From the NCBI GenBank assembly GCA_949710005.1, contig OX453274.1, positions 4,133,655 to 4,197,654 on the forward strand: 64,000 bases of DNA, in the 5' to 3' direction. This DNA comes from Ricordea florida (lineage: Eukaryota; Cnidaria; Anthozoa; Corallimorpharia; Ricordeidae). Each line of letters begins with the position of its first letter. The first letter of the stretch is position 1. A program made the position numbers and the translations under genes. Of this stretch, positions 1 through 64,000 are shown piece by piece. The notes under the pieces are model-generated. The model saw only the letters and a program-made list of their open reading frames with translations, was not told the DNA's origin and made no database searches.

Positions 1-1105
1 TACAACAGCACGTGATCAGTGTATGACCAAATTAAAAATGGTGTCATCAATATATATAAAGGACTTTTGTATGGTCCCTCGGGAAACTAGTCAGCTTGGT
101 TTTCCCTCGAGCCCCATGAGGACTCTCAGGAAAATAAAATTACCTGTTTGTAACTCTTGGGACCATACATTAAGTGTATATAAGTATATACTAACTCAGC
201 AACCTTGGCATTTTGAGCAATCTGATTGGCTCAGTATCTCGGGATATTCAGCACTATTCACCTTCAACGGGGTGAATTGTGCCGCGGATTCTAAGAAATC
301 CTTGTGCAAGCGAGGTTTTGTCGATGAAAACGGCTGGCGTCAATTCTCATTTTGCAGCTGTCATTGGCTGTTTCCGAGAGATGTTACTGAAGTCGCTTCA
401 TTGGTATATACTAAAACATATTTAAAATCACTTCGATCTTGGTGAATAGTGGCTTAAGAAACATTTAACGTGTTGCTTCGCAGGTCTATCCTACCATATT
501 CATCTCGATTCCAGATTATAAGTGTTTAGGTATCAGTCAAAACTAGGAAACACTCAAAAAACCTAGGTACTGGTGTAAGTGCACACAATGTCATAGAGGA
601 AAACCAGGCCTACTGACAAAAATCAGAAGGTGGAGGGGGGGGGGGGGAAGGGGGAACTCGCAGCTTTTACAACTTACAGTATTACTTGCCAATAACAGAG
701 GACACGAGGAAAACATCACAAACAACGCTTTTGGCTGTGAAGGCTAAAGAAGTACGATTCCTGGCTAAAGTCGAATGAAATGAGGTTTCTAAAAGTCCCG
801 TTTTGGTTCATTACCTTATTTTCATTGCTTTCCGTTTTCGCTCTCTCGAATATTTCCGAAATTTGGAAATGCCACTGCTTGATTTTAATACTTGACCATA
901 CAATTCGTATTTGAGTTTGCAATTTGTTTTTATTCTAGCCACTGCCCAATTTACAAAGTTATTGCAATATAGATGTCTGAGTACTCGCAGTTCATATGCG
1001 TCTGTTGAATTATCGCTTCATCTTTTCCTTTCAACTTCACCTTTGTTAGGAGAAAAACGTTTTACGATAGATTTTTCTTGGCAAGCCAAGAAAGTATGTA
1101 CTTAC
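1..1105. other. Intronic sequence at the window edge
   Basis: This is the minus-strand intron downstream of the ZP exon that ends at 1106. I see no exon of the same gene here and no other gene. It holds a poly-G run near 637-648. The rest of the ZP domain must lie left of the window. Confidence 0.5.
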
Positions 1106-1459
1106 CGTCAGCCGTCAGAATTTCTTTACTCTTCGGGGAAAAGCTTCCCGCGTACAAAATGGCCTCTGCGGGATATTTGCACTTGAACGGGAAATCATGA
1201 TCGTACTCGCGGGATATCTTACTCACCGGCACCATCCCAGAGAGTTGGTTTGAATACGTTATTTTGTCTCCTTCGGTCACGTGTGTGGTTCCGCAGCCGT
1301 CCAGCGGCACAATAAAGTTTACGTGAGTAGCATTGGAGTCAACGGGCTTGCACTTGCTGTCTAACAGATGCATCGTGGTCGGGTCCAGGTGGGAATAAAA
1401 TGACTTTAAGACATCCACCTGTATATGGTGCGTAGTACACGTGATGGTCACGCCGTCAC
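1106..1459 (-). CDS. TSP1-ZP gene, exon 6: start of ZP domain
   Basis: The exon is 354 nt, phase 1 to 1, with donor GTAAGT. It encodes a Cys-bearing segment resembling the ZP-N half (CKPVDSNATHVNFIVPLDGC, then GDKITYSN and FPFKCKYP). The spacing of hydrophobic strands and Cys is ZP-like; the assignment rests on family recall. Confidence 0.75.
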
Positions 1460-4400
1460 CTTAGAAAGACAAAGACGTCACACCAATTTGTATAATGAAC
1501 TTTTGCTAAGCAGCGGAAGGTTTAAGGGAAATCCTGGTATATGGGAATAATTGGACCTTTTCAATCAAAGGAAAATGTCACGCCGTCACGATACAAGAGT
1601 GTGATCCGTACCAAGTTTTATATCTCGGTAAATCTTCAATAAGAACGTGTTCTTATACTAAAGTTAGCCATTCAATGTGAAATAGTTTGTTCAGTTTGTG
1701 CTAGTCAGTCATCTTGAGCACATACCATTGTAGGGGAATTTAACATGCTCAACGTTACTTAGATCTGAGATGAATATAAGCGATGTGCCACCCCCGACAC
1801 GAAAAACCGCTACTTCAGAATTACCCAAAAATGATGTGGAAACGTAAGCCCCATCTAATGCTGTTGCACCAGACCTCGGGATAGAAGTATAAAATAAGGC
1901 TATATTGAAGTTTTGTTTTTACGTGGAATGTTGAATATTTCACCCTAAAACTTAAGTAGTAGAGTCTCTTTAATACCCCAGCCTCTACATCGTTCCTGCA
2001 TCTCATTCCTCAAAGGTAAGAAACGATATGCCCTCTGCATATGCTTACTGTTAATTGCATTCTCTATTCTATGGTGAACTTTCTTACTTGGGCAAGACTC
2101 TGTGTTACACTCCTTAGTTTCTGTCGAGTGAGCCCCGCATTTTTTCCCACCATGCTGAGGGGGTGGATTGGTGCATGTTCTAGAACGGGTCGCAACGCCT
2201 CCACGGCACGATACAGAGCAGGCAGACCAAGCATTCCAGTTGCTCCAGCCACCTGGAACTGAATTGAATAAACATGAAAAAAACAAAAATGTTTTTTTTT
2301 ATCTTTTTGTTGGCGTGCTGTTGTGCAAAAGATCATATTCTTCATTGGCAACCCAGGAGTCGGTGCTACCATATATGAGCAAAATAAGTTTGTTGTCGCT
2401 GTAAAGGGTGTGGTTTCAAGCAGTTTAGTTTGAGATGGGATATAGAAATCCAATGATTTGGGTCTCATTTTTCAGGAACATTTGATCGAGTGGTCAGTGG
2501 CTGAGATCTTTTGTTCAAGACAACGAAAAACCCAGAATTGCCGCTCCAGAAAAAAAAATATTAAATAAATCAGCAAAGTAAAATCTACCCGCAACTAAGT
2601 TTGATAACAAAGAAAACTTTCATAGGTTGCTATCACTGGAAACGCTACTGGATACAGGGAAGGATTTTTAAAATTTAGTCTCGAGAAGGGTATCCAAAAT
2701 CAGCTTAATTATAAGTATTACAGACTACCGGTAAGTGTTTCAGAGTCCCCGCGGCATATCCCTACTTTAACCTTTGTTAAGTACAACACCTGGCGTTTCC
2801 CCAGGAATTGACTATCCAATAGTAAAAACTGAAACACTATCTTTAACGAGGACGTTGACTTTCAACGGCAACAGAATGCTATGGGTTTTACTTCATAACG
2901 TTTCCTTTCGACTGTTCATGAGTTACGTAGAATCGTCCTAAATTGCACTTGACTAAAAACTCAATGACAACAGTTTCCCCTTAAATTCTATATTTTTCTC
3001 TGCATTATTTAGATTTCAGTGTATGAAATGGTTACCTGGACAAGGCCCCGGCATACATTGCTTAGTCTTTTGAGAATTACCACTACATTTGGCACCGCCA
3101 AATTTTGGCGGGGGGCTGGTGCAGGATCGAGACCGCTGATTCGAGCCACTTCTACAAGTTACAGAACATCCCGTCCATGCGCCCCAATTACTCCAGCCAC
3201 CAGGTACTAAAAGACACAAAGAAAAGAAAACAAAGAACTGAACACAACAATAAACTGTTTCCTTGGATAAACCACTGACAATATTTTATTAGATGGAACA
3301 GCATCTGTGCACCAAACAACGCAGTGTGACCATTGTTAGAAATGGTACTGAACAGTACTGTACTGTGGTACTGTTTGTTTTTCTATACAATGTGGTTCTA
3401 ACTTTTTCATGTGTTGATGAAACCATGCAGTGTGAAATTTCTTTGGAAAGCCACTGAAGAGAGCCATACCTTCGAACTGTCTTTATGGAACCGTAGTGCA
3501 CTTTTTGTTTTACAATCCCAGTAAAAGTTCAGTATTTGTCCGATTGCAATTTCAAATATTTGTTACCATAAGGTTGACTTACTCGCACAAGATCCTTGGT
3601 TGCATACTTTGGTTTCTGCATTCGAACCAACACATTTAGCACCGCCAAACATCGGACGAGGTTTTGTACAACTGCGAGTACGAGACGTGAAGCCTATTCC
3701 GCATGTCACTGAACACAGCCGAAAACTACCCCATCCACTCCATCCGCCGGGTACTGAGGAGAACGATAATCATTACACCACGAGTTACAACTCTATTTTA
3801 CTCGAATTTTGAAACTGTATATACGGCGTGATAATTGAAGTGCTTCAAATATCTACAAAACATTACTTTACTGTTGCAGTATTTGTTTCCAAGACAGTGT
3901 GGAGTGTGACCATTCGTTGGAAAGCTACTGAACAGTACTGTGCTGTTGTACTGTTTGGTTTACTATACAGTGTGGTTCTAAGTTTTTCATCTGTGGATCA
4001 AACCATGCAGTGTGACCATTCTTTGGAAAGCTACTGAACAGTACTGTACTGTGGTACTGTTTGTTGTACTATACAAGGTTGTTCTAAGTTTTTCATCTGT
4101 GGATCAAACCATGCAGTGTGACTACTCTTTGTAAAGCTACTGAACAGTACTGTACTGTGATACTGTTTATTGTACTATACAAGGTGGTTCTAACTTTTTC
4201 ATTTGTGGATGAAACCATGCAGTGTGACCATTCGTTAGAAAGCTACTGACTAACTTTGTCATCTGAGGATGTTTCCTTGCCATGTGATTATTCCTTGTTA
4301 GTGTTGCTATCACTAGACATTATGAATCCTATCAACACATCCATATATTACCGTTGAACGGATTTTCAGATTGCGTTAAAGGGGATATTTGCTGTGCCCG

Positions 4401-6214
4401 GGTTAAACGCAAAGTTAAAAAAAAATAGATTGGCGTACCTGGACAATTACCAAGGTTACAATTGGCGGTTATTGTAGAGGATCCTTGACAACGGCCTTGT
4501 TGGCAAAGTCGACTCATTCTCTTGTCTCCCGCACCGCAAGTAGCTGAGCATTCAGACCAGGCTGACCATTGACCCCATATCGGGTTCACTAGAGATATAG
4601 AATTAAAGAGACCATCGATAATTTATTTAAAAAGAAATGGTTTATTGACCTTCCATATAAATCGATGCTGAATGACAAATGGGTAATCGATGACCAGAAC
4701 AGTTGGTAGCTTATCTATTAGTCGTGCATTATCTATTGATTATCCATGTGTTCGTAATTGATGGAAGTTTAGAAATGCAGCACATCTTGTACAACTTCCT
4801 TGAAATTTCATTTTTCTGACTTTCTGTAATAAGAATTGACATCACTGGTTGGCGACTGTAATCGGCAAAGTGGAATTGAAGATGCAAGATGTTTCTTTGA
4901 AAGTTTGAGACTAATCGATTATCGATCGATTACAGTTTGAATATCGGATACAATTTATGACTAAGTGATTGATCGTCGATTACCTATTAATTAGTCATGG
5001 ATTTCATTCATGTCGTTTATATTATAGATTTTTTTTACGTGTGGAATATGCTAAAGCGCACATTACAAGGAATGAACAAGTAATCTATTTTGCAAGTGAA
5101 TTTTATCGTTTTTAATTCCCACTGAGCGTTACCCTTTGTACAAAGAAGAACCCTAAAGGACAAAGAAAATTGGTTGTCGTATCTCTGACCTTCCGACTAT
5201 TAGTTCGGATGACCTACCACTGAGCTATACTAGGAGACTCGTGGCAAAGGCGCACGGCCACTTTTTTGCCGGGGGGGGGGGAAGGTGAACAATTTGCCCA
5301 AATTTTTACGAAACAGTCGAAAGGAAACGAGGGTCATGATGCACGAACACAGCCCTACATATGAAGTGAAAATATTCTTTCTTTTTCTTTCTCAAGCATC
5401 TCAGCGGGCCGGAATCCCAAATCCTCGAATCTGATTGGCTAATCGCGCGCTCGTAACCGGTCCAGCTTTTTACGATACGGACCACGGTCCGGATTTTTAT
5501 CCGCACTATTCACTATTCGGCCGTACCCAAGACCTCGGGCACGGTTTTTTCCCATACGGACCGACCTAGACCGGTAAATAACACATATATATGAAACTAT
5601 CCTATGAGAACAAAAAACACGTTGAAAGAAATAGAAAATGTCTCTCTTCAAAAAATACACACACAACGTCTTTAAAAATTGGCTTTAACCAAATTTCTCT
5701 TTAAGTTGCACACATTTTGGGGGAGCCACAGTCCCCCCCGGCCAGCACAGTCACCTACGACTCGTGGGAGCAAGGCCATTAAATTAGATTCATCAGACAT
5801 ACACCCTGCATACTGCTAGAACTCGAATGTCAAAGGGAAAGGGTTATGACAAATTGTTTCCCCCTTGTCCGATAATTGTTAGGTTCTGAGTGGCTCACCT
5901 GTACCGCAGCAAGGTCCGGAAAATCCTTTTCGACATTGACAGGAACTTCCTTGTGGAGTTCCGCCGTTTTCACAGTTGGGAGGGCATGTTCGTGTGACGC
6001 GCGGTGAATGTCGGCCTCTGCATATAGATGAACAAAATTTTGATTTCCCCCTAACAAGACGAGAGCGTTCTTGTGCCTGAGCCTTTCCACAAGGCTGTGT
6101 GCATGAAGACCACTTAGACCAAGGTCCAATGTTGCAATGCCCGATACAGAAAAAGCCTCCAACGGAGGGCAATAGGAGGAGAAACATAGAAACGCTCAGG
6201 TAAATCGGCGCCAT
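1106..6214 (-). CDS. Secreted TSP1-repeat / ZP-domain protein, 5' part of gene (six coding exons)
   Basis: Joined on the minus strand: 6214-5899, 4588-4439, 3753-3583, 3206-3036, 2258-2088, 1459-1106, continuing off the left edge. Every boundary has AG/GT sites and every intron is phase 1. The protein begins with a hydrophobic signal peptide (about residues 1-20). It then has a degenerate TSP1 plus EGF-like module, four TSP1 repeats with WSxW and CSxTC/CSVxC cores, and the start of a ZP domain. TSP1/ZP proteins are extracellular or membrane-tethered matrix or receptor proteins that polymerise through ZP. No specific orthologue is recognised. Symmetric phase-1 exons of 171, 171, 171 and 150 nt fit exon shuffling or duplication. 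Confidence 0.85.
2088..2258 (-). CDS. TSP1-ZP gene, exon 5: TSP1 repeat
   Basis: This 171-nt exon starts with PGGWSNWNAWSACSVSCRGG and has six Cys in TSP1 spacing, ending in NTESCP. Acceptor TTCAG and donor GTAAGA flank it. Confidence 0.85.
3036..3206 (-). CDS. TSP1-ZP gene, exon 4: TSP1 repeat
   Basis: This 171-nt exon encodes PGGWSNWGAWTGCSVTC through QCMPGPCP. It is close in length and sequence to exons 3 and 5, so the three probably arose by duplication. Confidence 0.85.
3325..3445. repeat. 107-bp repeat family, diverged copy in intron
   Basis: It shares the phrases ACAGTACTGTACTGTGGTAC, TGTGGTTCTAACTTTTTCAT and AAACCATGCAGTGTGA with the array at 3885-4255. Confidence 0.6.
3583..3753 (-). 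CDS. TSP1-ZP gene, exon 3: TSP1 repeat
   Basis: This 171-nt exon encodes PGGWSGWGSFRLCSVTCGIG through VCNQGSC. Several open frames on the opposite strand here are shadows. Confidence 0.85.
3885..4255. repeat. 107-bp tandem repeat array, about 3.5 copies
   Basis: Successive units of roughly 107 bp start at CAGTGTGACCATTCTTTGG-like boundaries (about 3902, 4009, 4115, 4220). Each carries a central ACAGTACTGTACTGT self-complementary stretch. It lies in an intron of the TSP1-ZP gene. Related single copies occur at 3325, 6400, 7185 and 8805. Confidence 0.75.
4439..4588 (-). CDS. TSP1-ZP gene, exon 2: TSP1 repeat
   Basis: This 150-nt phase-1 exon encodes IWGQWSAWSECSATCGAG through CNLGNCP, a canonical short TSP1 repeat with the WSAW core. 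Confidence 0.85.
5899..6214 (-). CDS. TSP1-ZP gene, exon 1: signal peptide, TSP1-like and EGF-like module
   Basis: The start ATG at 6214 is followed by a leucine-rich signal peptide of about 20 residues. WSKWSSCTQPCGK is a TSP1-like core, and CENGGTPQGSSCQCRKGFSG is EGF-like. The donor is CAG|GTGAGC in phase 1. Confidence 0.8.
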
Positions 6215-6399
6215 TTTGGTTCAGCCTGTGATCCTGCGAATGAAATAAAGAATGAACGGTTGAGGTTCTGTTTATGTGAGGCGAGTCAGTGGCCGGCTTT
6301 ACAGAGATACAGGTGCAGCGCATATCAAAGCGCTGTTCAGAAGCGATTCAAGCGTATTTTCTACTACCTTGTTTCATAAACAACTTAAAAACTTAGATT

Positions 6400-6500
6400 C
6401 ACACTGCATAGTAAAACAAACAGTACCACAGTACAGCACTGTTCAGTAGCTTTACAAAGAATGGTCACACTGCATGGTTTGATCCACAGATGAAAAAGAT
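6400..6500. repeat. 107-bp repeat, single inverted copy
   Basis: This is the reverse complement of the 3885-4255 unit, with the phrases AACAGTACCACAGTACAGCA and TCACACTGCATGGTTTGATC. Confidence 0.65.
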
Positions 6501-7184
6501 ACAGTCACGCAGTATATTTTGACAAAAAGAACCACGGTACGGTTTATTTGCTTGGCCAAAGGTTGCCGATACTGCGACATTGCGTGCTTTTACCTCCCAA
6601 ATCATAAGGCCTCTTTACGTTGGACAACCAAAATGAAGAACAATCAATGACCGAATATATAGCAACGTGGAAACACAACATGCTTTCGTCCACACCACAA
6701 TTTATACTCAACGCTCTAGCCTGTTTTACAACTATAACATACGACGAAAATTCTTTACAGAAAAAGGCATCAAAACCGAGCTATAAATCTTACCTCCGGA
6801 ACGTAGAAATGATAAGATCTTCGAAGCCAAAGATGACTAGGGCACTCAACGGAGACCAGCTCCTACGTGCACCGAGATGCGTAAAGGATTTGGGTGGCAC
6901 CGTCTTATTTAAAACGTTACGAAGGAATTTCGCGAAGCGCTTTACACCATGAGAAATTAGTGCACTGCGTGGAATTCAACACTTTAGCTTTGATAATTAA
7001 CAACGTTCCATCTAAGCACGAAAGATTACAAATTAATATAGGTAAAAAAAAAAAACCTGAGGAATCAGTAAAATAGCAATATTCTTCTATATTTTGGTTG
7101 GTATGCGTGCCTTGATTGGTTAGTTTAGCACGCTTCATTTTCTTGCGTGGTCCCGCTTCGCCTGCAAAGTTGACACCACACCAC

Positions 7185-7285
7185 CCATCATAGTACTGTT
7201 GAGTCGCCTCATAAAGAATGGTCGTACTGCATGAGGGTTTGATACACAGATGGAAAAGTAAGAACCACACTGTTCTAAGGTTCTG
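7185..7285. repeat. 107-bp repeat, degenerate inverted copy
   Basis: It contains AAAGAATGGTCGTACTGCAT and TTTGATACACAGATGGAAAA, matching the reverse complement of the intronic unit with substitutions. Confidence 0.5.
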
Positions 7286-8437
7286 ACATACATTAGCCGA
7301 GATTGAAAAAACTATGACCATTTTAACTAGGAAAAGCAAAGTTAAATCTTGCAAAGGTTTACAGTAAAGGGCAAAATTCACCTTATTCTTGGATTCAGGG
7401 TTGTAGCTAGGGGGGGGGGGGGGCGTGTCCCCCTTTGTGAGATAATTGTTTTATGTCCCTAGAATTCAGATGGCGAAAACACGCGAATCCGACGAATCAA
7501 CATGCAAATGTATTTTCTCGCGTTAAGGAATGCACGTTGCTTCAGTGCTTTGCATACGGATGTGTTGGTATTTGTCGTGTGAGTTATTTTGACAGCGTGC
7601 GTGATTATTTTTTATCAGGTATATAAGGTGTTCTTTGCATATTTAAGGTCACTTAACGGCATCTCTCGCTACCGTTTTGTAAATTTTCTTGTATTTGTTG
7701 TCTTTTTTGGTTATTATATGTAATCTTTTTGAAGGGTTATTACCAGATTGTACATAATTGACATTATTGTTAGCTTACGTCTTCGTTAGCTGTAGTTTGT
7801 AGTATATTTATTCATGTATTTTTGCCCGTGTTCTAGCTATCAATAAACGAGATGCCTATTCCTGATTCTTGTCTGCGTTTCATGGTTTCTAGAGTGAAAA
7901 TGATTTGTTCTCGTTTCACTGCAGAGTGATTGGAGAAAAATAAACCTTTTCCAGTGCTAGATAGTTACATTTAGTAAAAAACGGCGTGGATGTCAACATA
8001 CCAATCTTTTAAGAACCCTGGGTGTGACACAGTGTGACCCCCCCCCCCCACCCTACCCCTTTGAAAAATTCTAGCTGCGCCCCCGGACTGGAAAAATTCA
8101 TCACAATTTATAATATAGCTACGTTCTTACGCGCGCTCTGATTGGTCAAAAACCCATGTTTTATCAGAGTATAAAACATAGAAAAAGCGTGTTTTATTGT
8201 TTTTGGCCACATTACCTCTACTCGACAATTCTGTAAGAGACGGCAAAAAACATTTTCTTTGAAGAAATTCATGATGGAGTTCTGTGCGAAGCAGCAGAAA
8301 GTTTTGAAGCCGAGAATAATGAAACAAATAAAAAAGAAGCGAAAACAGTCGAGAAGTTGGTATTAAATGGCGTCAGTTTGTCGATCTGTGCTTTGTTGTT
8401 TCTACTCGCGGCATGTAAAATCTATATCATAAAGCGA

Positions 8438-8587
8438 ATAAAAAAGCCTAAGCCGTGTACAGTGTATTACACTGTGATTAAAACACTCCGGGCATTTGAG
8501 AACACTCGAGAAATGTGTTTCACTCGTGTTCTAAAATGCCCGTCGTGTTTTATAACAGTGCAATACACGGCTTAGGCTTCTTTATTT
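8438..8587. mobile_element. Palindromic MITE, about 150 bp
   Basis: Imperfect arms of about 65 bp begin AATAAAAAAGCCTAAGCCGT and return as ACGGCTTAGGCTTCTTTATT. The element is nearly all stem, typical of a foldback non-autonomous transposon. No transposase is present. Confidence 0.7.
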
Positions 8588-8804
8588 GTTAAATTAATAA
8601 AACAAATATTTGACTCGCAATGGTATTCACGTCAACTAAGATGCTCATTATGTTTTAATTCCAAAATTATTCATTCCATCGCAATCAACGAACACTTCAA
8701 TCAGTGGAAACAAAAAGAGGAATTTATGATTTGACCGTCACAGGCAATGCCATTTTCAAAGGAATGCGATTCTCACCTGAAAGAATTGTCATACTTTTCC
8801 TCCT

Positions 8805-8862
8805 TTGCCTTACTACAGTGTGGTTCCCACATTCCAAAAGTGGATCAAACCATGCAGTGTGA
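8805..8862. repeat. 107-bp repeat, truncated copy
   Basis: It contains CAGTGTGGTTCCCACATTCC and GGATCAAACCATGCAGTGTG, about half of the unit. Confidence 0.5.
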
Positions 8863-8880
8863 TCATAATAATAATAATCA

Positions 8881-9026
8881 TGTTATGACATTAATTGATC
8901 ATCGCAGTTATGTACACAACTTAAGCAGCTGTGAAATTAAAGTCTGAAAAAAACTCGGGCCTGAATTAATTTCACAGCTGCTTAAGTTGTGAACATAACT
9001 GCGATGATCAATTAATGTCATAACAT
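8881..9026. mobile_element. Palindromic MITE, 146 bp
   Basis: Near-perfect arms of about 59 bp (TGTTATGACATTAATTGATC returning as GATCAATTAATGTCATAACA) flank a short spacer. It abuts the 107-bp repeat copy at 8805-8862. Confidence 0.75.
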
Positions 9027-9181
9027 ATTACGTATGTACTTAATTGACTTTCCCCAAAGATGCTGTTCAAAGACAATAAAAGTCCTTTGACCACTGGCAG
9101 TCTTGAAAAGCGGAATATTGAACATCTGTGAACTTCCTCGCTTTATAAACTGTCGGAGAGGAAAGGTAAGATAAGGGAGCA

Positions 9182-9440
9182 GGGTTGGCGCAGTGGTGAG
9201 AGCGCGTGCCTTCCACCAATGTGTCCCGGGTTCGATTCCCGGCCCCGGCGTCATATGTGGACTGAGTTTGTTGGTTTTCCACTCCGAGAGGTTTTTCTCC
9301 GGGTACTCCGGTTTTCCCTTCTCCACAAAAACCAACATTTGATTTGATTTGGTTTGATTTGTGCGTTACAGTGTCCCCAATTAGTACGTCAGTGCTAGAT
9401 ACAGTTGACACTCAAATAAAGTTCATTATTATTATTATTA
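9182..9440 (+). mobile_element. tRNA-derived SINE
   Basis: The head has Pol III box A-like TTGGCGCAGTGGTGAGAGCG and box B GGTTCGATTCC. A body follows with TTTTCCACTCCGAGAGGTTT, and the tail is (ATT)n. It does not fold as a functional tRNA. Confidence 0.75.
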
Positions 9441-9504
9441 CCCTGGTACACGGAATGTTACGCATTTTAATGCCATGACAATGCTCCTGAAGTATAACTG
9501 AATT

Positions 9505-9600
9505 GCTAATGTAGCCATTGAAGCTCTTTTAGGACTGGTGTGATGTGATCATATTTGCGCGCTCCAGTTACAATTCCAGCAGCAAAATTCTGAATACTTT
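9505..9600 (-). mobile_element. LINE 3'-end fragment (CR1/L2-like)
   Basis: The minus strand reads NFAAGIVTGARKYDHITPVL and then KELQWLH, a phrase common in the C-terminal region of CR1/L2-type reverse transcriptase proteins (family recall). It is truncated on both sides. Confidence 0.6.
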
Positions 9601-9879
9601 GCAGTTTACTCACATTACGCTTCGATGTCTTCGCCTATACGTTCAAAAATAAAAAAACTTACTAAAAAGCTAAAACGTTTTTAATGGTTAGCAGAGTGTG
9701 TTTGTCAAGAACGTGCTTTGTGCGGCTTATTTGACTAAAAGACAAGGCATGCAGGAGGAGGCAGGTTTGGTAATGTGTTCGCCATAGATCAAGTAAAAGT
9801 GTCTAAAAGCACCCCAAGGTTTTCCAATAAAGGTGAGACGAGGGGTGACCAATCTGGAATGCATGCTGCCAAACACCAT

Positions 9880-10082
9880 GGCCGGGTTGTTCGAAGCAGG
9901 GTTAAGGTAACCGAGGGTTAGTGCGAAATTTAATTGCTGATATGAGAGCTTAATAAAGCACATTCAGTATAATTCTTTTCGAATACAATTTAATGAAAAC
10001 GCTTTTCAACAAGAGGAAAAAAAAAAACTGTGTTAAAATTTAACCCTGGGTTAGCGCTAATCGGCCTTCGAACAACCGGCCC
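9880..10082. mobile_element. MITE with inverted ends
   Basis: The ends GGCCGGGTTGTTCGAA and TTCGAACAACCGGCC are inverted repeats, followed inward by imperfectly matching GGGTTA-rich arms. Confidence 0.55.
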
Positions 10083-10224
10083 CATCAGTTTAGTTTTCGG
10101 CTTGGGTTTAACAATAAAAGATTGCTGGAACACCATTGACCTGTTCTATGTAAGGCATCTCTTTAGTCCGCAAAGGCTTCCAAACTATCTTTCATTTTGA
10201 AGGAGATAACTGGCTTAGTGCTGT

Positions 10225-10581
10225 CTACATATCTCTGAAAGCCGCATTTCTGTGGTGCTGAAGGAAGATTATTGGTGTGTATGCTAAATAAAAGTGGTCC
10301 AAGTACCCTCCGGTCATGATAGACAAGGGCTCGGACAGTGCTGAATGGATTCGTACCACTTGTCGTCTTTCGTTAAGGTGGCTACAAAACCACAAGATAA
10401 CTGAGTTAGAGGCGCCTGCATCTTGCAATTTCAAGATCAGGGTTTCATGGTTGACGCTGTCAAAGGTCTTGCTCATGTCAAAAAACACTGCCGAAGTCAA
10501 CGTCTTTATGTCTATCGTTTCTAAGAATCGTGTCAGTTGTTTTTTTCTCAAACTCGTTAATAATGCATGAGGGAAAGACAA
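10225..10581 (-). pseudogene. Non-LTR reverse transcriptase fragment
   Basis: The frame contains FFDMSKTFDSVNHETLILKL, the RT segment around the first catalytic Asp, then WFCSHLNERRQVVRI. It is about 118 codons and lacks the YADD region, so it is a dead LINE piece. Its order relative to the 11456-12000 fragment shows the two are not one intact copy. Confidence 0.7.
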
Positions 10582-10622
10582 AGGAAATCAGGCACTGTGA
10601 CGTGTTTGGATATCTGATGAAA

Positions 10623-10679
10623 CACGGCTCGTTTTTGCATCGTTAATTTCAGAAATTAACGATGCAAAAACGAGCCGTG
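10623..10679. repeat. Perfect 28-bp palindrome
   Basis: Arms 10623-10650 and 10652-10679 are exact reverse complements with a single A between them. The DNA would extrude a 28-bp hairpin. Confidence 0.9.
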
Positions 10680-11180
10680 ACTCTAAGTAATTTTGTCTGA
10701 GAAGCTACAGCAGCAGACACTCGATACATGTGCTTCATCACAAATCAGCCTGAAGTTCGCTAAAAATACTCCGTTGCGTATTTTCAGTTCTCTTCTTGGT
10801 GTTTGATATGTGATGAAATACTCGATCTCGTGTTTGATATATTACATGACAGATGTTTCCGTCGAATGCCATTTCTTGTTACCAATTTGAGTTTTTGTTA
10901 GCTCTGGACAGCATTAAGTATTTCCCACTTCTCCTCGTGTTGTGGATAGTTAAAAACCTTAAAAAAATCCTTAAAAAACATTGGAGGCGATCCCTTTAAG
11001 CAATTGAAGGTTAGATAAATAGTATGCATATAACGCCTCATAATCAAGGAAAACCACCGAGTCTTTGGTCTTCAAAACAATCTTTGCCGCCCTTCTATGT
11101 GCACGATCCAACCGATCACTTTCTATTTTCCCAATGCTGCTCCATGTAACATCTCAATAATCCATAAATGGAAGAACAAC

Positions 11181-11496
11181 ACGGCCGGACCAACACTCAG
11201 GGTCTTTAAACAACTGAGGAGAAAGTTCTCCCTTTGTAATGTCATCTGTAAATGGTTAGACTTTCTAGTCTTCTCGGATAAGGACGATAAACCGTAGGTC
11301 CCGTCTTACAACATTTGTCCGTAATAACCTCGTGGGACGTTAAAGAACCCACACACCGTTTGTGAAGAGCAGGTGACGTAGATCCCGGTGTTATGGTCTG
11401 GCCTTTGTGTGTGTACTGGGCCAACAGTAATTGGCTGTATGCTGTTGTGGTTGCCCTACCAAAGACTTGGCGAAGCTAAATAAATAAATAAAACAA
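11181..11496 (+). mobile_element. SINE body, 5'-truncated (same family as 49487)
   Basis: It shares ATGTCATCTGTAAATGGTTA, GGATAAGGACGATAAACCGT and TGGGACGTTAAAGAACCCAC with the SINE at 49487-49960 but lacks the tRNA head. It ends in an AAATAAATAAATAAAA tail. Confidence 0.7.
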
Positions 11497-12000
11497 GAGA
11501 CTGACAAACATTATTCGCCGAGTCAACAGTTAGATTGTTTCTTATTCTTCCGAGGACACCGATTCTTTTGGAAATCTCAGCCAGTAGCTCATCCACGTGT
11601 TCTTTTTTTAAATCAAGATTTGCATCTATTAGCAAATCAAGGTATTTATAATGGCACGCTTGATCAATCGGTTTCTCCCCGTGGAATAAGCTAAATGGCC
11701 CGGCTGCTGAAGCAGCCGAAGCGATTGTTGAATGCCGAAAACAACGTAGTCGGTCTTCACAGGAAAAATGCATAGTTTATTTATGAAAAGTCCAGGACTG
11801 CAACTGTTTCAGGTCTTTGTTCAAAACAGTACTTATTTTCCCGATGTTTGAGTCAGCGTAGAAAAGGACACCATCGTCCACATTAAGTAGGATCTGTGAC
11901 TGAAGCAGACAGTTCGGCAAGTCATTAATACAAATCTTAAACAAGATGGGACCAAGTATGGACCCCAGTCCATACTTGTTCTGTTGTTATTTGCCAATTC
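11456..12000 (-). pseudogene. Non-LTR retrotransposon remnant (RT region)
   Basis: The upstream part reads GPILFKICINDLPN and NVDDGVLFYAD, a decayed FADD-type catalytic box. After a stop it continues YKYLDLLIDANLDLKKEHVD, typical of CR1/L2-like LINEs downstream of the RT. Stops and frame breaks make it non-functional. Confidence 0.65.
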
Positions 12001-12842
12001 GTGGTTTTCAGTTTTAGGGGGAGGTATTACTTCGGCTAATTTCCTTGTCGATAATGATAATATTCAATAATAAAGTGTTGGTAATATTCCCGTCAGTCTT
12101 TGTTACTGACCATTTTCATAGCAGAAGTTTTGGAGCCTTAATGTGTATTTGGAAAATCCAGATCTGAGTTGTAATTCTGTAGTTGTAATTGTAATTTTAG
12201 GTTAGATTAATTTCAAATCCTTGAGTTGGTAAAATGTATTTCATTTTTATCATCTGCTTGCTTGCTTGGCAACGAACTGTTAATGTATGGAGATGTAACG
12301 TTTAATTCACTCATATCTGGGAAACGAAAAAACCAGACAGCAGGAAGCCAGTACTTAGTGAGTTCAATATAACACAGCAATGATTAAAACTCCTTTATGT
12401 TTAAAAAGTTCTACAACGACGAATTACTTTTTTCGGGCAGGGAAGGGACGGTACAAACAAGAATTTCCTAAGAGGTCACTGTGGCGAGGACTGACCCCAC
12501 CTTAGAGGGGATAAGTTTCGTTGACGATGACGAGGAATCTGTCGCGGGAGGTTCTTGTTGATACAAGGCCACACTCATTAGGTACAGTTCGTTGTCAACT
12601 GGTACCGAGGAGGGTGTTTGGAATAAGCCAACCTGTTGGAAGCAAAACAGAATGTAAATTTACAACGAAACAGACTGCTGAAAACGTGAAAAGTAAGTAT
12701 AAGTTTTATCAATTTTAGTCCGAGTGTCTTGCTAAATAACTGAAGCGTACTTATCCGTTGCTGTTCCTTCACAAATTCCAGTTATAACTTTCCAACAAGT
12801 CACAATTTTGGAACAGCATTCACCACAAAGTCATAAAAATCC
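12001..12842. other. Intergenic DNA, no feature
   Basis: I see no gene or obvious repeat between the LINE remnant and the left end of the first Polinton. Short open frames here look incidental. Confidence 0.5.
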
Positions 12843-12847
12843 CAGAG
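12843..12847. repeat. Left target-site duplication of E1 (CAGAG)
   Basis: The pentamer CAGAG is repeated at 28439-28443, directly outside the right terminus. The flank is simple GA-rich DNA, so part of the match could be chance. Confidence 0.55.
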
Positions 12848-13475
12848 AGAGATATGTATTTCACCGATACGGGGACAAAAAAATATTTTATAAAAATTGT
12901 CCAAGAATTTATCAGAGATTTGTCAGGCCCAAGTCAAGCCCCCGCCAAGCCCTTGTCAAACCCATGTCAAGCCCCCATCAAGCCCAAGTCAAGCCCTTGT
13001 CAGACCCCCGCCAAGCCCATGTCAAGCCCCCATCAAACCCAAGTCAAGCCCTTGTCAGGCCCATGTCAAGCCCCCGTCAAGCCCAAGTCAAGCCCTTGTC
13101 AGGCCCCCACCAAACCCATGTCAAGCCCCCGCCAAACCCAAGTCAAGCCCTTGTCAGGCCCAAGTCAAGCCCTCGTCAAGCCCATGTCAAGCCCTCATCA
13201 AGCCCAAGTCAAGCCCCCATCAAGCCCGCATCAAGCCCATGTCAAGCCCAAGTCAAGCCCATGTCAAGCCCAAGTCAAGCCAACGTCAAGCCCGCGTCAA
13301 GCCTAAGCCAATACCAATCCAATACCAAACCAATGTGAAATCTGATGAAGGGATCTGTCCACAAAGCTGACATGAAAATTTTGCAGAGGTTATGCAAAAG
13401 TTCTGTTTTTCAGTTGCGGAGGTTTTCGAATTAGGGAGGCTGGGATAAAAAAATGAAAAATAAATGTTATTTAAA
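12848..13475. repeat. E1 left terminal inverted repeat (628 bp)
   Basis: It is the reverse complement of 27811-28438; paired coordinates sum to 41286 with no indel found. It contains an 11-bp minisatellite, then a unique segment ending in TTATTTAAA just ahead of the first gene on each side. Confidence 0.95.
12922..13306. repeat. 11-bp minisatellite in E1 left TIR (35 units)
   Basis: Units of the form GTCAAGCCCNN run for 385 bp, exactly 35 x 11. Because 11 is not a multiple of 3 and the unit lacks stops, all three plus frames are open and give Pro/Ser-rich conceptual peptides. I do not regard these as genes. Confidence 0.95.
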
Positions 13476-13496
13476 AAGAAGAATTAATATACAAAA

Positions 13497-16400
13497 ATGG
13501 AAAGGTTACTCAAATTAAAACTTGATGAATTGAAATTGTATGGGGAAAGGTATGCTATTCCAAAATGGCGAAGAATTAGAAAAGCAGAACTTGCTAAAAA
13601 TTTATATAATATTCCTAACTTTATGAAAAAGTTTAATAAAATTAGTGGAGATATTACTCGCGATAAAAGATTGGGGGTAATATTAAATGATGAAGAGATT
13701 AAAAAACCTGAAACTAATAAACATAAAAAACAAAAAACCACAACAAACAAATATGATGATGAATGGGAAAAAATTAAACAAAATGTAAAATCTATAAAGG
13801 GGCAAACAAAGTATCTTAGTGAAAAGGAGGGTGTAAGACCAAAAACAAAACCCGCCACCAAAAGAAAACTTGCACCTACTTTTATAAAACCTAAAAAGCT
13901 ATCAATCAAAACTTTTAATTGGGGAAATTATTCATTTAAGGTGGTGGATAAAGATGAGTTTTACAAAAAGCTTGCAGATTTAACCAATGAAAATATTATA
14001 AAACTTACTAATAACAAACCACAACCCAAACCTAGAAAAGAGGTAAATATATCTGATAGTGTGAGAAATGAATTGGCTGAAAAAGAATTTAATATAATAG
14101 AACGAGAGACTGCATTGAATGGGTATTTGAAGGTATATAGGATAAATGGAAGTAGGGGATATGATCCTTTAAGATATCTAAATAAAATAAAATCCAAAGC
14201 TATAGATCTAATTAAACAGAAAAAGAAACCAATAAAGGTAAAATTTATGTTAACATGTATTTTTACAAAAGAGTCTTTAATTGAAGATGGTTTAGGCCGT
14301 GTTTTGGATGAAGTTGAAGGATACTTTAACTCAAATGTGGAAATAATTACTGATTCAGATGATTTAAGTGAGATGTTTGATATTATGAAAAATAAAATAC
14401 TAAAGGATTATGAAAAATTTTATGTTGGCGGGTATAATTTCAAATTTGAGTATGTGAAAAAGTTTGAAATTGGCGTCGTGCCATACACCCCCCTAAGGGG
14501 AAGTTCATATATTCCTTTACCAAAAGAATTAGCCGCCAAACAGGGTATTATTAACCCCAAGAATTTTTATGATAAAGAATGTTTTAAGTGGGCAATAATG
14601 ATGCATATAATGATACATAAATATAGGAAAGATGTTCATTTGGAGAGAATAACTAAAGAAATGAAAGAAAGATCAAAGGAATTAAACTGGGCGGGGATAG
14701 AGTTTCCTGTTTCAGTGTTTGGCACAAATCAGATAGAAAAGTTTGAAAGTCAAAATCCATATGGTATTAATGTTTTTTCTTATGAAGAAGGAGAGTTAAG
14801 AATAATTAAAAGAAGTAGAAAATTAGATGTGGAAAAGATAAATTTACTTTTTTTAACGGAGGGTGAAAAAACACATTTCTGTTTTATTAAGAATATTGGA
14901 AGGATAAATAATAAAAACTATAATAAGAGTGGGCATACCCGTTTCTATTGTGATAATTGTCTAAGTTCATTTTATTCAGAACAGACATTGGAAGAACATA
15001 AAATAATTTGTTATAATAATGAAGAAGTTATGATAAAAATGCCAAAGAATGAAGATGGAACCCCCAAACATATTGAATTCAATAATTTTAATAGAAAAAT
15101 GAAAGTATATTTTGATATATGCGGGGATCTTGAGTGTTTTACAGAAAAAATAGATTCATGCTCGCCAGATAAAAGTAAAAGTTATACTGAAAAATATCAG
15201 AAGCATAAACCGTCAGGATATAGCTATCTTATAAAATCTTTTGATGATAAAATATATAAACCACGCCTTAAAGAATACACAGCTAATTCTCCAGAGGATG
15301 ATGTAGGAAAGAAATTTGTATTATCATTAGAGAAAGAAGCAAAGAAAATTTATGAAATTATCAAATCTAGGGATAAAGAATATTATAAAAAGGTGGTTAT
15401 GAGTGAAGAGGATAAAATAGATTATGAATATGCTACTAATTGTCATATTTGTGAGAATAAATTAGGAGAAGATAAGGTATTAGATCATTGTCACTTTACA
15501 GGAAAGTATAGAGGGGCGGCACATAAAAAATGCAACTTAGATTATAAAATTCCAAACTTCATTCCAGTAATAATTCACAACTTATCTAGGTATGATTCAC
15601 ATTTTATTATAAATAATCTTGGATTAACAGAAGGTAAAATAGGCTGTATACCAAAAAATGAGGAAAATTATATTTATTTCAAAAAAGATGTTGTGGTAGA
15701 TAGTTATATCGATAAAAAAAGTGGTAAGTCAAAACCAATAACAATAGAATTAAGATTCATAGATTCATTTAAATTTATGTCAAGCAGTCTTAGTAACTTA
15801 GTTGAAAATCTTACAAATTGTGGAAAGTGTGCTGCATGTAAACCTGGTGAATGTATAAGGAGATACATAAAAGATGGAAAGATTATTCAGTATAAAGGTA
15901 TTGGAAAATGTGGTGAATGTAAGAATTGTCATTTAGCTGAAAGTAAGTGTATTTCACCAACAGATGAAAAACTAACTCTTACTAGAAGATATTTTGGAAA
16001 AAATACCAATATTATGATTAGAAAGGGCGTTTTCTTTTATGATCAATTTGATAGATTTGATAAACTAAATGAAACTGAACTTCCGCCAAAGGATGCATTT
16101 TACTCAAAACTAAATGATGAACATATAACAGAAGATGATTACCAATATGCTAAAAAGGTGTGGGAAACATTTAATATGAAAACAATTAGGGATTATCATG
16201 ACATTTATCTAAAGACGGATGTACTACTCTTGGCAGATGTATTCGAAAACTTTAGAAATGTTTGTATTAAAAAATATGGGCTGGATCCTGCCTGGTATTT
16301 TACTGCACCTTCACTAGCCTGGGATGCAATGTTAAAGTTAACTAAAGTTAAATTGGAGCTACTAACTGATGTTGATATGTTACTTATGTTTGAACAAGGT

Positions 16401-17729
16401 GTGCGAGGAGGTGTTTCTCAAATATCAAATAGATATGCTAAAGCTAATAACCCATACATGTCAAACTTTATATCAGGACTAATCAAATCATATATTGTAT
16501 ATCTAGATGCAAATAATCTATATGGTGGAGCAATGAGTGAAAAACTACCCACACATGGTTTTGGTTGGGTGGAAGAAAAAGATCACAAAAACTGGAGAAA
16601 TATACCGGGTGTATATAAGGTTGATTTGGAATATCCTAAACATCTTCATGATTTACATAATGATTATCCTCTTGCCCCAGATAAAATGAAAGTTAATAAA
16701 GTTCAGAAATTAATCCCAAACCTAAAAAATAAGAAAGAATATGTGGTTCACTATAAAACCCTAAAACTTTATGAAAGTCTAGGATTAAAAATAACAAAGA
16801 TTCATAAAGGTATTAAATTTGAAGAGTCTGCATGGTTAAAGCCCTACATTGATAAGAATACTGAATTCAGATCTCAAGCAAAGAATGATTTTGATAAGGA
16901 TTTCTTCAAACTAATGAATAACTCTGTGTTTGGTAAAACAATGGAAAATATTAGAAAAAGGGTAGACATTCGTTTGGTTACTAATGAAAAAGATGCAAAA
17001 AAATTAACAACAAAACCCAACTTTCATCATTTTACCATATTTTCTGAAAATTTAGCGGCTATACATATGAAGAAAACATCACTAACATTCAATAAACCTG
17101 TTTACTTGGGTATGTGTATTTTAGATTTAAGTAAAACAATAATGTATGATTTTCATTATAATTATATAAAACCTAAATATGGAGAAAAAGCAAAATTACT
17201 TATGACAGATACAGATAGTCTTGTTTATCATATAGAAACAGAAGATTTTTATAAGGATATAAACCCAGATGTTAGAGAAAAGTTTGACACAAGCAACTTT
17301 CCTGAAGACCACCCATCTGGCATTGAGACCGGTGTGAATAAGAAAGTTGTCAATATGTTTAAAGATGAAGCTGGTGGAAAGATAATAAAAGAGTTTGTAG
17401 GTTTGAGGGCAAAGTTATACTCTTATCTAATGGAAAATGATGAAGAAATAAAGAAATGCAAGGGAATGAAGAAAGCAGTTATAAAAAAGAAAATAATATT
17501 TAATCATTATAAGGATTGCCTTTTTACTGGAAAACCGCAGATGAGACCAATGAATGTAATTAGAAGCTACAAACATGATGTTTATACAGCAATAATTAAT
17601 AAAATTGCTCTATCTTCTGATGATGATAAGAGAATAATTTGTGAAAATAAAATGGATACTTTAGCATATGGTCATTGGCGCCTCAAAACAGAATCAGGTG
17701 GTAACTCTGTATCAAAAGGCACAACTTGA
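13497..17729 (+). CDS. Protein-primed DNA polymerase B, 1410 aa
   Basis: Replicative polymerase of the element, expected to start DNA synthesis at the TIR ends from a protein primer. Order of parts: a SAP-like N-terminal helix pair (residues about 1-40); a basic linker; a C2H2-like finger near 485-505; exonuclease motif I with Asp-Leu-Glu near 544-546; an endonuclease-VII-like zinc site (CHIC at 649, DHCH at 663); ExoII HNLSRYD at 694; an 8-Cys cluster at 775-818; palm motif A DANNLYG at 1004; motif B MNNSVFG at 1140; motif C DTDS at 1238; and KLY at 1306. All catalytic motifs look intact. The 3' end overlaps the integrase by 58 bp on the other strand. The start is 21 bp inside the TIR boundary. 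Confidence 0.95.
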   Translation: MERLLKLKLDELKLYGERYAIPKWRRIRKAELAKNLYNIPNFMKKFNKISGDITRDKRLGVILNDEEIKKPETNKHKKQKTTTNKYDDEWEKIKQNVKSIKGQTKYLSEKEGVRPKTKPATKRKLAPTFIKPKKLSIKTFNWGNYSFKVVDKDEFYKKLADLTNENIIKLTNNKPQPKPRKEVNISDSVRNELAEKEFNIIERETALNGYLKVYRINGSRGYDPLRYLNKIKSKAIDLIKQKKKPIKVKFMLTCIFTKESLIEDGLGRVLDEVEGYFNSNVEIITDSDDLSEMFDIMKNKILKDYEKFYVGGYNFKFEYVKKFEIGVVPYTPLRGSSYIPLPKELAAKQGIINPKNFYDKECFKWAIMMHIMIHKYRKDVHLERITKEMKERSKELNWAGIEFPVSVFGTNQIEKFESQNPYGINVFSYEEGELRIIKRSRKLDVEKINLLFLTEGEKTHFCFIKNIGRINNKNYNKSGHTRFYCDNCLSSFYSEQTLEEHKIICYNNEEVMIKMPKNEDGTPKHIEFNNFNRKMKVYFDICGDLECFTEKIDSCSPDKSKSYTEKYQKHKPSGYSYLIKSFDDKIYKPRLKEYTANSPEDDVGKKFVLSLEKEAKKIYEIIKSRDKEYYKKVVMSEEDKIDYEYATNCHICENKLGEDKVLDHCHFTGKYRGAAHKKCNLDYKIPNFIPVIIHNLSRYDSHFIINNLGLTEGKIGCIPKNEENYIYFKKDVVVDSYIDKKSGKSKPITIELRFIDSFKFMSSSLSNLVENLTNCGKCAACKPGECIRRYIKDGKIIQYKGIGKCGECKNCHLAESKCISPTDEKLTLTRRYFGKNTNIMIRKGVFFYDQFDRFDKLNETELPPKDAFYSKLNDEHITEDDYQYAKKVWETFNMKTIRDYHDIYLKTDVLLLADVFENFRNVCIKKYGLDPAWYFTAPSLAWDAMLKLTKVKLELLTDVDMLLMFEQGVRGGVSQISNRYAKANNPYMSNFISGLIKSYIVYLDANNLYGGAMSEKLPTHGFGWVEEKDHKNWRNIPGVYKVDLEYPKHLHDLHNDYPLAPDKMKVNKVQKLIPNLKNKKEYVVHYKTLKLYESLGLKITKIHKGIKFEESAWLKPYIDKNTEFRSQAKNDFDKDFFKLMNNSVFGKTMENIRKRVDIRLVTNEKDAKKLTTKPNFHHFTIFSENLAAIHMKKTSLTFNKPVYLGMCILDLSKTIMYDFHYNYIKPKYGEKAKLLMTDTDSLVYHIETEDFYKDINPDVREKFDTSNFPEDHPSGIETGVNKKVVNMFKDEAGGKIIKEFVGLRAKLYSYLMENDEEIKKCKGMKKAVIKKKIIFNHYKDCLFTGKPQMRPMNVIRSYKHDVYTAIINKIALSSDDDKRIICENKMDTLAYGHWRLKTESGGNSVSKGTT

Positions 17730-18652
17730 ATCTCCTCTCTAACAAACCCCCTGCTCGGGCCATCAACCAAATAATATAAAACCGGCTGATTAGGTGAAAT
17801 CAAACTTCTAGAAATATCATAAACTTTTATACTCCAAATAGGATCTGTAGCCCTTCTTTTTTCACCGCCCTCAAGTTCACCCGGAGATAATAAATATCTA
17901 ACTTTAACACCAGGTAGTATCCTAACCTCATTAAGCCCCACCTCACGTTGGTAATTTTTTGGTTCAATATCAACCTCTTTCAGTTTTATAGCCTCATTGG
18001 GCTCTTTACCGGTTATTCTCGTTTTTGTATTATTCAAAGTTTTTAGAATAGCCGGTAATCTTTTCACCCATACTCTTGATCGATCATCACTGATCATTTC
18101 TTGCGCATATTGATGACTAAATAATCTTTCTCCTAATATTCTATTTGCGTTTTCCACAAATGCTTGGGCTCTATGATTACCAGCTTCACTTCTTTGTATC
18201 CTCACATTATGGTAATTCATGAGTTTACTAACTTCTCCCATAAATTCTTTCCCAGGATCAACCATTAAAGTTTTTGGGTATTTTAATCTTCTAGAATATA
18301 TTTTCTTAAAAGCTTCTGATATCTCTCGACTTTCTTTTGAGGTTAATGGCTCAGCATCTTTATATCTCGAGGCGATATCAACCACAACTAACGCATATTT
18401 ATATGTTTTTCTTCCAACTCTATCGTGCGGTAAAAATAATAAATCCGCTTGGTGAATCTGATTGGGTTTATCCACAGTCCAGTGCGGTCTAGGAATATAT
18501 TTAGGAGCAGGTAGATAGATTTGCCATATTGCTTGTTTCTCTAACCACCGTTTTGCCTCATTTTCACTTACTTTAGCCTTCTCAGCTAATTTAGGAATTG
18601 CAGAATATCCTTTCCAATACCCTTCGGCCGAATAATATATTTTTGACATCAT
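17672..18652 (-). CDS. DDE (rve-type) integrase, 326 aa
   Basis: Polinton integrase, expected to join element ends to target DNA. An N-terminal helix-turn-helix-like segment (about 14-42) precedes the catalytic core with HQAD (D70), MVDPGKEF (D132) and AFVENAN (E167). D132 and E167 are 34 residues apart, the D,D-35-E spacing. A C-terminal beta-rich, SH3/chromo-like part follows (about 245-310). The two 5' methionines are adjacent and either could start. It is transcribed towards polB and overlaps its stop. Confidence 0.93.
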   Translation of the reverse strand: MMSKIYYSAEGYWKGYSAIPKLAEKAKVSENEAKRWLEKQAIWQIYLPAPKYIPRPHWTVDKPNQIHQADLLFLPHDRVGRKTYKYALVVVDIASRYKDAEPLTSKESREISEAFKKIYSRRLKYPKTLMVDPGKEFMGEVSKLMNYHNVRIQRSEAGNHRAQAFVENANRILGERLFSHQYAQEMISDDRSRVWVKRLPAILKTLNNTKTRITGKEPNEAIKLKEVDIEPKNYQREVGLNEVRILPGVKVRYLLSPGELEGGEKRRATDPIWSIKVYDISRSLISPNQPVLYYLVDGPSRGFVREEIQVVPFDTELPPDSVLRRQ

Positions 18653-18664
18653 TTAAAAATAAAC

Positions 18665-18683
18665 AATTATCTTATAAATTAAA
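18665..18683 (+). promoter_or_regulatory. TATAAATT-type leader of the small E1 gene
   Basis: ATTATCTTATAAATTAAA lies directly before the ATG at 18684. It is nearly the same phrase as that preceding the capsid gene at 18893. The same 30-bp gap also serves as the upstream region of the divergent integrase. Confidence 0.5.
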
Positions 18684-18863
18684 ATGCTGGAGGAAGAAAA
18701 ACTTATAAATTTTAGCGAAAACCAAATTAATCTCATGAAAAAAATTATTAGGAAAAAAATTCTATATATGGAAGATGGCGAGAAAATTTTTAATATTATG
18801 ATTTTAATTCCCGAGGCGAGAGAAGGTTTATTAAAACATATTAGCGAGTTAGAAAAGGTTTAA
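18684..18863 (+). CDS. Small protein, 59 aa (E1 only)
   Basis: A short open frame begins MLEEEKLINFSENQ and ends HISELEKV. It is charged and predicted helical, with no recognised domain. Support comes from its promoter-like leader, nearly identical to that of the next gene. E2 has only 33 bp between integrase and capsid gene and lacks it. It could be an element-specific gene or a chance frame inside a duplicated promoter. Confidence 0.5.
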   Translation: MLEEEKLINFSENQINLMKKIIRKKILYMEDGEKIFNIMILIPEAREGLLKHISELEKV

Positions 18864-18892
18864 AGGTTAACCAAAGTATCTTATAAATTACA
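18862..18892 (+). promoter_or_regulatory. Promoter-like leader of E1 capsid gene
   Basis: TTTAAAGGTTAACCAAAG followed by TATCTTATAAATTACA precedes the ATG at 18893. E2 has the same two blocks before 34661, so conservation exceeds that of nearby non-coding DNA. Confidence 0.6.
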
Positions 18893-20143
18893 ATGACGTC
18901 TGAAAAAATTAATCCAAACAGAATTCCAAAAGAACCCTTTGGTTTGAAAGCAGAATCAACCCTGAATAGAATTACTCTAAATCCATCCACAGCCAGTCCA
19001 GGAGAAACATTATACATAAATATTCCAAAACTCGCCGAGAATTTGGTGATCGTGCCCGGAAGTGTATCTCTTCTATTTGATTTAGATGTCGAGGGTCATG
19101 CAAATAATACAGTCGTTAATAATGTGGGTCGTAATCTTGTAACCAGACTGAAAGTTCTTTTTGGAGGTGAAACATTGCAAGATACCCAAAGATATGATTT
19201 ATTTCAAACATATCATGATTTATTCTTAACCGAAGAAGAGCGCGAAGATAGATTAAAACAAGGTATTTCTTCTCTAAATATTAGAAAACTCAGAACAAAA
19301 TCTGGAGATGCAAAAACACAAGATGCAAAAGAAGTTGCTCTCGCTAATGTTCACGGTTCAAAGTATAGAATTCCAATAAATCACCCTATTTTAAACGATC
19401 ATGGTGTTTTTTATCCGAAAGCGCTGGAAAATCATCTAATATTTGAGATTACACTTGCCTCAATTAGTAATATTCTTATTTATTCTGATACCACTAAAGC
19501 ACCGTCATATTCAATCAAAAACTTAGAGTTAGAATATTCTTCAATTTCAAGCGAATACTTGGCGCGCGAGGCGCAAGCAACATATCAAGTTGGTAAAGGA
19601 TTCTTTTACGAAAATATTACCTTACACAAAACTTTTACTTTTTCAATTGGGGGCGATGGCGTTATTAATCAGCATATTAATTTACCGAGAAGATCAATGA
19701 CAGGAATATTGTTTTTGTTTTTATTGCCTCAAGCTGCAGGATCAAGGGATTCTGAAAATTTTTATAATCCTGGTATATCTTCCGTTGAAATTGATGTCGA
19801 TGGCGTGCCAAATAGAATATACTCTAGGGGAATGATTCCGTCTGATCTTTGGGAATCCGTGAAAAAAAGATTCCGATCAGCGGGAGGAACTCATAGGGAA
19901 CAAATTTCATTGAAAGAAAAAGAATTTTACGCGGATAAGTTTGCTCTTTGGGTTGATACTAGAACTCATCCAGATAATCACATTCATGGCGGCGGACTTG
20001 CTCTAAATAATACGCATGATGGCGTAAAAATAGAAATTAAAAGGAAACAAGGCGGAACCGGAACAATAACTTGTCATATGTTTGTCGTAGCAGATGCAAT
20101 GCTGGAGATTATGAATTCAAGTTTGAGATCAATTAAGTACTAA
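18893..20143 (+). CDS. Major capsid protein candidate (Polinton PY type), 416 aa
   Basis: The length (416 aa), the position between integrase and packaging ATPase, and similarity (recall) to the metazoan F54H12.2-like family point to the double-jelly-roll major capsid protein of Polintons. It is beta-rich, with conserved tracts such as SVSLLFDLDVEGHAN, TLQDTQRYDLFQTYHDLF and IDVDGVPNRIYSRGMIPSDL that are nearly unchanged in E2. No membrane segment is visible. The start is fixed by homology with E2, where MTSEKINPNRIP is identical. Confidence 0.8.
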   Translation: MTSEKINPNRIPKEPFGLKAESTLNRITLNPSTASPGETLYINIPKLAENLVIVPGSVSLLFDLDVEGHANNTVVNNVGRNLVTRLKVLFGGETLQDTQRYDLFQTYHDLFLTEEEREDRLKQGISSLNIRKLRTKSGDAKTQDAKEVALANVHGSKYRIPINHPILNDHGVFYPKALENHLIFEITLASISNILIYSDTTKAPSYSIKNLELEYSSISSEYLAREAQATYQVGKGFFYENITLHKTFTFSIGGDGVINQHINLPRRSMTGILFLFLLPQAAGSRDSENFYNPGISSVEIDVDGVPNRIYSRGMIPSDLWESVKKRFRSAGGTHREQISLKEKEFYADKFALWVDTRTHPDNHIHGGGLALNNTHDGVKIEIKRKQGGTGTITCHMFVVADAMLEIMNSSLRSIKY

Positions 20144-20195
20144 CCAAAGGGAAGAATCTGAGAATCTAAAAACATAATGTTATGATACAAAAATC

Positions 20196-20822
20196 ATGGA
20201 AGATTTACGAGATAAAATACCATTCCATTGTATTATAACAGGACCCACAAATTGCGGAAAAACAAAGTACTTAATTGAACAGCTCCGAGGCCCTTTCCGA
20301 AAAGTTTTTGAATATATTGTTCTAATTTGTCCGACTTATTCTAAAAATAAAACTTATCATAATTTTGCTCTAGGGGATAAACATTTCTATAAATTATCTC
20401 CAGATGCAAGTAACGTTGAGGAGATTAATGAGTTACTAACTGATTGTCAAACTTTATTCTCCGGAACAAATACATTAATAATTTTAGATGATTGTGCGGT
20501 ATCCACCGATCTGAAGAAAAGATCAAATAAGTTCATAGATTTAGCATTCTCCGGAAGGCATCATGGATTATCAGTTTGGGTTCTCACTCAGCAATTAACA
20601 TCCATAGCAAAACCTTTCAGGGAAAATGTGGCCTGCGTTGTTACTTTCCATAATCCGTCGCAGAAAGGTATGAAAATGTTTTTTGAAGATTACGGAGGCG
20701 ATTTGGATTATGAATTGAGGAAAAAGTTTTTTAAACTCCTGAAAACTGAAAAATATTCTAGGTTATGTTTATCTTTGCGATATCCATTTAATTGCTATTT
20801 AGAGATACCAGAAGTGATTTAA
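20196..20822 (+). CDS. A32/FtsK-HerA-like DNA packaging ATPase, 208 aa
   Basis: The Walker A motif GPTNCGKT is at 16-23 and Walker B LIILDD ends at D98-D99. The sensor Gln pair lies in VWVLTQQ at about 122-123, with a candidate arginine finger near R111. This is the small single-domain genome-packaging ATPase expected to push DNA into capsids. It follows the capsid gene by 52 bp and ends 6 bp before the next ATG, so it is probably part of one late unit. It is complete. Confidence 0.92.
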   Translation: MEDLRDKIPFHCIITGPTNCGKTKYLIEQLRGPFRKVFEYIVLICPTYSKNKTYHNFALGDKHFYKLSPDASNVEEINELLTDCQTLFSGTNTLIILDDCAVSTDLKKRSNKFIDLAFSGRHHGLSVWVLTQQLTSIAKPFRENVACVVTFHNPSQKGMKMFFEDYGGDLDYELRKKFFKLLKTEKYSRLCLSLRYPFNCYLEIPEVI

Positions 20823-20828
20823 CAAAAG

Positions 20829-21374
20829 ATGTCTAATATTGAAGATTACATTGAAGAAAAAACTGACCGACCGGAGGGAGGATCTGGAAAAAATGAGGAT
20901 CTTGAAATCAAACAAGAATCACTTGCCATTCTCGCAGTGCTTGGGGCAACAAAGGAATATATGGGGGTTGATATGAGTCTGGGTGATGTAAAAAAATTAT
21001 CAGGAAAAGATGTAGAAAAATATTTTAATCGGTATCAAGCGGTAATGGGTAAAAAAATTAACGGAGGATTGGTAGATTCATCCCTTCAATTAGTTTCCAA
21101 AATTATTTCTTACATGGTTCCTGTGGATGATATAGAATCTCTTTGCAATGATCTGAAGAATGATGATTTGGTTAATCGAGAACTATCAAACATTGTGGGT
21201 CTCTTAGCATTGAAATCAGGAAGACTGGCAGCACTTGCTAGCGGTATATTTCAAGTAGCTAAACACATAAAATTCAACAAAAATCAACAATTTTCAAGAG
21301 AAGAACCAGTTAATGATAGCGCAACTGAGTATAATACTAAGCAATCTGCTGAAGGTATTGATACAGTATATTAA
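20829..21374 (+). CDS. Conserved element protein, 181 aa
   Basis: Function not recognised. It has an acidic N-terminus, then a mostly helical core (IKQESLAILAVLGATKEYMG onwards) ending in an Ala/Leu-rich stretch (VGLLALKSGRLAALASGIFQ). The core is closely conserved in E2 (36622-37194), while the termini differ. The position right behind the ATPase suggests a virion or packaging role (inference). Confidence 0.8.
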   Translation: MSNIEDYIEEKTDRPEGGSGKNEDLEIKQESLAILAVLGATKEYMGVDMSLGDVKKLSGKDVEKYFNRYQAVMGKKINGGLVDSSLQLVSKIISYMVPVDDIESLCNDLKNDDLVNRELSNIVGLLALKSGRLAALASGIFQVAKHIKFNKNQQFSREEPVNDSATEYNTKQSAEGIDTVY

Positions 21375-21411
21375 ACAGATCTAAAAACTTATTTATAGCA
21401 TCTAAATAACA

Positions 21412-21825
21412 ATGTCTGAACAAACTGAACAAAGAGGAGGAGACGCGGAGCAAATTACGACCGATCCCAAACCTGAAAATAGAGATACTAAAAAGAGGGA
21501 GAAAGACCCTAAAAAAGTCGCAGCCGGAAAGAAATTAGCAGAATATAATAAAAAAGCAAAAGACGCATTAGCCAGGGAGATGAAAATGAAACAGGAAGAG
21601 GAGCAAAATGATGAAGCGAAATCATGGCTTCCAGAGTTATCTTTTACTACTGTTTTATCCGTTATTGGTTTGGGGTTTACAGCATTTGATCTTTTTATGA
21701 GATATAAGGAAAAAGCTAGGGTTGAATATTCTAATAGGATACCTGATTTATCACAAGTTCCGCAAATACCCCAACCCTCAAAAATTCCACTGCATTTAAC
21801 CCCAAAATCTTTAGGAATGGAATAA
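21412..21825 (+). CDS. Single-pass membrane protein, 137 aa
   Basis: A Lys/Glu-rich helical N-terminal half is followed by one hydrophobic helix (FTTVLSVIGLGFTAFDLFM, about 80-98) and a Pro-rich tail. The Lys-rich VAAGKKLAEYNKKAK tract is identical in the E2 homologue. Function unknown; a virion membrane protein is possible. Confidence 0.75.
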   Translation: MSEQTEQRGGDAEQITTDPKPENRDTKKREKDPKKVAAGKKLAEYNKKAKDALAREMKMKQEEEQNDEAKSWLPELSFTTVLSVIGLGFTAFDLFMRYKEKARVEYSNRIPDLSQVPQIPQPSKIPLHLTPKSLGME

Positions 21826-21870
21826 TCTCAAAAGTCATTTAAAAGTTTCTCAATGATACAGTAAAAAATC

Positions 21871-22089
21871 ATGTCAACTGAAAACAAACTTGTGAAAACT
21901 GTAACTGATTCGGCGGTGCTTATCGGATTGGGGGCCGGAGTTGGATATGTAGCTAAAAAGATGATGAAAGAATCATTTTTGAGCGATCCATCCTCAAGTA
22001 TTACGAATTATGCAAAGTGGGTGGCTGTATTATCCGGAAGCGTGTATCTTAAAACATATTTAGAGGATCAAAAGATTTTACCAAAATAA
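21871..22089 (+). CDS. Small two-helix membrane protein, 72 aa
   Basis: Two hydrophobic segments (VLIGLGAGVGYVA and YAKWVAVLSGSVYL) are separated by a short polar link. It is highly conserved in E2, and the length is identical. Its stop is 1 bp before the next ATG. Function unknown. Confidence 0.78.
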   Translation: MSTENKLVKTVTDSAVLIGLGAGVGYVAKKMMKESFLSDPSSSITNYAKWVAVLSGSVYLKTYLEDQKILPK

Positions 22090-22090
22090 A

Positions 22091-22483
22091 ATGGCAGCAA
22101 TAGCGATGATGATTGGTGGGGCTATATTGAACGCAACGGCATTTACTGGTGGAAATTATCTTGCAAAATATTTATCTGGGCGCAATGAGGATACAGAAAA
22201 AATACGACACGACAAAGCAATGGAAAAATACCAAAGAGATTACGCAGAATATCAGGAAAAAAGACAAAAAATGCTTGATTGGAAAATGAAAAGAAAAGAT
22301 GAAAAATATCAAGCATCAAAAAATATTTCGGCTACAAATCAGGCTTTTGAATTGTACGAGCAAATGAACGAACCAAAATTCTCTGATTATTACAAACCAA
22401 GCGATGAACAAAAAACAGGAGAAATGGCATATGTCGGGGCTGGAATGTTAGGTTTAGGTTACGCGGTCAGTAAAATATTATAG
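22091..22483 (+). CDS. Membrane-anchored helical protein, 130 aa
   Basis: It has an N-terminal hydrophobic segment (about 1-28), a long charged helix rich in Lys/Glu/Tyr (about 35-85) and a C-terminal Gly-rich hydrophobic segment. The E2 homologue differs mainly by an inserted 9-10 residue stretch matching a GC hairpin insertion. Function unknown. Confidence 0.75.
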   Translation: MAAIAMMIGGAILNATAFTGGNYLAKYLSGRNEDTEKIRHDKAMEKYQRDYAEYQEKRQKMLDWKMKRKDEKYQASKNISATNQAFELYEQMNEPKFSDYYKPSDEQKTGEMAYVGAGMLGLGYAVSKIL

Positions 22484-22495
22484 TTATTTTGCTTG

Positions 22496-22504
22496 TTTAA
22501 AGAT
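22496..22504 (+). promoter_or_regulatory. TTTAAAGAT promoter-like motif
   Basis: Located 25 bp before the ATG at 22529, followed by TTCATACTGATGAGTAAAAA. The E2 counterpart at 38474 keeps the same spacing and trailing sequence. Confidence 0.6.
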
Positions 22505-22528
22505 TTCATACTGATGAGTAAAAAAATC

Positions 22529-23701
22529 ATGGCAGAAGAAGATTTGGATCCAACTGATTTAAATGACGCAAATAATGAAAATCAAGATGATGAAACACTT
22601 GAAATGAGCACGATTACATCCACAAACCAGCCGGAATATCCTGAATGGGATTATTACCAACCAGTGGAGGGTGAGGGCCCAGATAATTTTAGAGATGATA
22701 GAAGGGTAGAAGCAGGGCAATATCTAAAACGTATTTTTCCAGAATTCAATCCGATGGATGCGTCATTTAATGTTAAATTTGAAGAAGATGGAAGTATAAC
22801 CGGGGTATTAAGTGATAGGAAAAATGCCACGAATCATATCATAATTGATAAAGATAAAAATCTTAGGGTTGAAGATTTACCAAAAGGAATGAGAAAAGAA
22901 CTAGGTGTTGATTATGAAACAATGATGGAAAAATATAATAATACCGCTTCAGAATTAAAACAGTCCAATGAAAAAATTAAGGAATTAGATAATGCATTGC
23001 AAGGATTGAAAGCAACAGCAGAAGTATATCCCCTGGAGATTGAACGATATGCGGAAAGAGAAAAAGAACTTAGGGAATTCATTGAGAGACAACAGGTACA
23101 AAAAGCAGAGACTAAAAGCCTTTTCGATCAAACCGCTAAACAGAATATAGAATTAAAAATACAAGCAGAAAAACTTTTGGAAGAGGTAAAATTATACAAA
23201 GAAGAAATAGACAAATATAAGAAGGGTAAATCCAATTTATCAAAGTTAGAACAGAGCAATGAACGATTAAAATCGGAGAATGATAAATTAAGAGAACAGA
23301 TTAGAAATAAAGCAATTTCAAACGCAGAACAATTATCAGATATTGATGGTAAAAAAGATGAAATACTTAAAAATTTACCGCTTAGGGAGAGATTAAAGTA
23401 TATATTCAAAAAGTATGGTTTTACAGTTTTTGCTGTTCTAAGTGCGGTAGGCGTCATCATTGGGGTTATAGTTTCTAATCTTTCAAAGGGTTTATCCTCT
23501 TTGGGTAGAGGAGTTGGAAATGGTTTGAAAACTCTTGGTAAAAAACTCGGGGAAATATTACCGGGGATGGTTGGTGCAATAGTTAGCTTTCTTTTCAAAA
23601 CAGCTGGGCAGGTTATTGGATTTTTAGGTGAAAATGCTTGGTTATTGATAATGGCTGTAGTTCTATATTTTGTGGAAAGTATAAAAAAGAAGAGTAAGTA
23701 A
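22529..23701 (+). CDS. Coiled-coil protein with C-terminal membrane segments, 390 aa
   Basis: I place the start at the ATG in AATCATGGCAGAAG (22529), not the in-frame ATG 36 bp upstream. The upstream stretch is promoter-like, and E2 begins at the equivalent MAEAG. The N-terminus is acidic and variable. Residues about 120-280 form a strong coiled coil (KLEQSNERLKSENDKLREQI). The last about 110 residues contain a conserved LRERLKYIFKKYGFTV segment and two hydrophobic regions around a Gly/Lys-rich stretch. Function unknown; the architecture suggests a membrane-spanning virion or entry-associated structural protein, but this is a guess. Confidence 0.8.
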   Translation: MAEEDLDPTDLNDANNENQDDETLEMSTITSTNQPEYPEWDYYQPVEGEGPDNFRDDRRVEAGQYLKRIFPEFNPMDASFNVKFEEDGSITGVLSDRKNATNHIIIDKDKNLRVEDLPKGMRKELGVDYETMMEKYNNTASELKQSNEKIKELDNALQGLKATAEVYPLEIERYAEREKELREFIERQQVQKAETKSLFDQTAKQNIELKIQAEKLLEEVKLYKEEIDKYKKGKSNLSKLEQSNERLKSENDKLREQIRNKAISNAEQLSDIDGKKDEILKNLPLRERLKYIFKKYGFTVFAVLSAVGVIIGVIVSNLSKGLSSLGRGVGNGLKTLGKKLGEILPGMVGAIVSFLFKTAGQVIGFLGENAWLLIMAVVLYFVESIKKKSK

Positions 23702-23705
23702 CAAA

Positions 23706-23714
23706 TTTAAAGAT
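23706..23714 (+). promoter_or_regulatory. TTTAAAGAT promoter-like motif
   Basis: ACAAATTTAAAGATATCA immediately follows the stop of the coiled-coil gene, 26 bp before the next ATG. E2 has the same phrase at 39739. Confidence 0.6.
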
Positions 23715-23739
23715 ATCACGGTGATCAGTAAAATACAAT

Positions 23740-24375
23740 ATGGATGACTACAATAAAATTTATCCTCAATTACCGTCCGACCTTAATAATACAGATCCTA
23801 GTTCCTCCCTTCGGGCCGATCAGTCGGTTAATTTCAGACTGCAAAAATCAAGCGAGGTATTACAAAATCTGGAGAAAGAAATTAAACATTATGAAGAAGT
23901 AAGGAAAAAATATAATAGGGTCAGAGGAATATGTACAAAAATTAGTGTTTCTGGTGGAGTGATTTCAGTTATTCTATCTGCAGGCGGTCTCGGAACCTCC
24001 CTTACTGGTTTTGGTGCTATTGTCGGTGTGCCTTTGGGTGTTACTGGTGGGGTTTTTGGCGGCTTATCGATTGGATTCGGTTATGCAGCAAAAAGACTTT
24101 CTAGTAAAGTTAGTAAACACGAACAAACCGTCGCAATTGCAAAATCAAAATTAAACACCATTAACGATTTAGTTTCAAAAGCTCTGAAAGATAATGTTAT
24201 ATCCGACCAAGAATTTTCCATAATTTTGGCGGAGTTGGAAAAGTTTCAAAAACTAAAACTAGAAGTTCGTCAAAAATTTAGAAAAGATACAGAAAAAAAC
24301 TTGGACATGCCTGCGTTAAGGAGGGAAGTCCGCGAAGCTCTATTAAAAGAACTTGCCGGAGGGAAAGGACATTAA
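23740..24375 (+). CDS. Conserved element protein with Gly-rich hydrophobic core, 211 aa
   Basis: A short coiled coil (about 30-60) is followed by a long hydrophobic, Gly-rich stretch (about 65-110, with VIVG/GLGTSL motifs) and a charged helical tail. It resembles a membrane-inserting or fusion-peptide-like layout, but no family is recognised. Residues about 21-33 correspond to a GC hairpin insertion absent in E2. Conserved across both elements from VNFRLQKSSEVLQNLE onward. Confidence 0.75.
   Translation: MDDYNKIYPQLPSDLNNTDPSSSLRADQSVNFRLQKSSEVLQNLEKEIKHYEEVRKKYNRVRGICTKISVSGGVISVILSAGGLGTSLTGFGAIVGVPLGVTGGVFGGLSIGFGYAAKRLSSKVSKHEQTVAIAKSKLNTINDLVSKALKDNVISDQEFSIILAELEKFQKLKLEVRQKFRKDTEKNLDMPALRREVREALLKELAGGKGH
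23807..23827. repeat. GC-rich double mini-hairpin inserted in coding sequence (E1)
   Basis: CCC-TTC-GGG is followed directly by CCGA-TCAG-TCGG. It adds about 12 residues near the N-terminus of the 211-aa protein compared with E2, where the site is empty. Confidence 0.65.
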
Positions 24376-24477
24376 AACTAGTATATGAGAGAACAGAAGT
24401 TGGTTGCAATTGTTTTGCGGGCACATCTTATTCTTAAAAGATCTAAAGATCACATTATTTGTAACACAAAGAATAAG

Positions 24478-26067
24478 ATGTTATTGGATGATTTCAGAAC
24501 TCGATACCCTAGGGCAAGCCTTGAAAAATTTACATTTGTGAATGACCCATTTGGCGGATATATTAAATGGAAAGTTAATGGGACAACAATTATGTCTGAT
24601 GATGATCCTTCTGGGAAAACTTGGACCGCAAATCTTTCTAATAATTTGAAAACGTTATTATGGAAAGATTTGGGGGTAGAAAATAAAGTTAAGGTAAGTT
24701 CATTTCCAAAAAGTTTAACATTTACAAAACAATCTTATCCAATACCTGCGGTTAGTTTTGATGATTTTACAACTGATGTAACAAAAATGCTAACCGAGCT
24801 GGATATATATGTTTCAGAAAAAGATCATTTCACTGCGGCGATGACAAATGTATTTAAAAATCAGACAGTAGAACTTACTAGCGGCAAAGAAGCTAGAGCT
24901 TGGTTGAGTAAACCAAATATTAATCACTGGCCTCAGCAATTAAACATGGCGGTTTGGTGCGCAACATCTGGTTGCGGAGTAAGTTTAATTGAAATTTTAA
25001 ATTACCCAAGAGTTATTAGAAGTTTTTTTGTATTTCACGTATACTTTACAATAAGAAGAATATTACAGGAATTAAATGTGTCATTACCCGGCGAACAAAC
25101 TTTTTCTTCAAAAAATAATCCATACGACAAAAATGTTTATAATAGATTGTGCGCAGAATTTGGGTTAAGCAATAATCAAGATTTTAAAGGATGGAATAAA
25201 CCTTTAGCTGATTTTAGATTTAAGGGTGGCGCAAACCATGGGGCTGGAGATGTATTCATTGATTATGGAAAAGGATATATCCCTCCCGGTGGTGGTAGTT
25301 CACAAGCAGTAGGAGGAGGAAATCAAAACGTAAGAATTATTCATCCTAATGATCCTGATGTAAATATTTGGCCCAGTGAAATAAATAAATTTGCCGATTA
25401 TGGCGGTAAAAAATTTGGTGGGACTTTAATATCTATGCTTCGAAATGATCATTTTGTAGATTTTCAATATGCGTGGTTTATACCAGAATCTGGATACGGA
25501 TTAACAAAGGCGGGATTGGGAAGAATAAATAGATCAGTTGAGGCTTTTGTTTATTGCATATTGGGCGCTCAAGTTAATACCAGAAATTCTATTGTTGGCG
25601 CCGGCGGCGGAGCAATAGAAACACAAAATGAATTCAAAAACTTATTTGAAAGCTCTGTTAAAGTAAATGATATTTCTAAATCTGTTCAAAATTACCAACA
25701 ATCTGTACAGGAAACTAAATTACAGCTTGATTTGGTTGTTGCTCCTGGAGTTTGGTTAATGCCAAGTAATATGATTATAAATACAGAAAGTGTGGTTGGG
25801 TACAATAATAACCTGAAAATAGCAACAGAAGATATGAAATTTGGGGTAAATAATTCAATAAATATTGAAACAAAAAATGTCGGAATACCTAATAGTTTAG
25901 GAACATCAAAGGTTTTATTAAATACCAATCCTCAACCAAAGAAACCTAAATTAAGCAATAACGATAAATCAGACAAAACAGATGATATAGAAACATCTTC
26001 TCATCAAAATAATCTTATTGTTTTAATGTTTGCTGGGGGGTTATTATCTTGGTTCCTATTTCGTTAA
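24478..26067 (+). CDS. Conserved Polinton-associated protein with C-terminal anchor, 529 aa
   Basis: The likely start is 24478, aligned with the E2 start at 40498. An in-frame upstream ATG at 24385 would give 560 aa, but E2 has a stop in the matching leader. Conserved blocks include QQLNMAVWCATSGCGVS, RRILQEL, AYQRLCAEFG-like motifs, LTKAGLGRLNRS-like and AFVYCILGAQVNTRNSI. It ends in one hydrophobic helix (IVLMFAGGLLSWFLF). I recall this family beside Polintons in many invertebrate genomes, always uncharacterised. A virion surface role is possible. Confidence 0.8.
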   Translation: MLLDDFRTRYPRASLEKFTFVNDPFGGYIKWKVNGTTIMSDDDPSGKTWTANLSNNLKTLLWKDLGVENKVKVSSFPKSLTFTKQSYPIPAVSFDDFTTDVTKMLTELDIYVSEKDHFTAAMTNVFKNQTVELTSGKEARAWLSKPNINHWPQQLNMAVWCATSGCGVSLIEILNYPRVIRSFFVFHVYFTIRRILQELNVSLPGEQTFSSKNNPYDKNVYNRLCAEFGLSNNQDFKGWNKPLADFRFKGGANHGAGDVFIDYGKGYIPPGGGSSQAVGGGNQNVRIIHPNDPDVNIWPSEINKFADYGGKKFGGTLISMLRNDHFVDFQYAWFIPESGYGLTKAGLGRINRSVEAFVYCILGAQVNTRNSIVGAGGGAIETQNEFKNLFESSVKVNDISKSVQNYQQSVQETKLQLDLVVAPGVWLMPSNMIINTESVVGYNNNLKIATEDMKFGVNNSINIETKNVGIPNSLGTSKVLLNTNPQPKKPKLSNNDKSDKTDDIETSSHQNNLIVLMFAGGLLSWFLFR

Positions 26068-26085
26068 TGTTTTGATTATGATCAA

Positions 26086-26094
26086 TTTAAAGAT
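26086..26094 (+). promoter_or_regulatory. TTTAAAGAT promoter-like motif
   Basis: TCAATTTAAAGATGAG lies 25 bp before the ATG at 26119. The E2 counterpart GATTTAAAGATGAG is at 42307 but is separated from its ATG by a hairpin insertion. Confidence 0.6.
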
Positions 26095-26118
26095 GAGTTT
26101 AAAGTAATCAAAACAAAA

Positions 26119-26754
26119 ATGTTCAGTATTACAATGTACGATTCAGAAACTAGGGTTTATTTAGATCCGCCGCTGAAAAATCTTCGTGAGATACAGCTCC
26201 TGGATTGCAATTTAAAGAGCAAAAAGTTGATTAATTTCAAGGACCAACAGTTATTATTCAATGATAAGAATCAAGTTATCATAAAAATTCAGCCCGGCAC
26301 ATATTCTCTTTGTAATTTTCAATCAGTCTTTCTTAATGATCCCGAAGTGGAAAAAATAACAATAATTGAGAGTGATACTGTTGACTATCTTTATTCAAAT
26401 AAGAACTACAAAATTAGACTTGCTAAAGGATTGTCGATTGCTTTAGGAGTACCAGAAATTATAAATCCTGGTAAATTATACCCCATAAATATACAGTTTA
26501 AGGAACCTTTGAGACTTATGTGTAGTATAGTGGATAATAAGTCATCATATATGAATAACACTAAATATGGAGAACTTGTGAAACTCACACCATCTAATTT
26601 ACTAGCAAACATTCCTTCACAAGATTATCCGACAATTCCGGTTCAAAAATATGAGAGTCTCATAAACCACTTCGATTTAACTATCTTAGACACTAAATGG
26701 AAAAAACTTGATCTGAAGGGTTCTCCCATAACTCTTAGTTTAAGATTTAGATAA
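26119..26754 (+). CDS. Possible minor capsid (penton) protein, 211 aa
   Basis: A beta-rich protein of identical length in both elements. It opens with SITMYDSETRVYLDPPL and closes with INHFDLTILD, KLDLKGSPIT and SLRF, a terminal strand pattern seen in Polinton-associated capsid-like proteins (recall). Size and beta content fit the single-jelly-roll penton. No catalytic motif is seen. It converges on the minus-strand gene at 26792, with a conserved hairpin between. Confidence 0.6.
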   Translation: MFSITMYDSETRVYLDPPLKNLREIQLLDCNLKSKKLINFKDQQLLFNDKNQVIIKIQPGTYSLCNFQSVFLNDPEVEKITIIESDTVDYLYSNKNYKIRLAKGLSIALGVPEIINPGKLYPINIQFKEPLRLMCSIVDNKSSYMNNTKYGELVKLTPSNLLANIPSQDYPTIPVQKYESLINHFDLTILDTKWKKLDLKGSPITLSLRFR

Positions 26755-26760
26755 ATTTTT

Positions 26761-26790
26761 GTTATGTAACCATTTATTGGGTTATATAAC
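26761..26790. terminator. Hairpin between convergent genes (E1)
   Basis: GTTATGTAACC (26761-26771) pairs with GGTTATATAAC (26780-26790), 6 bp after one stop and 1 bp before the other. The same arms lie at 43012-43040 in E2, so it is conserved while sitting outside both genes. A bidirectional terminator or 3'-end signal is plausible. Confidence 0.5.
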
Positions 26791-26791
26791 A

Positions 26792-27304
26792 TCAATCTTC
26801 TTCACCAAATACCTCTTCTTCCAAAAACCTTAACTCTTCAAAATCAATACACCAATCTAAATATCTAGATGGATGCCATGTTACAACCATTAATTCATCA
26901 TATAATTTTTTATAAAATTTATGTTTGTGTTGTATCCTATAAGGATCTAAAGTTAATGTAATAGAAAATGATTTAATAATAAAACCCCCTAAAACATTAT
27001 TATGATCACAATCATTAATAAATTCTATTATTTCTCTATCATATTCTTCATTATCAAAATTTCTCATATCACAATAATAATTAGAATAAATAAAAATATG
27101 ACTCATATTATAATATTTATATTTATATTTAATCTCTCCATAAGAATTTTCATCAATAAAACTAAAATTTTTCATAATATTATAAGACAAATCTTTCTTT
27201 ATTGAATTTAAAAAATCATAAGGTTTAAGTTCATCAACATTAAGATATGAAAACTTTATAGTTTCTTCTTTTCCACACATATCAGTATATACTTGTTTTG
27301 CCAT
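26792..27304 (-). CDS. HPxRxxxWC-motif protein, 170 aa
   Basis: Function unknown. It is rich in Tyr, Asp and Asn. The conserved C-terminal signature runs KFYKKLYDELMVVTWHPSRY and then LDWCIDFEE; E2 keeps the H-P-x-R and W-C residues. I recall similar C-terminal motifs in giant-virus proteins, which would point to a link with large DNA viruses (unverified). Its promoter motif overlaps the 3' end of the next gene upstream. Confidence 0.7.
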   Translation of the reverse strand: MAKQVYTDMCGKEETIKFSYLNVDELKPYDFLNSIKKDLSYNIMKNFSFIDENSYGEIKYKYKYYNMSHIFIYSNYYCDMRNFDNEEYDREIIEFINDCDHNNVLGGFIIKSFSITLTLDPYRIQHKHKFYKKLYDELMVVTWHPSRYLDWCIDFEELRFLEEEVFGEED

Positions 27305-27320
27305 CTTTTATTTTTATATT

Positions 27321-27782
27321 TTAAATCTTTAAATCATAATTAATTTTAATTTTTTTTCGACATTCCTTACAAGAAGATTTTTGTTTACCATGTTCACATA
27401 TTTGTGATCCGCCGCATTCTTTACATTGATGTTTTTGTTTATTGTGTATGCATATTCTCGACCCACCACATTCTTTACACTGATACTTATATTTATTGTG
27501 AATGCATATTTGCGACCCACCACATTCTTTACATTGATGTTTATTTTTATTGTGTATGCATATTTGCGACCCACCACATTCTTTACAAAAATATCTATAA
27601 ATTCCATGAATACAAACATAATTATTATTAATGTTAACTTTTTGTTTTATCTCATCATCCGCAAATTTTCCTATCTCTTCAATCAATTCTGCTTTATTCA
27701 TTCCATATAATCTTTTAATTTTAAACCCCGCAGCAATTTTTTTCAATTGTGGTAAATATAATTTTTGTAGTTTTTGTTCCAT
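27321..27782 (-). CDS. Tandem Cys/His-repeat (zinc-knuckle-like) protein, 153 aa
   Basis: An N-terminal SAP-like helical segment (about 1-36) precedes four near-identical 18-residue repeats at 66-137 of the type CKECGGSQICIHNKNKHQ, with half-repeats on both sides. Each repeat offers three Cys and one His, so adjacent repeats probably share zinc sites. Nucleic-acid binding is likely (inference). It is the outermost right gene, reading inward from the TIR. Confidence 0.8.
   Translation of the reverse strand: MEQKLQKLYLPQLKKIAAGFKIKRLYGMNKAELIEEIGKFADDEIKQKVNINNNYVCIHGIYRYFCKECGGSQICIHNKNKHQCKECGGSQICIHNKYKYQCKECGGSRICIHNKQKHQCKECGGSQICEHGKQKSSCKECRKKIKINYDLKI
27325..27333 (-). promoter_or_regulatory. 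TTTAAAGAT motif for the 27304 gene, inside the upstream ORF
   Basis: On the minus strand GATTTAAAGATTTAA contains the motif and also encodes the last residues and stop of the Cys-repeat gene, about 20 bp before the next ATG. Confidence 0.55.
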
Positions 27783-27810
27783 AATTAATTTAATGGAGCA
27801 ACATCATTTC

Positions 27811-28438
27811 TTTAAATAACATTTATTTTTCATTTTTTTATCCCAGCCTCCCTAATTCGAAAACCTCCGCAACTGAAAAACAGAACTTTTGCATAACCTC
27901 TGCAAAATTTTCATGTCAGCTTTGTGGACAGATCCCTTCATCAGATTTCACATTGGTTTGGTATTGGATTGGTATTGGCTTAGGCTTGACGCGGGCTTGA
28001 CGTTGGCTTGACTTGGGCTTGACATGGGCTTGACTTGGGCTTGACATGGGCTTGATGCGGGCTTGATGGGGGCTTGACTTGGGCTTGATGAGGGCTTGAC
28101 ATGGGCTTGACGAGGGCTTGACTTGGGCCTGACAAGGGCTTGACTTGGGTTTGGCGGGGGCTTGACATGGGTTTGGTGGGGGCCTGACAAGGGCTTGACT
28201 TGGGCTTGACGGGGGCTTGACATGGGCCTGACAAGGGCTTGACTTGGGTTTGATGGGGGCTTGACATGGGCTTGGCGGGGGTCTGACAAGGGCTTGACTT
28301 GGGCTTGATGGGGGCTTGACATGGGTTTGACAAGGGCTTGGCGGGGGCTTGACTTGGGCCTGACAAATCTCTGATAAATTCTTGGACAATTTTTATAAAA
28401 TATTTTTTTGTCCCCGTATCGGTGAAATACATATCTCT
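27811..28438. repeat. E1 right terminal inverted repeat (628 bp)
   Basis: Reverse complement of 12848-13475. The apparently identical copies suggest recent replication or gene conversion. Confidence 0.95.
27980..28364. repeat. 11-bp minisatellite in E1 right TIR
   Basis: Mirror image of the array at 12922-13306 with the same unit order. On the plus strand it reads GGGCTTGACNN. Confidence 0.95.
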
Positions 28439-28443
28439 CAGAG
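28439..28443. repeat. Right target-site duplication of E1 (CAGAG)
   Basis: Matches 12843-12847. It directly follows the terminal ATATCTCT. Confidence 0.55.
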
Positions 28444-28519
28444 AGAGAAACTCTTAGATCAGAGGCATCCTGTGGTGAGCTCGTAGAATAAGATGTTGGG
28501 TCAGGGATCTTATTTTGCG
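28444..28519. other. Host spacer between the two Polintons
   Basis: With the flanking duplications this is all that separates E1 from E2 (86 bp between termini). It resembles neither element. No gene or repeat is visible in it. Confidence 0.7.
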
Positions 28520-28524
28520 AATTA
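28520..28524. repeat. Left target-site duplication of E2 (AATTA)
   Basis: The pentamer AATTA recurs at 44523-44527, directly outside the right terminus of E2. Confidence 0.6.
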
Positions 28525-28593
28525 ATATATATGCAAACTGTATCTTCTAGGACAAAAAAAAAAAAAAAAATTTAAGAAAATTTTAATTTTATT

Positions 28594-28692
28594 TTACCCA
28601 AACCTTACCCAAACCTTACCCAAACCTTACCCAAACCTTACCCAAACCTTGCCCAAACCTTACCCAAACCTTACCCAAACCTTACCCAAACC
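28594..28692. repeat. 11-bp minisatellite in E2 left TIR (9 units)
   Basis: Nine units of TTACCCAAACC; the sixth reads TTGCCCAAACC in both TIRs. It has the same 11-bp period as E1 although the sequence is unrelated. Confidence 0.95.
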
Positions 28693-28831
28693 TTAGTAAA
28701 ATATTAAATAATTATACAGTCATGCCTTTATCAAGTCTTACTTGTGATCAGCCCTGAGATATTTTTTAAAAGTATCCGAAAATCCTAAGACAAAATTTTT
28801 TAAAATAAAAAAATAAAAATTGAAAAAGTTA

Positions 28832-28840
28832 TTTAAAGAT
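28832..28840 (+). promoter_or_regulatory. TTTAAAGAT promoter-like motif within the TIR
   Basis: TTATTTAAAGATAAGATAAA precedes the ATG at 28861 by about 20 bp. The identical promoter serves the gene at the other end. Confidence 0.6.
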
Positions 28841-28860
28841 AAGATAAAAATATATAAATT

Positions 28861-29850
28861 ATGGACGGACAACAAAGAGAACTAAGTGCTGATATGAAGA
28901 ATTTACAAAGAAAACTAAGTGGTGAACAATTAAAAAAACTTGTTTATTGGTATAACCCAACGAGAAAGTCATATTATAACACTAAAAGAAAACGTATTGA
29001 TTATCTGAATACTATTCCTGAAATAACTAATAATGTTCAAAGAATCATTGACAATATTAGAGAAATTAGTAGATTATTACGTGATACACCACATAGACCT
29101 AATGAGAATACTCCTCTTCCAATACCAAATACACAACCTACAATTGAAAATACGCCGCCTAACAACCCTTCAGATACTGCCTTTAATCCAGACAGCCCTC
29201 CTCCAGGTAGACCACCTAGAGATCGCCGCCCCGGTACACCCCCAGGTAGACCACCACCAACCACTACTCCTAGAAAAAGTCTTATACCTAGGCCTATTCC
29301 AATTAATAATCAAAAGAAAGATCCTATTCTAAAACCTAGACCTAGAGTTCCTAAATCACAAACAAAACCTATTCCTGAACCAAGAAAAAATAATCCTCAA
29401 CCTCAGATTGAAAAAATACAAATACTAAAACAAAAACTACAAGAACAAATAGAAACACAAATATTACAAAACATAAAACAACAATCACAAATATTACAAA
29501 ACTTAAATCAACAAACACCACAGGAACAACAAGAAAAAATAAAAATATTACAAACTCTTCAAGAACAAACACAAGAACTACAACAACAACAACAAAATCA
29601 ATCATTCACTCAAACAAAAATGGAAGAGAACCCTCAACAACAACAAAATCAATCATTCACTAAAACAAAAATGGAAGAGAACCCTCAACAACAATCAAAA
29701 AACACAAAAAATAAACGTAGAAAAAATAGGAGAAAAAATAGGAGAAAAAATAAAAAAAAAAAACTCAACCTAATCCACAACCTCAGGAACCACAGGAACC
29801 ACCAATACCACCACCGAGAAAAAAGAGAAATAAAAAAAAACAAAAACTAG
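28861..29850 (+). CDS. E2 polymerase gene, N-terminal frame (Gln/Pro-rich), interrupted
   Basis: A 329-codon frame: helical start (about 1-75), Pro-rich middle (about 80-180), Gln-rich coiled stretch (about 185-285) and a Lys/Arg-rich end. The homologous polymerase frame continues in another phase after an uninterrupted run of 12 A (29752-29763). A one-base-type slip there, real or from assembly, separates the two parts. Codons after the A-run in this frame are probably not native. The domain resembles disordered linkers; E1 has a shorter basic N-terminus instead. Confidence 0.65.
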   Translation: MDGQQRELSADMKNLQRKLSGEQLKKLVYWYNPTRKSYYNTKRKRIDYLNTIPEITNNVQRIIDNIREISRLLRDTPHRPNENTPLPIPNTQPTIENTPPNNPSDTAFNPDSPPPGRPPRDRRPGTPPGRPPPTTTPRKSLIPRPIPINNQKKDPILKPRPRVPKSQTKPIPEPRKNNPQPQIEKIQILKQKLQEQIETQILQNIKQQSQILQNLNQQTPQEQQEKIKILQTLQEQTQELQQQQQNQSFTQTKMEENPQQQQNQSFTKTKMEENPQQQSKNTKNKRRKNRRKNRRKNKKKKLNLIHNLRNHRNHQYHHREKREIKKNKN

Positions 29851-32800
29851 AAGATTTTACTCCAATAGAAATTAATACAGCATTCGATGGTTATCTGAAA
29901 ACATATAGAATATATGGAAGGGAATATAAAATTAATTTAGAAAATAATTCAGAAAATTATTATAATTTTAAAGATTCCTTAAGGTTTAAAAAAATCTTTG
30001 AAATAGAATTTGATGAAGAAAAAGAAAAAGAAAAATTTATAAGAGAAAATAGTGATCTCGCATTTTTAAAACCTAAAAAAATCGTAGAATTAGGACTTGA
30101 TGAATTAACATTTATAAGAGAAATAAAACCGGCAGTTATTAACTTAATTAATAAGCAAGAGAAACCTATAAAGATAAAATTTATTTTCACCTGTAAATTT
30201 GTACATTTTGAAAGTGAAAGATTAATAGATAAAAGGTCAGATGGATTTTTTCACAGTCAAAGGCCTGAGATTATAACAGAGTCAACAGATTTATCCAAAC
30301 TATTCGATGAGATGACTGGATATTTACTAGAGCTTTTTAAAAATTATACGCGCAAAGGTAGCGGTTGGGTATTTAATGGTGTGGAATACTTTGATATAAA
30401 AATTGACCCATTTGATCCACTTTCTGCAAAAAGTTATATTGAACTACCAAAATTCTTAGCAAATAAAAAAGCAATAATAAATCCTAAGAATGAAGATGAT
30501 GATGATTGTTTTAAATATGTAGCAACCATAGCAACAAATAAAATAGATAATCATCCAGAGAGAATAACTAAAGAACTGATTGAAATGTCTAATAGGTTTA
30601 ATTGGAAGGGAATTGAGTTTCCATTTAAATTAACGGATATTAATAAGTTTGAGAATCAAAATGAAAAATATGCAGTTAATGTGTATGGATTTGATGAAAA
30701 AAAGTTAAAAATATATCCTTTGCACATAAGCGATAAGAAAAACAGATTTTTAATAGAAACACTATATATAACAAACAATGAAACAAGTCACTACTACTGG
30801 ATAAAGAATTTTGATAAATTAGTACATTCTCAAGTTACTAAAAATACAAAAAAGATTCACACATGTCGCAGATGTTTTTATCACACTCATGAAGAGGAAA
30901 CAATGAAAAAACATGAAGAATATTGTAAAGAACATGATTCTGTCAGGATTGAAATGCCAATAGATAAAGACGGAAATCCTGAAATTATTAAATTTACGAA
31001 TCATAGTAATAAAATTAAAGCGCCTTTTTCTGTATATTGTGATAAAGAGACTTATAGAATTTTATTAGACTATAACGAATCGGAAGACAAAACTAAAAGT
31101 TACACAATTAAATATGATAAACATAAAGCCTCAGCTTATTGTTACTTAATAAAGTTTGCTGATGAAGAATATGAATCTTTTATTAGACGATACACTGCTA
31201 AATCACCGGAAGAAGATATAGGAGAAATATTTATGTTACAATTAGAAAAGGATATTAGAGAAATTTATGAAAAAATTAAACCAAACAAGAAATTGAAATT
31301 GATGACGCAAAGAGAACAATTAGAATATAAAAACGCAACAATCTGTCATATATGTGAAAAAGAATTATTAGAAGAGGATAAGGTTAGAGATCACTGTCAT
31401 TATACTGGAAAATATAGAGGAGCCGCACATAAAAAGTGTAACTTTAATTTTTTTAATAGAAAATTTATCCCAATATTTTTTCACAACTTAGCGGGATTTG
31501 ATGCACATCTTTCTATTAAGAGTATCGGTAAAACTGAAGGCAAAGTAAAATGTATACCTAATAATGAAGAAAAATATATTTCCTATACAAAACAAATAAT
31601 ACTCGGCGAATATAAAAATAAAAACGGTGTGTTGAAAAAAGATATGTTAGACATTAGATTTGTAGATTCATTTAAATTTATGCAAACAAGCCTCAATAAT
31701 TTAGTTAAAAATCTTACAAATTGCGGAAAATGTGAATCATGTAAACCAGGAGATTGTATTAAAAGATACATAGAAGATGGAAAGATCATCAACTATACTG
31801 GTTTTGGTAGATGTGGAAAATGTAAAAATTGTAAGTTAAGCAAAAGTAGATGTCTTTCCCCAAAGGATGATAAATTAATTGAAACTAAAAAAGTTTTTAA
31901 GGATAAAACATATTTAGCTATAAGGAAGGGTGTATTTCCCTATGAATATTTCACAAGTCTTGATATTCTTAATGAAACTAAACTTCCACCAATAGAAGCT
32001 TTTTATTCTAAATTAAACGATGAAAAAATATCAGAAGAAGATTATGAACATGCACAAAAAGTGTGGAAAGCTTTTAATATGAAAACAATGAGGGATTACC
32101 ACGATCTTTATCTCTTGTTAGATGTATTATTATTAACTGATGTATTCGAAAATTTTAGAGATGTTTGTATGAAAAATTATCAATTAGATCCCGCACATTA
32201 TCTTACAGCGCCCTCACTAGCCTGGGATGCTATGTTAAAATTAACTAAAGTAAATTTAGAATTACTTATTGATAATGATATGTTACTAATGTTTGAGAAG
32301 GGTATAAGAGGTGGTATATCACAAATATCAAAAAGACAAGCTAGAGCTAACAACCCATATATGGAAAATTTTATGGATGATATGGTGAAAAGTTATATTG
32401 TTTATCTTGATGCGAATAACTTATATGGTGCAGCAATGAGTGATCTATTACCTACACACGGTTTTAAATGGTTGCCAGAGGAAGAGTTTGAAAAATGGAG
32501 AGATATACCATGCATACTTGAGGTTAATCTAGATTATCCAAATCATCTTCACGATCAACATAATGATTATCCACTAGCTCCTGAAAGCCTTACTGTTAAC
32601 AAAGTGAAAAAATTAATCCCAAACTTAAACAACAAGGAAAAGTATGTTCTTCACTACAAAAATTTAAAAAAATATGAAAGTTTGGGGTTAAAAATAACAA
32701 AGATACACAGAGCAATTAAATTCAAAGAATCAGCATGGTTAAAACCTTATATCGATTTAAATACTAAATTAAGAGCTAATGCAAAGAATGATTTTGAAAA

Positions 32801-33635
32801 GGATTTTTTCAAATTAATGAATAACTCTGTTTTTGGTAAAACAATGGAAAATATTAGGAAAAGGGTTGATATTAGATTAGTTACAAATGAAGAACAAGCT
32901 AGAAAGTTAATAAGTATGCCTAATTATCATCACCGCACAATATTTTGTGAAGATTTAGCAGCCATACATATGAAGAAAAAATTTATAAGATTTAATAAAC
33001 CTATTTACTTAGGTATGTGCATTTTAGATTTGAGTAAAGTAATAATGTATGATTTTCATTATAATTATATAAAACCTAAATATGGAGATAAGGCTGAATT
33101 ACTTATGACTGATACTGATTCTCTTGTATATGAAATTGAAACTGAAGATTTTTTCAAAGATATTAGTTCTGACGTTAGAGAAAAATTCGACACTAGCAAT
33201 TATCCTAAAGATCACCCTTCAGGAATTGAGATAGGTGTAAATAAAAAAGTAATTGGTATGTTTAAAGATGAAATGGGTGGAAATATTATAAAAGAATTTA
33301 TTGGTCTGAGGCCAAAGTTATACTCAATATTGAAGGATAATAATGATGAGATAAAAAAGGATAGAGGAATTAAGCAATGCGTTGTAAAAAATACAATCAA
33401 ACACAACGATTATAAGGATGTTTTAGAAACTGGAGAACATCAAATGAGAGAGATGAATGTGTTTAGAACAGAAAAACATGATATTTATACCGTCACCATC
33501 AATAAAATTGCACTATCCGCTAATGATGATAAAAGAATAATTTGCAAAGACGGAAAACATACTTTAGCTATTGGACATTATCGAACTAAGCCGGATCAAT
33601 CTAAAACGGAATCTGGCGGCAACTCAGTATCATAA
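29754..33635 (+). CDS. Protein-primed DNA polymerase B, E2 (main frame)
   Basis: This frame is open from 29754; its first ATG is at 30312 (1107 aa from there). Upstream codons still align with E1 polymerase (FDGYLKTYRIYGREYKI), so the native N-terminus lies in the other frame. It contains a C2H2-like finger (CRRCFYHTHEEETMKKHEEYC), ExoI CDKE, the endonuclease-VII-like CHIC and DHCHYTGKYRGAAH site, ExoII HNLAGFD, the 8-Cys cluster, motif A DANNLYG, motif B MNNSVFG, motif C DTDS, and KLYS. The catalytic residues look intact. The 3' end overlaps the integrase by 40 bp. Confidence 0.9.
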   Translation, partial: KKKTQPNPQPQEPQEPPIPPPRKKRNKKKQKLEDFTPIEINTAFDGYLKTYRIYGREYKINLENNSENYYNFKDSLRFKKIFEIEFDEEKEKEKFIRENSDLAFLKPKKIVELGLDELTFIREIKPAVINLINKQEKPIKIKFIFTCKFVHFESERLIDKRSDGFFHSQRPEIITESTDLSKLFDEMTGYLLELFKNYTRKGSGWVFNGVEYFDIKIDPFDPLSAKSYIELPKFLANKKAIINPKNEDDDDCFKYVATIATNKIDNHPERITKELIEMSNRFNWKGIEFPFKLTDINKFENQNEKYAVNVYGFDEKKLKIYPLHISDKKNRFLIETLYITNNETSHYYWIKNFDKLVHSQVTKNTKKIHTCRRCFYHTHEEETMKKHEEYCKEHDSVRIEMPIDKDGNPEIIKFTNHSNKIKAPFSVYCDKETYRILLDYNESEDKTKSYTIKYDKHKASAYCYLIKFADEEYESFIRRYTAKSPEEDIGEIFMLQLEKDIREIYEKIKPNKKLKLMTQREQLEYKNATICHICEKELLEEDKVRDHCHYTGKYRGAAHKKCNFNFFNRKFIPIFFHNLAGFDAHLSIKSIGKTEGKVKCIPNNEEKYISYTKQIILGEYKNKNGVLKKDMLDIRFVDSFKFMQTSLNNLVKNLTNCGKCESCKPGDCIKRYIEDGKIINYTGFGRCGKCKNCKLSKSRCLSPKDDKLIETKKVFKDKTYLAIRKGVFPYEYFTSLDILNETKLPPIEAFYSKLNDEKISEEDYEHAQKVWKAFNMKTMRDYHDLYLLLDVLLLTDVFENFRDVCMKNYQLDPAHYLTAPSLAWDAMLKLTKVNLELLIDNDMLLMFEKGIRGGISQISKRQARANNPYMENFMDDMVKSYIVYLDANNLYGAAMSDLLPTHGFKWLPEEEFEKWRDIPCILEVNLDYPNHLHDQHNDYPLAPESLTVNKVKKLIPNLNNKEKYVLHYKNLKKYESLGLKITKIHRAIKFKESAWLKPYIDLNTKLRANAKNDFEKDFFKLMNNSVFGKTMENIRKRVDIRLVTNEEQARKLISMPNYHHRTIFCEDLAAIHMKKKFIRFNKPIYLGMCILDLSKVIMYDFHYNYIKPKYGDKAELLMTDTDSLVYEIETEDFFKDISSDVREKFDTSNYPKDHPSGIEIGVNKKVIGMFKDEMGGNIIKEFIGLRPKLYSILKDNNDEIKKDRGIKQCVVKNTIKHNDYKDVLETGEHQMREMNVFRTEKHDIYTVTINKIALSANDDKRIICKDGKHTLAIGHYRTKPDQSKTESGGNSVS

Positions 33636-34627
33636 GGAATAACCTGTAATTCCTCTCTAACAAATCCTCTCCTCGGGCCATTAAGTAAATAATATAAAAC
33701 CGGTTGATTAGGTGAAAAGACAATTCTAGAAATATCATAAACTTTGATAGTCCAGATGGGGTCTGTGGCTCTCCTTTTTTCACCACCCTCAAGTTCTCCA
33801 GGAGATAATAAATATCTAACTTTTACATTTGGTGTTAATCTAACTTCATCGAGACCAACAACTCTCTTATATCTTTTTGTTTCAAGTTCAACCTCTTTCA
33901 TTTTAATGGCTTTATCAGGTTCTTTTCCAGTTATTCTAGTTGGTGTGCTGTTTAAAGTTTTTATAATAGCTGGTAATCGTTTTACCCACACTCTTGATCG
34001 GGCAGAGCCATCCTGCAACATTTCTTGCGCATATTGATGACTAAATAATCGCTCACCCAATATTTTATTTGCACTTTCAACAAATGCTTGGGCTCTATGA
34101 TTTCCAGCTTCACCTCTTTGTATTTTAACATTATGGTAATTCATAAGTTTTGTAACTTCACCCATAAATTCTTTTCCTGGATCAACCATTAATGTTTTAG
34201 GATATTTTAACTTTCTAGAATATATTTTTGTAAAAGCATTTGAAATTTCACGACTTTCTTTTGAAGTCAACGGTTCCGCATCTTTATATCTCGAGGCAAT
34301 ATCAACTACAACTAATGCATATTTATATGTTTTTCTTCCAACACTATCATGCGGCAAAAATAATAAATCTGCTTGGTGGATCTGATTAGGTGTATCCACG
34401 GTCCAGTGTGGTCTAGGTATATATTTTGGAGATGGAAGATATATTTGCCATATTGCTTGTTTTTTCAACCATTGTTTTGCAACATCTTGACTTACTTTCG
34501 CCTTCTCAGCTAATTTAGGAATCGCAGAATATCCTTTCCAATATCCTTCAGTTGAATAATATATCCGACTTAAAGTCAGGCCCGGCTCGGGCTTCGCCGA
34601 TATTTTTGATATCTTTTCGTTACTCAT
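33596..34627 (-). CDS. DDE (rve-type) integrase, E2, 343 aa
   Basis: Same architecture as the E1 integrase, with HQAD, MVDPGKEF and AFVESAN carrying the catalytic D, D and E. It has an extra N-terminal stretch (residues about 8-19) encoded by a GC hairpin insertion that E1 lacks, and an insert after the QEM motif. The start codon overlaps the TTTAAAGAT motif shared with the divergent capsid gene. Confidence 0.92.
   Translation of the reverse strand: MSNEKISKISAKPEPGLTLSRIYYSTEGYWKGYSAIPKLAEKAKVSQDVAKQWLKKQAIWQIYLPSPKYIPRPHWTVDTPNQIHQADLLFLPHDSVGRKTYKYALVVVDIASRYKDAEPLTSKESREISNAFTKIYSRKLKYPKTLMVDPGKEFMGEVTKLMNYHNVKIQRGEAGNHRAQAFVESANKILGERLFSHQYAQEMLQDGSARSRVWVKRLPAIIKTLNSTPTRITGKEPDKAIKMKEVELETKRYKRVVGLDEVRLTPNVKVRYLLSPGELEGGEKRRATDPIWTIKVYDISRIVFSPNQPVLYYLLNGPRRGFVREELQVIPYDTELPPDSVLD
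34580..34598. repeat. GC-rich double mini-hairpin in integrase N-terminus (E2)
   Basis: GCCCG-GCT-CGGGC (34580-34592) overlaps GGC-TTC-GCC (34590-34598). The E1 integrase has no equivalent residues. Confidence 0.7.
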
Positions 34628-34660
34628 TTAAAGATTAATCAAAGTATCTTATAAATTACA
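34627..34660. promoter_or_regulatory. Divergent promoter between integrase and capsid gene (E2)
   Basis: Only 33 bp separate the two ATGs. TTTAAAGATTAATCAAAG and TATCTTATAAATTACA match the E1 capsid leader block for block. Confidence 0.6.
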
Positions 34661-35905
34661 ATGACTTCTGAAAAAATTAATCCAAACAGAATTCCACGAG
34701 AACCATTTGGGTTGAAAGCAGAATCAACTTTGAATAGAATTACATTAAATCCATCCTCGGCTAGCCCCGGAGAAACATTATATATAAATATCCCTAAACT
34801 TTCTGATAATTTAGTGATTGTACCTGGAAGTGTATCTCTACTTTTTGATTTGGAAGTTGATGGGCATGCTAATAACACCCTTGTGAATAATGTGGGTAGT
34901 AATCTTGTATCCAGATTAAGGGTTCTTTTTGGTGGTGAAACATTACAAGATACCCAAAGATACGATCTATTTCAAACATATCATGATTTATTTTTATCAG
35001 ATGAGGATCGCGGGGATAAATTAAGACAAGGTATTTCTTCAGAAAACATGAGAAAACTAAGGACAAATGCCGGTGATAAGAAAACTCAAGATGTTAGGGA
35101 AGTAGCTCTTTCATCAGTACATAATACCAAGTACCATATTCCACTAAATCACCCTATTTTAAAAGATCACGGAGTTTTCTATCCAAAAGCTCTAGATCAT
35201 CATCTAATCTTTGAGATTACGCTAGCCCCAGTTTCTGATATTGTTGTTTTTTCTGATACAACAAAGACCCCCACATATTCAATCAAAAACCTAGAGTTAG
35301 AATATTCTTCCATTTCAAGCGAATACTTGGCTCGTGAGGCACAAGCAGCTTATCAGGTTGGAAAAGGATTCTTTTACGAAAATGTTACTCTACACAAAAC
35401 TTTTACTTTTTCCATAGGCGGGGACACTGTTATTAACCAGCATATTAATCTACCTAGAAGGTCAATGACAGGAATATTATTTTTGTTTAAATTACCCAAC
35501 ACTGCTGGGACACGAAACGCTGAAAGTTTTTACAATCCAGGGATCACCTCGATCAATATAGATGTTGATGGGGTACCAAATCGTTTATACTCTAAGGGAA
35601 TGATACCTTCTGATATCTGGGAGTCAGTGAAGAAAAGATTTGGACAGACAGAAGGGAGGAGCAGGATTGACATGAAAGAAAGGGATTTTTATTATGACAA
35701 GTTTGCATTATGGGTTGATTTGAGAACTCACCCTGATAATGATATTCATGGAGGAGGTTTGGTTTTAAACAATACAAGGGATGGGGTAAAACTAGAAATT
35801 AAAAGAAAACAAAGCGGATCAGGCACTGTAACCTGTTATATGTTTGTTGTAGCCGATGCAATGATGGAAATTATGAATGCAAGTTTGAGATCAATTAAGT
35901 ACTGA
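34661..35905 (+). CDS. Major capsid protein candidate, E2, 414 aa
   Basis: Closely related to 18893-20143 over its full length, including an identical start and near-identical IHGGGLVLNN and MFVVADAM tracts. Differences cluster in loops (about residues 135-160 and 320-335), as expected for surface loops of a jelly-roll capsid protein (inference). Confidence 0.8.
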   Translation: MTSEKINPNRIPREPFGLKAESTLNRITLNPSSASPGETLYINIPKLSDNLVIVPGSVSLLFDLEVDGHANNTLVNNVGSNLVSRLRVLFGGETLQDTQRYDLFQTYHDLFLSDEDRGDKLRQGISSENMRKLRTNAGDKKTQDVREVALSSVHNTKYHIPLNHPILKDHGVFYPKALDHHLIFEITLAPVSDIVVFSDTTKTPTYSIKNLELEYSSISSEYLAREAQAAYQVGKGFFYENVTLHKTFTFSIGGDTVINQHINLPRRSMTGILFLFKLPNTAGTRNAESFYNPGITSINIDVDGVPNRLYSKGMIPSDIWESVKKRFGQTEGRSRIDMKERDFYYDKFALWVDLRTHPDNDIHGGGLVLNNTRDGVKLEIKRKQSGSGTVTCYMFVVADAMMEIMNASLRSIKY

Positions 35906-35939
35906 AGAGACTTAAAACCTTATGTTATGATACAAAATC

Positions 35940-36581
35940 ATGGAAGAACTACGAGAAAAAATACCATTTCACTGTATCATAACCGGACCAACAAATTGTG
36001 GAAAAACAAAATACATTATAGATCAACTCCGTGGCCCCTTCAGAAAAGTTTTTGATTACATTGTTTTAATATGTCCAACTTATTCTAAAAATAAAACATA
36101 TCATAATTTTGCACGAGGAGATAAGAGATTCTTTGTATTGTCACCTGATGCTAGTAATATAGACGAGATTAATGAATTATTAACTGATTGCCAAACTTTA
36201 TTCTCTGGAACAAACACATTAATAATTTTAGACGATTGCGCTGTATCTAATGATCTGAAGAAAAGATCAAACAAGTTTATAGATTTGGCATTCTCCGGAA
36301 GGCATCATGGTTTATCAGTTTGGGTTCTCACTCAGCAATTAACATCAATTGCAAAACCTTTCCGAGAAAATGTGGCTTGTGTGGTCTCATTTCATAATCC
36401 GTCGCAGAAAGGTATGAAGATGTTTTTTGAAGATTATGGAGGTGATTTGGATTATGAAACAGGTAAAAAGTTTATGCAATTATTAAAAACAGAAAAATAT
36501 TCTAGACTATGTTTATGTTTACGTTACCCATTCAATTGTTATTTAGAGATCCCTTCGACGATTTCCTTCGGGCCGGCGTAG
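35940..36581 (+). CDS. Packaging ATPase, E2, 213 aa
   Basis: Walker A GPTNCGKT (16-23), Walker B LIILDD and the LTQQ sensor are as in E1. The last residues come from a GC hairpin insertion that replaces the E1 stop region and lengthens the tail to ISFGPA. It follows the capsid gene by 34 bp. Confidence 0.92.
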   Translation: MEELREKIPFHCIITGPTNCGKTKYIIDQLRGPFRKVFDYIVLICPTYSKNKTYHNFARGDKRFFVLSPDASNIDEINELLTDCQTLFSGTNTLIILDDCAVSNDLKKRSNKFIDLAFSGRHHGLSVWVLTQQLTSIAKPFRENVACVVSFHNPSQKGMKMFFEDYGGDLDYETGKKFMQLLKTEKYSRLCLCLRYPFNCYLEIPSTISFGPA

Positions 36582-36584
36582 CCG
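36565..36584. repeat. GC-rich mini-hairpins at ATPase 3' end (E2)
   Basis: CC-TTC-GG (36565-36571) is followed by CGGC-GTA-GCCG (36574-36584), spanning the stop codon. E1 lacks it. Confidence 0.7.
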
Positions 36585-36621
36585 ATTTAAAAGAATCTTT
36601 GTATTATTAGAAAATTATAAG

Positions 36622-37194
36622 ATGACAGAAGTTGATCGAGCGAAGCTCTCCCCGGCGATGCCGGAAGATTATATTAGTGATGAAAAAGATGAGGTAAAAG
36701 ACAATGTAAAATCTGATGATATTGAAATTAAACAAGAATCACTAGCTATTCTAGCATCTCTCGGAACTACAAAGGAATATTTAGGAGTTGATATGAGTCT
36801 GGGTGATGTAAAAAAATTATCAGTAAAAGACGTTGTTAAATATTATAATCGGTATCAGGCGGTATTAGGTAAGAAAATTAGCGGCGGGTTGGTAGATTCA
36901 TCTCTTCAATTAGTTTCACAAGTCATTTCTTATGTGGTTCCTGTAGATGATATAGAAGCTCTTTGTTTGGATTTGAAGAATGATGATTTAGTTAATCGTG
37001 AACTAACAAACATTGTAGGGCTCTTAGCATTGAAAGCAGGAAGATTGGCAGCACTTGCTAGCGGAGTATTCCAGGTTGCTAAACACATAAAATTCAACAA
37101 AAATCAACAAGTTTCAAGAAAAATTACAGATGATTCTAACACAAATGAGCAGGATACTAAGCAAGATGCTAACGGCGCTGATACTGTTTACTAA
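36622..37194 (+). CDS. Conserved element protein, E2, 190 aa
   Basis: Homologue of 20829-21374. About ten extra residues after the fourth codon come from a double hairpin insertion; downstream the helical core is strongly conserved (MSLGDVKKLS, GGLVDSSLQLVS). Function unknown. Confidence 0.8.
   Translation: MTEVDRAKLSPAMPEDYISDEKDEVKDNVKSDDIEIKQESLAILASLGTTKEYLGVDMSLGDVKKLSVKDVVKYYNRYQAVLGKKISGGLVDSSLQLVSQVISYVVPVDDIEALCLDLKNDDLVNRELTNIVGLLALKAGRLAALASGVFQVAKHIKFNKNQQVSRKITDDSNTNEQDTKQDANGADTVY
36638..36664. repeat. GC-rich double mini-hairpin, reference copy (E2)
   Basis: GAGC-GAA-GCTC (36638-36648), TCC, then CCGGC-GAT-GCCGG (36652-36664). This is the clearest bipartite copy. Its inverted relative is at 38312-38338. 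Confidence 0.85.
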
Positions 37195-37264
37195 GCATAC
37201 TATTATTTTATTTACATATCATTCCTAAGCGGTCTAAAGATTTCTTAATGATATGTAAAAAATA

Positions 37265-37747
37265 ATGTCAGAAGAAGTTGTTGATCGGGGCGAAGCCCCT
37301 CCCCGCTATACGGAGCAAATTACAAGAGATCCACCTAAAGAACCAGAAACTGTGGATAATTCTTCAAAAAAACGCACTAAAAATCCTAAAAAAGTAGCAG
37401 CAGGTAAGAAATTAGCCGAATATAATAAAAAAGCAAAAGAAGCATTAGCTAGAGAGACACAGCGTGCCGAGGAGCAAATGAAACATGAAGAAAAAATGAA
37501 ACAGGAAGAAGAGCAAAATGAAAATACATATAGTGAATCAAAATCATGGATGCCAGAGTTATCTTTTACTACTGTTTTATCTATTGTTGGATTAGGTTTT
37601 ACTGCATTTGATCTTTTTATGAGATATAAGGAAAAATCTGGGGATGAATATTCTAATAGGTTACCTGATTTATCACAAGCCCCTCCCACAAAGATTCATA
37701 ATCCACAACCACAACCGATAGATAGACCAAAAATTGGAATGATGTAA
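37265..37747 (+). CDS. Single-pass membrane protein, E2, 160 aa
   Basis: Homologue of 21412-21825 with a longer Lys/Glu-rich helix and the same hydrophobic segment (FTTVLSIVGLGFTAFDLFM). The N-terminus carries a hairpin-derived stretch (DRGEAPPRY). The leader contains TCTAAAGATTTCTTAATGAT, a variant of the promoter motif. Confidence 0.75.
   Translation: MSEEVVDRGEAPPRYTEQITRDPPKEPETVDNSSKKRTKNPKKVAAGKKLAEYNKKAKEALARETQRAEEQMKHEEKMKQEEEQNENTYSESKSWMPELSFTTVLSIVGLGFTAFDLFMRYKEKSGDEYSNRLPDLSQAPPTKIHNPQPQPIDRPKIGMM
37287..37313. repeat. GC-rich double mini-hairpin (E2)
   Basis: GGGGC-GAA-GCCCC (37287-37299) is followed by CCG-CTATA-CGG (37303-37313). The first stem differs from the 36638 copy by paired changes and one extra base pair. 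Confidence 0.8.
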
Positions 37748-37802
37748 TTTAATCGCGCCTCAAAAGGGATCTAAAGATTTCTTACTGATGTAGTAAAAAA
37801 TC

Positions 37803-38021
37803 ATGTCAAACGAAAATAAACTTGTGAAAACTGTTACTGATTCAGCAGTCCTTATCGGATTAGCAGCTGGTGTTGGATATGTTGCTAAAAAAGCAATGAA
37901 AGAATCATTTATGAACGACCCATCCTCAAGTATTACAAATTATGCAAAATGGGTTGCTGTATTATCGGGTAGTATGTACCTTAAAACATATTTAGAGGAA
38001 CAAAAGATACTTCCAAATTAA
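37803..38021 (+). CDS. Small two-helix membrane protein, E2, 72 aa
   Basis: Homologue of 21871-22089, same length, most residues identical. The leader has TCTAAAGATTTCTTACTGAT then GTAAAAAATC before the ATG. Confidence 0.78.
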   Translation: MSNENKLVKTVTDSAVLIGLAAGVGYVAKKAMKESFMNDPSSSITNYAKWVAVLSGSMYLKTYLEEQKILPN

Positions 38022-38032
38022 CGAATATAAAA

Positions 38033-38455
38033 ATGGCATCAATAGCATTTATGATTGGAGGAGCAGTATTAAATGCAACAGCTTTTGTTGGTGGATCATA
38101 TCTCGCAAAATATTTATCAGGAAATAAAACTGATACAGAACGAATACGACATGATAAAGCATTAGAAAAATATCAAAGAGATTATGCAGAATATCAGGAA
38201 AAAAGACAAAAACTAATGGATTGGAAAATAAAGAAAAAAGATGAAAAATACCAAGCATCAAAAAATATTTCAACTACAAATGAACAATTTGCATTATATG
38301 AACAAATGCAACCGACGGAGTCGGGGAGAGCTTTGCTCGATGAACCTAAATTCTCTGATTATTATAAACCCAGCGATAATCAAAAGATGGGTGAAATGGC
38401 ATATGTGGGTGGAGGTATGTTGGCATTGGGGTATGTAGCTAGTAAATTATTTTAG
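38033..38455 (+). CDS. Membrane-anchored helical protein, E2, 140 aa
   Basis: Homologue of 22091-22483. The one large difference is a stretch (PTESGRALLD) between the central helix and the KFSDYYKPSD motif, encoded by a hairpin insertion. Confidence 0.75.
   Translation: MASIAFMIGGAVLNATAFVGGSYLAKYLSGNKTDTERIRHDKALEKYQRDYAEYQEKRQKLMDWKIKKKDEKYQASKNISTTNEQFALYEQMQPTESGRALLDEPKFSDYYKPSDNQKMGEMAYVGGGMLALGYVASKLF
38312..38338. repeat. GC-rich double mini-hairpin, inverted copy (E2)
   Basis: CCGAC-GGA-GTCGG (38312-38324), GGA, then GAGC-TTT-GCTC (38328-38338). Its reverse complement aligns over 30 nt with the 36638 copy, with compensatory changes in one stem. Confidence 0.85.
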
Positions 38456-38473
38456 GTAATTGTATGTGATTAG

Positions 38474-38482
38474 TTTAAAGAT
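38474..38482 (+). promoter_or_regulatory. TTTAAAGAT promoter-like motif
   Basis: TTTAAAGATTTCTTACTGAT and GAGTAAAAAATC precede the ATG at 38511. This is the counterpart of 22496. Confidence 0.6.
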
Positions 38483-38510
38483 TTCTTACTGATGAGTAAA
38501 AAATCTAAAT

Positions 38511-39734
38511 ATGGCAGAAGCAGGAGATATACCATTAGAGGATTTACCAAAAGTAGATGATGACGATAATGATGATGATGACACATTTTATCAAAGCCCA
38601 AACACATCTACATCTGTTGATCAGGGTTATCATGGTTATTCAGAATATATGGCTGAAAGAAAAAGGCTTCAATGGGAAATAAAAGATGAAGAGAAAAAAC
38701 CGGCAAATAATAGAGAAAGAGATGAGGAATATGATAGAAGGAGAGAAGCGGGGCAAGAACTAAAACGATATTTTCCAAATTACAATCCTGATGATGGGTC
38801 ATTTAATGTAACATTTGGAGAAGATGGTAGTTTAATCGTTAGATTTAGTAATAGGAGTAATTCTGCACCGCATACAGTGGTTGATAAAGATGGAAATCTT
38901 AAGCTTGAAGATTTACCAAAAACAATGAGAAAAGCTCTAGGTGCTGATTATGAAAGCATGTTGAATAAATATAATGATGTTATATCTAAATTTAATGAAG
39001 AAAAAGAAAAACATAATGAATTACTTTCTGCAGTACAAGGAATAGATTCACTTTTAGCAACTCATACAGAGGAGATTAACCAATATGTAGAAAGAGAAAA
39101 AGAACTACGCCAATTCATTGAGAAACAGCAGGTACAAAAAGCAGAAAATAAAAGCCTTTTCGATCAAACAGCTAAACAGAATATAGAATTAAAAATACAA
39201 GCAGAAAAACTCTTGGATGAAGTAAAATTATACAAAGAAGAAATAGACAAATATAAGAAGGGCAAATCCAATTTATCAAAGTTAGAACAAAGTAAAGAAC
39301 GATTAAAATCAGAGAATGATAAATTAAGAGAACAAATTAGAAAGATTACAATCTCAAATGAAGAACAAATATCAGATATTGATAGTCGAAAAGAAGAAAT
39401 CCTTAAAAATTTGCCATTACGTGAACGATTAAAATACATCTTCAAAAAGTATGGTTTTACAGTCTTTTCTGTTATGATTGCCGTGGGTGTTGTTATTGGA
39501 GCTATAGTTTCTAATCTTTCAAAAGGTCTATCCAAATTAGGAAAAGGTGTTGGTAATGGGTTGAAAGCTCTTGGTAAGAAACTAGGTGAAATATTACCAG
39601 GAATGGTAGGCGCAATAGTTAGCTTTCTATTCAAAACAGCTGGCGAAGTTATTGGATTTTTAGGTAAGAATGCTTGGCTTTTGATAATGGCTGTGGTTTT
39701 GTATTTTGTTGAAAGTATAAAAAAGAGAAAGTAA
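38511..39734 (+). CDS. Coiled-coil protein with C-terminal membrane segments, E2, 407 aa
   Basis: Homologue of 22529-23701. The coiled coil and C-terminal hydrophobic part are nearly identical between elements, while the acidic N-terminal 100 residues are divergent. This start supports the shorter start chosen in E1. Confidence 0.8.
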   Translation: MAEAGDIPLEDLPKVDDDDNDDDDTFYQSPNTSTSVDQGYHGYSEYMAERKRLQWEIKDEEKKPANNRERDEEYDRRREAGQELKRYFPNYNPDDGSFNVTFGEDGSLIVRFSNRSNSAPHTVVDKDGNLKLEDLPKTMRKALGADYESMLNKYNDVISKFNEEKEKHNELLSAVQGIDSLLATHTEEINQYVEREKELRQFIEKQQVQKAENKSLFDQTAKQNIELKIQAEKLLDEVKLYKEEIDKYKKGKSNLSKLEQSKERLKSENDKLREQIRKITISNEEQISDIDSRKEEILKNLPLRERLKYIFKKYGFTVFSVMIAVGVVIGAIVSNLSKGLSKLGKGVGNGLKALGKKLGEILPGMVGAIVSFLFKTAGEVIGFLGKNAWLLIMAVVLYFVESIKKRK

Positions 39735-39738
39735 CAAA

Positions 39739-39747
39739 TTTAAAGAT
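39739..39747 (+). promoter_or_regulatory. TTTAAAGAT promoter-like motif
   Basis: ACAAATTTAAAGATATCA follows the upstream stop and lies 27 bp before the ATG at 39774, as in E1. Confidence 0.6.
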
Positions 39748-39773
39748 ATCATGTTGAGTAGTAAAAATACAAT

Positions 39774-40370
39774 ATGGATGAATACAACAGAATTTACCCT
39801 GGATTACCCAATAATTCAGATCCTATTAATTTCAGACTACAAAAATCGAGTGAAGTATTACAAAATCTCGAGAGAGAAATTAAACATTATGATGATGTAA
39901 GGAAAAAATATAATAGGGTGAGAGGAATATTTACAAAAATCAGTGTTTGTAGTGGAATTCTTTCTGTTATTCTATCCGCAAGTGGACTTGGAACTTCTCT
40001 TACAGGTTTTGGAGCTATTATTGGTGTTCCGTTGGGTGTTGTAGGTGGAATTTGTGGTGGATTATCTGTAGGATTTGGTGCAGCATCAAAAAGACTTTCA
40101 AATAAAGTTAGTAAACACGAACAAACCGCAGCAATTGCAAAATCAAAATTAAACACCATTAACGATTTGGTTTCAAAGGCTTTGAAAGATAATGTTATAT
40201 CTGATCAAGAATTTTCTATAATTTTAGCAGAGTTGGAAAAGTATCAAAAACTAAAACTAGAAATCCGGCAAAAATTTAGGAGAGATACAGAAAAAAACTT
40301 AAACATGTCGCAGATAAGAAGAGAAGTTCGATCAGAGCTATTAAAAGAGTTAACCACTCCCACACATTAA
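39774..40370 (+). CDS. Conserved element protein with Gly-rich hydrophobic core, E2, 198 aa
   Basis: Homologue of 23740-24375 without the hairpin-derived residues. The Gly-rich hydrophobic stretch and the tail (NDLVSKALKDNVISDQEFSI) are conserved. Confidence 0.75.
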   Translation: MDEYNRIYPGLPNNSDPINFRLQKSSEVLQNLEREIKHYDDVRKKYNRVRGIFTKISVCSGILSVILSASGLGTSLTGFGAIIGVPLGVVGGICGGLSVGFGAASKRLSNKVSKHEQTAAIAKSKLNTINDLVSKALKDNVISDQEFSIILAELEKYQKLKLEIRQKFRRDTEKNLNMSQIRREVRSELLKELTTPTH

Positions 40371-40497
40371 AAATTTCATATGAGAGAACAGATGTAGGAT
40401 GTAATTGTTTCGCAGGTATTAGAAAAGAAATTAATTAACTTTGCATTTTATTCTTGACCCAATTTAAAGCTCAGATTATTTGAAAAGAAAGAATAAA

Positions 40498-42108
40498 ATG
40501 TTTGATGATATATTATCAGATTTCAAAGCTGGTCATGATTTGTGGACTCATTTCAAAGTTAAATATCCAAACGCAAACCTTGATAAATTTACATTTGTGA
40601 ATGATTCATTTGGCGGATATATCAAGTGGGAAATTAATGGAACAACAATCATGTCTAATGATGATCCTACTGGAAAAACGTGGACTGATGATCTTTCTCC
40701 TAATTTGAAAACATTGTTATGGGAAGATTTAGGACTGAGTGAAGCGAAGAACTTGAATTCATTTCCAAAGAGTTTAACCATGACTAACCAAAGTTATCCT
40801 ATACCAGCTATTAAATTTGATGACTTTACAACTGACATAACAAAAATGTTAACCTCACTAGATATATATGTTTCAAATACAAAGAAATTCACGGCAAAGA
40901 TGCGTGATGTTTTTACCAATCAAGTTGTAACTTTCAAGTTTGGTAAACAAAGTAGAAAATGGTTGAATGGACCTGATATGAACTATTGGCCTCAGCAACT
41001 TAACTTTGCAGTTTGGTGTGCAACATCTGGTTGTGGGATTAGTCCTTTTGAAAGTCTAAATTACCCCAAAGTAGTGAATAGCTTCATTAAGTTTCATATA
41101 TATTTCACAATAAGACGAATACTGTATGAACTAGGCCTTCCCTTACCTGATGAGCAACCCTTTGTAATAAACAATAATCCCTATAGTAAAGTAGCATATC
41201 AACGTTTGTGCGCAGAATTTGGAATTAGTAATACAGAAGATTTTAGGTTTAAAATTGGAACAAACAATGGATTGGGAGATATATTTTATAAATATGATGA
41301 AAGTTCACCAAAAGAAAGTCAATATCCTGGTGATGATAATAAATTTTCAGATGACCTAACTGAGAGAGAAAAAACTGTTGCTAAAGGTTTACAAAAATTT
41401 TTTAAAAAGGATGCAGACTATAATCACGTTAAATTAATTTCATTTATTCGTAATGATGTCTTTGCTGAATTCAAATATGCTTGGTTTATCCCAACAAGTG
41501 GACATGGGCTCACTAAAGCTGGACTCGGTAGATTGAATCGATCCGCCGAAGCTTTTGTTTACTGTATATTGGGGGCACAAGTTAACACTAGAAACTCGAT
41601 TTATGGTAATGGTGGCGGAGCAATCGAGACACAACAAGAATTCTTGGCTTTATTTGAAAGTAGCGTGATTGAGAATGACATTTCTAATTCTATCCAAAGA
41701 TATCAATTAGCTGTACAAGAAGCGAAATTACGGCTTGATTTAGCTATTGCTCCAGGTTTGTGGTTGATGCCAAGTAATATGATCATAAATACAGATAGCG
41801 TGGTTGGATATAATAACAAACTTATGAAAGCGACTAATGATATGAAATTTGGAGCAAATAATTCCCTAAACACTGAATCAAAACCGGTTGGAATAAGCCA
41901 TAACTTAGGACCTTCAAAGTTAAAGTTACCTCATTCAATAGTTGAGACAAATCCGAAACCAAAAATCCTACCAACGCAAAATGAAAAGTCAACCAAAGGT
42001 CAGGACGTGACTACGCAACATGAAACCAATCCACAAAGCGAGCACGAAGTGCGTATATTAACATTTATAATTATCGGTGGAGGGTTGGCGTGGTATCTAT
42101 TTCGGTAG
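40498..42108 (+). CDS. Conserved Polinton-associated protein with C-terminal anchor, E2, 536 aa
   Basis: Homologue of 24478-26067. An ATG 18 bp upstream is in frame, but 40498 aligns with E1. A central 60-residue region (about 235-290) is unrelated between elements, the flanks conserved. A hairpin insertion lies just before the final hydrophobic helix. Confidence 0.8.
   Translation: MFDDILSDFKAGHDLWTHFKVKYPNANLDKFTFVNDSFGGYIKWEINGTTIMSNDDPTGKTWTDDLSPNLKTLLWEDLGLSEAKNLNSFPKSLTMTNQSYPIPAIKFDDFTTDITKMLTSLDIYVSNTKKFTAKMRDVFTNQVVTFKFGKQSRKWLNGPDMNYWPQQLNFAVWCATSGCGISPFESLNYPKVVNSFIKFHIYFTIRRILYELGLPLPDEQPFVINNNPYSKVAYQRLCAEFGISNTEDFRFKIGTNNGLGDIFYKYDESSPKESQYPGDDNKFSDDLTEREKTVAKGLQKFFKKDADYNHVKLISFIRNDVFAEFKYAWFIPTSGHGLTKAGLGRLNRSAEAFVYCILGAQVNTRNSIYGNGGGAIETQQEFLALFESSVIENDISNSIQRYQLAVQEAKLRLDLAIAPGLWLMPSNMIINTDSVVGYNNKLMKATNDMKFGANNSLNTESKPVGISHNLGPSKLKLPHSIVETNPKPKILPTQNEKSTKGQDVTTQHETNPQSEHEVRILTFIIIGGGLAWYLFR
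42042..42052. repeat. GC-rich mini-hairpin (E2)
   Basis: GCAC-GAA-GTGC, single stem, located in the linker before the C-terminal anchor of the 536-aa protein. Confidence 0.6.
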
Positions 42109-42306
42109 TTCATAGCCATTTCACGTGATTATCATTGTTTTTGGATTAGTGTTCAAGTGCAGAACAATAGATTGCATACTTTTACGACATAGCAACAAGA
42201 AAAATGTAAAGTGGATTTGAAATCGAAAAGTAGATTTTATGTTTACTTTTAAAAAGTCGGTTTCTAACGTCGCTCAGGAATGTGATTACGTCAATGCAAA
42301 GCTCGA

Positions 42307-42315
42307 TTTAAAGAT
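42307..42315 (+). promoter_or_regulatory. TTTAAAGAT promoter-like motif
   Basis: GATTTAAAGATGAGTATGAT is followed by AATCAAAACAAA, as before the E1 gene at 26119, but a hairpin insertion pushes the ATG 30 bp further away. Confidence 0.55.
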
Positions 42316-42355
42316 GAGTATGATGCAATCAAAACAAATCAGTCTAAAGACCTCC

Positions 42356-42366
42356 CCGCTACGCGG
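42356..42366. repeat. GC-rich mini-hairpin in a 5' leader (E2)
   Basis: CCGC-TAC-GCGG preceded by CTCC, ending 3 bp before the ATG at 42370. It equals the second half of the bipartite unit and is the only non-coding example. Confidence 0.7.
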
Positions 42367-42369
42367 AAA

Positions 42370-43005
42370 ATGTTGAGCATAACCATGTATGAGACTGAAA
42401 CAAGGATTTATTTAGATCCGCCGCTGAAAAATCTTCGGGAAATACAGCTCCTTGATTGTAATATACAAACCAAAAGATTGATTAATTTCAAGAATCCACA
42501 GAGATTATTAAATGATGAGAATTATCAACTCATAATAATACTACCTGGCGCATATTCGTTGCGTGATATTCAATCGATCTTTCTTAATGATACTGATAAG
42601 GCAAAGATAACAATCATTGAGACAGACACTGTTGACTATCTATATTCAAATAAGAACTTTAACATTAAACTTACGAGAGGGTTGGCGGTTGGTTTAGGGG
42701 TGCCAGAAGTTATAAATCCGGGTGTATTATATCCTATAAATATACAGATTAAGGAACCGCTGAGACTTATGTGTAGTATAGTAGATAATAAGTCTTCATA
42801 TATGAATAAAACCAAATATGGAGAACTTGTGAAACTCTCGCCATCACACCTACTTGCAAACATTCCCTCAAAGGATTACCCAACAATTCCAGTTCGAAAA
42901 TATGAGACCCTAATAAACCACTTTGATTTAACCATCTTGGATAATAAATGGGAAAAACTTGATCTTAAGGGTTCTCCCATAACTTTTAGCTTAAGATTTA
43001 GTTAA
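42370..43005 (+). CDS. Possible minor capsid (penton) protein, E2, 211 aa
   Basis: Homologue of 26119-26754 with identical length and the same beginning and ending motifs. Conservation is strong from about residue 85 onward. Confidence 0.6.
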   Translation: MLSITMYETETRIYLDPPLKNLREIQLLDCNIQTKRLINFKNPQRLLNDENYQLIIILPGAYSLRDIQSIFLNDTDKAKITIIETDTVDYLYSNKNFNIKLTRGLAVGLGVPEVINPGVLYPINIQIKEPLRLMCSIVDNKSSYMNKTKYGELVKLSPSHLLANIPSKDYPTIPVRKYETLINHFDLTILDNKWEKLDLKGSPITFSLRFS

Positions 43006-43011
43006 ATTTTT

Positions 43012-43040
43012 GTTATGTAACCATTATTAGGTTATATAAC
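43012..43040. terminator. Hairpin between convergent genes (E2)
   Basis: GTTATGTAACC (43012-43022) pairs with GGTTATATAAC (43030-43040); the arms are identical to E1 but the loop differs in length. Confidence 0.5.
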
Positions 43041-43054
43041 ATAATTATATCATA

Positions 43055-43765
43055 TTATTCATCCGGTAAAGAATTATAAATTTCTTGTTCCTCAATATCA
43101 TAACACCAATCCACAACTCTTTTTGGATGCCATGCTGCAACCATTAAATCATCATGCAAGTCTTTGTAGAATTTGCTTTTATTTATTGCTTTTATTAAAT
43201 CAACATGTAAGTCATTTTTAAAAAATATAACTACCTTAAATGAATTAACAATAAACTTATTATCAAACTTATTAATATTACATTCCTTATCATAATAACC
43301 AAAATCAATTAATTCACTATACCTAGCATAAAATTTTTCACAAAATTCATCATTATCATAATCACCATGATTGATAATATAATCATAAATTTCGTCGTCA
43401 TAATTACCCTTAGAAATAAATTCATCATAGCCATAAACATAATCATAATAAATAAAATTCTTCTCAAAAACATATTCGTTAATCCTTGCATTATATTTTT
43501 TATTAACTTCTTTTAATAAATCTTTACAAAACTTATCTATGCATATGCCGCCCAAACCAAAATTTTCATCAGCGAAATAAGTAATATTATTATCATCGCC
43601 ATAATTAATTACAAAATAAATATTAGGAATTCTATTTGGTTTAACAAAACATCTATTTTTTGATATATATCTTAACAAATCTTCTTTTATTTCCTCTATA
43701 AAATCATAAAAACTCAGTTGTTTTTCATTATAATAATCTTTTAATAATTCTTTTTTTGTTTCCAT
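43055..43765 (-). CDS. HPxRxxxWC-motif protein, E2, 236 aa
   Basis: Longer relative of 26792-27304. The C-terminal part aligns (KFYKDLHDDLMVAAWHPKRV then VDWCYDIEE); the Tyr/Asp/Asn-rich middle does not. Function unknown. Confidence 0.7.
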   Translation of the reverse strand: METKKELLKDYYNEKQLSFYDFIEEIKEDLLRYISKNRCFVKPNRIPNIYFVINYGDDNNITYFADENFGLGGICIDKFCKDLLKEVNKKYNARINEYVFEKNFIYYDYVYGYDEFISKGNYDDEIYDYIINHGDYDNDEFCEKFYARYSELIDFGYYDKECNINKFDNKFIVNSFKVVIFFKNDLHVDLIKAINKSKFYKDLHDDLMVAAWHPKRVVDWCYDIEEQEIYNSLPDE

Positions 43766-43784
43766 TTTAATAATTTTATTTTAT

Positions 43785-43793
43785 ATCTTTAAA
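43785..43793 (-). promoter_or_regulatory. TTTAAAGAT promoter-like motif
   Basis: On the minus strand TTATTTAAAGATATAAAA lies about 20 bp before the ATG at 43765. Confidence 0.55.
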
Positions 43794-43807
43794 TAATAAT
43801 TCATTTT

Positions 43808-44188
43808 TTAATTTTTTCGACATTCCTTACAAGAAGCTTTCTGTTTACCATGTTCACATATTTGTGATCCCCCACAATCCTTACATTGTTGTTTTTGTTT
43901 ATTATGTTCACATATTTGTGATCCTTCGCATTCTTTGCAATTATACTTAACTCTATCATGTTTGCATATTTGTGATCCCTTACATTCTTTACAGAAATAT
44001 TTACGCTTACCATGAATACAATTATATTTATAAACTTTTGGTAATATAATTTCCACAGGTATATCGATTTTCATATCAAATAATTTTTGAGCAAGCTCTT
44101 TTTTTATCAATCTGGTTCGCCTATAAACTTTATGCTGCCCAGCGAGATAAAGCAATTGTAAATAACTAAATTTCAAAAGTCCGTCCAT
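43808..44188 (-). CDS. Tandem Cys/His-repeat protein, E2, 126 aa
   Basis: Homologue of 27321-27782 with three full 18-residue repeats (66-119) instead of four. The first Cys positions (57 and 66) are the same. The first three codons (Met-Asp-Gly) lie inside the TIR and equal those of the polymerase gene at the other end. Confidence 0.8.
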   Translation of the reverse strand: MDGLLKFSYLQLLYLAGQHKVYRRTRLIKKELAQKLFDMKIDIPVEIILPKVYKYNCIHGKRKYFCKECKGSQICKHDRVKYNCKECEGSQICEHNKQKQQCKDCGGSQICEHGKQKASCKECRKN

Positions 44189-44208
44189 AATTTATATATT
44201 TTTATCTT

Positions 44209-44217
44209 ATCTTTAAA
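44209..44217 (-). promoter_or_regulatory. TTTAAAGAT promoter-like motif within the right TIR
   Basis: Identical to 28832-28840 by TIR symmetry; it precedes the ATG at 44188. Confidence 0.6.
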
Positions 44218-44356
44218 TAACTTTTTCAATTTTTATTTTTTTATTTAAAAAAATTTTGTCTTAGGATTTTCGGATACTTTTAAAAAATATCTCAGGGCTG
44301 ATCACAAGTAAGACTTGATAAAGGCATGACTGTATAATTATTTAATATTTTACTAA

Positions 44357-44455
44357 GGTTTGGGTAAGGTTTGGGTAAGGTTTGGGTAAGGTTTGGGCAA
44401 GGTTTGGGTAAGGTTTGGGTAAGGTTTGGGTAAGGTTTGGGTAAGGTTTGGGTAA
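44357..44455. repeat. 11-bp minisatellite in E2 right TIR
   Basis: Nine units reading GGTTTGGGTAA on the plus strand, including the mirrored variant unit. Confidence 0.95.
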
Positions 44456-44522
44456 AATAAAATTAAAATTTTCTTAAATTTTTTTTTTTTTTTGTCCTAG
44501 AAGATACAGTTTGCATATATAT

Positions 44523-44527
44523 AATTA
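44523..44527. repeat. Right target-site duplication of E2 (AATTA)
   Basis: Matches 28520-28524 and directly follows the terminal GCATATATAT. Confidence 0.6.
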
Positions 44528-45099
44528 TCAAGCGTATAGAGAGGTTTCGAATTCCGTGCAATACACTTTACTGAATTACGATATCATTTCTTTGCTCTAT
44601 CTTGCTACCTTAAACTTGAGACGATCGAGAATATTTTCTATTGTTTATGCTTGACATCCTGATTCCCTGACCATCCCCATAGCTCTCCAGGAGCTTAAAA
44701 TGGCCACGTGTCATGTCCTGCTGCACGTTTCCGAGCCCGAACCGAACACGCAAAGATCACGCGAGTTCCAAATATTCTATTGTTTACTTCGTGATTTCGC
44801 TATCCACCACAATAGCTCTTGAGCTGACGCTTCACGAGCTAATAAACGTAAAGAAAACCAAAAAAGGTTCTCTCGCACTAATTGGTCGATGACATTGCAT
44901 TTGAGAACCGATCGGGGCAACAAGCTTCCGCGTTTATTTTTCTGAAAGAAGAATGCTCTCGGGTATTTGGTTTGGCAATGTACGGTACAAATTTTACGCA
45001 ATTCTTATAAATGAGCCCACGAACACTTACGCAATTTATCCCTGGTGAGAGGACAGAAGTTTCAAACCTGCTTTACTTCTACAAGGCCGCGATATGACT
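44528..45099. other. Intergenic host DNA, no feature
   Basis: No gene or repeat is supported. A short minus-strand frame at 44777-45001 has no domain. Confidence 0.5.
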
Positions 45100-45392
45100 G
45101 CAATAAACGTGCCGTTTTTTGGGGCTGCAAACTAGAACGGCTGGACTATTAGCTCCGTAAGTTTTGTCCGATTTGCATTCGTACAGCAAAAGTGACCAGC
45201 CTTCCAAAACGGCCCAGCCAGGAAAAGATCGGATTTTGAACGGCTGTCACGCCGGAACCGGATGTGCAATAAACGTGCCGTTTTTTTGCGCTGCAAACAA
45301 GAACGGCTGGACTATTAGCTCCGTACGTTTTGTCCGATTTGCATTCGTACAGCAAAAGTGACCAGCCTTCCAAAACGGCCCAGCCAGGAAAA
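45100..45392. repeat. 166-bp tandem duplication (about 1.8 copies)
   Basis: Copy 1 (45100-45265) and copy 2 (from 45266) both begin GCAATAAACGTGCCGTTTTT and share GGACTATTAGCTCCGTA and TGACCAGCCTTCCAAAACGG with few differences. Confidence 0.85.
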
Positions 45393-46126
45393 AATCAGTT
45401 TAACCTCCTGTCTAACCCAATAGAAATTACCTTTCCCGAGAGCCGTCTCAGTCGCTTCCTCATTACCAGATCTCGACGTGCGCAAAGTGCCCGTCGACAT
45501 GGGCCAATATTGGTGAACAGCGTCTCCCTTTCCCGCCTTTTTGCGGCCGCGCCTGCCATCAGCGCGCCAAAACGGCTGGCAGGCTGTGGTTCCTTCTTCA
45601 CTAACGATTCCTGTACGAGTTTGGTGAGCCGACTTCCGGCGAGTACCGAGGAGATTCCGATGTGTGAGAACACGTGACCAGGTGCAAACTTCTTCAAGTG
45701 AGAGCCGGGTTCCTCTTCTGAGCAAAGAAAAAGAACAAAATGATTGGTAACAAGAAACAAGAAGCAGTACTTGCAGGGCTTCAATCCAAAGAAACGACAA
45801 GGCGATAATCTGCGATAAGTTACGAGAACTTAACATGATGCAATCAACACAACGCGCAGGCTTTCCACACCAGCACGTATTTCCGGTGGTGTTGAAAAAC
45901 ATCTGAATTGAAATTGTAAGTGTTGTTTTTGTAATCTGAAAGTGGACTTTGTTGTTGTTGTTGTTGTTGTTTTAATTGGAAGTGTTGTAACTATGGAGAG
46001 CAACAAAATGCAGACAAATAAATAATAAAGACAAAAAGACATTTAAAACAAGGAAGATAAAGCATTTTCGCGGATTTCTGCCTGCAAGCTATGGACAAAC
46101 ATCTCACCCACAGTTTACGCTTTTTT
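45393..46126. other. Intergenic region and probable ZC3H13 3' UTR
   Basis: A 195-codon minus-strand frame over 45315-45902 runs through the tandem duplication and lacks any domain, so I do not call it a gene. A (GTT)n stretch is near 45950-45970. The 3' UTR of ZC3H13 should begin below 46127. Confidence 0.45.
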
Positions 46127-47285
46127 TCATTGACCTTTTTTCTCCGTCGTGCTTTGCGCCGATACTAAGGCACTCCAATCAACATCTTCCACAGGCATAG
46201 GGGTAGTGGTGGAGTTGGCAACGCTCGACTCCCCACTCTTACCCCCACCGTCATCCTCTTCGTCTCCCAGCATTGCATCCAGCTCGTCGTCACTGATAGG
46301 GTCGTAAACGTCGTCAAAGGAAGGAGCCGTGTTGGCACAAGGCGAAGGTGTATTCTTCCGCTCTTGATCGTCCTCTTTTGGCTTGTCGTCGGCAACCGTT
46401 GGTTCGTTAATATCGGACCACGTGTCATCTCCGATTGGACTATCATCACTCCAATCGCTGAAAACTTCTTCTATTCGTTTTGCAGGAGCTGGCGTGTCAA
46501 CTTCAGCGGTTTCTGGAGTTCTTCCCTCTTCTTTTTTAACCGTGTTGTTCGTTTCTTCCTCTCCATCATCCTTCTTTTTAGCGCCTTGAATGTCCTTCTC
46601 TATAACCTGAGCTTGTGATCTTTCCTGCTCGGTTGCAGTCGACTCGTCGGCTTCATCGCCTTCGAGATCTGCCCATGGCTGCACAACAACTTCAGGTTGG
46701 TGCTTCTTCTTTTTCTTCTTTTTCGGTGGTTTATCGTTTTGTTTGGCCTTCGTCCCCTCCTCATCGGCCGCAGCGGCGTGTTTGCGTTTCTTCGTTACCT
46801 TCGGCTCAGCATCCTTTCTTTCTGTTGCTTCCCCGAGACCATCCGATGAAGGAGCGTCGCCTTGTTCGGCTTCCTTCGCTACAGCTTCGGCCACCGTCGT
46901 GGTCGCCTCGGGTGCTTCCACTAAATTTGCGGATTTTTTCTTCTTCTTTGTCCCCTTTTCCTTTCCCTTTCCTTTCTCCTTTTTATGTTTCTTATCTAAC
47001 TTAACCCGCTTCTCGCCTTCGGGATGGATCCCGGAATCCATACTTCCCTCTTGGGATAGTTTCGCATCAGATACAGCTTCACCTTCAGATTTGATTGCTG
47101 TACCCTCCTTTTTCCCTTCTTTCTTCTTTTTCACTTTCGTTGTCTGCTTCATGGGAATGTCAGCATTGAGAGGGTGGCGTTCATCTTCGCCTTTCTCGGT
47201 TCCATCAGCCACAAGCTCCGTGGAACCATCCTTCATCTCAGGCGTTTCACTGCGCCGTCTCTTTCCTCCGACAGGAGAGGCTGAC
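46127..47285 (-). CDS. ZC3H13: ZC3H13 exon 8 (C-terminus)
   Basis: It has Lys/Glu-rich low complexity, then the conserved acidic tail FSDWSDDSP, YDPISDDELDAML and VDWSAL, with the stop at 46127. The exon begins after TTTCTAG in phase 2. The ATG at 47236 is internal. Confidence 0.88.
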
Positions 47286-50200
47286 CTAGAAACCGAGGAT
47301 GCGTTCTCCCTCGGTCGCTTCCTGTGGTTCGAATATCAAAAAAAACATCACTCAATCAAACACTTGTCACCAACGATTACCCGAGCATATAGCACACCAC
47401 AACGATGCTTTCGAAAACTACCGAGGATTTCCAAAAGTGGTCTTATAACGAGACTTGAGATAAGTAGTAAATCTATCTAACGTCAAATCTTCCAGACTAA
47501 CTGTCAAGGAATTTTATAATACTCACTAAAGAGAATCACAAGTCCGTCATCAAACTCCGTAGACTAACTTACAAGGACGTGTAAGATGCTCACTAAAGAG
47601 AATCACAACTCAGTTATCAAACTCCGTGGACTAACTTACAAGGACGTGTATGATGCTCACAAAGAGTAGCACGACAAATATAGATCTTGACGAAAGGGTT
47701 ACTACTTCAAAGTATGGGGTAATCACATCACCTTTCTCCATGTCGTGGGAACGTTTCTTCTCCCATATCTTCTTCATACTCCCACTCTTCGTCTTCCTCG
47801 TCCGTTTTCCGTCGGTGCTCGTCCTCAGTCTCACGCGGCATCCTATCCGGTTCTTGAACTCGTCGCTCACGTGGTGGGCTGCCGCTCCGCCCAGGACTCC
47901 CTGGAAATCAATGTGGATAACTAGTGAATAAATTAAAGGGTCTGGGAGTGAGGGTGAGTTCATGTGTACAGTGTTTTCTAGGTGTGTGCTACGTGCTTGT
48001 TTTTAGTATGGTTAACCAATGCAGAACCACACGGCCGGAGCTTATCCCAGTATCAATAGCATGAAGCACCTGGGAGTATTATTACCCCTTCCCTGGATGG
48101 GATGCTAGTCAACCGCAGGGTTACCCAGAGCATTGTATCGCGAGTACCCATTTACACACGAGGGTGAAGCTTATCCCAAAACTACTGAAAAACTACTTTG
48201 CTGAAATACTACTGAAACTACTCAGCTCGTTTAGTTTATACTATTCTGAGTAGTTTTCTTGGTCTGATATAAGAACTTTATCCTGTTTTTGTAAAAAATG
48301 TGGCAAATAAATGGATGGTTGTTGTTGTTGTTGTTGTGGTTGTTGAAGAGAGACAGTGTGGAGTTCAGTTTCCTGTCTAAGACAACACCACAGTGCCATC
48401 ACCACAGCTCTGGATCTCCTGCTCGAAAGTTATACACGCTAACAACTGCATTATCGTGTCTCCACGTAATGGAGACACGATATCAAGATACATGTACATA
48501 TTCTTCTTTGTGGTCCCTATGTATTTCAAACAGTACCATTGATAAGACGGTGCAAGGATAACAAGAAAGTTCATTCAAGGACATTACGATCAAACCACAA
48601 CCTCTCCTGACAAAATCGATATCTTCTTAAGCAAGCACGTGACCATAATTGAGCCATGAATCAACTCTATTTGATGTAACAACAAATTCTCCAAACTTAT
48701 ATACACATGTGGAGACACGGTCGTGCAGTGGGTAGCGTGTGATCAGGAGTTCAAGCCCTGATAATGGCACTGTGCTGTTTTCTTACAGAGAGACTGAACT
48801 ACACACGGTCTTTTTCCATCTAGGTGTATAAATGAGTACCGGCGATATAATGCTGGGGTTATCCCTGCGTTGGACTAACATCCCATCAAGGGAGGGAAGT
48901 AACAATACTCCCAGGTGCTTCCTGCTGCTGAAACCGAAAGAAGCGTCGGCCGCGTGGGCTGTAAGGCTCGTCTGCGCCTTTACCTACCGAGCATGCATCT
49001 ACAAGGACACGTATAACACTTACCAAGGAAAACTGCCTCTTGGACGTTGGGAGTGAAAGGGTTCAATTCCTATTTCGGTTTAGATAATTTTGCATTCACA
49101 TTACTATAAGAATTGGCAGATATAACCTACCTCCCTTCCTCTCTTCCCAGTGTCTCGGTCCACGGCCTGGGGATATCTCGCCCTTGTGACGTCTATCTCT
49201 ATCCCGTGATTCATCATGAGGTCGTCCCCGGTCTCTCGGATAATCCCTCTCCGGGCGTCGTTCACGATCCCATGGTCCTCCAGCGTCACGGGGTTGTTCG
49301 CGATACCGATCTCCGGGTGGTCGCATTCTGTCAGGAAATCCTCGGCCACCTGGAGCGAGACACGAAAGTGATTGGTCATGGGACTAGAAAAATTGCCCGA
49401 GTTGTTAACAGGAGCACAACACTTGCAGCATCGACGTACTAATGGTGTTTCTCACAGCGTATTAAATAGTCAGGCAATTTTTAGATTAGTTAGCTCAATT
49501 GGTGGAGCACCGGACTACCGTGCGGGAGGTTGCAGGTTCAAACCCCGGCCGGACTAACACTCACGGTCTTAAAAATAACTGAGGAAAAAGTGCTGCCTTT
49601 GTAATGACATCTGTAAATGGTTAGACTTTCTAGTCGTCTCGGATAAGGACGATAAACCGTGGGACCCGTCTCACAACACTTGTTCCTAATAATCTGTGGG
49701 ACGTTAAAGAACCCACACACTGTTCGAAATGAGTAGGGGACGCCCGGTGTGGTGGTCTATCTCTACTTCTGGTTTCATCTTACAATTCATGCATGGGTTG
49801 GGTGGGTGGGTGGGTGAGATCATATATGGACTGATAGCGGCAGCCAGAGGCGCCTTTACATGCTGACGTCCGATCTCACCCAAGAGAAGTGTAAAGCGCC
49901 TTTGAACATATTCACATGAAAAAGTGCGCTATATAAATTCATTATTATTATCACTATTATCATTAGATTTAGGATTCGATTGGTTAGAATGGATTCATTG
50001 GTTGAGTTAGCGAGGGCTGCCGTGACAAAGGCAGTTGTATAAAATCGGAACGTACGCCTTACACTTGATGAGAAATTTCAATTCCTACCGTTGGAACGGA
50101 ACTGACACTATTTTTTAGCAGTGGATGTTGAAAACGATTATTTTCACTGTACTACTCTACGGATCTGAGTGTTGGAGAATGACTGTGCATGACTTGAGAA

Positions 50201-53200
50201 AGCTGCAAAGCTTTCACACATCTTGTCTCCGAAAAATCTTTCACATCTTTTGGCCAAAAAAGATCTCCAACAATGAGCTCTTTAAGTTGACAGAACAGGA
50301 GGACACGAGTATTGTTCTTACACGGAGACGATGGAATTGGGTTGGTCATGTGCTCCGCAGAGAACCTACCAGCATTTCTAAAGTTGCTATCAGATGGACA
50401 CCAGAGGGTAAAAGAAAAAGAGGCCATCCAAAATCCACCTGGAGAAGAACTGCGGAAGCAGAACTTCAGACTCTAAATCTTACTTGGGGGCAAGCTTCAC
50501 GGCTTCCAAAGGACCAACAGGAATGGAGACAACTTGTTGATGCCCTATGCGCCAATGGGCATTAAAAGGACTGATGTAACATCAAACACGACTACCCTAA
50601 TCCACTATCTTGACTGAAATCCGCTGCTTAGCAACGCAAAACACTGTTCTGATTGGCCGCGAGGTCGTTCGGTGAGAAAGAGGGTATCTATAAACTAGCA
50701 ATAATCAGTGATCAGTGAAATGCGTTCGACTTTGATAGAGACGTTGAATGTTGATACCAATTATTAATTCTCACGAATTATTCTACAGTCATGCTATGTC
50801 ACATAGAAGGATGAATACTACCACAGACTGTTTAACAAGCGATAATACAATAACGGTATAATACAAATGCCTAATCATTGGTAAACAGGTTATGGTCATC
50901 CCTTTATATAACAGGTTACCATAGCAACAATATGACCTGTCGAAAACACCTTTAAATTTAGCTTTAAGCTGTAATAACTCAAAAACGAGCTTGGTGACCC
51001 CAATTTTTTATTACTACAATTTGCAGCAGTGGAATCTCTACTGCCGATTGAGCTAATTCGCTGATTTCCCTGAGAGACGTAAGGACTCTGATCTGGCTGA
51101 ATCGGCCCTTAGATAGACAATGAGCAGATGCTGCAAACCATAATGAGCTTGAGCTCCGTGAGTTTATTTCTCGAACACAAATCGTACAATTTGCAGCAGT
51201 GGAATCTCTACTGCCGATTGAGCTAACTAATTCGCTGATTTCCCTGAGAGACGTAAGGACATTGATCTGGCTGAATCGGCCCTTAGATAGACAATAATGA
51301 GCAGATGCTACAAAGCATAATGAGCTTGAGCTCCGTAAGTTTATTTCTCGAACACAAATCGACCGAGCTACACAGCTCGTAAAGTTTGTTTTTCTGCCAC
51401 AAATCATGGCCGCCTGAGCTACACAACTCAGTAACTTTGTTTTACGGCCACAAATCATGGCCGGCCGAGCTACACAGCTCGTAAAGTTTGTTTTACGGCC
51501 ACAAATCATGGCCGGCCGAGCTACACAGCTCGTAAAGTTTGTTTTACGGCCACAAATCATGGCCGCCTGAGCTACACAACTCAGTAATTTTGTTTTACGG
51601 CCACAAATCCTGACCGGCCGAGCTACACAACTCGGTAGGTAACATTTCTTGCGAAGTAAAACCGAAGTGCGATGACGGAATTCATCCTCGGTATTCAACA
51701 TGACGAAGTACTAGCTCTTTCTTCTCGAACGTAGCCCACTTGACAAAACAGATCCCAAATTTGCCTTCATAGTCACAAAAGAATTCGTACACGCTTCTTT
51801 AAGACATCCATAAATACTGCTTAAAACACTTTTTAACACCAAAATAGTATAAACACTTTCCGTTCACCGTCCCTGACGCTCGCTAATATAAACTAATTTT
51901 GGTCTTGAGGCGTCAATACCGCATGATATTGACGGCTAGTTGGAAGAAAATATATTCCGTATTTGGCACAGTCAAGTAGCGACGGAGCCCAATACGAAGA
52001 ATATATTTTCTCCCAACGCCGTCAATATAATGCGGTATTGACGTCTCAAAATCAAAATTAGTTTTTTATCGCGATTCCTCCGCTATTCGAGCGAAAATAA
52101 AGCAAATTTGAAGTTGTTAGACCCTGATCAAAAAGACGGATTCTCTCTCCCGTTCATCTGACGTATACTAAGATTTTACGCGTGATCAAAATTTGTTTTG
52201 ATAGAAAAGTTTTCAAAATACCGCTTGTTTTTGTCATAAATTGCCGAATGAGACCAAACAAACCCAACAAATGATTTGTATGACAGAATTGAGAAAAAGC
52301 ACGAAATAACCAAAACTTTTCTTTAATTTTGAACCTGTTTTGGTGGCGTAAGTAGCGCGCGCACGGCAAATTCTGTTTGTAAACAAACTTTCAAATAAGC
52401 GAAAAAGTCTTAAAACCTAGATTATTATCAACTTTTGATCAGGTGAAACGTTGCTCTAATTTTTTCCTGTCGAATCTCAAAGTTTTGAGGAGTTTCGTCG
52501 TTGTTCTGCGGAAAAATAAAGCGTTTTCTTCTGCCAGTGAGGAAGCCTACACAATTCAAGTTCGCGGGGGGTGAAAAGCGTGTCCATACATACATATATT
52601 TCAAATTCGCCTGCATTAGGAATGCGTTCTCCTTCGTCGAACGCAATAACTTAATTTCACAAAAAGATAAGGATACATTTGTTTGGTATGATCCGGATCT
52701 AGATTTGTTATCCGAGATCACACAAATAATGGCGCATCAAAGGATTCGATGAATCCACTCGGGACATCGATTCATCGGTTGCTTTGATGCGCCATGATCA
52801 GAGTGGCCTCGGATCACAAATCAAGATCCGGATCATACCAAACAAACGCACCCTAAACATTTGTCACTTGCTTTGATTCATGACATCCACGTACCTCTCC
52901 CTCCACCCCCTCTTCCTCTCACTGATGCCCTGCCCCGTTCCTGGTACTGTCTGGGAGGGGGTGAGTTCCTTCGACGGCCTTCCACTAGTCGACCGCGATT
53001 GTCGATTGCCGGTGAATACCCACCCCTTCCTCGCATAGGTTCACGGCCTGGTCCAAATACGCCTTGGTCTCGAGGCCCAGGTCTGAAGCCTTCATCTCTA
53101 CGACTCCCAGGGGACAAACTCCGCCGACGTTCTTCATAGCGGTGAGGAGATCTTCCCCGAGGGGGAACATGAGGGGGAGAACGACGGAGTCCTTGCGGGG

Positions 53201-56200
53201 GAGGGGATGAGCGTCTGTGGTATTCAGGGCCGGGAGGTGGATGACGAATGTCTCTTTCGCGTTGCCTCTCGCCAGGTCTTTCCCGTCCACGACTGAAAAA
53301 AAAGAAGGAAACTTCCGTGAAATAATGCATCAGAGATGTTTGACAAATAACGTTCTTTCCCTCATGCTTCTCTCTCTGATAATTTTTCGGTAGCCAATTG
53401 AAAAGAAGAACAGCATATCAAAAGGAGAACCAGGGTGTGGAAGATAAGTGCCCTAGCAGACTGCAGGAAGCCTGAAAGGACACTACTGAAACGATGAGCA
53501 TCACTCGTCTGGACGGCATGGTAAGCCGTGGAAAGAGCGCATTACTAAGAGCATGAGTTTTCTCCCTTAGTCTGTCTCTGATCGTCAGCGCTGACATGGA
53601 GGAGTTCGCATTTAAGACGCCTTCATGGTAGCAAGACATTACAGAAATTGCACCGTCCCACTATTGGTGCTAATTACTGAAACAAAGAGAAGAACATATC
53701 ACTAAAAATAGATCTGCTTCAACTTCTAAAACTAAAATGCAACGTTCATTTACGAAATCCTTGATCGTCATAACTTAGAGAAACTTTAATAATCCAAGGA
53801 TTAACACGCCAAGTTGCGTTATGAGTAAGTTAACTCATTCACTTTAAGCGAAACAACGATGACAGTTGCAAAACATACTTATCCTGCATGTCTTGTCGAG
53901 GCATTTCTTGCCGCCGTCGGTCCCGCTCGCTGTACGGAGGTTCTCGAGTCTCCCTCTCTCCACGACGATCCCAGTACCTCTCATCTCCAACTTCCACCTG
54001 GCGTCTGGGATAGTCACGGCCACGTGACCGTTGCGAATCATCCTCGTGCTCTTCACGACCACGGCTGCGTTGGCAGTCGTCGCTCCGATCGTCGCGTCGT
54101 CGTAGGCGTTCGTCGCTTTTCTCCGGCTCCCGATTTCGTACTCGAAGGAGATCGTCATCTCGCTCGTCACGTCTTCGTATAAAGTCCTCGCTTCCATCAG
54201 GCTTTCTTCGCAAGTGCTCATCGCCTCGAAGTTCTTCGGGTCGATTTCGGTGATAATCGTTACCTCGCACTGGTTCCCGATCCCGGGGTCGGTACGATTC
54301 GTCTTTGCGATCATCTTTTGGACGGCTTCGTTGGTGGTAGTCTTCTTCACGATCATCACGATGTCTTGCTTTTACGAACTCATCATCGCGACCTCTGTTT
54401 CTAGTGTAATCATCCTCTACGTGAGGTTGCCCTCTTTCACCTCTGGGAAAGTCGTCAATGCGATCTTCGGTTCTAGACTTTGCGTATCGAGCTTCTCGTT
54501 CATCGCGTTCTTTGATACGTGACACATCGGCATCGTCACGATAACGAATATCCTCGGCCCTACCCTCCCGGAAATTTCGGCTCTTGTCTACCTTAGTTCT
54601 GATCGCTTCCTCGGGGGGTGGTGGGGTGTAGGGTCCTCTCTTACGTCGGAGATGGCTTCGGGCATCCGCGGTGCTCTCCATCGAATCGTCGTCGTAGTCC
54701 GGTTCACCAGGGGGAGTTTGCGGGCCTCGGCGATCCACGTGGGGTGGAGATCTCTGACTCCTGTGTTCCTCGGGAGGTATTGCAGCGCCTCTGGGAGAGA
54801 TATCCTCAGGAGATGGACTGTGCGGTGGTCCTTCCTCCTTAGCCTTCCTCCGCTTCTCAACCCTTCCTTCTTCGACATGACGGGATTCCTTCACAGGTGG
54901 CTTCCTGTGGCCATACTCCGGTGTTGTTGGAGACCCTTCCATGTCACACCGCTTGCTGTGGTACTTTCCTCGGTTTCCATACTGAACATCACTGGCCATT
55001 CCGCCATCACGACCATCTCGATTTTGAGAGCCATCATCGAGGGGAACCAGGGGAACTCTTCGTCTCCTTTCCTCGCTTGGACGTTGGATCGTGGGGGAGT
55101 CATGACCTTCTGGGGAAGACAGTAACGGCCTTCGTCGAGCCTTTTCAGTGGGCTGCCTTTGCACGTCAGGGCTAAAGGACCATTTATGCCGCGAGACGTC
55201 TTCTTCGGGTGGAGTCCTCGGGATAGCGCGAGCACGTTCTTCCAACGGTGGAGCAAAATAAGGTTCCTCGGGAACCTTCACTGCTCTGCCTTGTTTCAAT
55301 TTTGACTTCAGTTCTTTCTTCTTTGAGACACGAGATTTCTCTAGAACCTCGGTTTCAAAATGAGCCTGGGTGGTTCTCTCGCTGACTTTCTCTGAGGTGA
55401 ATTCTGACCCTTCCCTCGGCTTATCTTCAAAAACGTCAGCCCCTAAAGGAACATCTTCAACACACACGTGAAGTGCCTTACGCTTCTTAAATTCCTTAGA
55501 TGATGGAGACAATTTTCTCTTAGGTTTAGGCTTTCTCGCTTCGCCATCAGACTTCTTCTTTTTCTTCTTGGGCGTGGACTGCGAAGAGACTGATGACACC
55601 TCGTCACCAGGTGACACGGACGCCTTTTCTGGATGCAGCCTACTATGCACCACAGGAACTGACCTTGGTTCATCTTCTCTTTCTTTCTTTACATCTCTCA
55701 CCTTTCTCTCAGCCTTCTCTATGGCCGCTTCCTCCTCATCCATGAGTGCCAACTGCCTTTGAAGGTCCTGCCGCCTCTTTTCTAGCATCAGTTGTCGTTC
55801 ATAGTCCAACTCCCCTTGCTCTTCCCAGTCCAAGTCACTTCGCCCTTCCTCAAAGTCATCATAGCCCCCATACTCACCCTCTTTCTGCCCAGGACTTTGG
55901 GGCTTGGTGATGACTGCAGCACCACTGAGCTGTCTTTTCTTTGCCTTCTTCTTCCTCTTGCGGTCTTCGTCTCCTGCCTCCTCTCCATCTAGAACACAAT
56001 TTAAATTCTAATAAAGAAGTAACCAAACCGAAGATCTAGATAATTAAACAGAAGATAATTAAATTTGTTTTGTACACATGACCAAACACCTAGTTCTGCT
56101 GGAGCAGAAAAAATAATATGTGCTTATTGATTTAGTTAGGTCGGTTCGGACGAGAAAATATTTGGTTCGAGGTCATGACGTACGGACCGAGCGCAGCGAG

Positions 56201-56934
56201 TTCCGTGTGTCATGAACGAGAGCCAAATATTTTCCCGTTCGGCCCGACCTAACTGAGTGAATAAGCATTTTATCATACGACCACTGGTTAAGTTTCCGAA
56301 AATTTCGAAAATTTGTTTTTATTCTACATAGGAAGCGATAGCCTGGCGCGCGCGAGAAAAATTACGAAGAAGATTCTACAATAAAACTCTTCCTTCATTT
56401 TTCGAGTCAGAACAAGAAATTCGCATTTCATCGAAAAACGTGACCAATTTTTTCATTTCTGTTTTCTTTCGATGTTTTTTTTTCGCAACAAAGCCCAAAC
56501 AAGTGCACCAGGGCCGGAAGGCTTTTTCCGGACCGGCTCACGTCAACCCGTTAGGCCCTACGCACGTCAGCTTTTACTATAGTTTTCTACGAGACTGAGC
56601 CAGCGGGGCCGGACGGGTCATATATTAAATAGATTTAGGCAAACCTAAAAGCGGAGCTCCTCACACAGTCCCTCCAAAAATGCTTGAAAACTTGTAGAAA
56701 GAACTCAGCTTTATGCTTATGTCCCTCCAAAAAAGCTTGAAAACTTGTAGGAAGAAAATTTTTCCTCCAAAACCGCTACGAATAATCCGTTTCTTCAGCA
56801 AAACATTGTAGACTGCTGGCTGTAGGCTGTGTAGCCGCGGCAAGCCGCGAAAAGCGCGCGAAAAACAAAGCCTCGTTTCGGTTTAAGACCTTCTAAATAA
56901 CCCGGATGACTATGGCCGCCATGTTGGGGCAACA

Positions 56935-56965
<31 letters not shown>

Positions 56966-59900
56966 TAGGCGCACGCGCACGCGCCCGCGAGCCATGCCGC
57001 TAGCCACGATGACCATCAAAACTCAAACGCATGGTTTTCTCAATTTCTATCCTCGCACGGTAGTTATGGGGCTCCGCTCTGCGGCTCTTCGAGCCGCTGT
57101 GGAGCTCCGCTAATAATTGAACATTTATCCTACTTTGGTAACGCCACTGAATTTTATCATTTGCCAACCTGCACCAAAAGTACGAGGTTGTACTTTATAT
57201 ACAGATACACTGCGATGCCTGCACGTAACGCTGCGAGATTAAAATGCGAGAATTTCCACTCCTGCTTGTCTTGCAGTCTGAGTTACAAATAATTATTTCA
57301 GTCTGCTTTATGCACCTATCAATGTAAACCCCGTGGGGGGGGGGGGGGGCGGGCAAGGGGTGGGGATTTGACCAAGGAATCCATCTCCTCAGTGGGAGGT
57401 TTGATCGAGTACCTTTGCTCGGGGGTCGGGACATTTGAAAACAGAAAGAAAGGGTCGCAAAAAGCTGCGAGGGCAAGAAGTTCCTCAAGTTTGAGAAATT
57501 CATAGTTTAAGTCAAGTCTTTGAGTTTCATACTCCTAAGTTGAAGTCTTGATTGTAGAGCACCTTTTATAAGAATAGTTTATCTATCCTCATACTGTTTA
57601 AAGTTCCAGTTTAAATTCGTTTTCATTGTCTACTGAATACTCTCACATGCATGATGATGTACATGACTCATCATGTTATCTCGTAAGGGAGAAAGGCTAA
57701 ATCAAGTTTGTGAGATTCATACCAAGTTTAAGTCGCAAGTTATTAAAGGTATGTGCATAGCTTGTCTTTTATTTGGTATTTTGCCCGTGGGTGGGGATTT
57801 TGACAACATTTGATGAACATATGCTGCCCCGCCCTTGGGAAATTGACCAGAATTTTTGCTCCTTGGTCAAATCCCCACCCCTTGCCCACACTCCCCCCCG
57901 ACGGGGTTTACATTGATAGGTGCATCACTTCAGAAAATCTTTCTTTCAGAACTTACTATCGGACGATTCTCTGTCCACCTGTGGCTTCTTCTTCACCTTT
58001 CCACTCCTCCTTGTAGTGTCAGGGGACTCCTGAAAACTCTTATGTTTCTTTTTGTCCATTGCGTGCATCCTTTCCTCGGTATCTTCTGCTTCCAGACTGT
58101 CGAGACTTTGACTGCGTCCACCCAATCGTTCATCACCTATTCAATACATGTGTTTATTCAGGGCTCGACGTTGCGACTTGTGGGGTCGCCAATGCGACTA
58201 GATTTCATTCACTGGCGACTAAGTTTTCACGCCTGGTCACCAGGCTGGCCCCAAGATTTTTTGATTTAGTTTTAAAATTTCTTATTGAGTTCAATGCTCT
58301 GATACTTTCGTGTTCGCGTATGAAGCCGATGAAATCGTTTGTTGAGGTTTATTAAAGGACCATTAGTGTATTATATTCTATTTTTTCTTGACGATAATTT
58401 TGGCGACTAGAATACTTGTCCTGGCGACCAAAAATGTAAACTTGGAGGCCAGGTGGCCCCAAGATTTTTTTCTGAAAGTCGAGCCCTGTTATTGCAATAG
58501 CTAGTACCAAAGGCAGTCAAGGTGAGTCGAATCCTGAGTTCTGATTGGCCACTAGAGCGGGCAAGATTGGCCTATCTTGCCAGCTCGGGATTTTCCACAT
58601 TGTCCCCCAAAACAAAACATAGTAAAATGACAATATAATAAATCCTTTATCAACCAGGCTTGTGCAGTCAAAATGCCTGGATACTGGCCTCTTTCTTTTT
58701 GCCTTCTTATTGACCTTGACTATGTCTTGGTCAATACAAATGCAGAAAAGAGCTTAGGCAATATGCAGCCATCTTGACCTCACACTTGTTCAATAATGCA
58801 TATCACTCATGATATGTTGTAGTTAAATTTTTTCCGTGGTTCAAATTTTATTTTCCTTTGTTTTCTGGTATGGTAATATATGATAATGAGTTTGAAACAA
58901 AGGAAAATAAAATTTGAACCAAGGATAAAATTGAACTACATCACATACACAGTGTATACAGCTTTTAGAAACATTAAACTAAGGAAAAAATTTATTTGGC
59001 TACAAATTTCCCAGTTTGATACAGCATCAAGAGAATGTGTTAGAATAAAATTTATATCAACATCTCTCACAACTCTTTCTGTTTGGAACTATTAAAGTTC
59101 TGTGGCAATACATGGTTCTCAATTAGTCATCACAAGAACTGTCAAAACCAAAGAATAACACCAGCCAATCAAACAGTCAAATGCAGCAACTGAAACTCTG
59201 AAACACCAAGTGAAGGGAAATGCTTTGGTTTTAGCTTCAGTCTTGAGTTGTTGACAAAGTTCAGCAAGACTCCCAATATCAATATTTGTTTTCTCCTAGC
59301 TGTTACTAAATATTTATGGTACTACAGAGCTGTCACCAAGCTTTCAAGTTGCCAGGTAGCCAGGAATTGAACAGCTAGGAATTTCTTTTGGTTCGATTTT
59401 TCTTCTATTTTCCTATGCAAGTAGATGGAGGCCATGTTCATAGTAGCCAGGGGAAAGCCCAGGCCCCCACATCTTTGTTATAGTGAGGAGAACTTGTTTA
59501 AATATCAATACAACCCTTTTTGGTGATCATTTTCATTATTCTCATAACATGAATGGTTGATGAACAGTGAAAATGGTAATGAGAAATTGGATGCTGGTCA
59601 CTACTGGGACTTAAAGGGTCAAGCCAATCAATCATATTGCAGCAATATAAAACTGAAGCAAACACAAAAATTAATTTCCAACAACAGTGAATTGAAAACA
59701 AATCATGATACATTTTGACAGCTGTTAATATACTAGATACAAAGACAAGTTACTCCAGGATAATTACTTGGCTTATAACGACATAATATATGTACATGTA
59801 AAACCCAGAGCCAACATTACCTCTTTCTTCTGATCTTTTTAGTACAAATTGGAGAATATGAAAATAGAGAAGAGAAGTACAAACCATAATCAACTACAGC

Positions 59901-61024
59901 ACTGCCCAGAAGTACTGAAGCATCCACTTGCACATAAATTGGAAGACAATTTTTTTGTTGATGCACAAATCAAGCAAAGGAAAAGTGAGACTGAATTTTG
60001 CTGTGCGCAAAACAAGTGTATTTGACATGCATATTAACTTTTTCCTGTGTTATTCAGAACGGAAATGTCATTTCCAGCTACATGTAGGAATTGAAGGTTT
60101 TAATCAAAGCCAAGTGCGAGTCAAGCATGAATGAAACTTTCGCTGGTGTTGCGATTCTTGGTACAGGAAAGGATTGAACAATCGATAAGGGCATGCATAC
60201 AAGTAAAGTTTCACAAATAGACAGTGGCTATAAAGAACTAAATAATATGGAAACATGCATGTTTTGTCTTTAAAGTTCAAAGATGAGACAGATGTGTAAT
60301 CAACAACAAAAACTTAAAAGCGTCAAAGGAGCATAAAATAAAGAACCATGATGAATAAGATGTCATTTAGTTCAGACAGGGTAAACACTGGTATTTAAAA
60401 CATTTTGCACCTTGTCTGCTGATCCTTCTCAGTACAGAAGTGTTTATATTATTCACTGTAATCTACCTGTCAAGGTCACCTCTTACAACACTTCTCGCAC
60501 TCTTTTGCCTCTGCTTGGGTTCAGAGAAGGGGCCATGAAGGAATTTACAGTTTCTTCCGAAAGGACACCTGCCATCGCGCAACCAGTTTCGACATTTGTC
60601 AAGAGGATACGATTCTCTGGGCTCTCTGACTTTTGACCTCTGAAAGAACAGTTCAAAAAATATGCATTACTGACCAAGTGTGAAGTAAAAATAGACTACA
60701 TACATGTATTCTAGCTAAAAAAGAATGAGGCCAACATCCAGTCATTTAAACAGAACAAGATTGGTCAATAAAGGATTAATTTTTTTCATACAACCATTTT
60801 GTTTTGTTTCATGCAAAAATCCCAAGGGGGCAAGATAGGTCCATCATGCCCACCTCGACAGCAAATCAAAACTCAGGATTTTCATCTTGCCTGCTTGTGA
60901 AACCAGCCATATCATAAAAAAGCATTAAAAGACTTTTTCTTTAATGCTTGGCTACATTTTCGTACAGCCCCACAGTTCAAAAAAGCTGTGCTGTTGCTTT
61001 CTTCTAATACTATACATGAAAAAA

Positions 61025-61063
<39 letters not shown>

Positions 61064-61845
61064 TGTAACAACAGTGCAAATTACACATTGAAATCCTGGA
61101 TTATGATTGGCTAGAAAGATAACAGGAAATTTTGTATGCCAACAATATCATGTAAAATGATGACAAAAATCTTCTGTAGAAACTTTGAAAAAAGCTTTCT
61201 CAAGTGAGAAAAAATGGCTACATTAAATCAAGAAAGGTTTAGTCGGGGCAATACTTTTTTCATGTTTATCATAATTATAGTTTTTCTTGTTCAATTTGGA
61301 ATGAATTTGCACTTGTGAGTTTTTCAAAAAACTTCGCTTGTGCAATTTCAGCCTGTTTAAAAACTCACTTTTGCAACTCAATTCCAAATTGAACGAGAAA
61401 AACCGTATGATTACGACTACAAATAAACAATTGCAATAAACAATTGCAATGTTTGTATATGCCTTACACTTAAAATCACATCTACATGTATGGCACAGAC
61501 CATGACGTATGGGGTTACGGAATGATTTCTGCACAGTTCCCTACTCATTATGCATACTGTTTTATTCCGCAATAACAAGAAATTTTTTCACGTGCATTAA
61601 ACTAAACAATTCTGCTACAGCATAAACAATGAAGCATGGGCTTATACAAAATACAAGCCGAAGTTCTGTTAAGAAAAAATAATGTCGATTAATGTACGTA
61701 CATCAGTTGTTCCAGGACCAAGTCTTTCAAAAACACTAAGCCGCCGAGTTCCGCCACTAGAACTAGTAGAGCTAGAACCGACAGATTCAGAAAGCTTTTT
61801 ACTTCCTTCTACAGTAACTTTTCGCGTCAAACGTGTGCCAGACAT
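46127..61845 (-). CDS. ZC3H13: ZC3H13 (m6A writer-complex CCCH zinc-finger protein)
   Basis: Joined on the minus strand: 61845-61702, 60639-60467, 58136 (or 58111)-57957, 55988-53879, 53292-52895, 49349-49131, 47900-47732, 47285-46127. Phases agree throughout if exon 2 ends at 60467 with exon 3 from 58111, or at 60480 with 58136. ZC3H13 (fly Flacc/Xio) is a nuclear scaffold of the WTAP-VIRMA-HAKAI m6A writer complex. Evidence: an N-terminal RKVTVEGSKKLSE and SVFERLGPG block, one CCCH finger (CRNWLRDGRCPFGRNCKFLH), a charged YERQLMLEKRRQDLQRQL helix, long Arg/Asp/Glu repeats, and a C-terminal DVYDPISDDELDAML and DVDWSAL tail, all matching the family as I know it. The gene looks complete. Confidence 0.9.
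47732..47900 (-). CDS. ZC3H13: ZC3H13 exon 7
   Basis: A 169-nt exon that starts with SPGRSGSPPRERRVQEPDRM and continues through an acidic EEDEEWEYEEDMGEE block. Acceptor TTTCCAG, donor AAAG|GTGATG. Confidence 0.8.
49131..49349 (-). CDS. ZC3H13: ZC3H13 exon 6
   Basis: A 219-nt RD/RE-rich exon (MRPPGDRYREQPRDAGGPWD and RGRPHDESRDRDRRHKGEIS). Acceptor CTCCAG and donor GTAGGT preserve phase 1. Confidence 0.8.
49487..49960 (+). mobile_element. tRNA-derived SINE in ZC3H13 intron
   Basis: The head AGTTAGCTCAATTGGTGGAG with box B GGTTCAAACCCC is followed by the body shared with 11181-11496, and a tail GCGCTATATAAATTCATTAT ending in ATT repeats. Confidence 0.75.
50125..50575 (+). pseudogene. LINE 3' end (RTE/jockey-like) in ZC3H13 intron
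   Basis: The frame contains LRKIFHIFWPKKISNNELF, WVGHVLRREPTSIS, RWTPEGKRKRGHPKSTWRRT and a stop after ALCANGH, a standard C-terminal end of RTE-type LINE proteins (recall). The RT domain is missing, so the copy is 5'-truncated. Confidence 0.7.
51015..51358. repeat. About 170-bp tandem duplication
   Basis: Two copies start TACAATTTGCAGCAGTGGAA at 51015 and 51185 and are nearly identical; the second has short insertions. Confidence 0.85.
51359..51640. repeat. 51-bp minisatellite, about 5.5 units
   Basis: Units contain GAGCTACACAGCTCGTAAAG and ACGGCCACAAATCATGGCC. As 51 is a multiple of 3 they yield an open minus-strand frame with 17-residue repeats, which I treat as a by-product. Confidence 0.85.
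51891..52063. mobile_element. Palindromic MITE
   Basis: Arms AACTAATTTTGGTCTTGAGG and the return copy ending TCAAAATTAGTT enclose matching ATATTGACGGC blocks; about 170 bp, mostly stem. Confidence 0.7.
52678..52846. mobile_element. Palindromic MITE
   Basis: TTTGTTTGGTATGATCCGGA returns as TCCGGATCATACCAAACAAA; inner arms ATGGCGCATCAAAGGATTCG pair again near the centre. Confidence 0.75.
52895..53292 (-). CDS. ZC3H13: ZC3H13 exon 5
   Basis: A 398-nt Arg/Pro/Ser-rich exon (RGRERPGERQRERDIRHPPP to GRASVRGRGGGGRG). Acceptor TTTTTTTTCAG, donor GAG|GTACGT. Confidence 0.85.
53879..55988 (-). CDS. ZC3H13: ZC3H13 exon 4 (large central exon)
   Basis: A 2110-nt exon. It starts with a basic RKRKKKAKKRQLSG tract, then YDDFEEGRSDLDWEEQGELD and the charged helix conserved in the family. 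Pro/Ser stretches and long RDD/RGR/ERD repeats follow. Acceptor GTTCTAG and donor AA|GTATGT. Large open frames on the opposite strand are shadows of the RD codons. Confidence 0.88.
56121..56267. mobile_element. Palindromic MITE
   Basis: TGCTTATTGATTTAGTTAGG returns as CCTAACTGAGTGAATAAGCA; the arms share GAAAATATTTGG. Confidence 0.7.
56936..56967. repeat. (CGT)n microsatellite
   Basis: About ten CGT triplets lie in the intron between exons 3 and 4. Confidence 0.9.
57310..57925. mobile_element. Non-autonomous DNA element with about 65-bp inverted ends
   Basis: ATGCACCTATCAATGTAAAC with a long G-run and GGGATTTGACCAAGGAA returns as TTGGTCAAATCCCCACCCC and GTTTACATTGATAGGTGCAT. About 600 bp, no transposase. 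Confidence 0.65.
57957..58136 (-). CDS. ZC3H13: ZC3H13 exon 3
   Basis: Encodes SLDSLEAEDTEERMHAMDKK and a basic KVKKKPQ stretch, with donor A|GTAAGT in phase 1. The 5' edge is uncertain: AG at 58137 (with an exon 2 donor at 60479) or AG at 58112 (with the stronger CAG|GTAGAT donor). Confidence 0.65.
58159..58488. mobile_element. MITE with CAGGGCTCGAC ends
   Basis: CAGGGCTCGAC and GTCGAGCCCTG are exact inverted termini; the interior has GGCGACTA/TGGCGACC motifs in opposite halves. It lies about 20 bp upstream of the exon 3 acceptor and so supplies its branch-point region. Confidence 0.65.
58818..58940. mobile_element. Palindromic MITE
   Basis: TGTAGTTAAATTTTTTCCGT and TTCAAATTTTATTTTCCTTT return inverted within 123 bp. 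Confidence 0.7.
58941..60466. other. ZC3H13 intron, no further feature
   Basis: AT-rich intronic DNA. Short frames at 59498-59713 and 59928-60134 show no domain or splice support. Confidence 0.5.
60467..60639 (-). CDS. ZC3H13: ZC3H13 exon 2 (CCCH zinc finger)
   Basis: On the minus strand, after TTCTTTCAG, the exon reads YPLDKCRNWLRDGRCPFG then RNCKFLHGPF, a C-x8-C-x5-C-x3-H CCCH finger. Phase 0 at the 5' edge joins exon 1 exactly. RNA binding is the expected role. Confidence 0.88.
60640..61701. other. ZC3H13 intron 1, no further feature
   Basis: It contains a 35-bp-scale inverted repeat around 61275-61400 (CAATTTGGAATGAATTTGC versus TCAATTCCAAATTGAACGAG) and otherwise nothing recognisable. 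Confidence 0.5.
61702..61845 (-). CDS. ZC3H13: ZC3H13 exon 1 (N-terminus)
   Basis: The start ATG at 61845 gives MSGTRLTRKVTVEGSKK and then RRLSVFERLGPG, the conserved ZC3H13 N-terminal block. Donor GAT|GTACGT, phase 0, 48 codons. Confidence 0.85.
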
Positions 61846-62148
61846 CTCTAGTTTAGTAGGAGGCTGTGATACTGTCCAGTAAAAGTGAAGAAATCTTTTC
61901 TACATCTTGAAATTTGAGGAGTGCAGTTCATGTGTTTGACGCCATCTTTCCCATTTGTAACCTCGCAGACTCCGCAGACTCTAGACACGAAAAGCAAATT
62001 CTGAGCACTCGAATGCTCGGAGTAAATAACAGCGGAATTTAGGAAAAACTATGCGCAACACCTGCAAACACGTGCGCAGAAAGTCCAACATGACTTGGTC
62101 TTGAGACGATTACAAGGAAATTTCTCCCAAATTCTTCACCTAAGCACC
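61846..62148. promoter_or_regulatory. Bidirectional promoter interval ZC3H13 / TOMM70
   Basis: About 300 bp separate the divergent start codons. It is less AT-rich than the surroundings and has no TATA box in an obvious position, consistent with a shared housekeeping promoter (inference). Confidence 0.5.
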
Positions 62149-62391
62149 ATGAGTACACAAGATTCCAGCGGGGGCCTTACCAAATGGCAGCTGGCGGTAA
62201 TTATTGGAGCGCCGGTAGCAGCAGCGTGTATGTTGGGTGCTTTTTACTACTGGAGATCTACGAAGAGTTCCACTGATGCTAGGGGTAAGGACGCTGAAAA
62301 AGGAGAAGCAGGCAAGGAGTCCTCTGCTGACAGACAAGCCACTCCTGGAAGCGAAGCTCCATCGAGCGAGGATCTCACGGAGAAAAACATG
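62149..62391 (+). CDS. TOMM70: TOMM70 exon 1 (N-terminal membrane anchor)
   Basis: The start is ATG 62149 (CACCATGAG), not the in-frame ATG at 62095. It encodes LTKWQLAVIIGAPVAAACML then GAFYYW, the single N-terminal transmembrane anchor of the outer mitochondrial membrane import receptor TOM70, followed by a charged linker. Donor ATG|GTATGA, phase 0. Confidence 0.85.
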
Positions 62392-63891
62392 GTATGATGA
62401 AAAGTCACGAGGGCTGGAAGAGGTCGAGAACACGAGCTATCCTAGAACCCCCTACCCCTCCCCTGTGTATTAAATATTCTGTCCAGTACTGTATTATTTT
62501 TGATACTGGACGTAAAATTTAATACACTGGGGAGGGGTAGGGTGGTGGGTACCAAGGAAGGCAATGAGGTACAAATGGCAGCACATTTTGCTTAGTCATA
62601 GGTGCTCATATTTGCATCTTGCCCGTTCATTATACTCATTATGTGTATCTCCTTGTTAAGAGACCAATTTACCATAGGCATTGGAACCAGCGTGTGATGT
62701 GGGGGGAGAGTAAAGGGGTACTTCCACCCAAGAATAATGGGGTGGATGGTGTGGTAAGGCATCTTTCGGAGACAACTCACTTTTTATTTCAACAGTAAAT
62801 ATCTCAAGCAATTTAAGCAGAAGACTGAGTTAAGGTTGTTAACTACTCCTACTTCGATTGATTTTTATTCACCTATGACAAATAATTACTTAACAGCAAT
62901 AATGGAAGAAAACTAACGAAGAATTACACAAAACATAAAATAAAGTGAAGTGAAAAAGAGAGAGAGTGACTTGAAAATTTCAGCAAGTATTTATTTTTTC
63001 AACGTAATATATGCACAAATGACTTAAACAATAAACAAATGATTGGCTATTGAAACAAGGTGACAATGAAAGAATGAACAGTGCTTGACCTTAACTTTTT
63101 AAATCGCTGGGCCTTGGACTAGTTGAACTGAAAATTTACTAGTCCTGAGTAAATCTGTGGTAGTCCTGTGGTAGTCGGAACATTGCGAGGAACGCATCGA
63201 AACAGCGTTTACAAGATGTTTTTGTTTTCACCTTGTATTATTTTTTAAACATTACAAACTACAAAGTAGTTACTGGTCCTGTGACTAGTGGTTCTAAGTT
63301 TCTACTAGTCCAGAAGCATTTTGCACTAGTCCAGGACTAGTGGACTACCGCTAAGGTCGAGCACTGATGAAGATCTAACAAACTGGCGAAGAAATGACTG
63401 ACTGTTACAAGTTGGGTACATTAACATGCAAAACAGGTCAAACAAAAAGATTGCAAAGGCTGCTACAGTATCCACTACCATTTAAAAATTGACAGTTTAT
63501 TCATTATGGTTGCAGTCCTTTGACATGATCCAAGTCACCATTTGTGGTCAGAGATCACAAGCATTATGGCACATGAAAAAAATCCTTGATGAGTCCTTGC
63601 CCAGGGTTTATTAATCAGTTTCTTTGAATACACCCTACATGTTTATCTGCGTTATTCTGAAGTTAATGCTGTCAAGGTAGTTTGTCAAGTTATTGTGTCA
63701 CTTAATTTATTATGCAGTCTCCTGCAGAGAGAGCCCAGGCAATCAAACAGAGAGGAAACAAATATTTCAAAGGAGGTAAATTTGATCAGGCCATAGAATG
63801 TTACACAGAAGCCATAGAACTCTGCCCTGAGGACAACAAAACAGATCTTGCAACATATTACCAAAATAGAGCTGCAGCATATGAACAACAG
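62149..63891 (+). CDS. TOMM70: TOMM70, 5' part of gene
   Basis: Joined 62149-62391 and 63718-63891, continuing beyond the right edge. TOM70 receives carrier preproteins with Hsp70/Hsp90 and passes them to the TOM complex. The anchor in exon 1 and the first TPR in exon 2 are in the family's usual order. Intron 1 is 1.3 kb with one MITE. Confidence 0.87.
62392..63078. other. TOMM70 intron 1, first part
   Basis: A short inverted repeat around 62444-62545 (CCCCTACCCCTCCC... versus GGGGAGGGGTAGGG) is visible; otherwise nothing recognised. Confidence 0.5.
63079..63366. mobile_element. MITE-like repeat with CAGTGCTYGACCTTA ends
   Basis: CAGTGCTTGACCTTAAC returns as CTAAGGTCGAGCACTG. The interior is rich in CTAGTCC/GGACTAG motifs. 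Confidence 0.65.
63718..63891 (+). CDS. TOMM70: TOMM70 exon 2 (TPR 1)
   Basis: After TTATGCAG the exon encodes AQAIKQRGNKYFKGGKFDQA and NRAAAYEQQ, the first TPR of TOM70 with its clamp-type KxxGNxxF signature. Donor CAG|GTATGG, phase 0, 58 codons. Confidence 0.88.
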
Positions 63892-64000
63892 GTATGGGTT
63901 TATATATAGCATAATGAAGACCATCTAGTCTCTGGCTATCCTATTTGAAATTCTTTGTGGTTGTGTTTGAGCTAAGGCCTTCCCTGATAAAAGGCATGTA

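Follow-up and report, generated by a model that had tools for sequence, protein, structure and literature searches.

Double-hairpin elements were reportedly described by Paquin, Laforest and Lang in 2000 in the mitochondrial DNA of fungi (Allomyces). They are said to be short, to consist of two adjacent GC-rich hairpins, to be present in some relatives and absent from others, and to nest. GC clusters of yeast mitochondria (GC42) are palindromic and GC-rich, use an AG dinucleotide as target and vary in presence and absence; how these clusters and the mitochondrial double-hairpin elements move is an open question in the available text of PMC4478555. In Volvox carteri, organelle and nuclear DNA both contain short palindromic repeats with loops of 3-5 nt, nested in one another and in both orientations. 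According to the accessible part of PMC2670323, the mitochondrial copies are intergenic or intronic, bar one rRNA-coding module, and the authors judged the nuclear copies to be inert and organelle-derived. Two further systems enter protein genes. The palindromic elements of Rickettsia are mobile, about 150 bp long, lie in frame in unrelated protein genes and encode a conserved peptide (excerpts of PMC10969869). The Submariner MITEs of Pandoravirus salinus measure 243 bp, have long terminal inverted repeats, duplicate TA and are relatives of Tc1/mariner; predicted coding regions contain 10 of the 30 copies (excerpts of PMC4495683). Retroelements nested in Polinton-like viruses (available text of PMC12220804) are of kilobase size and a different matter. 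The earlier note on this DNA knew of no description of small hairpin elements in Polintons, and the literature searched gives none either, including the available portions of PMC2800124, PMC5799277 and PMC6004678.

The window analysed here is a stretch of 64,000 nucleotides of nuclear DNA from Ricordea florida (C3:4133655-4197654; genome 537.8 Mb, 48 contigs). It contains two Polintons, E1 (12847..28439), which ends in 636-nt terminal inverted repeats of 100% complementarity, and E2 (about 30312..44188), which encodes polymerase, integrase, capsid, ATPase and other proteins. A Pfam scan of the 17 E1 and E2 proteins gave rve integrase, Pox_A32 ATPase and Capsid_N matches (the last below the cut-off in E1); these and the terminal inverted repeats of E1 are hallmarks of Polintons/Mavericks. 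The polymerase ORF is labelled from its position and an Endonuclease_7-like Pfam match, polymerase profiles having given no match; in E2 it begins at E1 residue 297, with ~296 N-terminal residues absent relative to E1. The proteins of the two elements are 59-90% identical in most genes, and E1 is a lineage distinct from E2. A degenerate motif of the Polinton packaging ATPase matched 3,269 places in the genome (reversed control 0), taken as pattern matches without one-by-one inspection. Polintons are therefore extremely numerous here and, at about 15 kb each (the size of E1), would account for roughly 9% of the genome. In the mitochondrial contig (C48), where TGA is read as Trp, an ORF matching LAGLIDADG_1 (E 1e-08) interrupts cox1, which suggests a hexacorallian.

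Seven hairpin sites had been proposed in E2. All are real: an independent scan for perfect GC-rich triloop hairpins recovered the same list (34580, 36574, 36638, 36652, 37287, 38312, 38328, 42042 and 42356), although the proposed boundaries did not hold for the first site (34561-34603) and the last, where the whole pair covers 42339-42367. The first is a Type II double hairpin on the minus strand (34561..34603), a 39-bp insertion (13 codons) with ATAT duplicated near the N-terminus of the integrase gene (33596-34627, minus strand). A second Type II element, a 24-bp insertion with a GATTT/AAATC direct repeat (36560..36588, minus strand), lies at the end of the ATPase gene, whose TAG stop (36579-36581) overlaps the hairpin loop. 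Three Type I double hairpins of 30 nt are present. Two are on the plus strand after GA, at 36636..36665 (in frame, codon 5 of gene 36622-37194) and 37285..37314 (near the N-terminus of gene 37265-37747), and the third, at 38311..38340, is in reverse orientation (minus strand), in frame within gene 38033-38455. Gene 40498-42108 carries a single GC-rich triloop hairpin near its C-terminus (42038..42053, plus strand), and a Type I-like double hairpin of 29 nt (42339..42367, plus strand) occupies the 5' leader of gene 42370-43005. In the window as a whole, a strict double-hairpin scan returned three hits in E2, none in E1, one in the left host flank and none in the right.

There are at least two types of element, with different target rules. 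Type I is 30 nt long with the layout A/TC-hairpin-TCC-hairpin-GG/A. A 19-mer from the 36638 element has 96 exact copies in the genome, the strict Type I pattern occurs at 514 places (261 forward, 253 reverse) and the pattern of one Type II subtype at 84 (39 + 45), so that related elements do contain further copies, in their hundreds; the reversed patterns gave 0, 0 and 0. Because the scans themselves fixed the TC start, the TCC spacer and the GG end, the tight definition of Type I is partly circular. The base before TC, which every search pattern left free, is A in 70 of 73 distinct contexts from the sampled loci and the window, and GA precedes TC in 45 of 73. In 71 of 73 the element ends in A, a base that the search pattern demanded for many loci. 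A looser scan of 30 loci fetched by protein rather than by hairpin found 22 elements in 15 of them, all 22 of 30 nt. The repeat flanking Type I is 1-3 nt at most. Type II consists of two hairpins between copies of a 4-bp AT-rich duplication, and its direct repeats at several sites are AAATC, ATAT or AAAT within longer repeats, or their complements. One site carries two different Type II elements (L025, L036), and L064/L065 hold two in tandem at that site.

The case for the hairpin structure is one of covariation rather than folding energy. Among 38 distinct 30-mers, 98.8% of 342 cells are paired, compared with 21-52% (maximum 52.3%) when the structure is slid along the sequence as a control. 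Three of the nine stem pairs show changes on both sides, and there are 27 double-change cells against a shuffled mean of 10.5. Loop sequences vary (GAA, GGA, AAA, AGA, AGG, GAT, TAT and others). Taken singly, the folding z-scores of these short elements (-0.5 to -1.6) are modest and not decisive. The hairpins also exceed chance: in 68 loci (221 kb), which overlap and were partly picked for hairpins, the strict double-hairpin scan found 79, and none in one order-1 Markov shuffle per locus. Such strong structure, often at the ends of genes, is what one might expect if the hairpins served the Polinton as RNA or DNA signals, in packaging, as terminators or in the control of translation. However, occupancy was patchy wherever a site was examined, the elements differ in orientation and in the gene concerned, and Rfam matched no family in E1 or E2 (its only match in the window was a single weak tRNA in host DNA); we consider a signal function very improbable.

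All 58 sampled matches lie in Polinton genes or at most 107 bp from them (30/30 within 30 bp in one sample; 20/20 Type I and 8/8 Type II within 107 bp in the other). The placed sample comprises 50 of the 514 Type I and 8 of the 84 Type II matches (58/598), all from contigs C1 and C2, and because Polintons would make up only roughly 9% of the genome, this placement is far from random. Elements occur in both orientations in or beside capsid, polymerase, integrase, ATPase and several unnamed genes, and a variant of the 42356 pair recurs at a capsid-gene locus (L076). Outside this genome, the strict Type I pattern gave no matches in viral contigs, and none of 14 pattern matches among IMG/VR relatives of the E2 capsid was confirmed. 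One genome per bacterial or archaeal species yielded two matches, in bacterial MAGs, which we take as chance.

The earlier note held that E1 lacks the insertions and that its proteins align cleanly on both sides. This is so at four sites: the integrase carries E2-only residues at its N-terminus, the ATPase at its C-terminus, the 36622 gene product at its N-terminus and the 38033 product in its middle. At two or three sites the E2-only residues are unclear. Among these are 37287, where a 4-residue gap falls inside a stretch of poor conservation, and 42042, where the protein comparison is likewise not clean. Other genomic copies provide exact empty counterparts for five of the seven sites, differing by 24 bp at 36565 and by 30 bp each at 36638, 37287 and 38312. 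At the integrase N-terminus the difference is 39 bp, with ATAT duplicated, and comes from one empty locus with a flank identity of 0.92. The 42356 pair is absent from two rows that represent one copy (L003/L055), in which, judged by eye, the A-tract shows a difference of about 2 nt. The same copy has a related hairpin in the 42042 region, where L004/L060 and L087 are too divergent. Several genomic copies thus have exact empty sites, and the extra residues are insertions, not losses from E1. E1 and E2 do belong to different lineages, as ancestral Polinton sequence lost in E1 would allow, yet empty sites occur in many copies, close relatives of E2 included, elements are nested in one another, and homologues below about 65% identity to the sampled loci contain no clear element peptide. 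Ancestry followed by loss is hardly credible overall and was rejected at 36638 and 37287, where close relatives have exact empty sites. The ten-residue insert of E2 was not seen in 70 N-termini inspected among the 120 homologues listed; homologue P0058 has one partial form. Searching these 120 for element peptides gave five matches, all to one loose pattern, which we read as chance.

Near-identical elements are found at many unrelated sites and in both orientations. The closest filled and empty pair, the copy at C1:22253575 and L014, differs by the 30-mer, and its flanks have a mean identity of 0.997 over 150+150 columns (L006, L016 and L063 being one place in this comparison). Nesting was seen at eight loci, representing six distinct outer elements, by scripted removal of the inner element, which leaves an outer hairpin or pair spanning the junction; in one example a Type I element is interrupted in its first loop by a second Type I. 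A local origin that needs no mobile template, through slippage during replication or a switch of template at imperfect palindromes, would account for perfect stems with variable loops, as expected from palindrome correction. It does not account for the same 30-nt sequence with its TCC spacer at unrelated sites, and the empty sites contain no half-palindrome. We regard such an origin as extremely unlikely and rejected it on the identical elements at unrelated sites.

At the N-terminal site of gene 36622, 17 of 49 rows are filled (L021, one of the 32 labelled empty, is a one-hairpin remnant). On the gene tree the filled state requires nine changes, at least five of them forced by starred branches, against a shuffled mean of 14.3; the bootstrap of this tree was unsettled, and one branch is long (L058). 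Nine changes imply that the filled state also passes from one lineage to another or is lost. This pattern, together with near-identical copies that differ by one element, could also arise if transposition were over and a few old insertions were now shuffled solely by recombination between Polintons. Homologous exchange creates no new site, however, and near-identical elements are nested and spread over many unrelated places in both orientations, which makes purely old insertions improbable. Mobility and confinement to Polintons are well supported, and the elements very probably form a mobile family that is confined, or nearly so, to Polintons.

The proposal that the hairpins lie in frame in genes is correct for most coding copies; many other copies reside in UTRs or spacers with lengths that are not multiples of three. 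Among distinct GC-rich inserts (20-40 bp, flank identity ≥0.88, coding assigned only by tblastn intervals), 44 of 54 coding but 37 of 94 non-coding ones are multiples of three, leaving 10 of 54 coding inserts that are not. The counts are 82/92 and 54/128 when overlapping loci are included, and AT-richer inserts show a weaker excess (10/16 and 17/30). The 30-nt elements are read in different frames and on both strands, and 31 of 48 distinct Type I elements are open in all six.

The earlier note likened the hairpins to bacterial palindromic elements, and in-frame genic insertion is indeed common to both, but by design and description the mitochondrial double-hairpin elements and GC clusters appear to be the nearest known analogue. 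Allomyces elements and the Polinton hairpins have in common paired GC-rich hairpins, small size and filled/empty variation; the former are mitochondrial, whereas the latter occur in nuclear-integrated Polintons, often within protein genes, and have a fixed A/TC start. GC42 is similarly palindromic and GC-rich, with a dinucleotide target and presence/absence variation, but is mitochondrial, has another sequence and length, and targets AG rather than (G)A followed by TC (available text of PMC4478555). The Volvox carteri repeats share small palindromes, mutual insertion, two orientations and nuclear copies (accessible part of PMC2670323); unlike them, the copies described here are dispersed in nuclear Polinton genes. 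With the Rickettsia elements, as far as the excerpts describe them, our elements share in-frame insertion in unrelated protein genes (for most coding copies), but those are bacterial, about 100-150 bp long and encode a conserved peptide, whereas these are 30 nt with two triloop hairpins. Submariner, in the part of its description available, is also short non-coding palindromic mobile DNA of a eukaryotic dsDNA virus that lies partly in coding regions; its 243-bp length, long terminal inverted repeats, TA duplication and Tc1/mariner kinship were not seen here. We read the hairpins as mobile double-hairpin elements that occupy a new type of replicon, the Polinton.

Taken together with the mechanism we propose, a family of very short mobile double-hairpin elements living in the Polintons of this animal is the likely explanation. 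We infer that new copies enter during Polinton DNA copying, when single strands would fold into hairpins. Type I would be joined 3' of A (usually GA), and because its last base is A, both junctions follow (G)A. Type II would involve a staggered break with four AT-rich bases duplicated. Recombination or gene conversion may then carry filled sites from one Polinton to a related one, and selection would retain genic copies whose length is a multiple of three. The replication and single-strand step of insertion is put forward tentatively. Single-strand elements of the IS200/IS605 or REP-like kind insert 3' of a fixed short target and have hairpins near their ends; a Pfam search of the 17 E1 and E2 proteins found no HUH/Y1 transposase domain. 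The most specific version, Type I as a 30-nt single-strand mobile hyperparasite that uses replication and nuclease functions of the Polinton and is joined 3' of (G)A at both ends, is speculative. Rather doubtful, too, is a reading of the elements as MITE-like DNA that a cut-and-paste enzyme, either a transposase of the host or the integrase of the Polinton, mobilises in trans; each new copy would then stem from a staggered double-strand break with target duplication and not from a step during replication. The 4-bp AT-rich direct repeats of Type II at several sites would fit such a route, and Polintons encode an rve integrase. On the other hand, no terminal inverted repeats pair the two ends, which fold as separate hairpins; Type I has only the short repeat noted above and a fixed A before the element; a host enzyme should strike host DNA too, where none of the sampled matches lies; and Polinton insertion usually yields 6-bp duplications.

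For Polintons, the hairpins represent a route for adding short peptides to virus genes while leaving the genes unbroken. The family offers hundreds of copies, exact empty sites, a clear-cut target rule and nesting, which makes the mechanism testable by comparison and biochemistry. If the single-strand reading of Type I is true, the elements would feed new in-frame peptides into virion genes, most of their frames being open, and would rank with the smallest known mobile elements and be the first double-hairpin family to be active beyond organelles.

In the Polinton E2, the stop codon (TAG) of the ATPase gene overlaps the loop of one hairpin (window 36574-36584) in a Type II insert, the type with two hairpins flanked by a 4-bp AT-rich duplication, and the new gene end therefore comes from the insertion. 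Three other genomic Polinton loci (L030, L031 and L039) carry a different kind of GC-rich insert, ∼ 45 bp long, where the ATPase gene ends, upstream of the gene corresponding to E2 36622-37194. This insert has itself been targeted by Type I, the 30-nt double-hairpin insert found after (G)A, in L046 and L059. At the N-terminus of gene 36622 in a further locus, L021, Type I is reduced to a one-hairpin remnant, apparently because 15 bp were deleted between a pair of GC dinucleotides. Decay here appears to have been imprecise, with the reading frame kept.

Endonuclease_7-like matches were obtained in the polymerase ORFs of both E1 (window 13497-17729; E = 6e-05) and E2 (window 30312-33635; E = 4e-05). 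They may represent a junction or loop nuclease.

The terminal inverted repeats of E1 (window 12847-13482 and 27804-28439) are 636 nt each and 100% complementary, which suggests that E1 is a young copy. Within them lies an array of ∼ 30 overlapping units with 11 nt per repeat unit. Host DNA at window 9179-9250 gave a weak tRNA-family match (31.3 bits; cut-off 29); ARAGORN called no tRNA there, and the stretch is possibly a tRNA-derived repeat.

A degenerate Polinton ATPase motif had 3,269 exact matches (1,598 + 1,671) in the Ricordea florida assembly, compared with none for the reversed control. Judged from these matches, the expansion of Polintons in this genome is extreme; at ∼ 15 kb per match, they would make up roughly 9% of the assembly.
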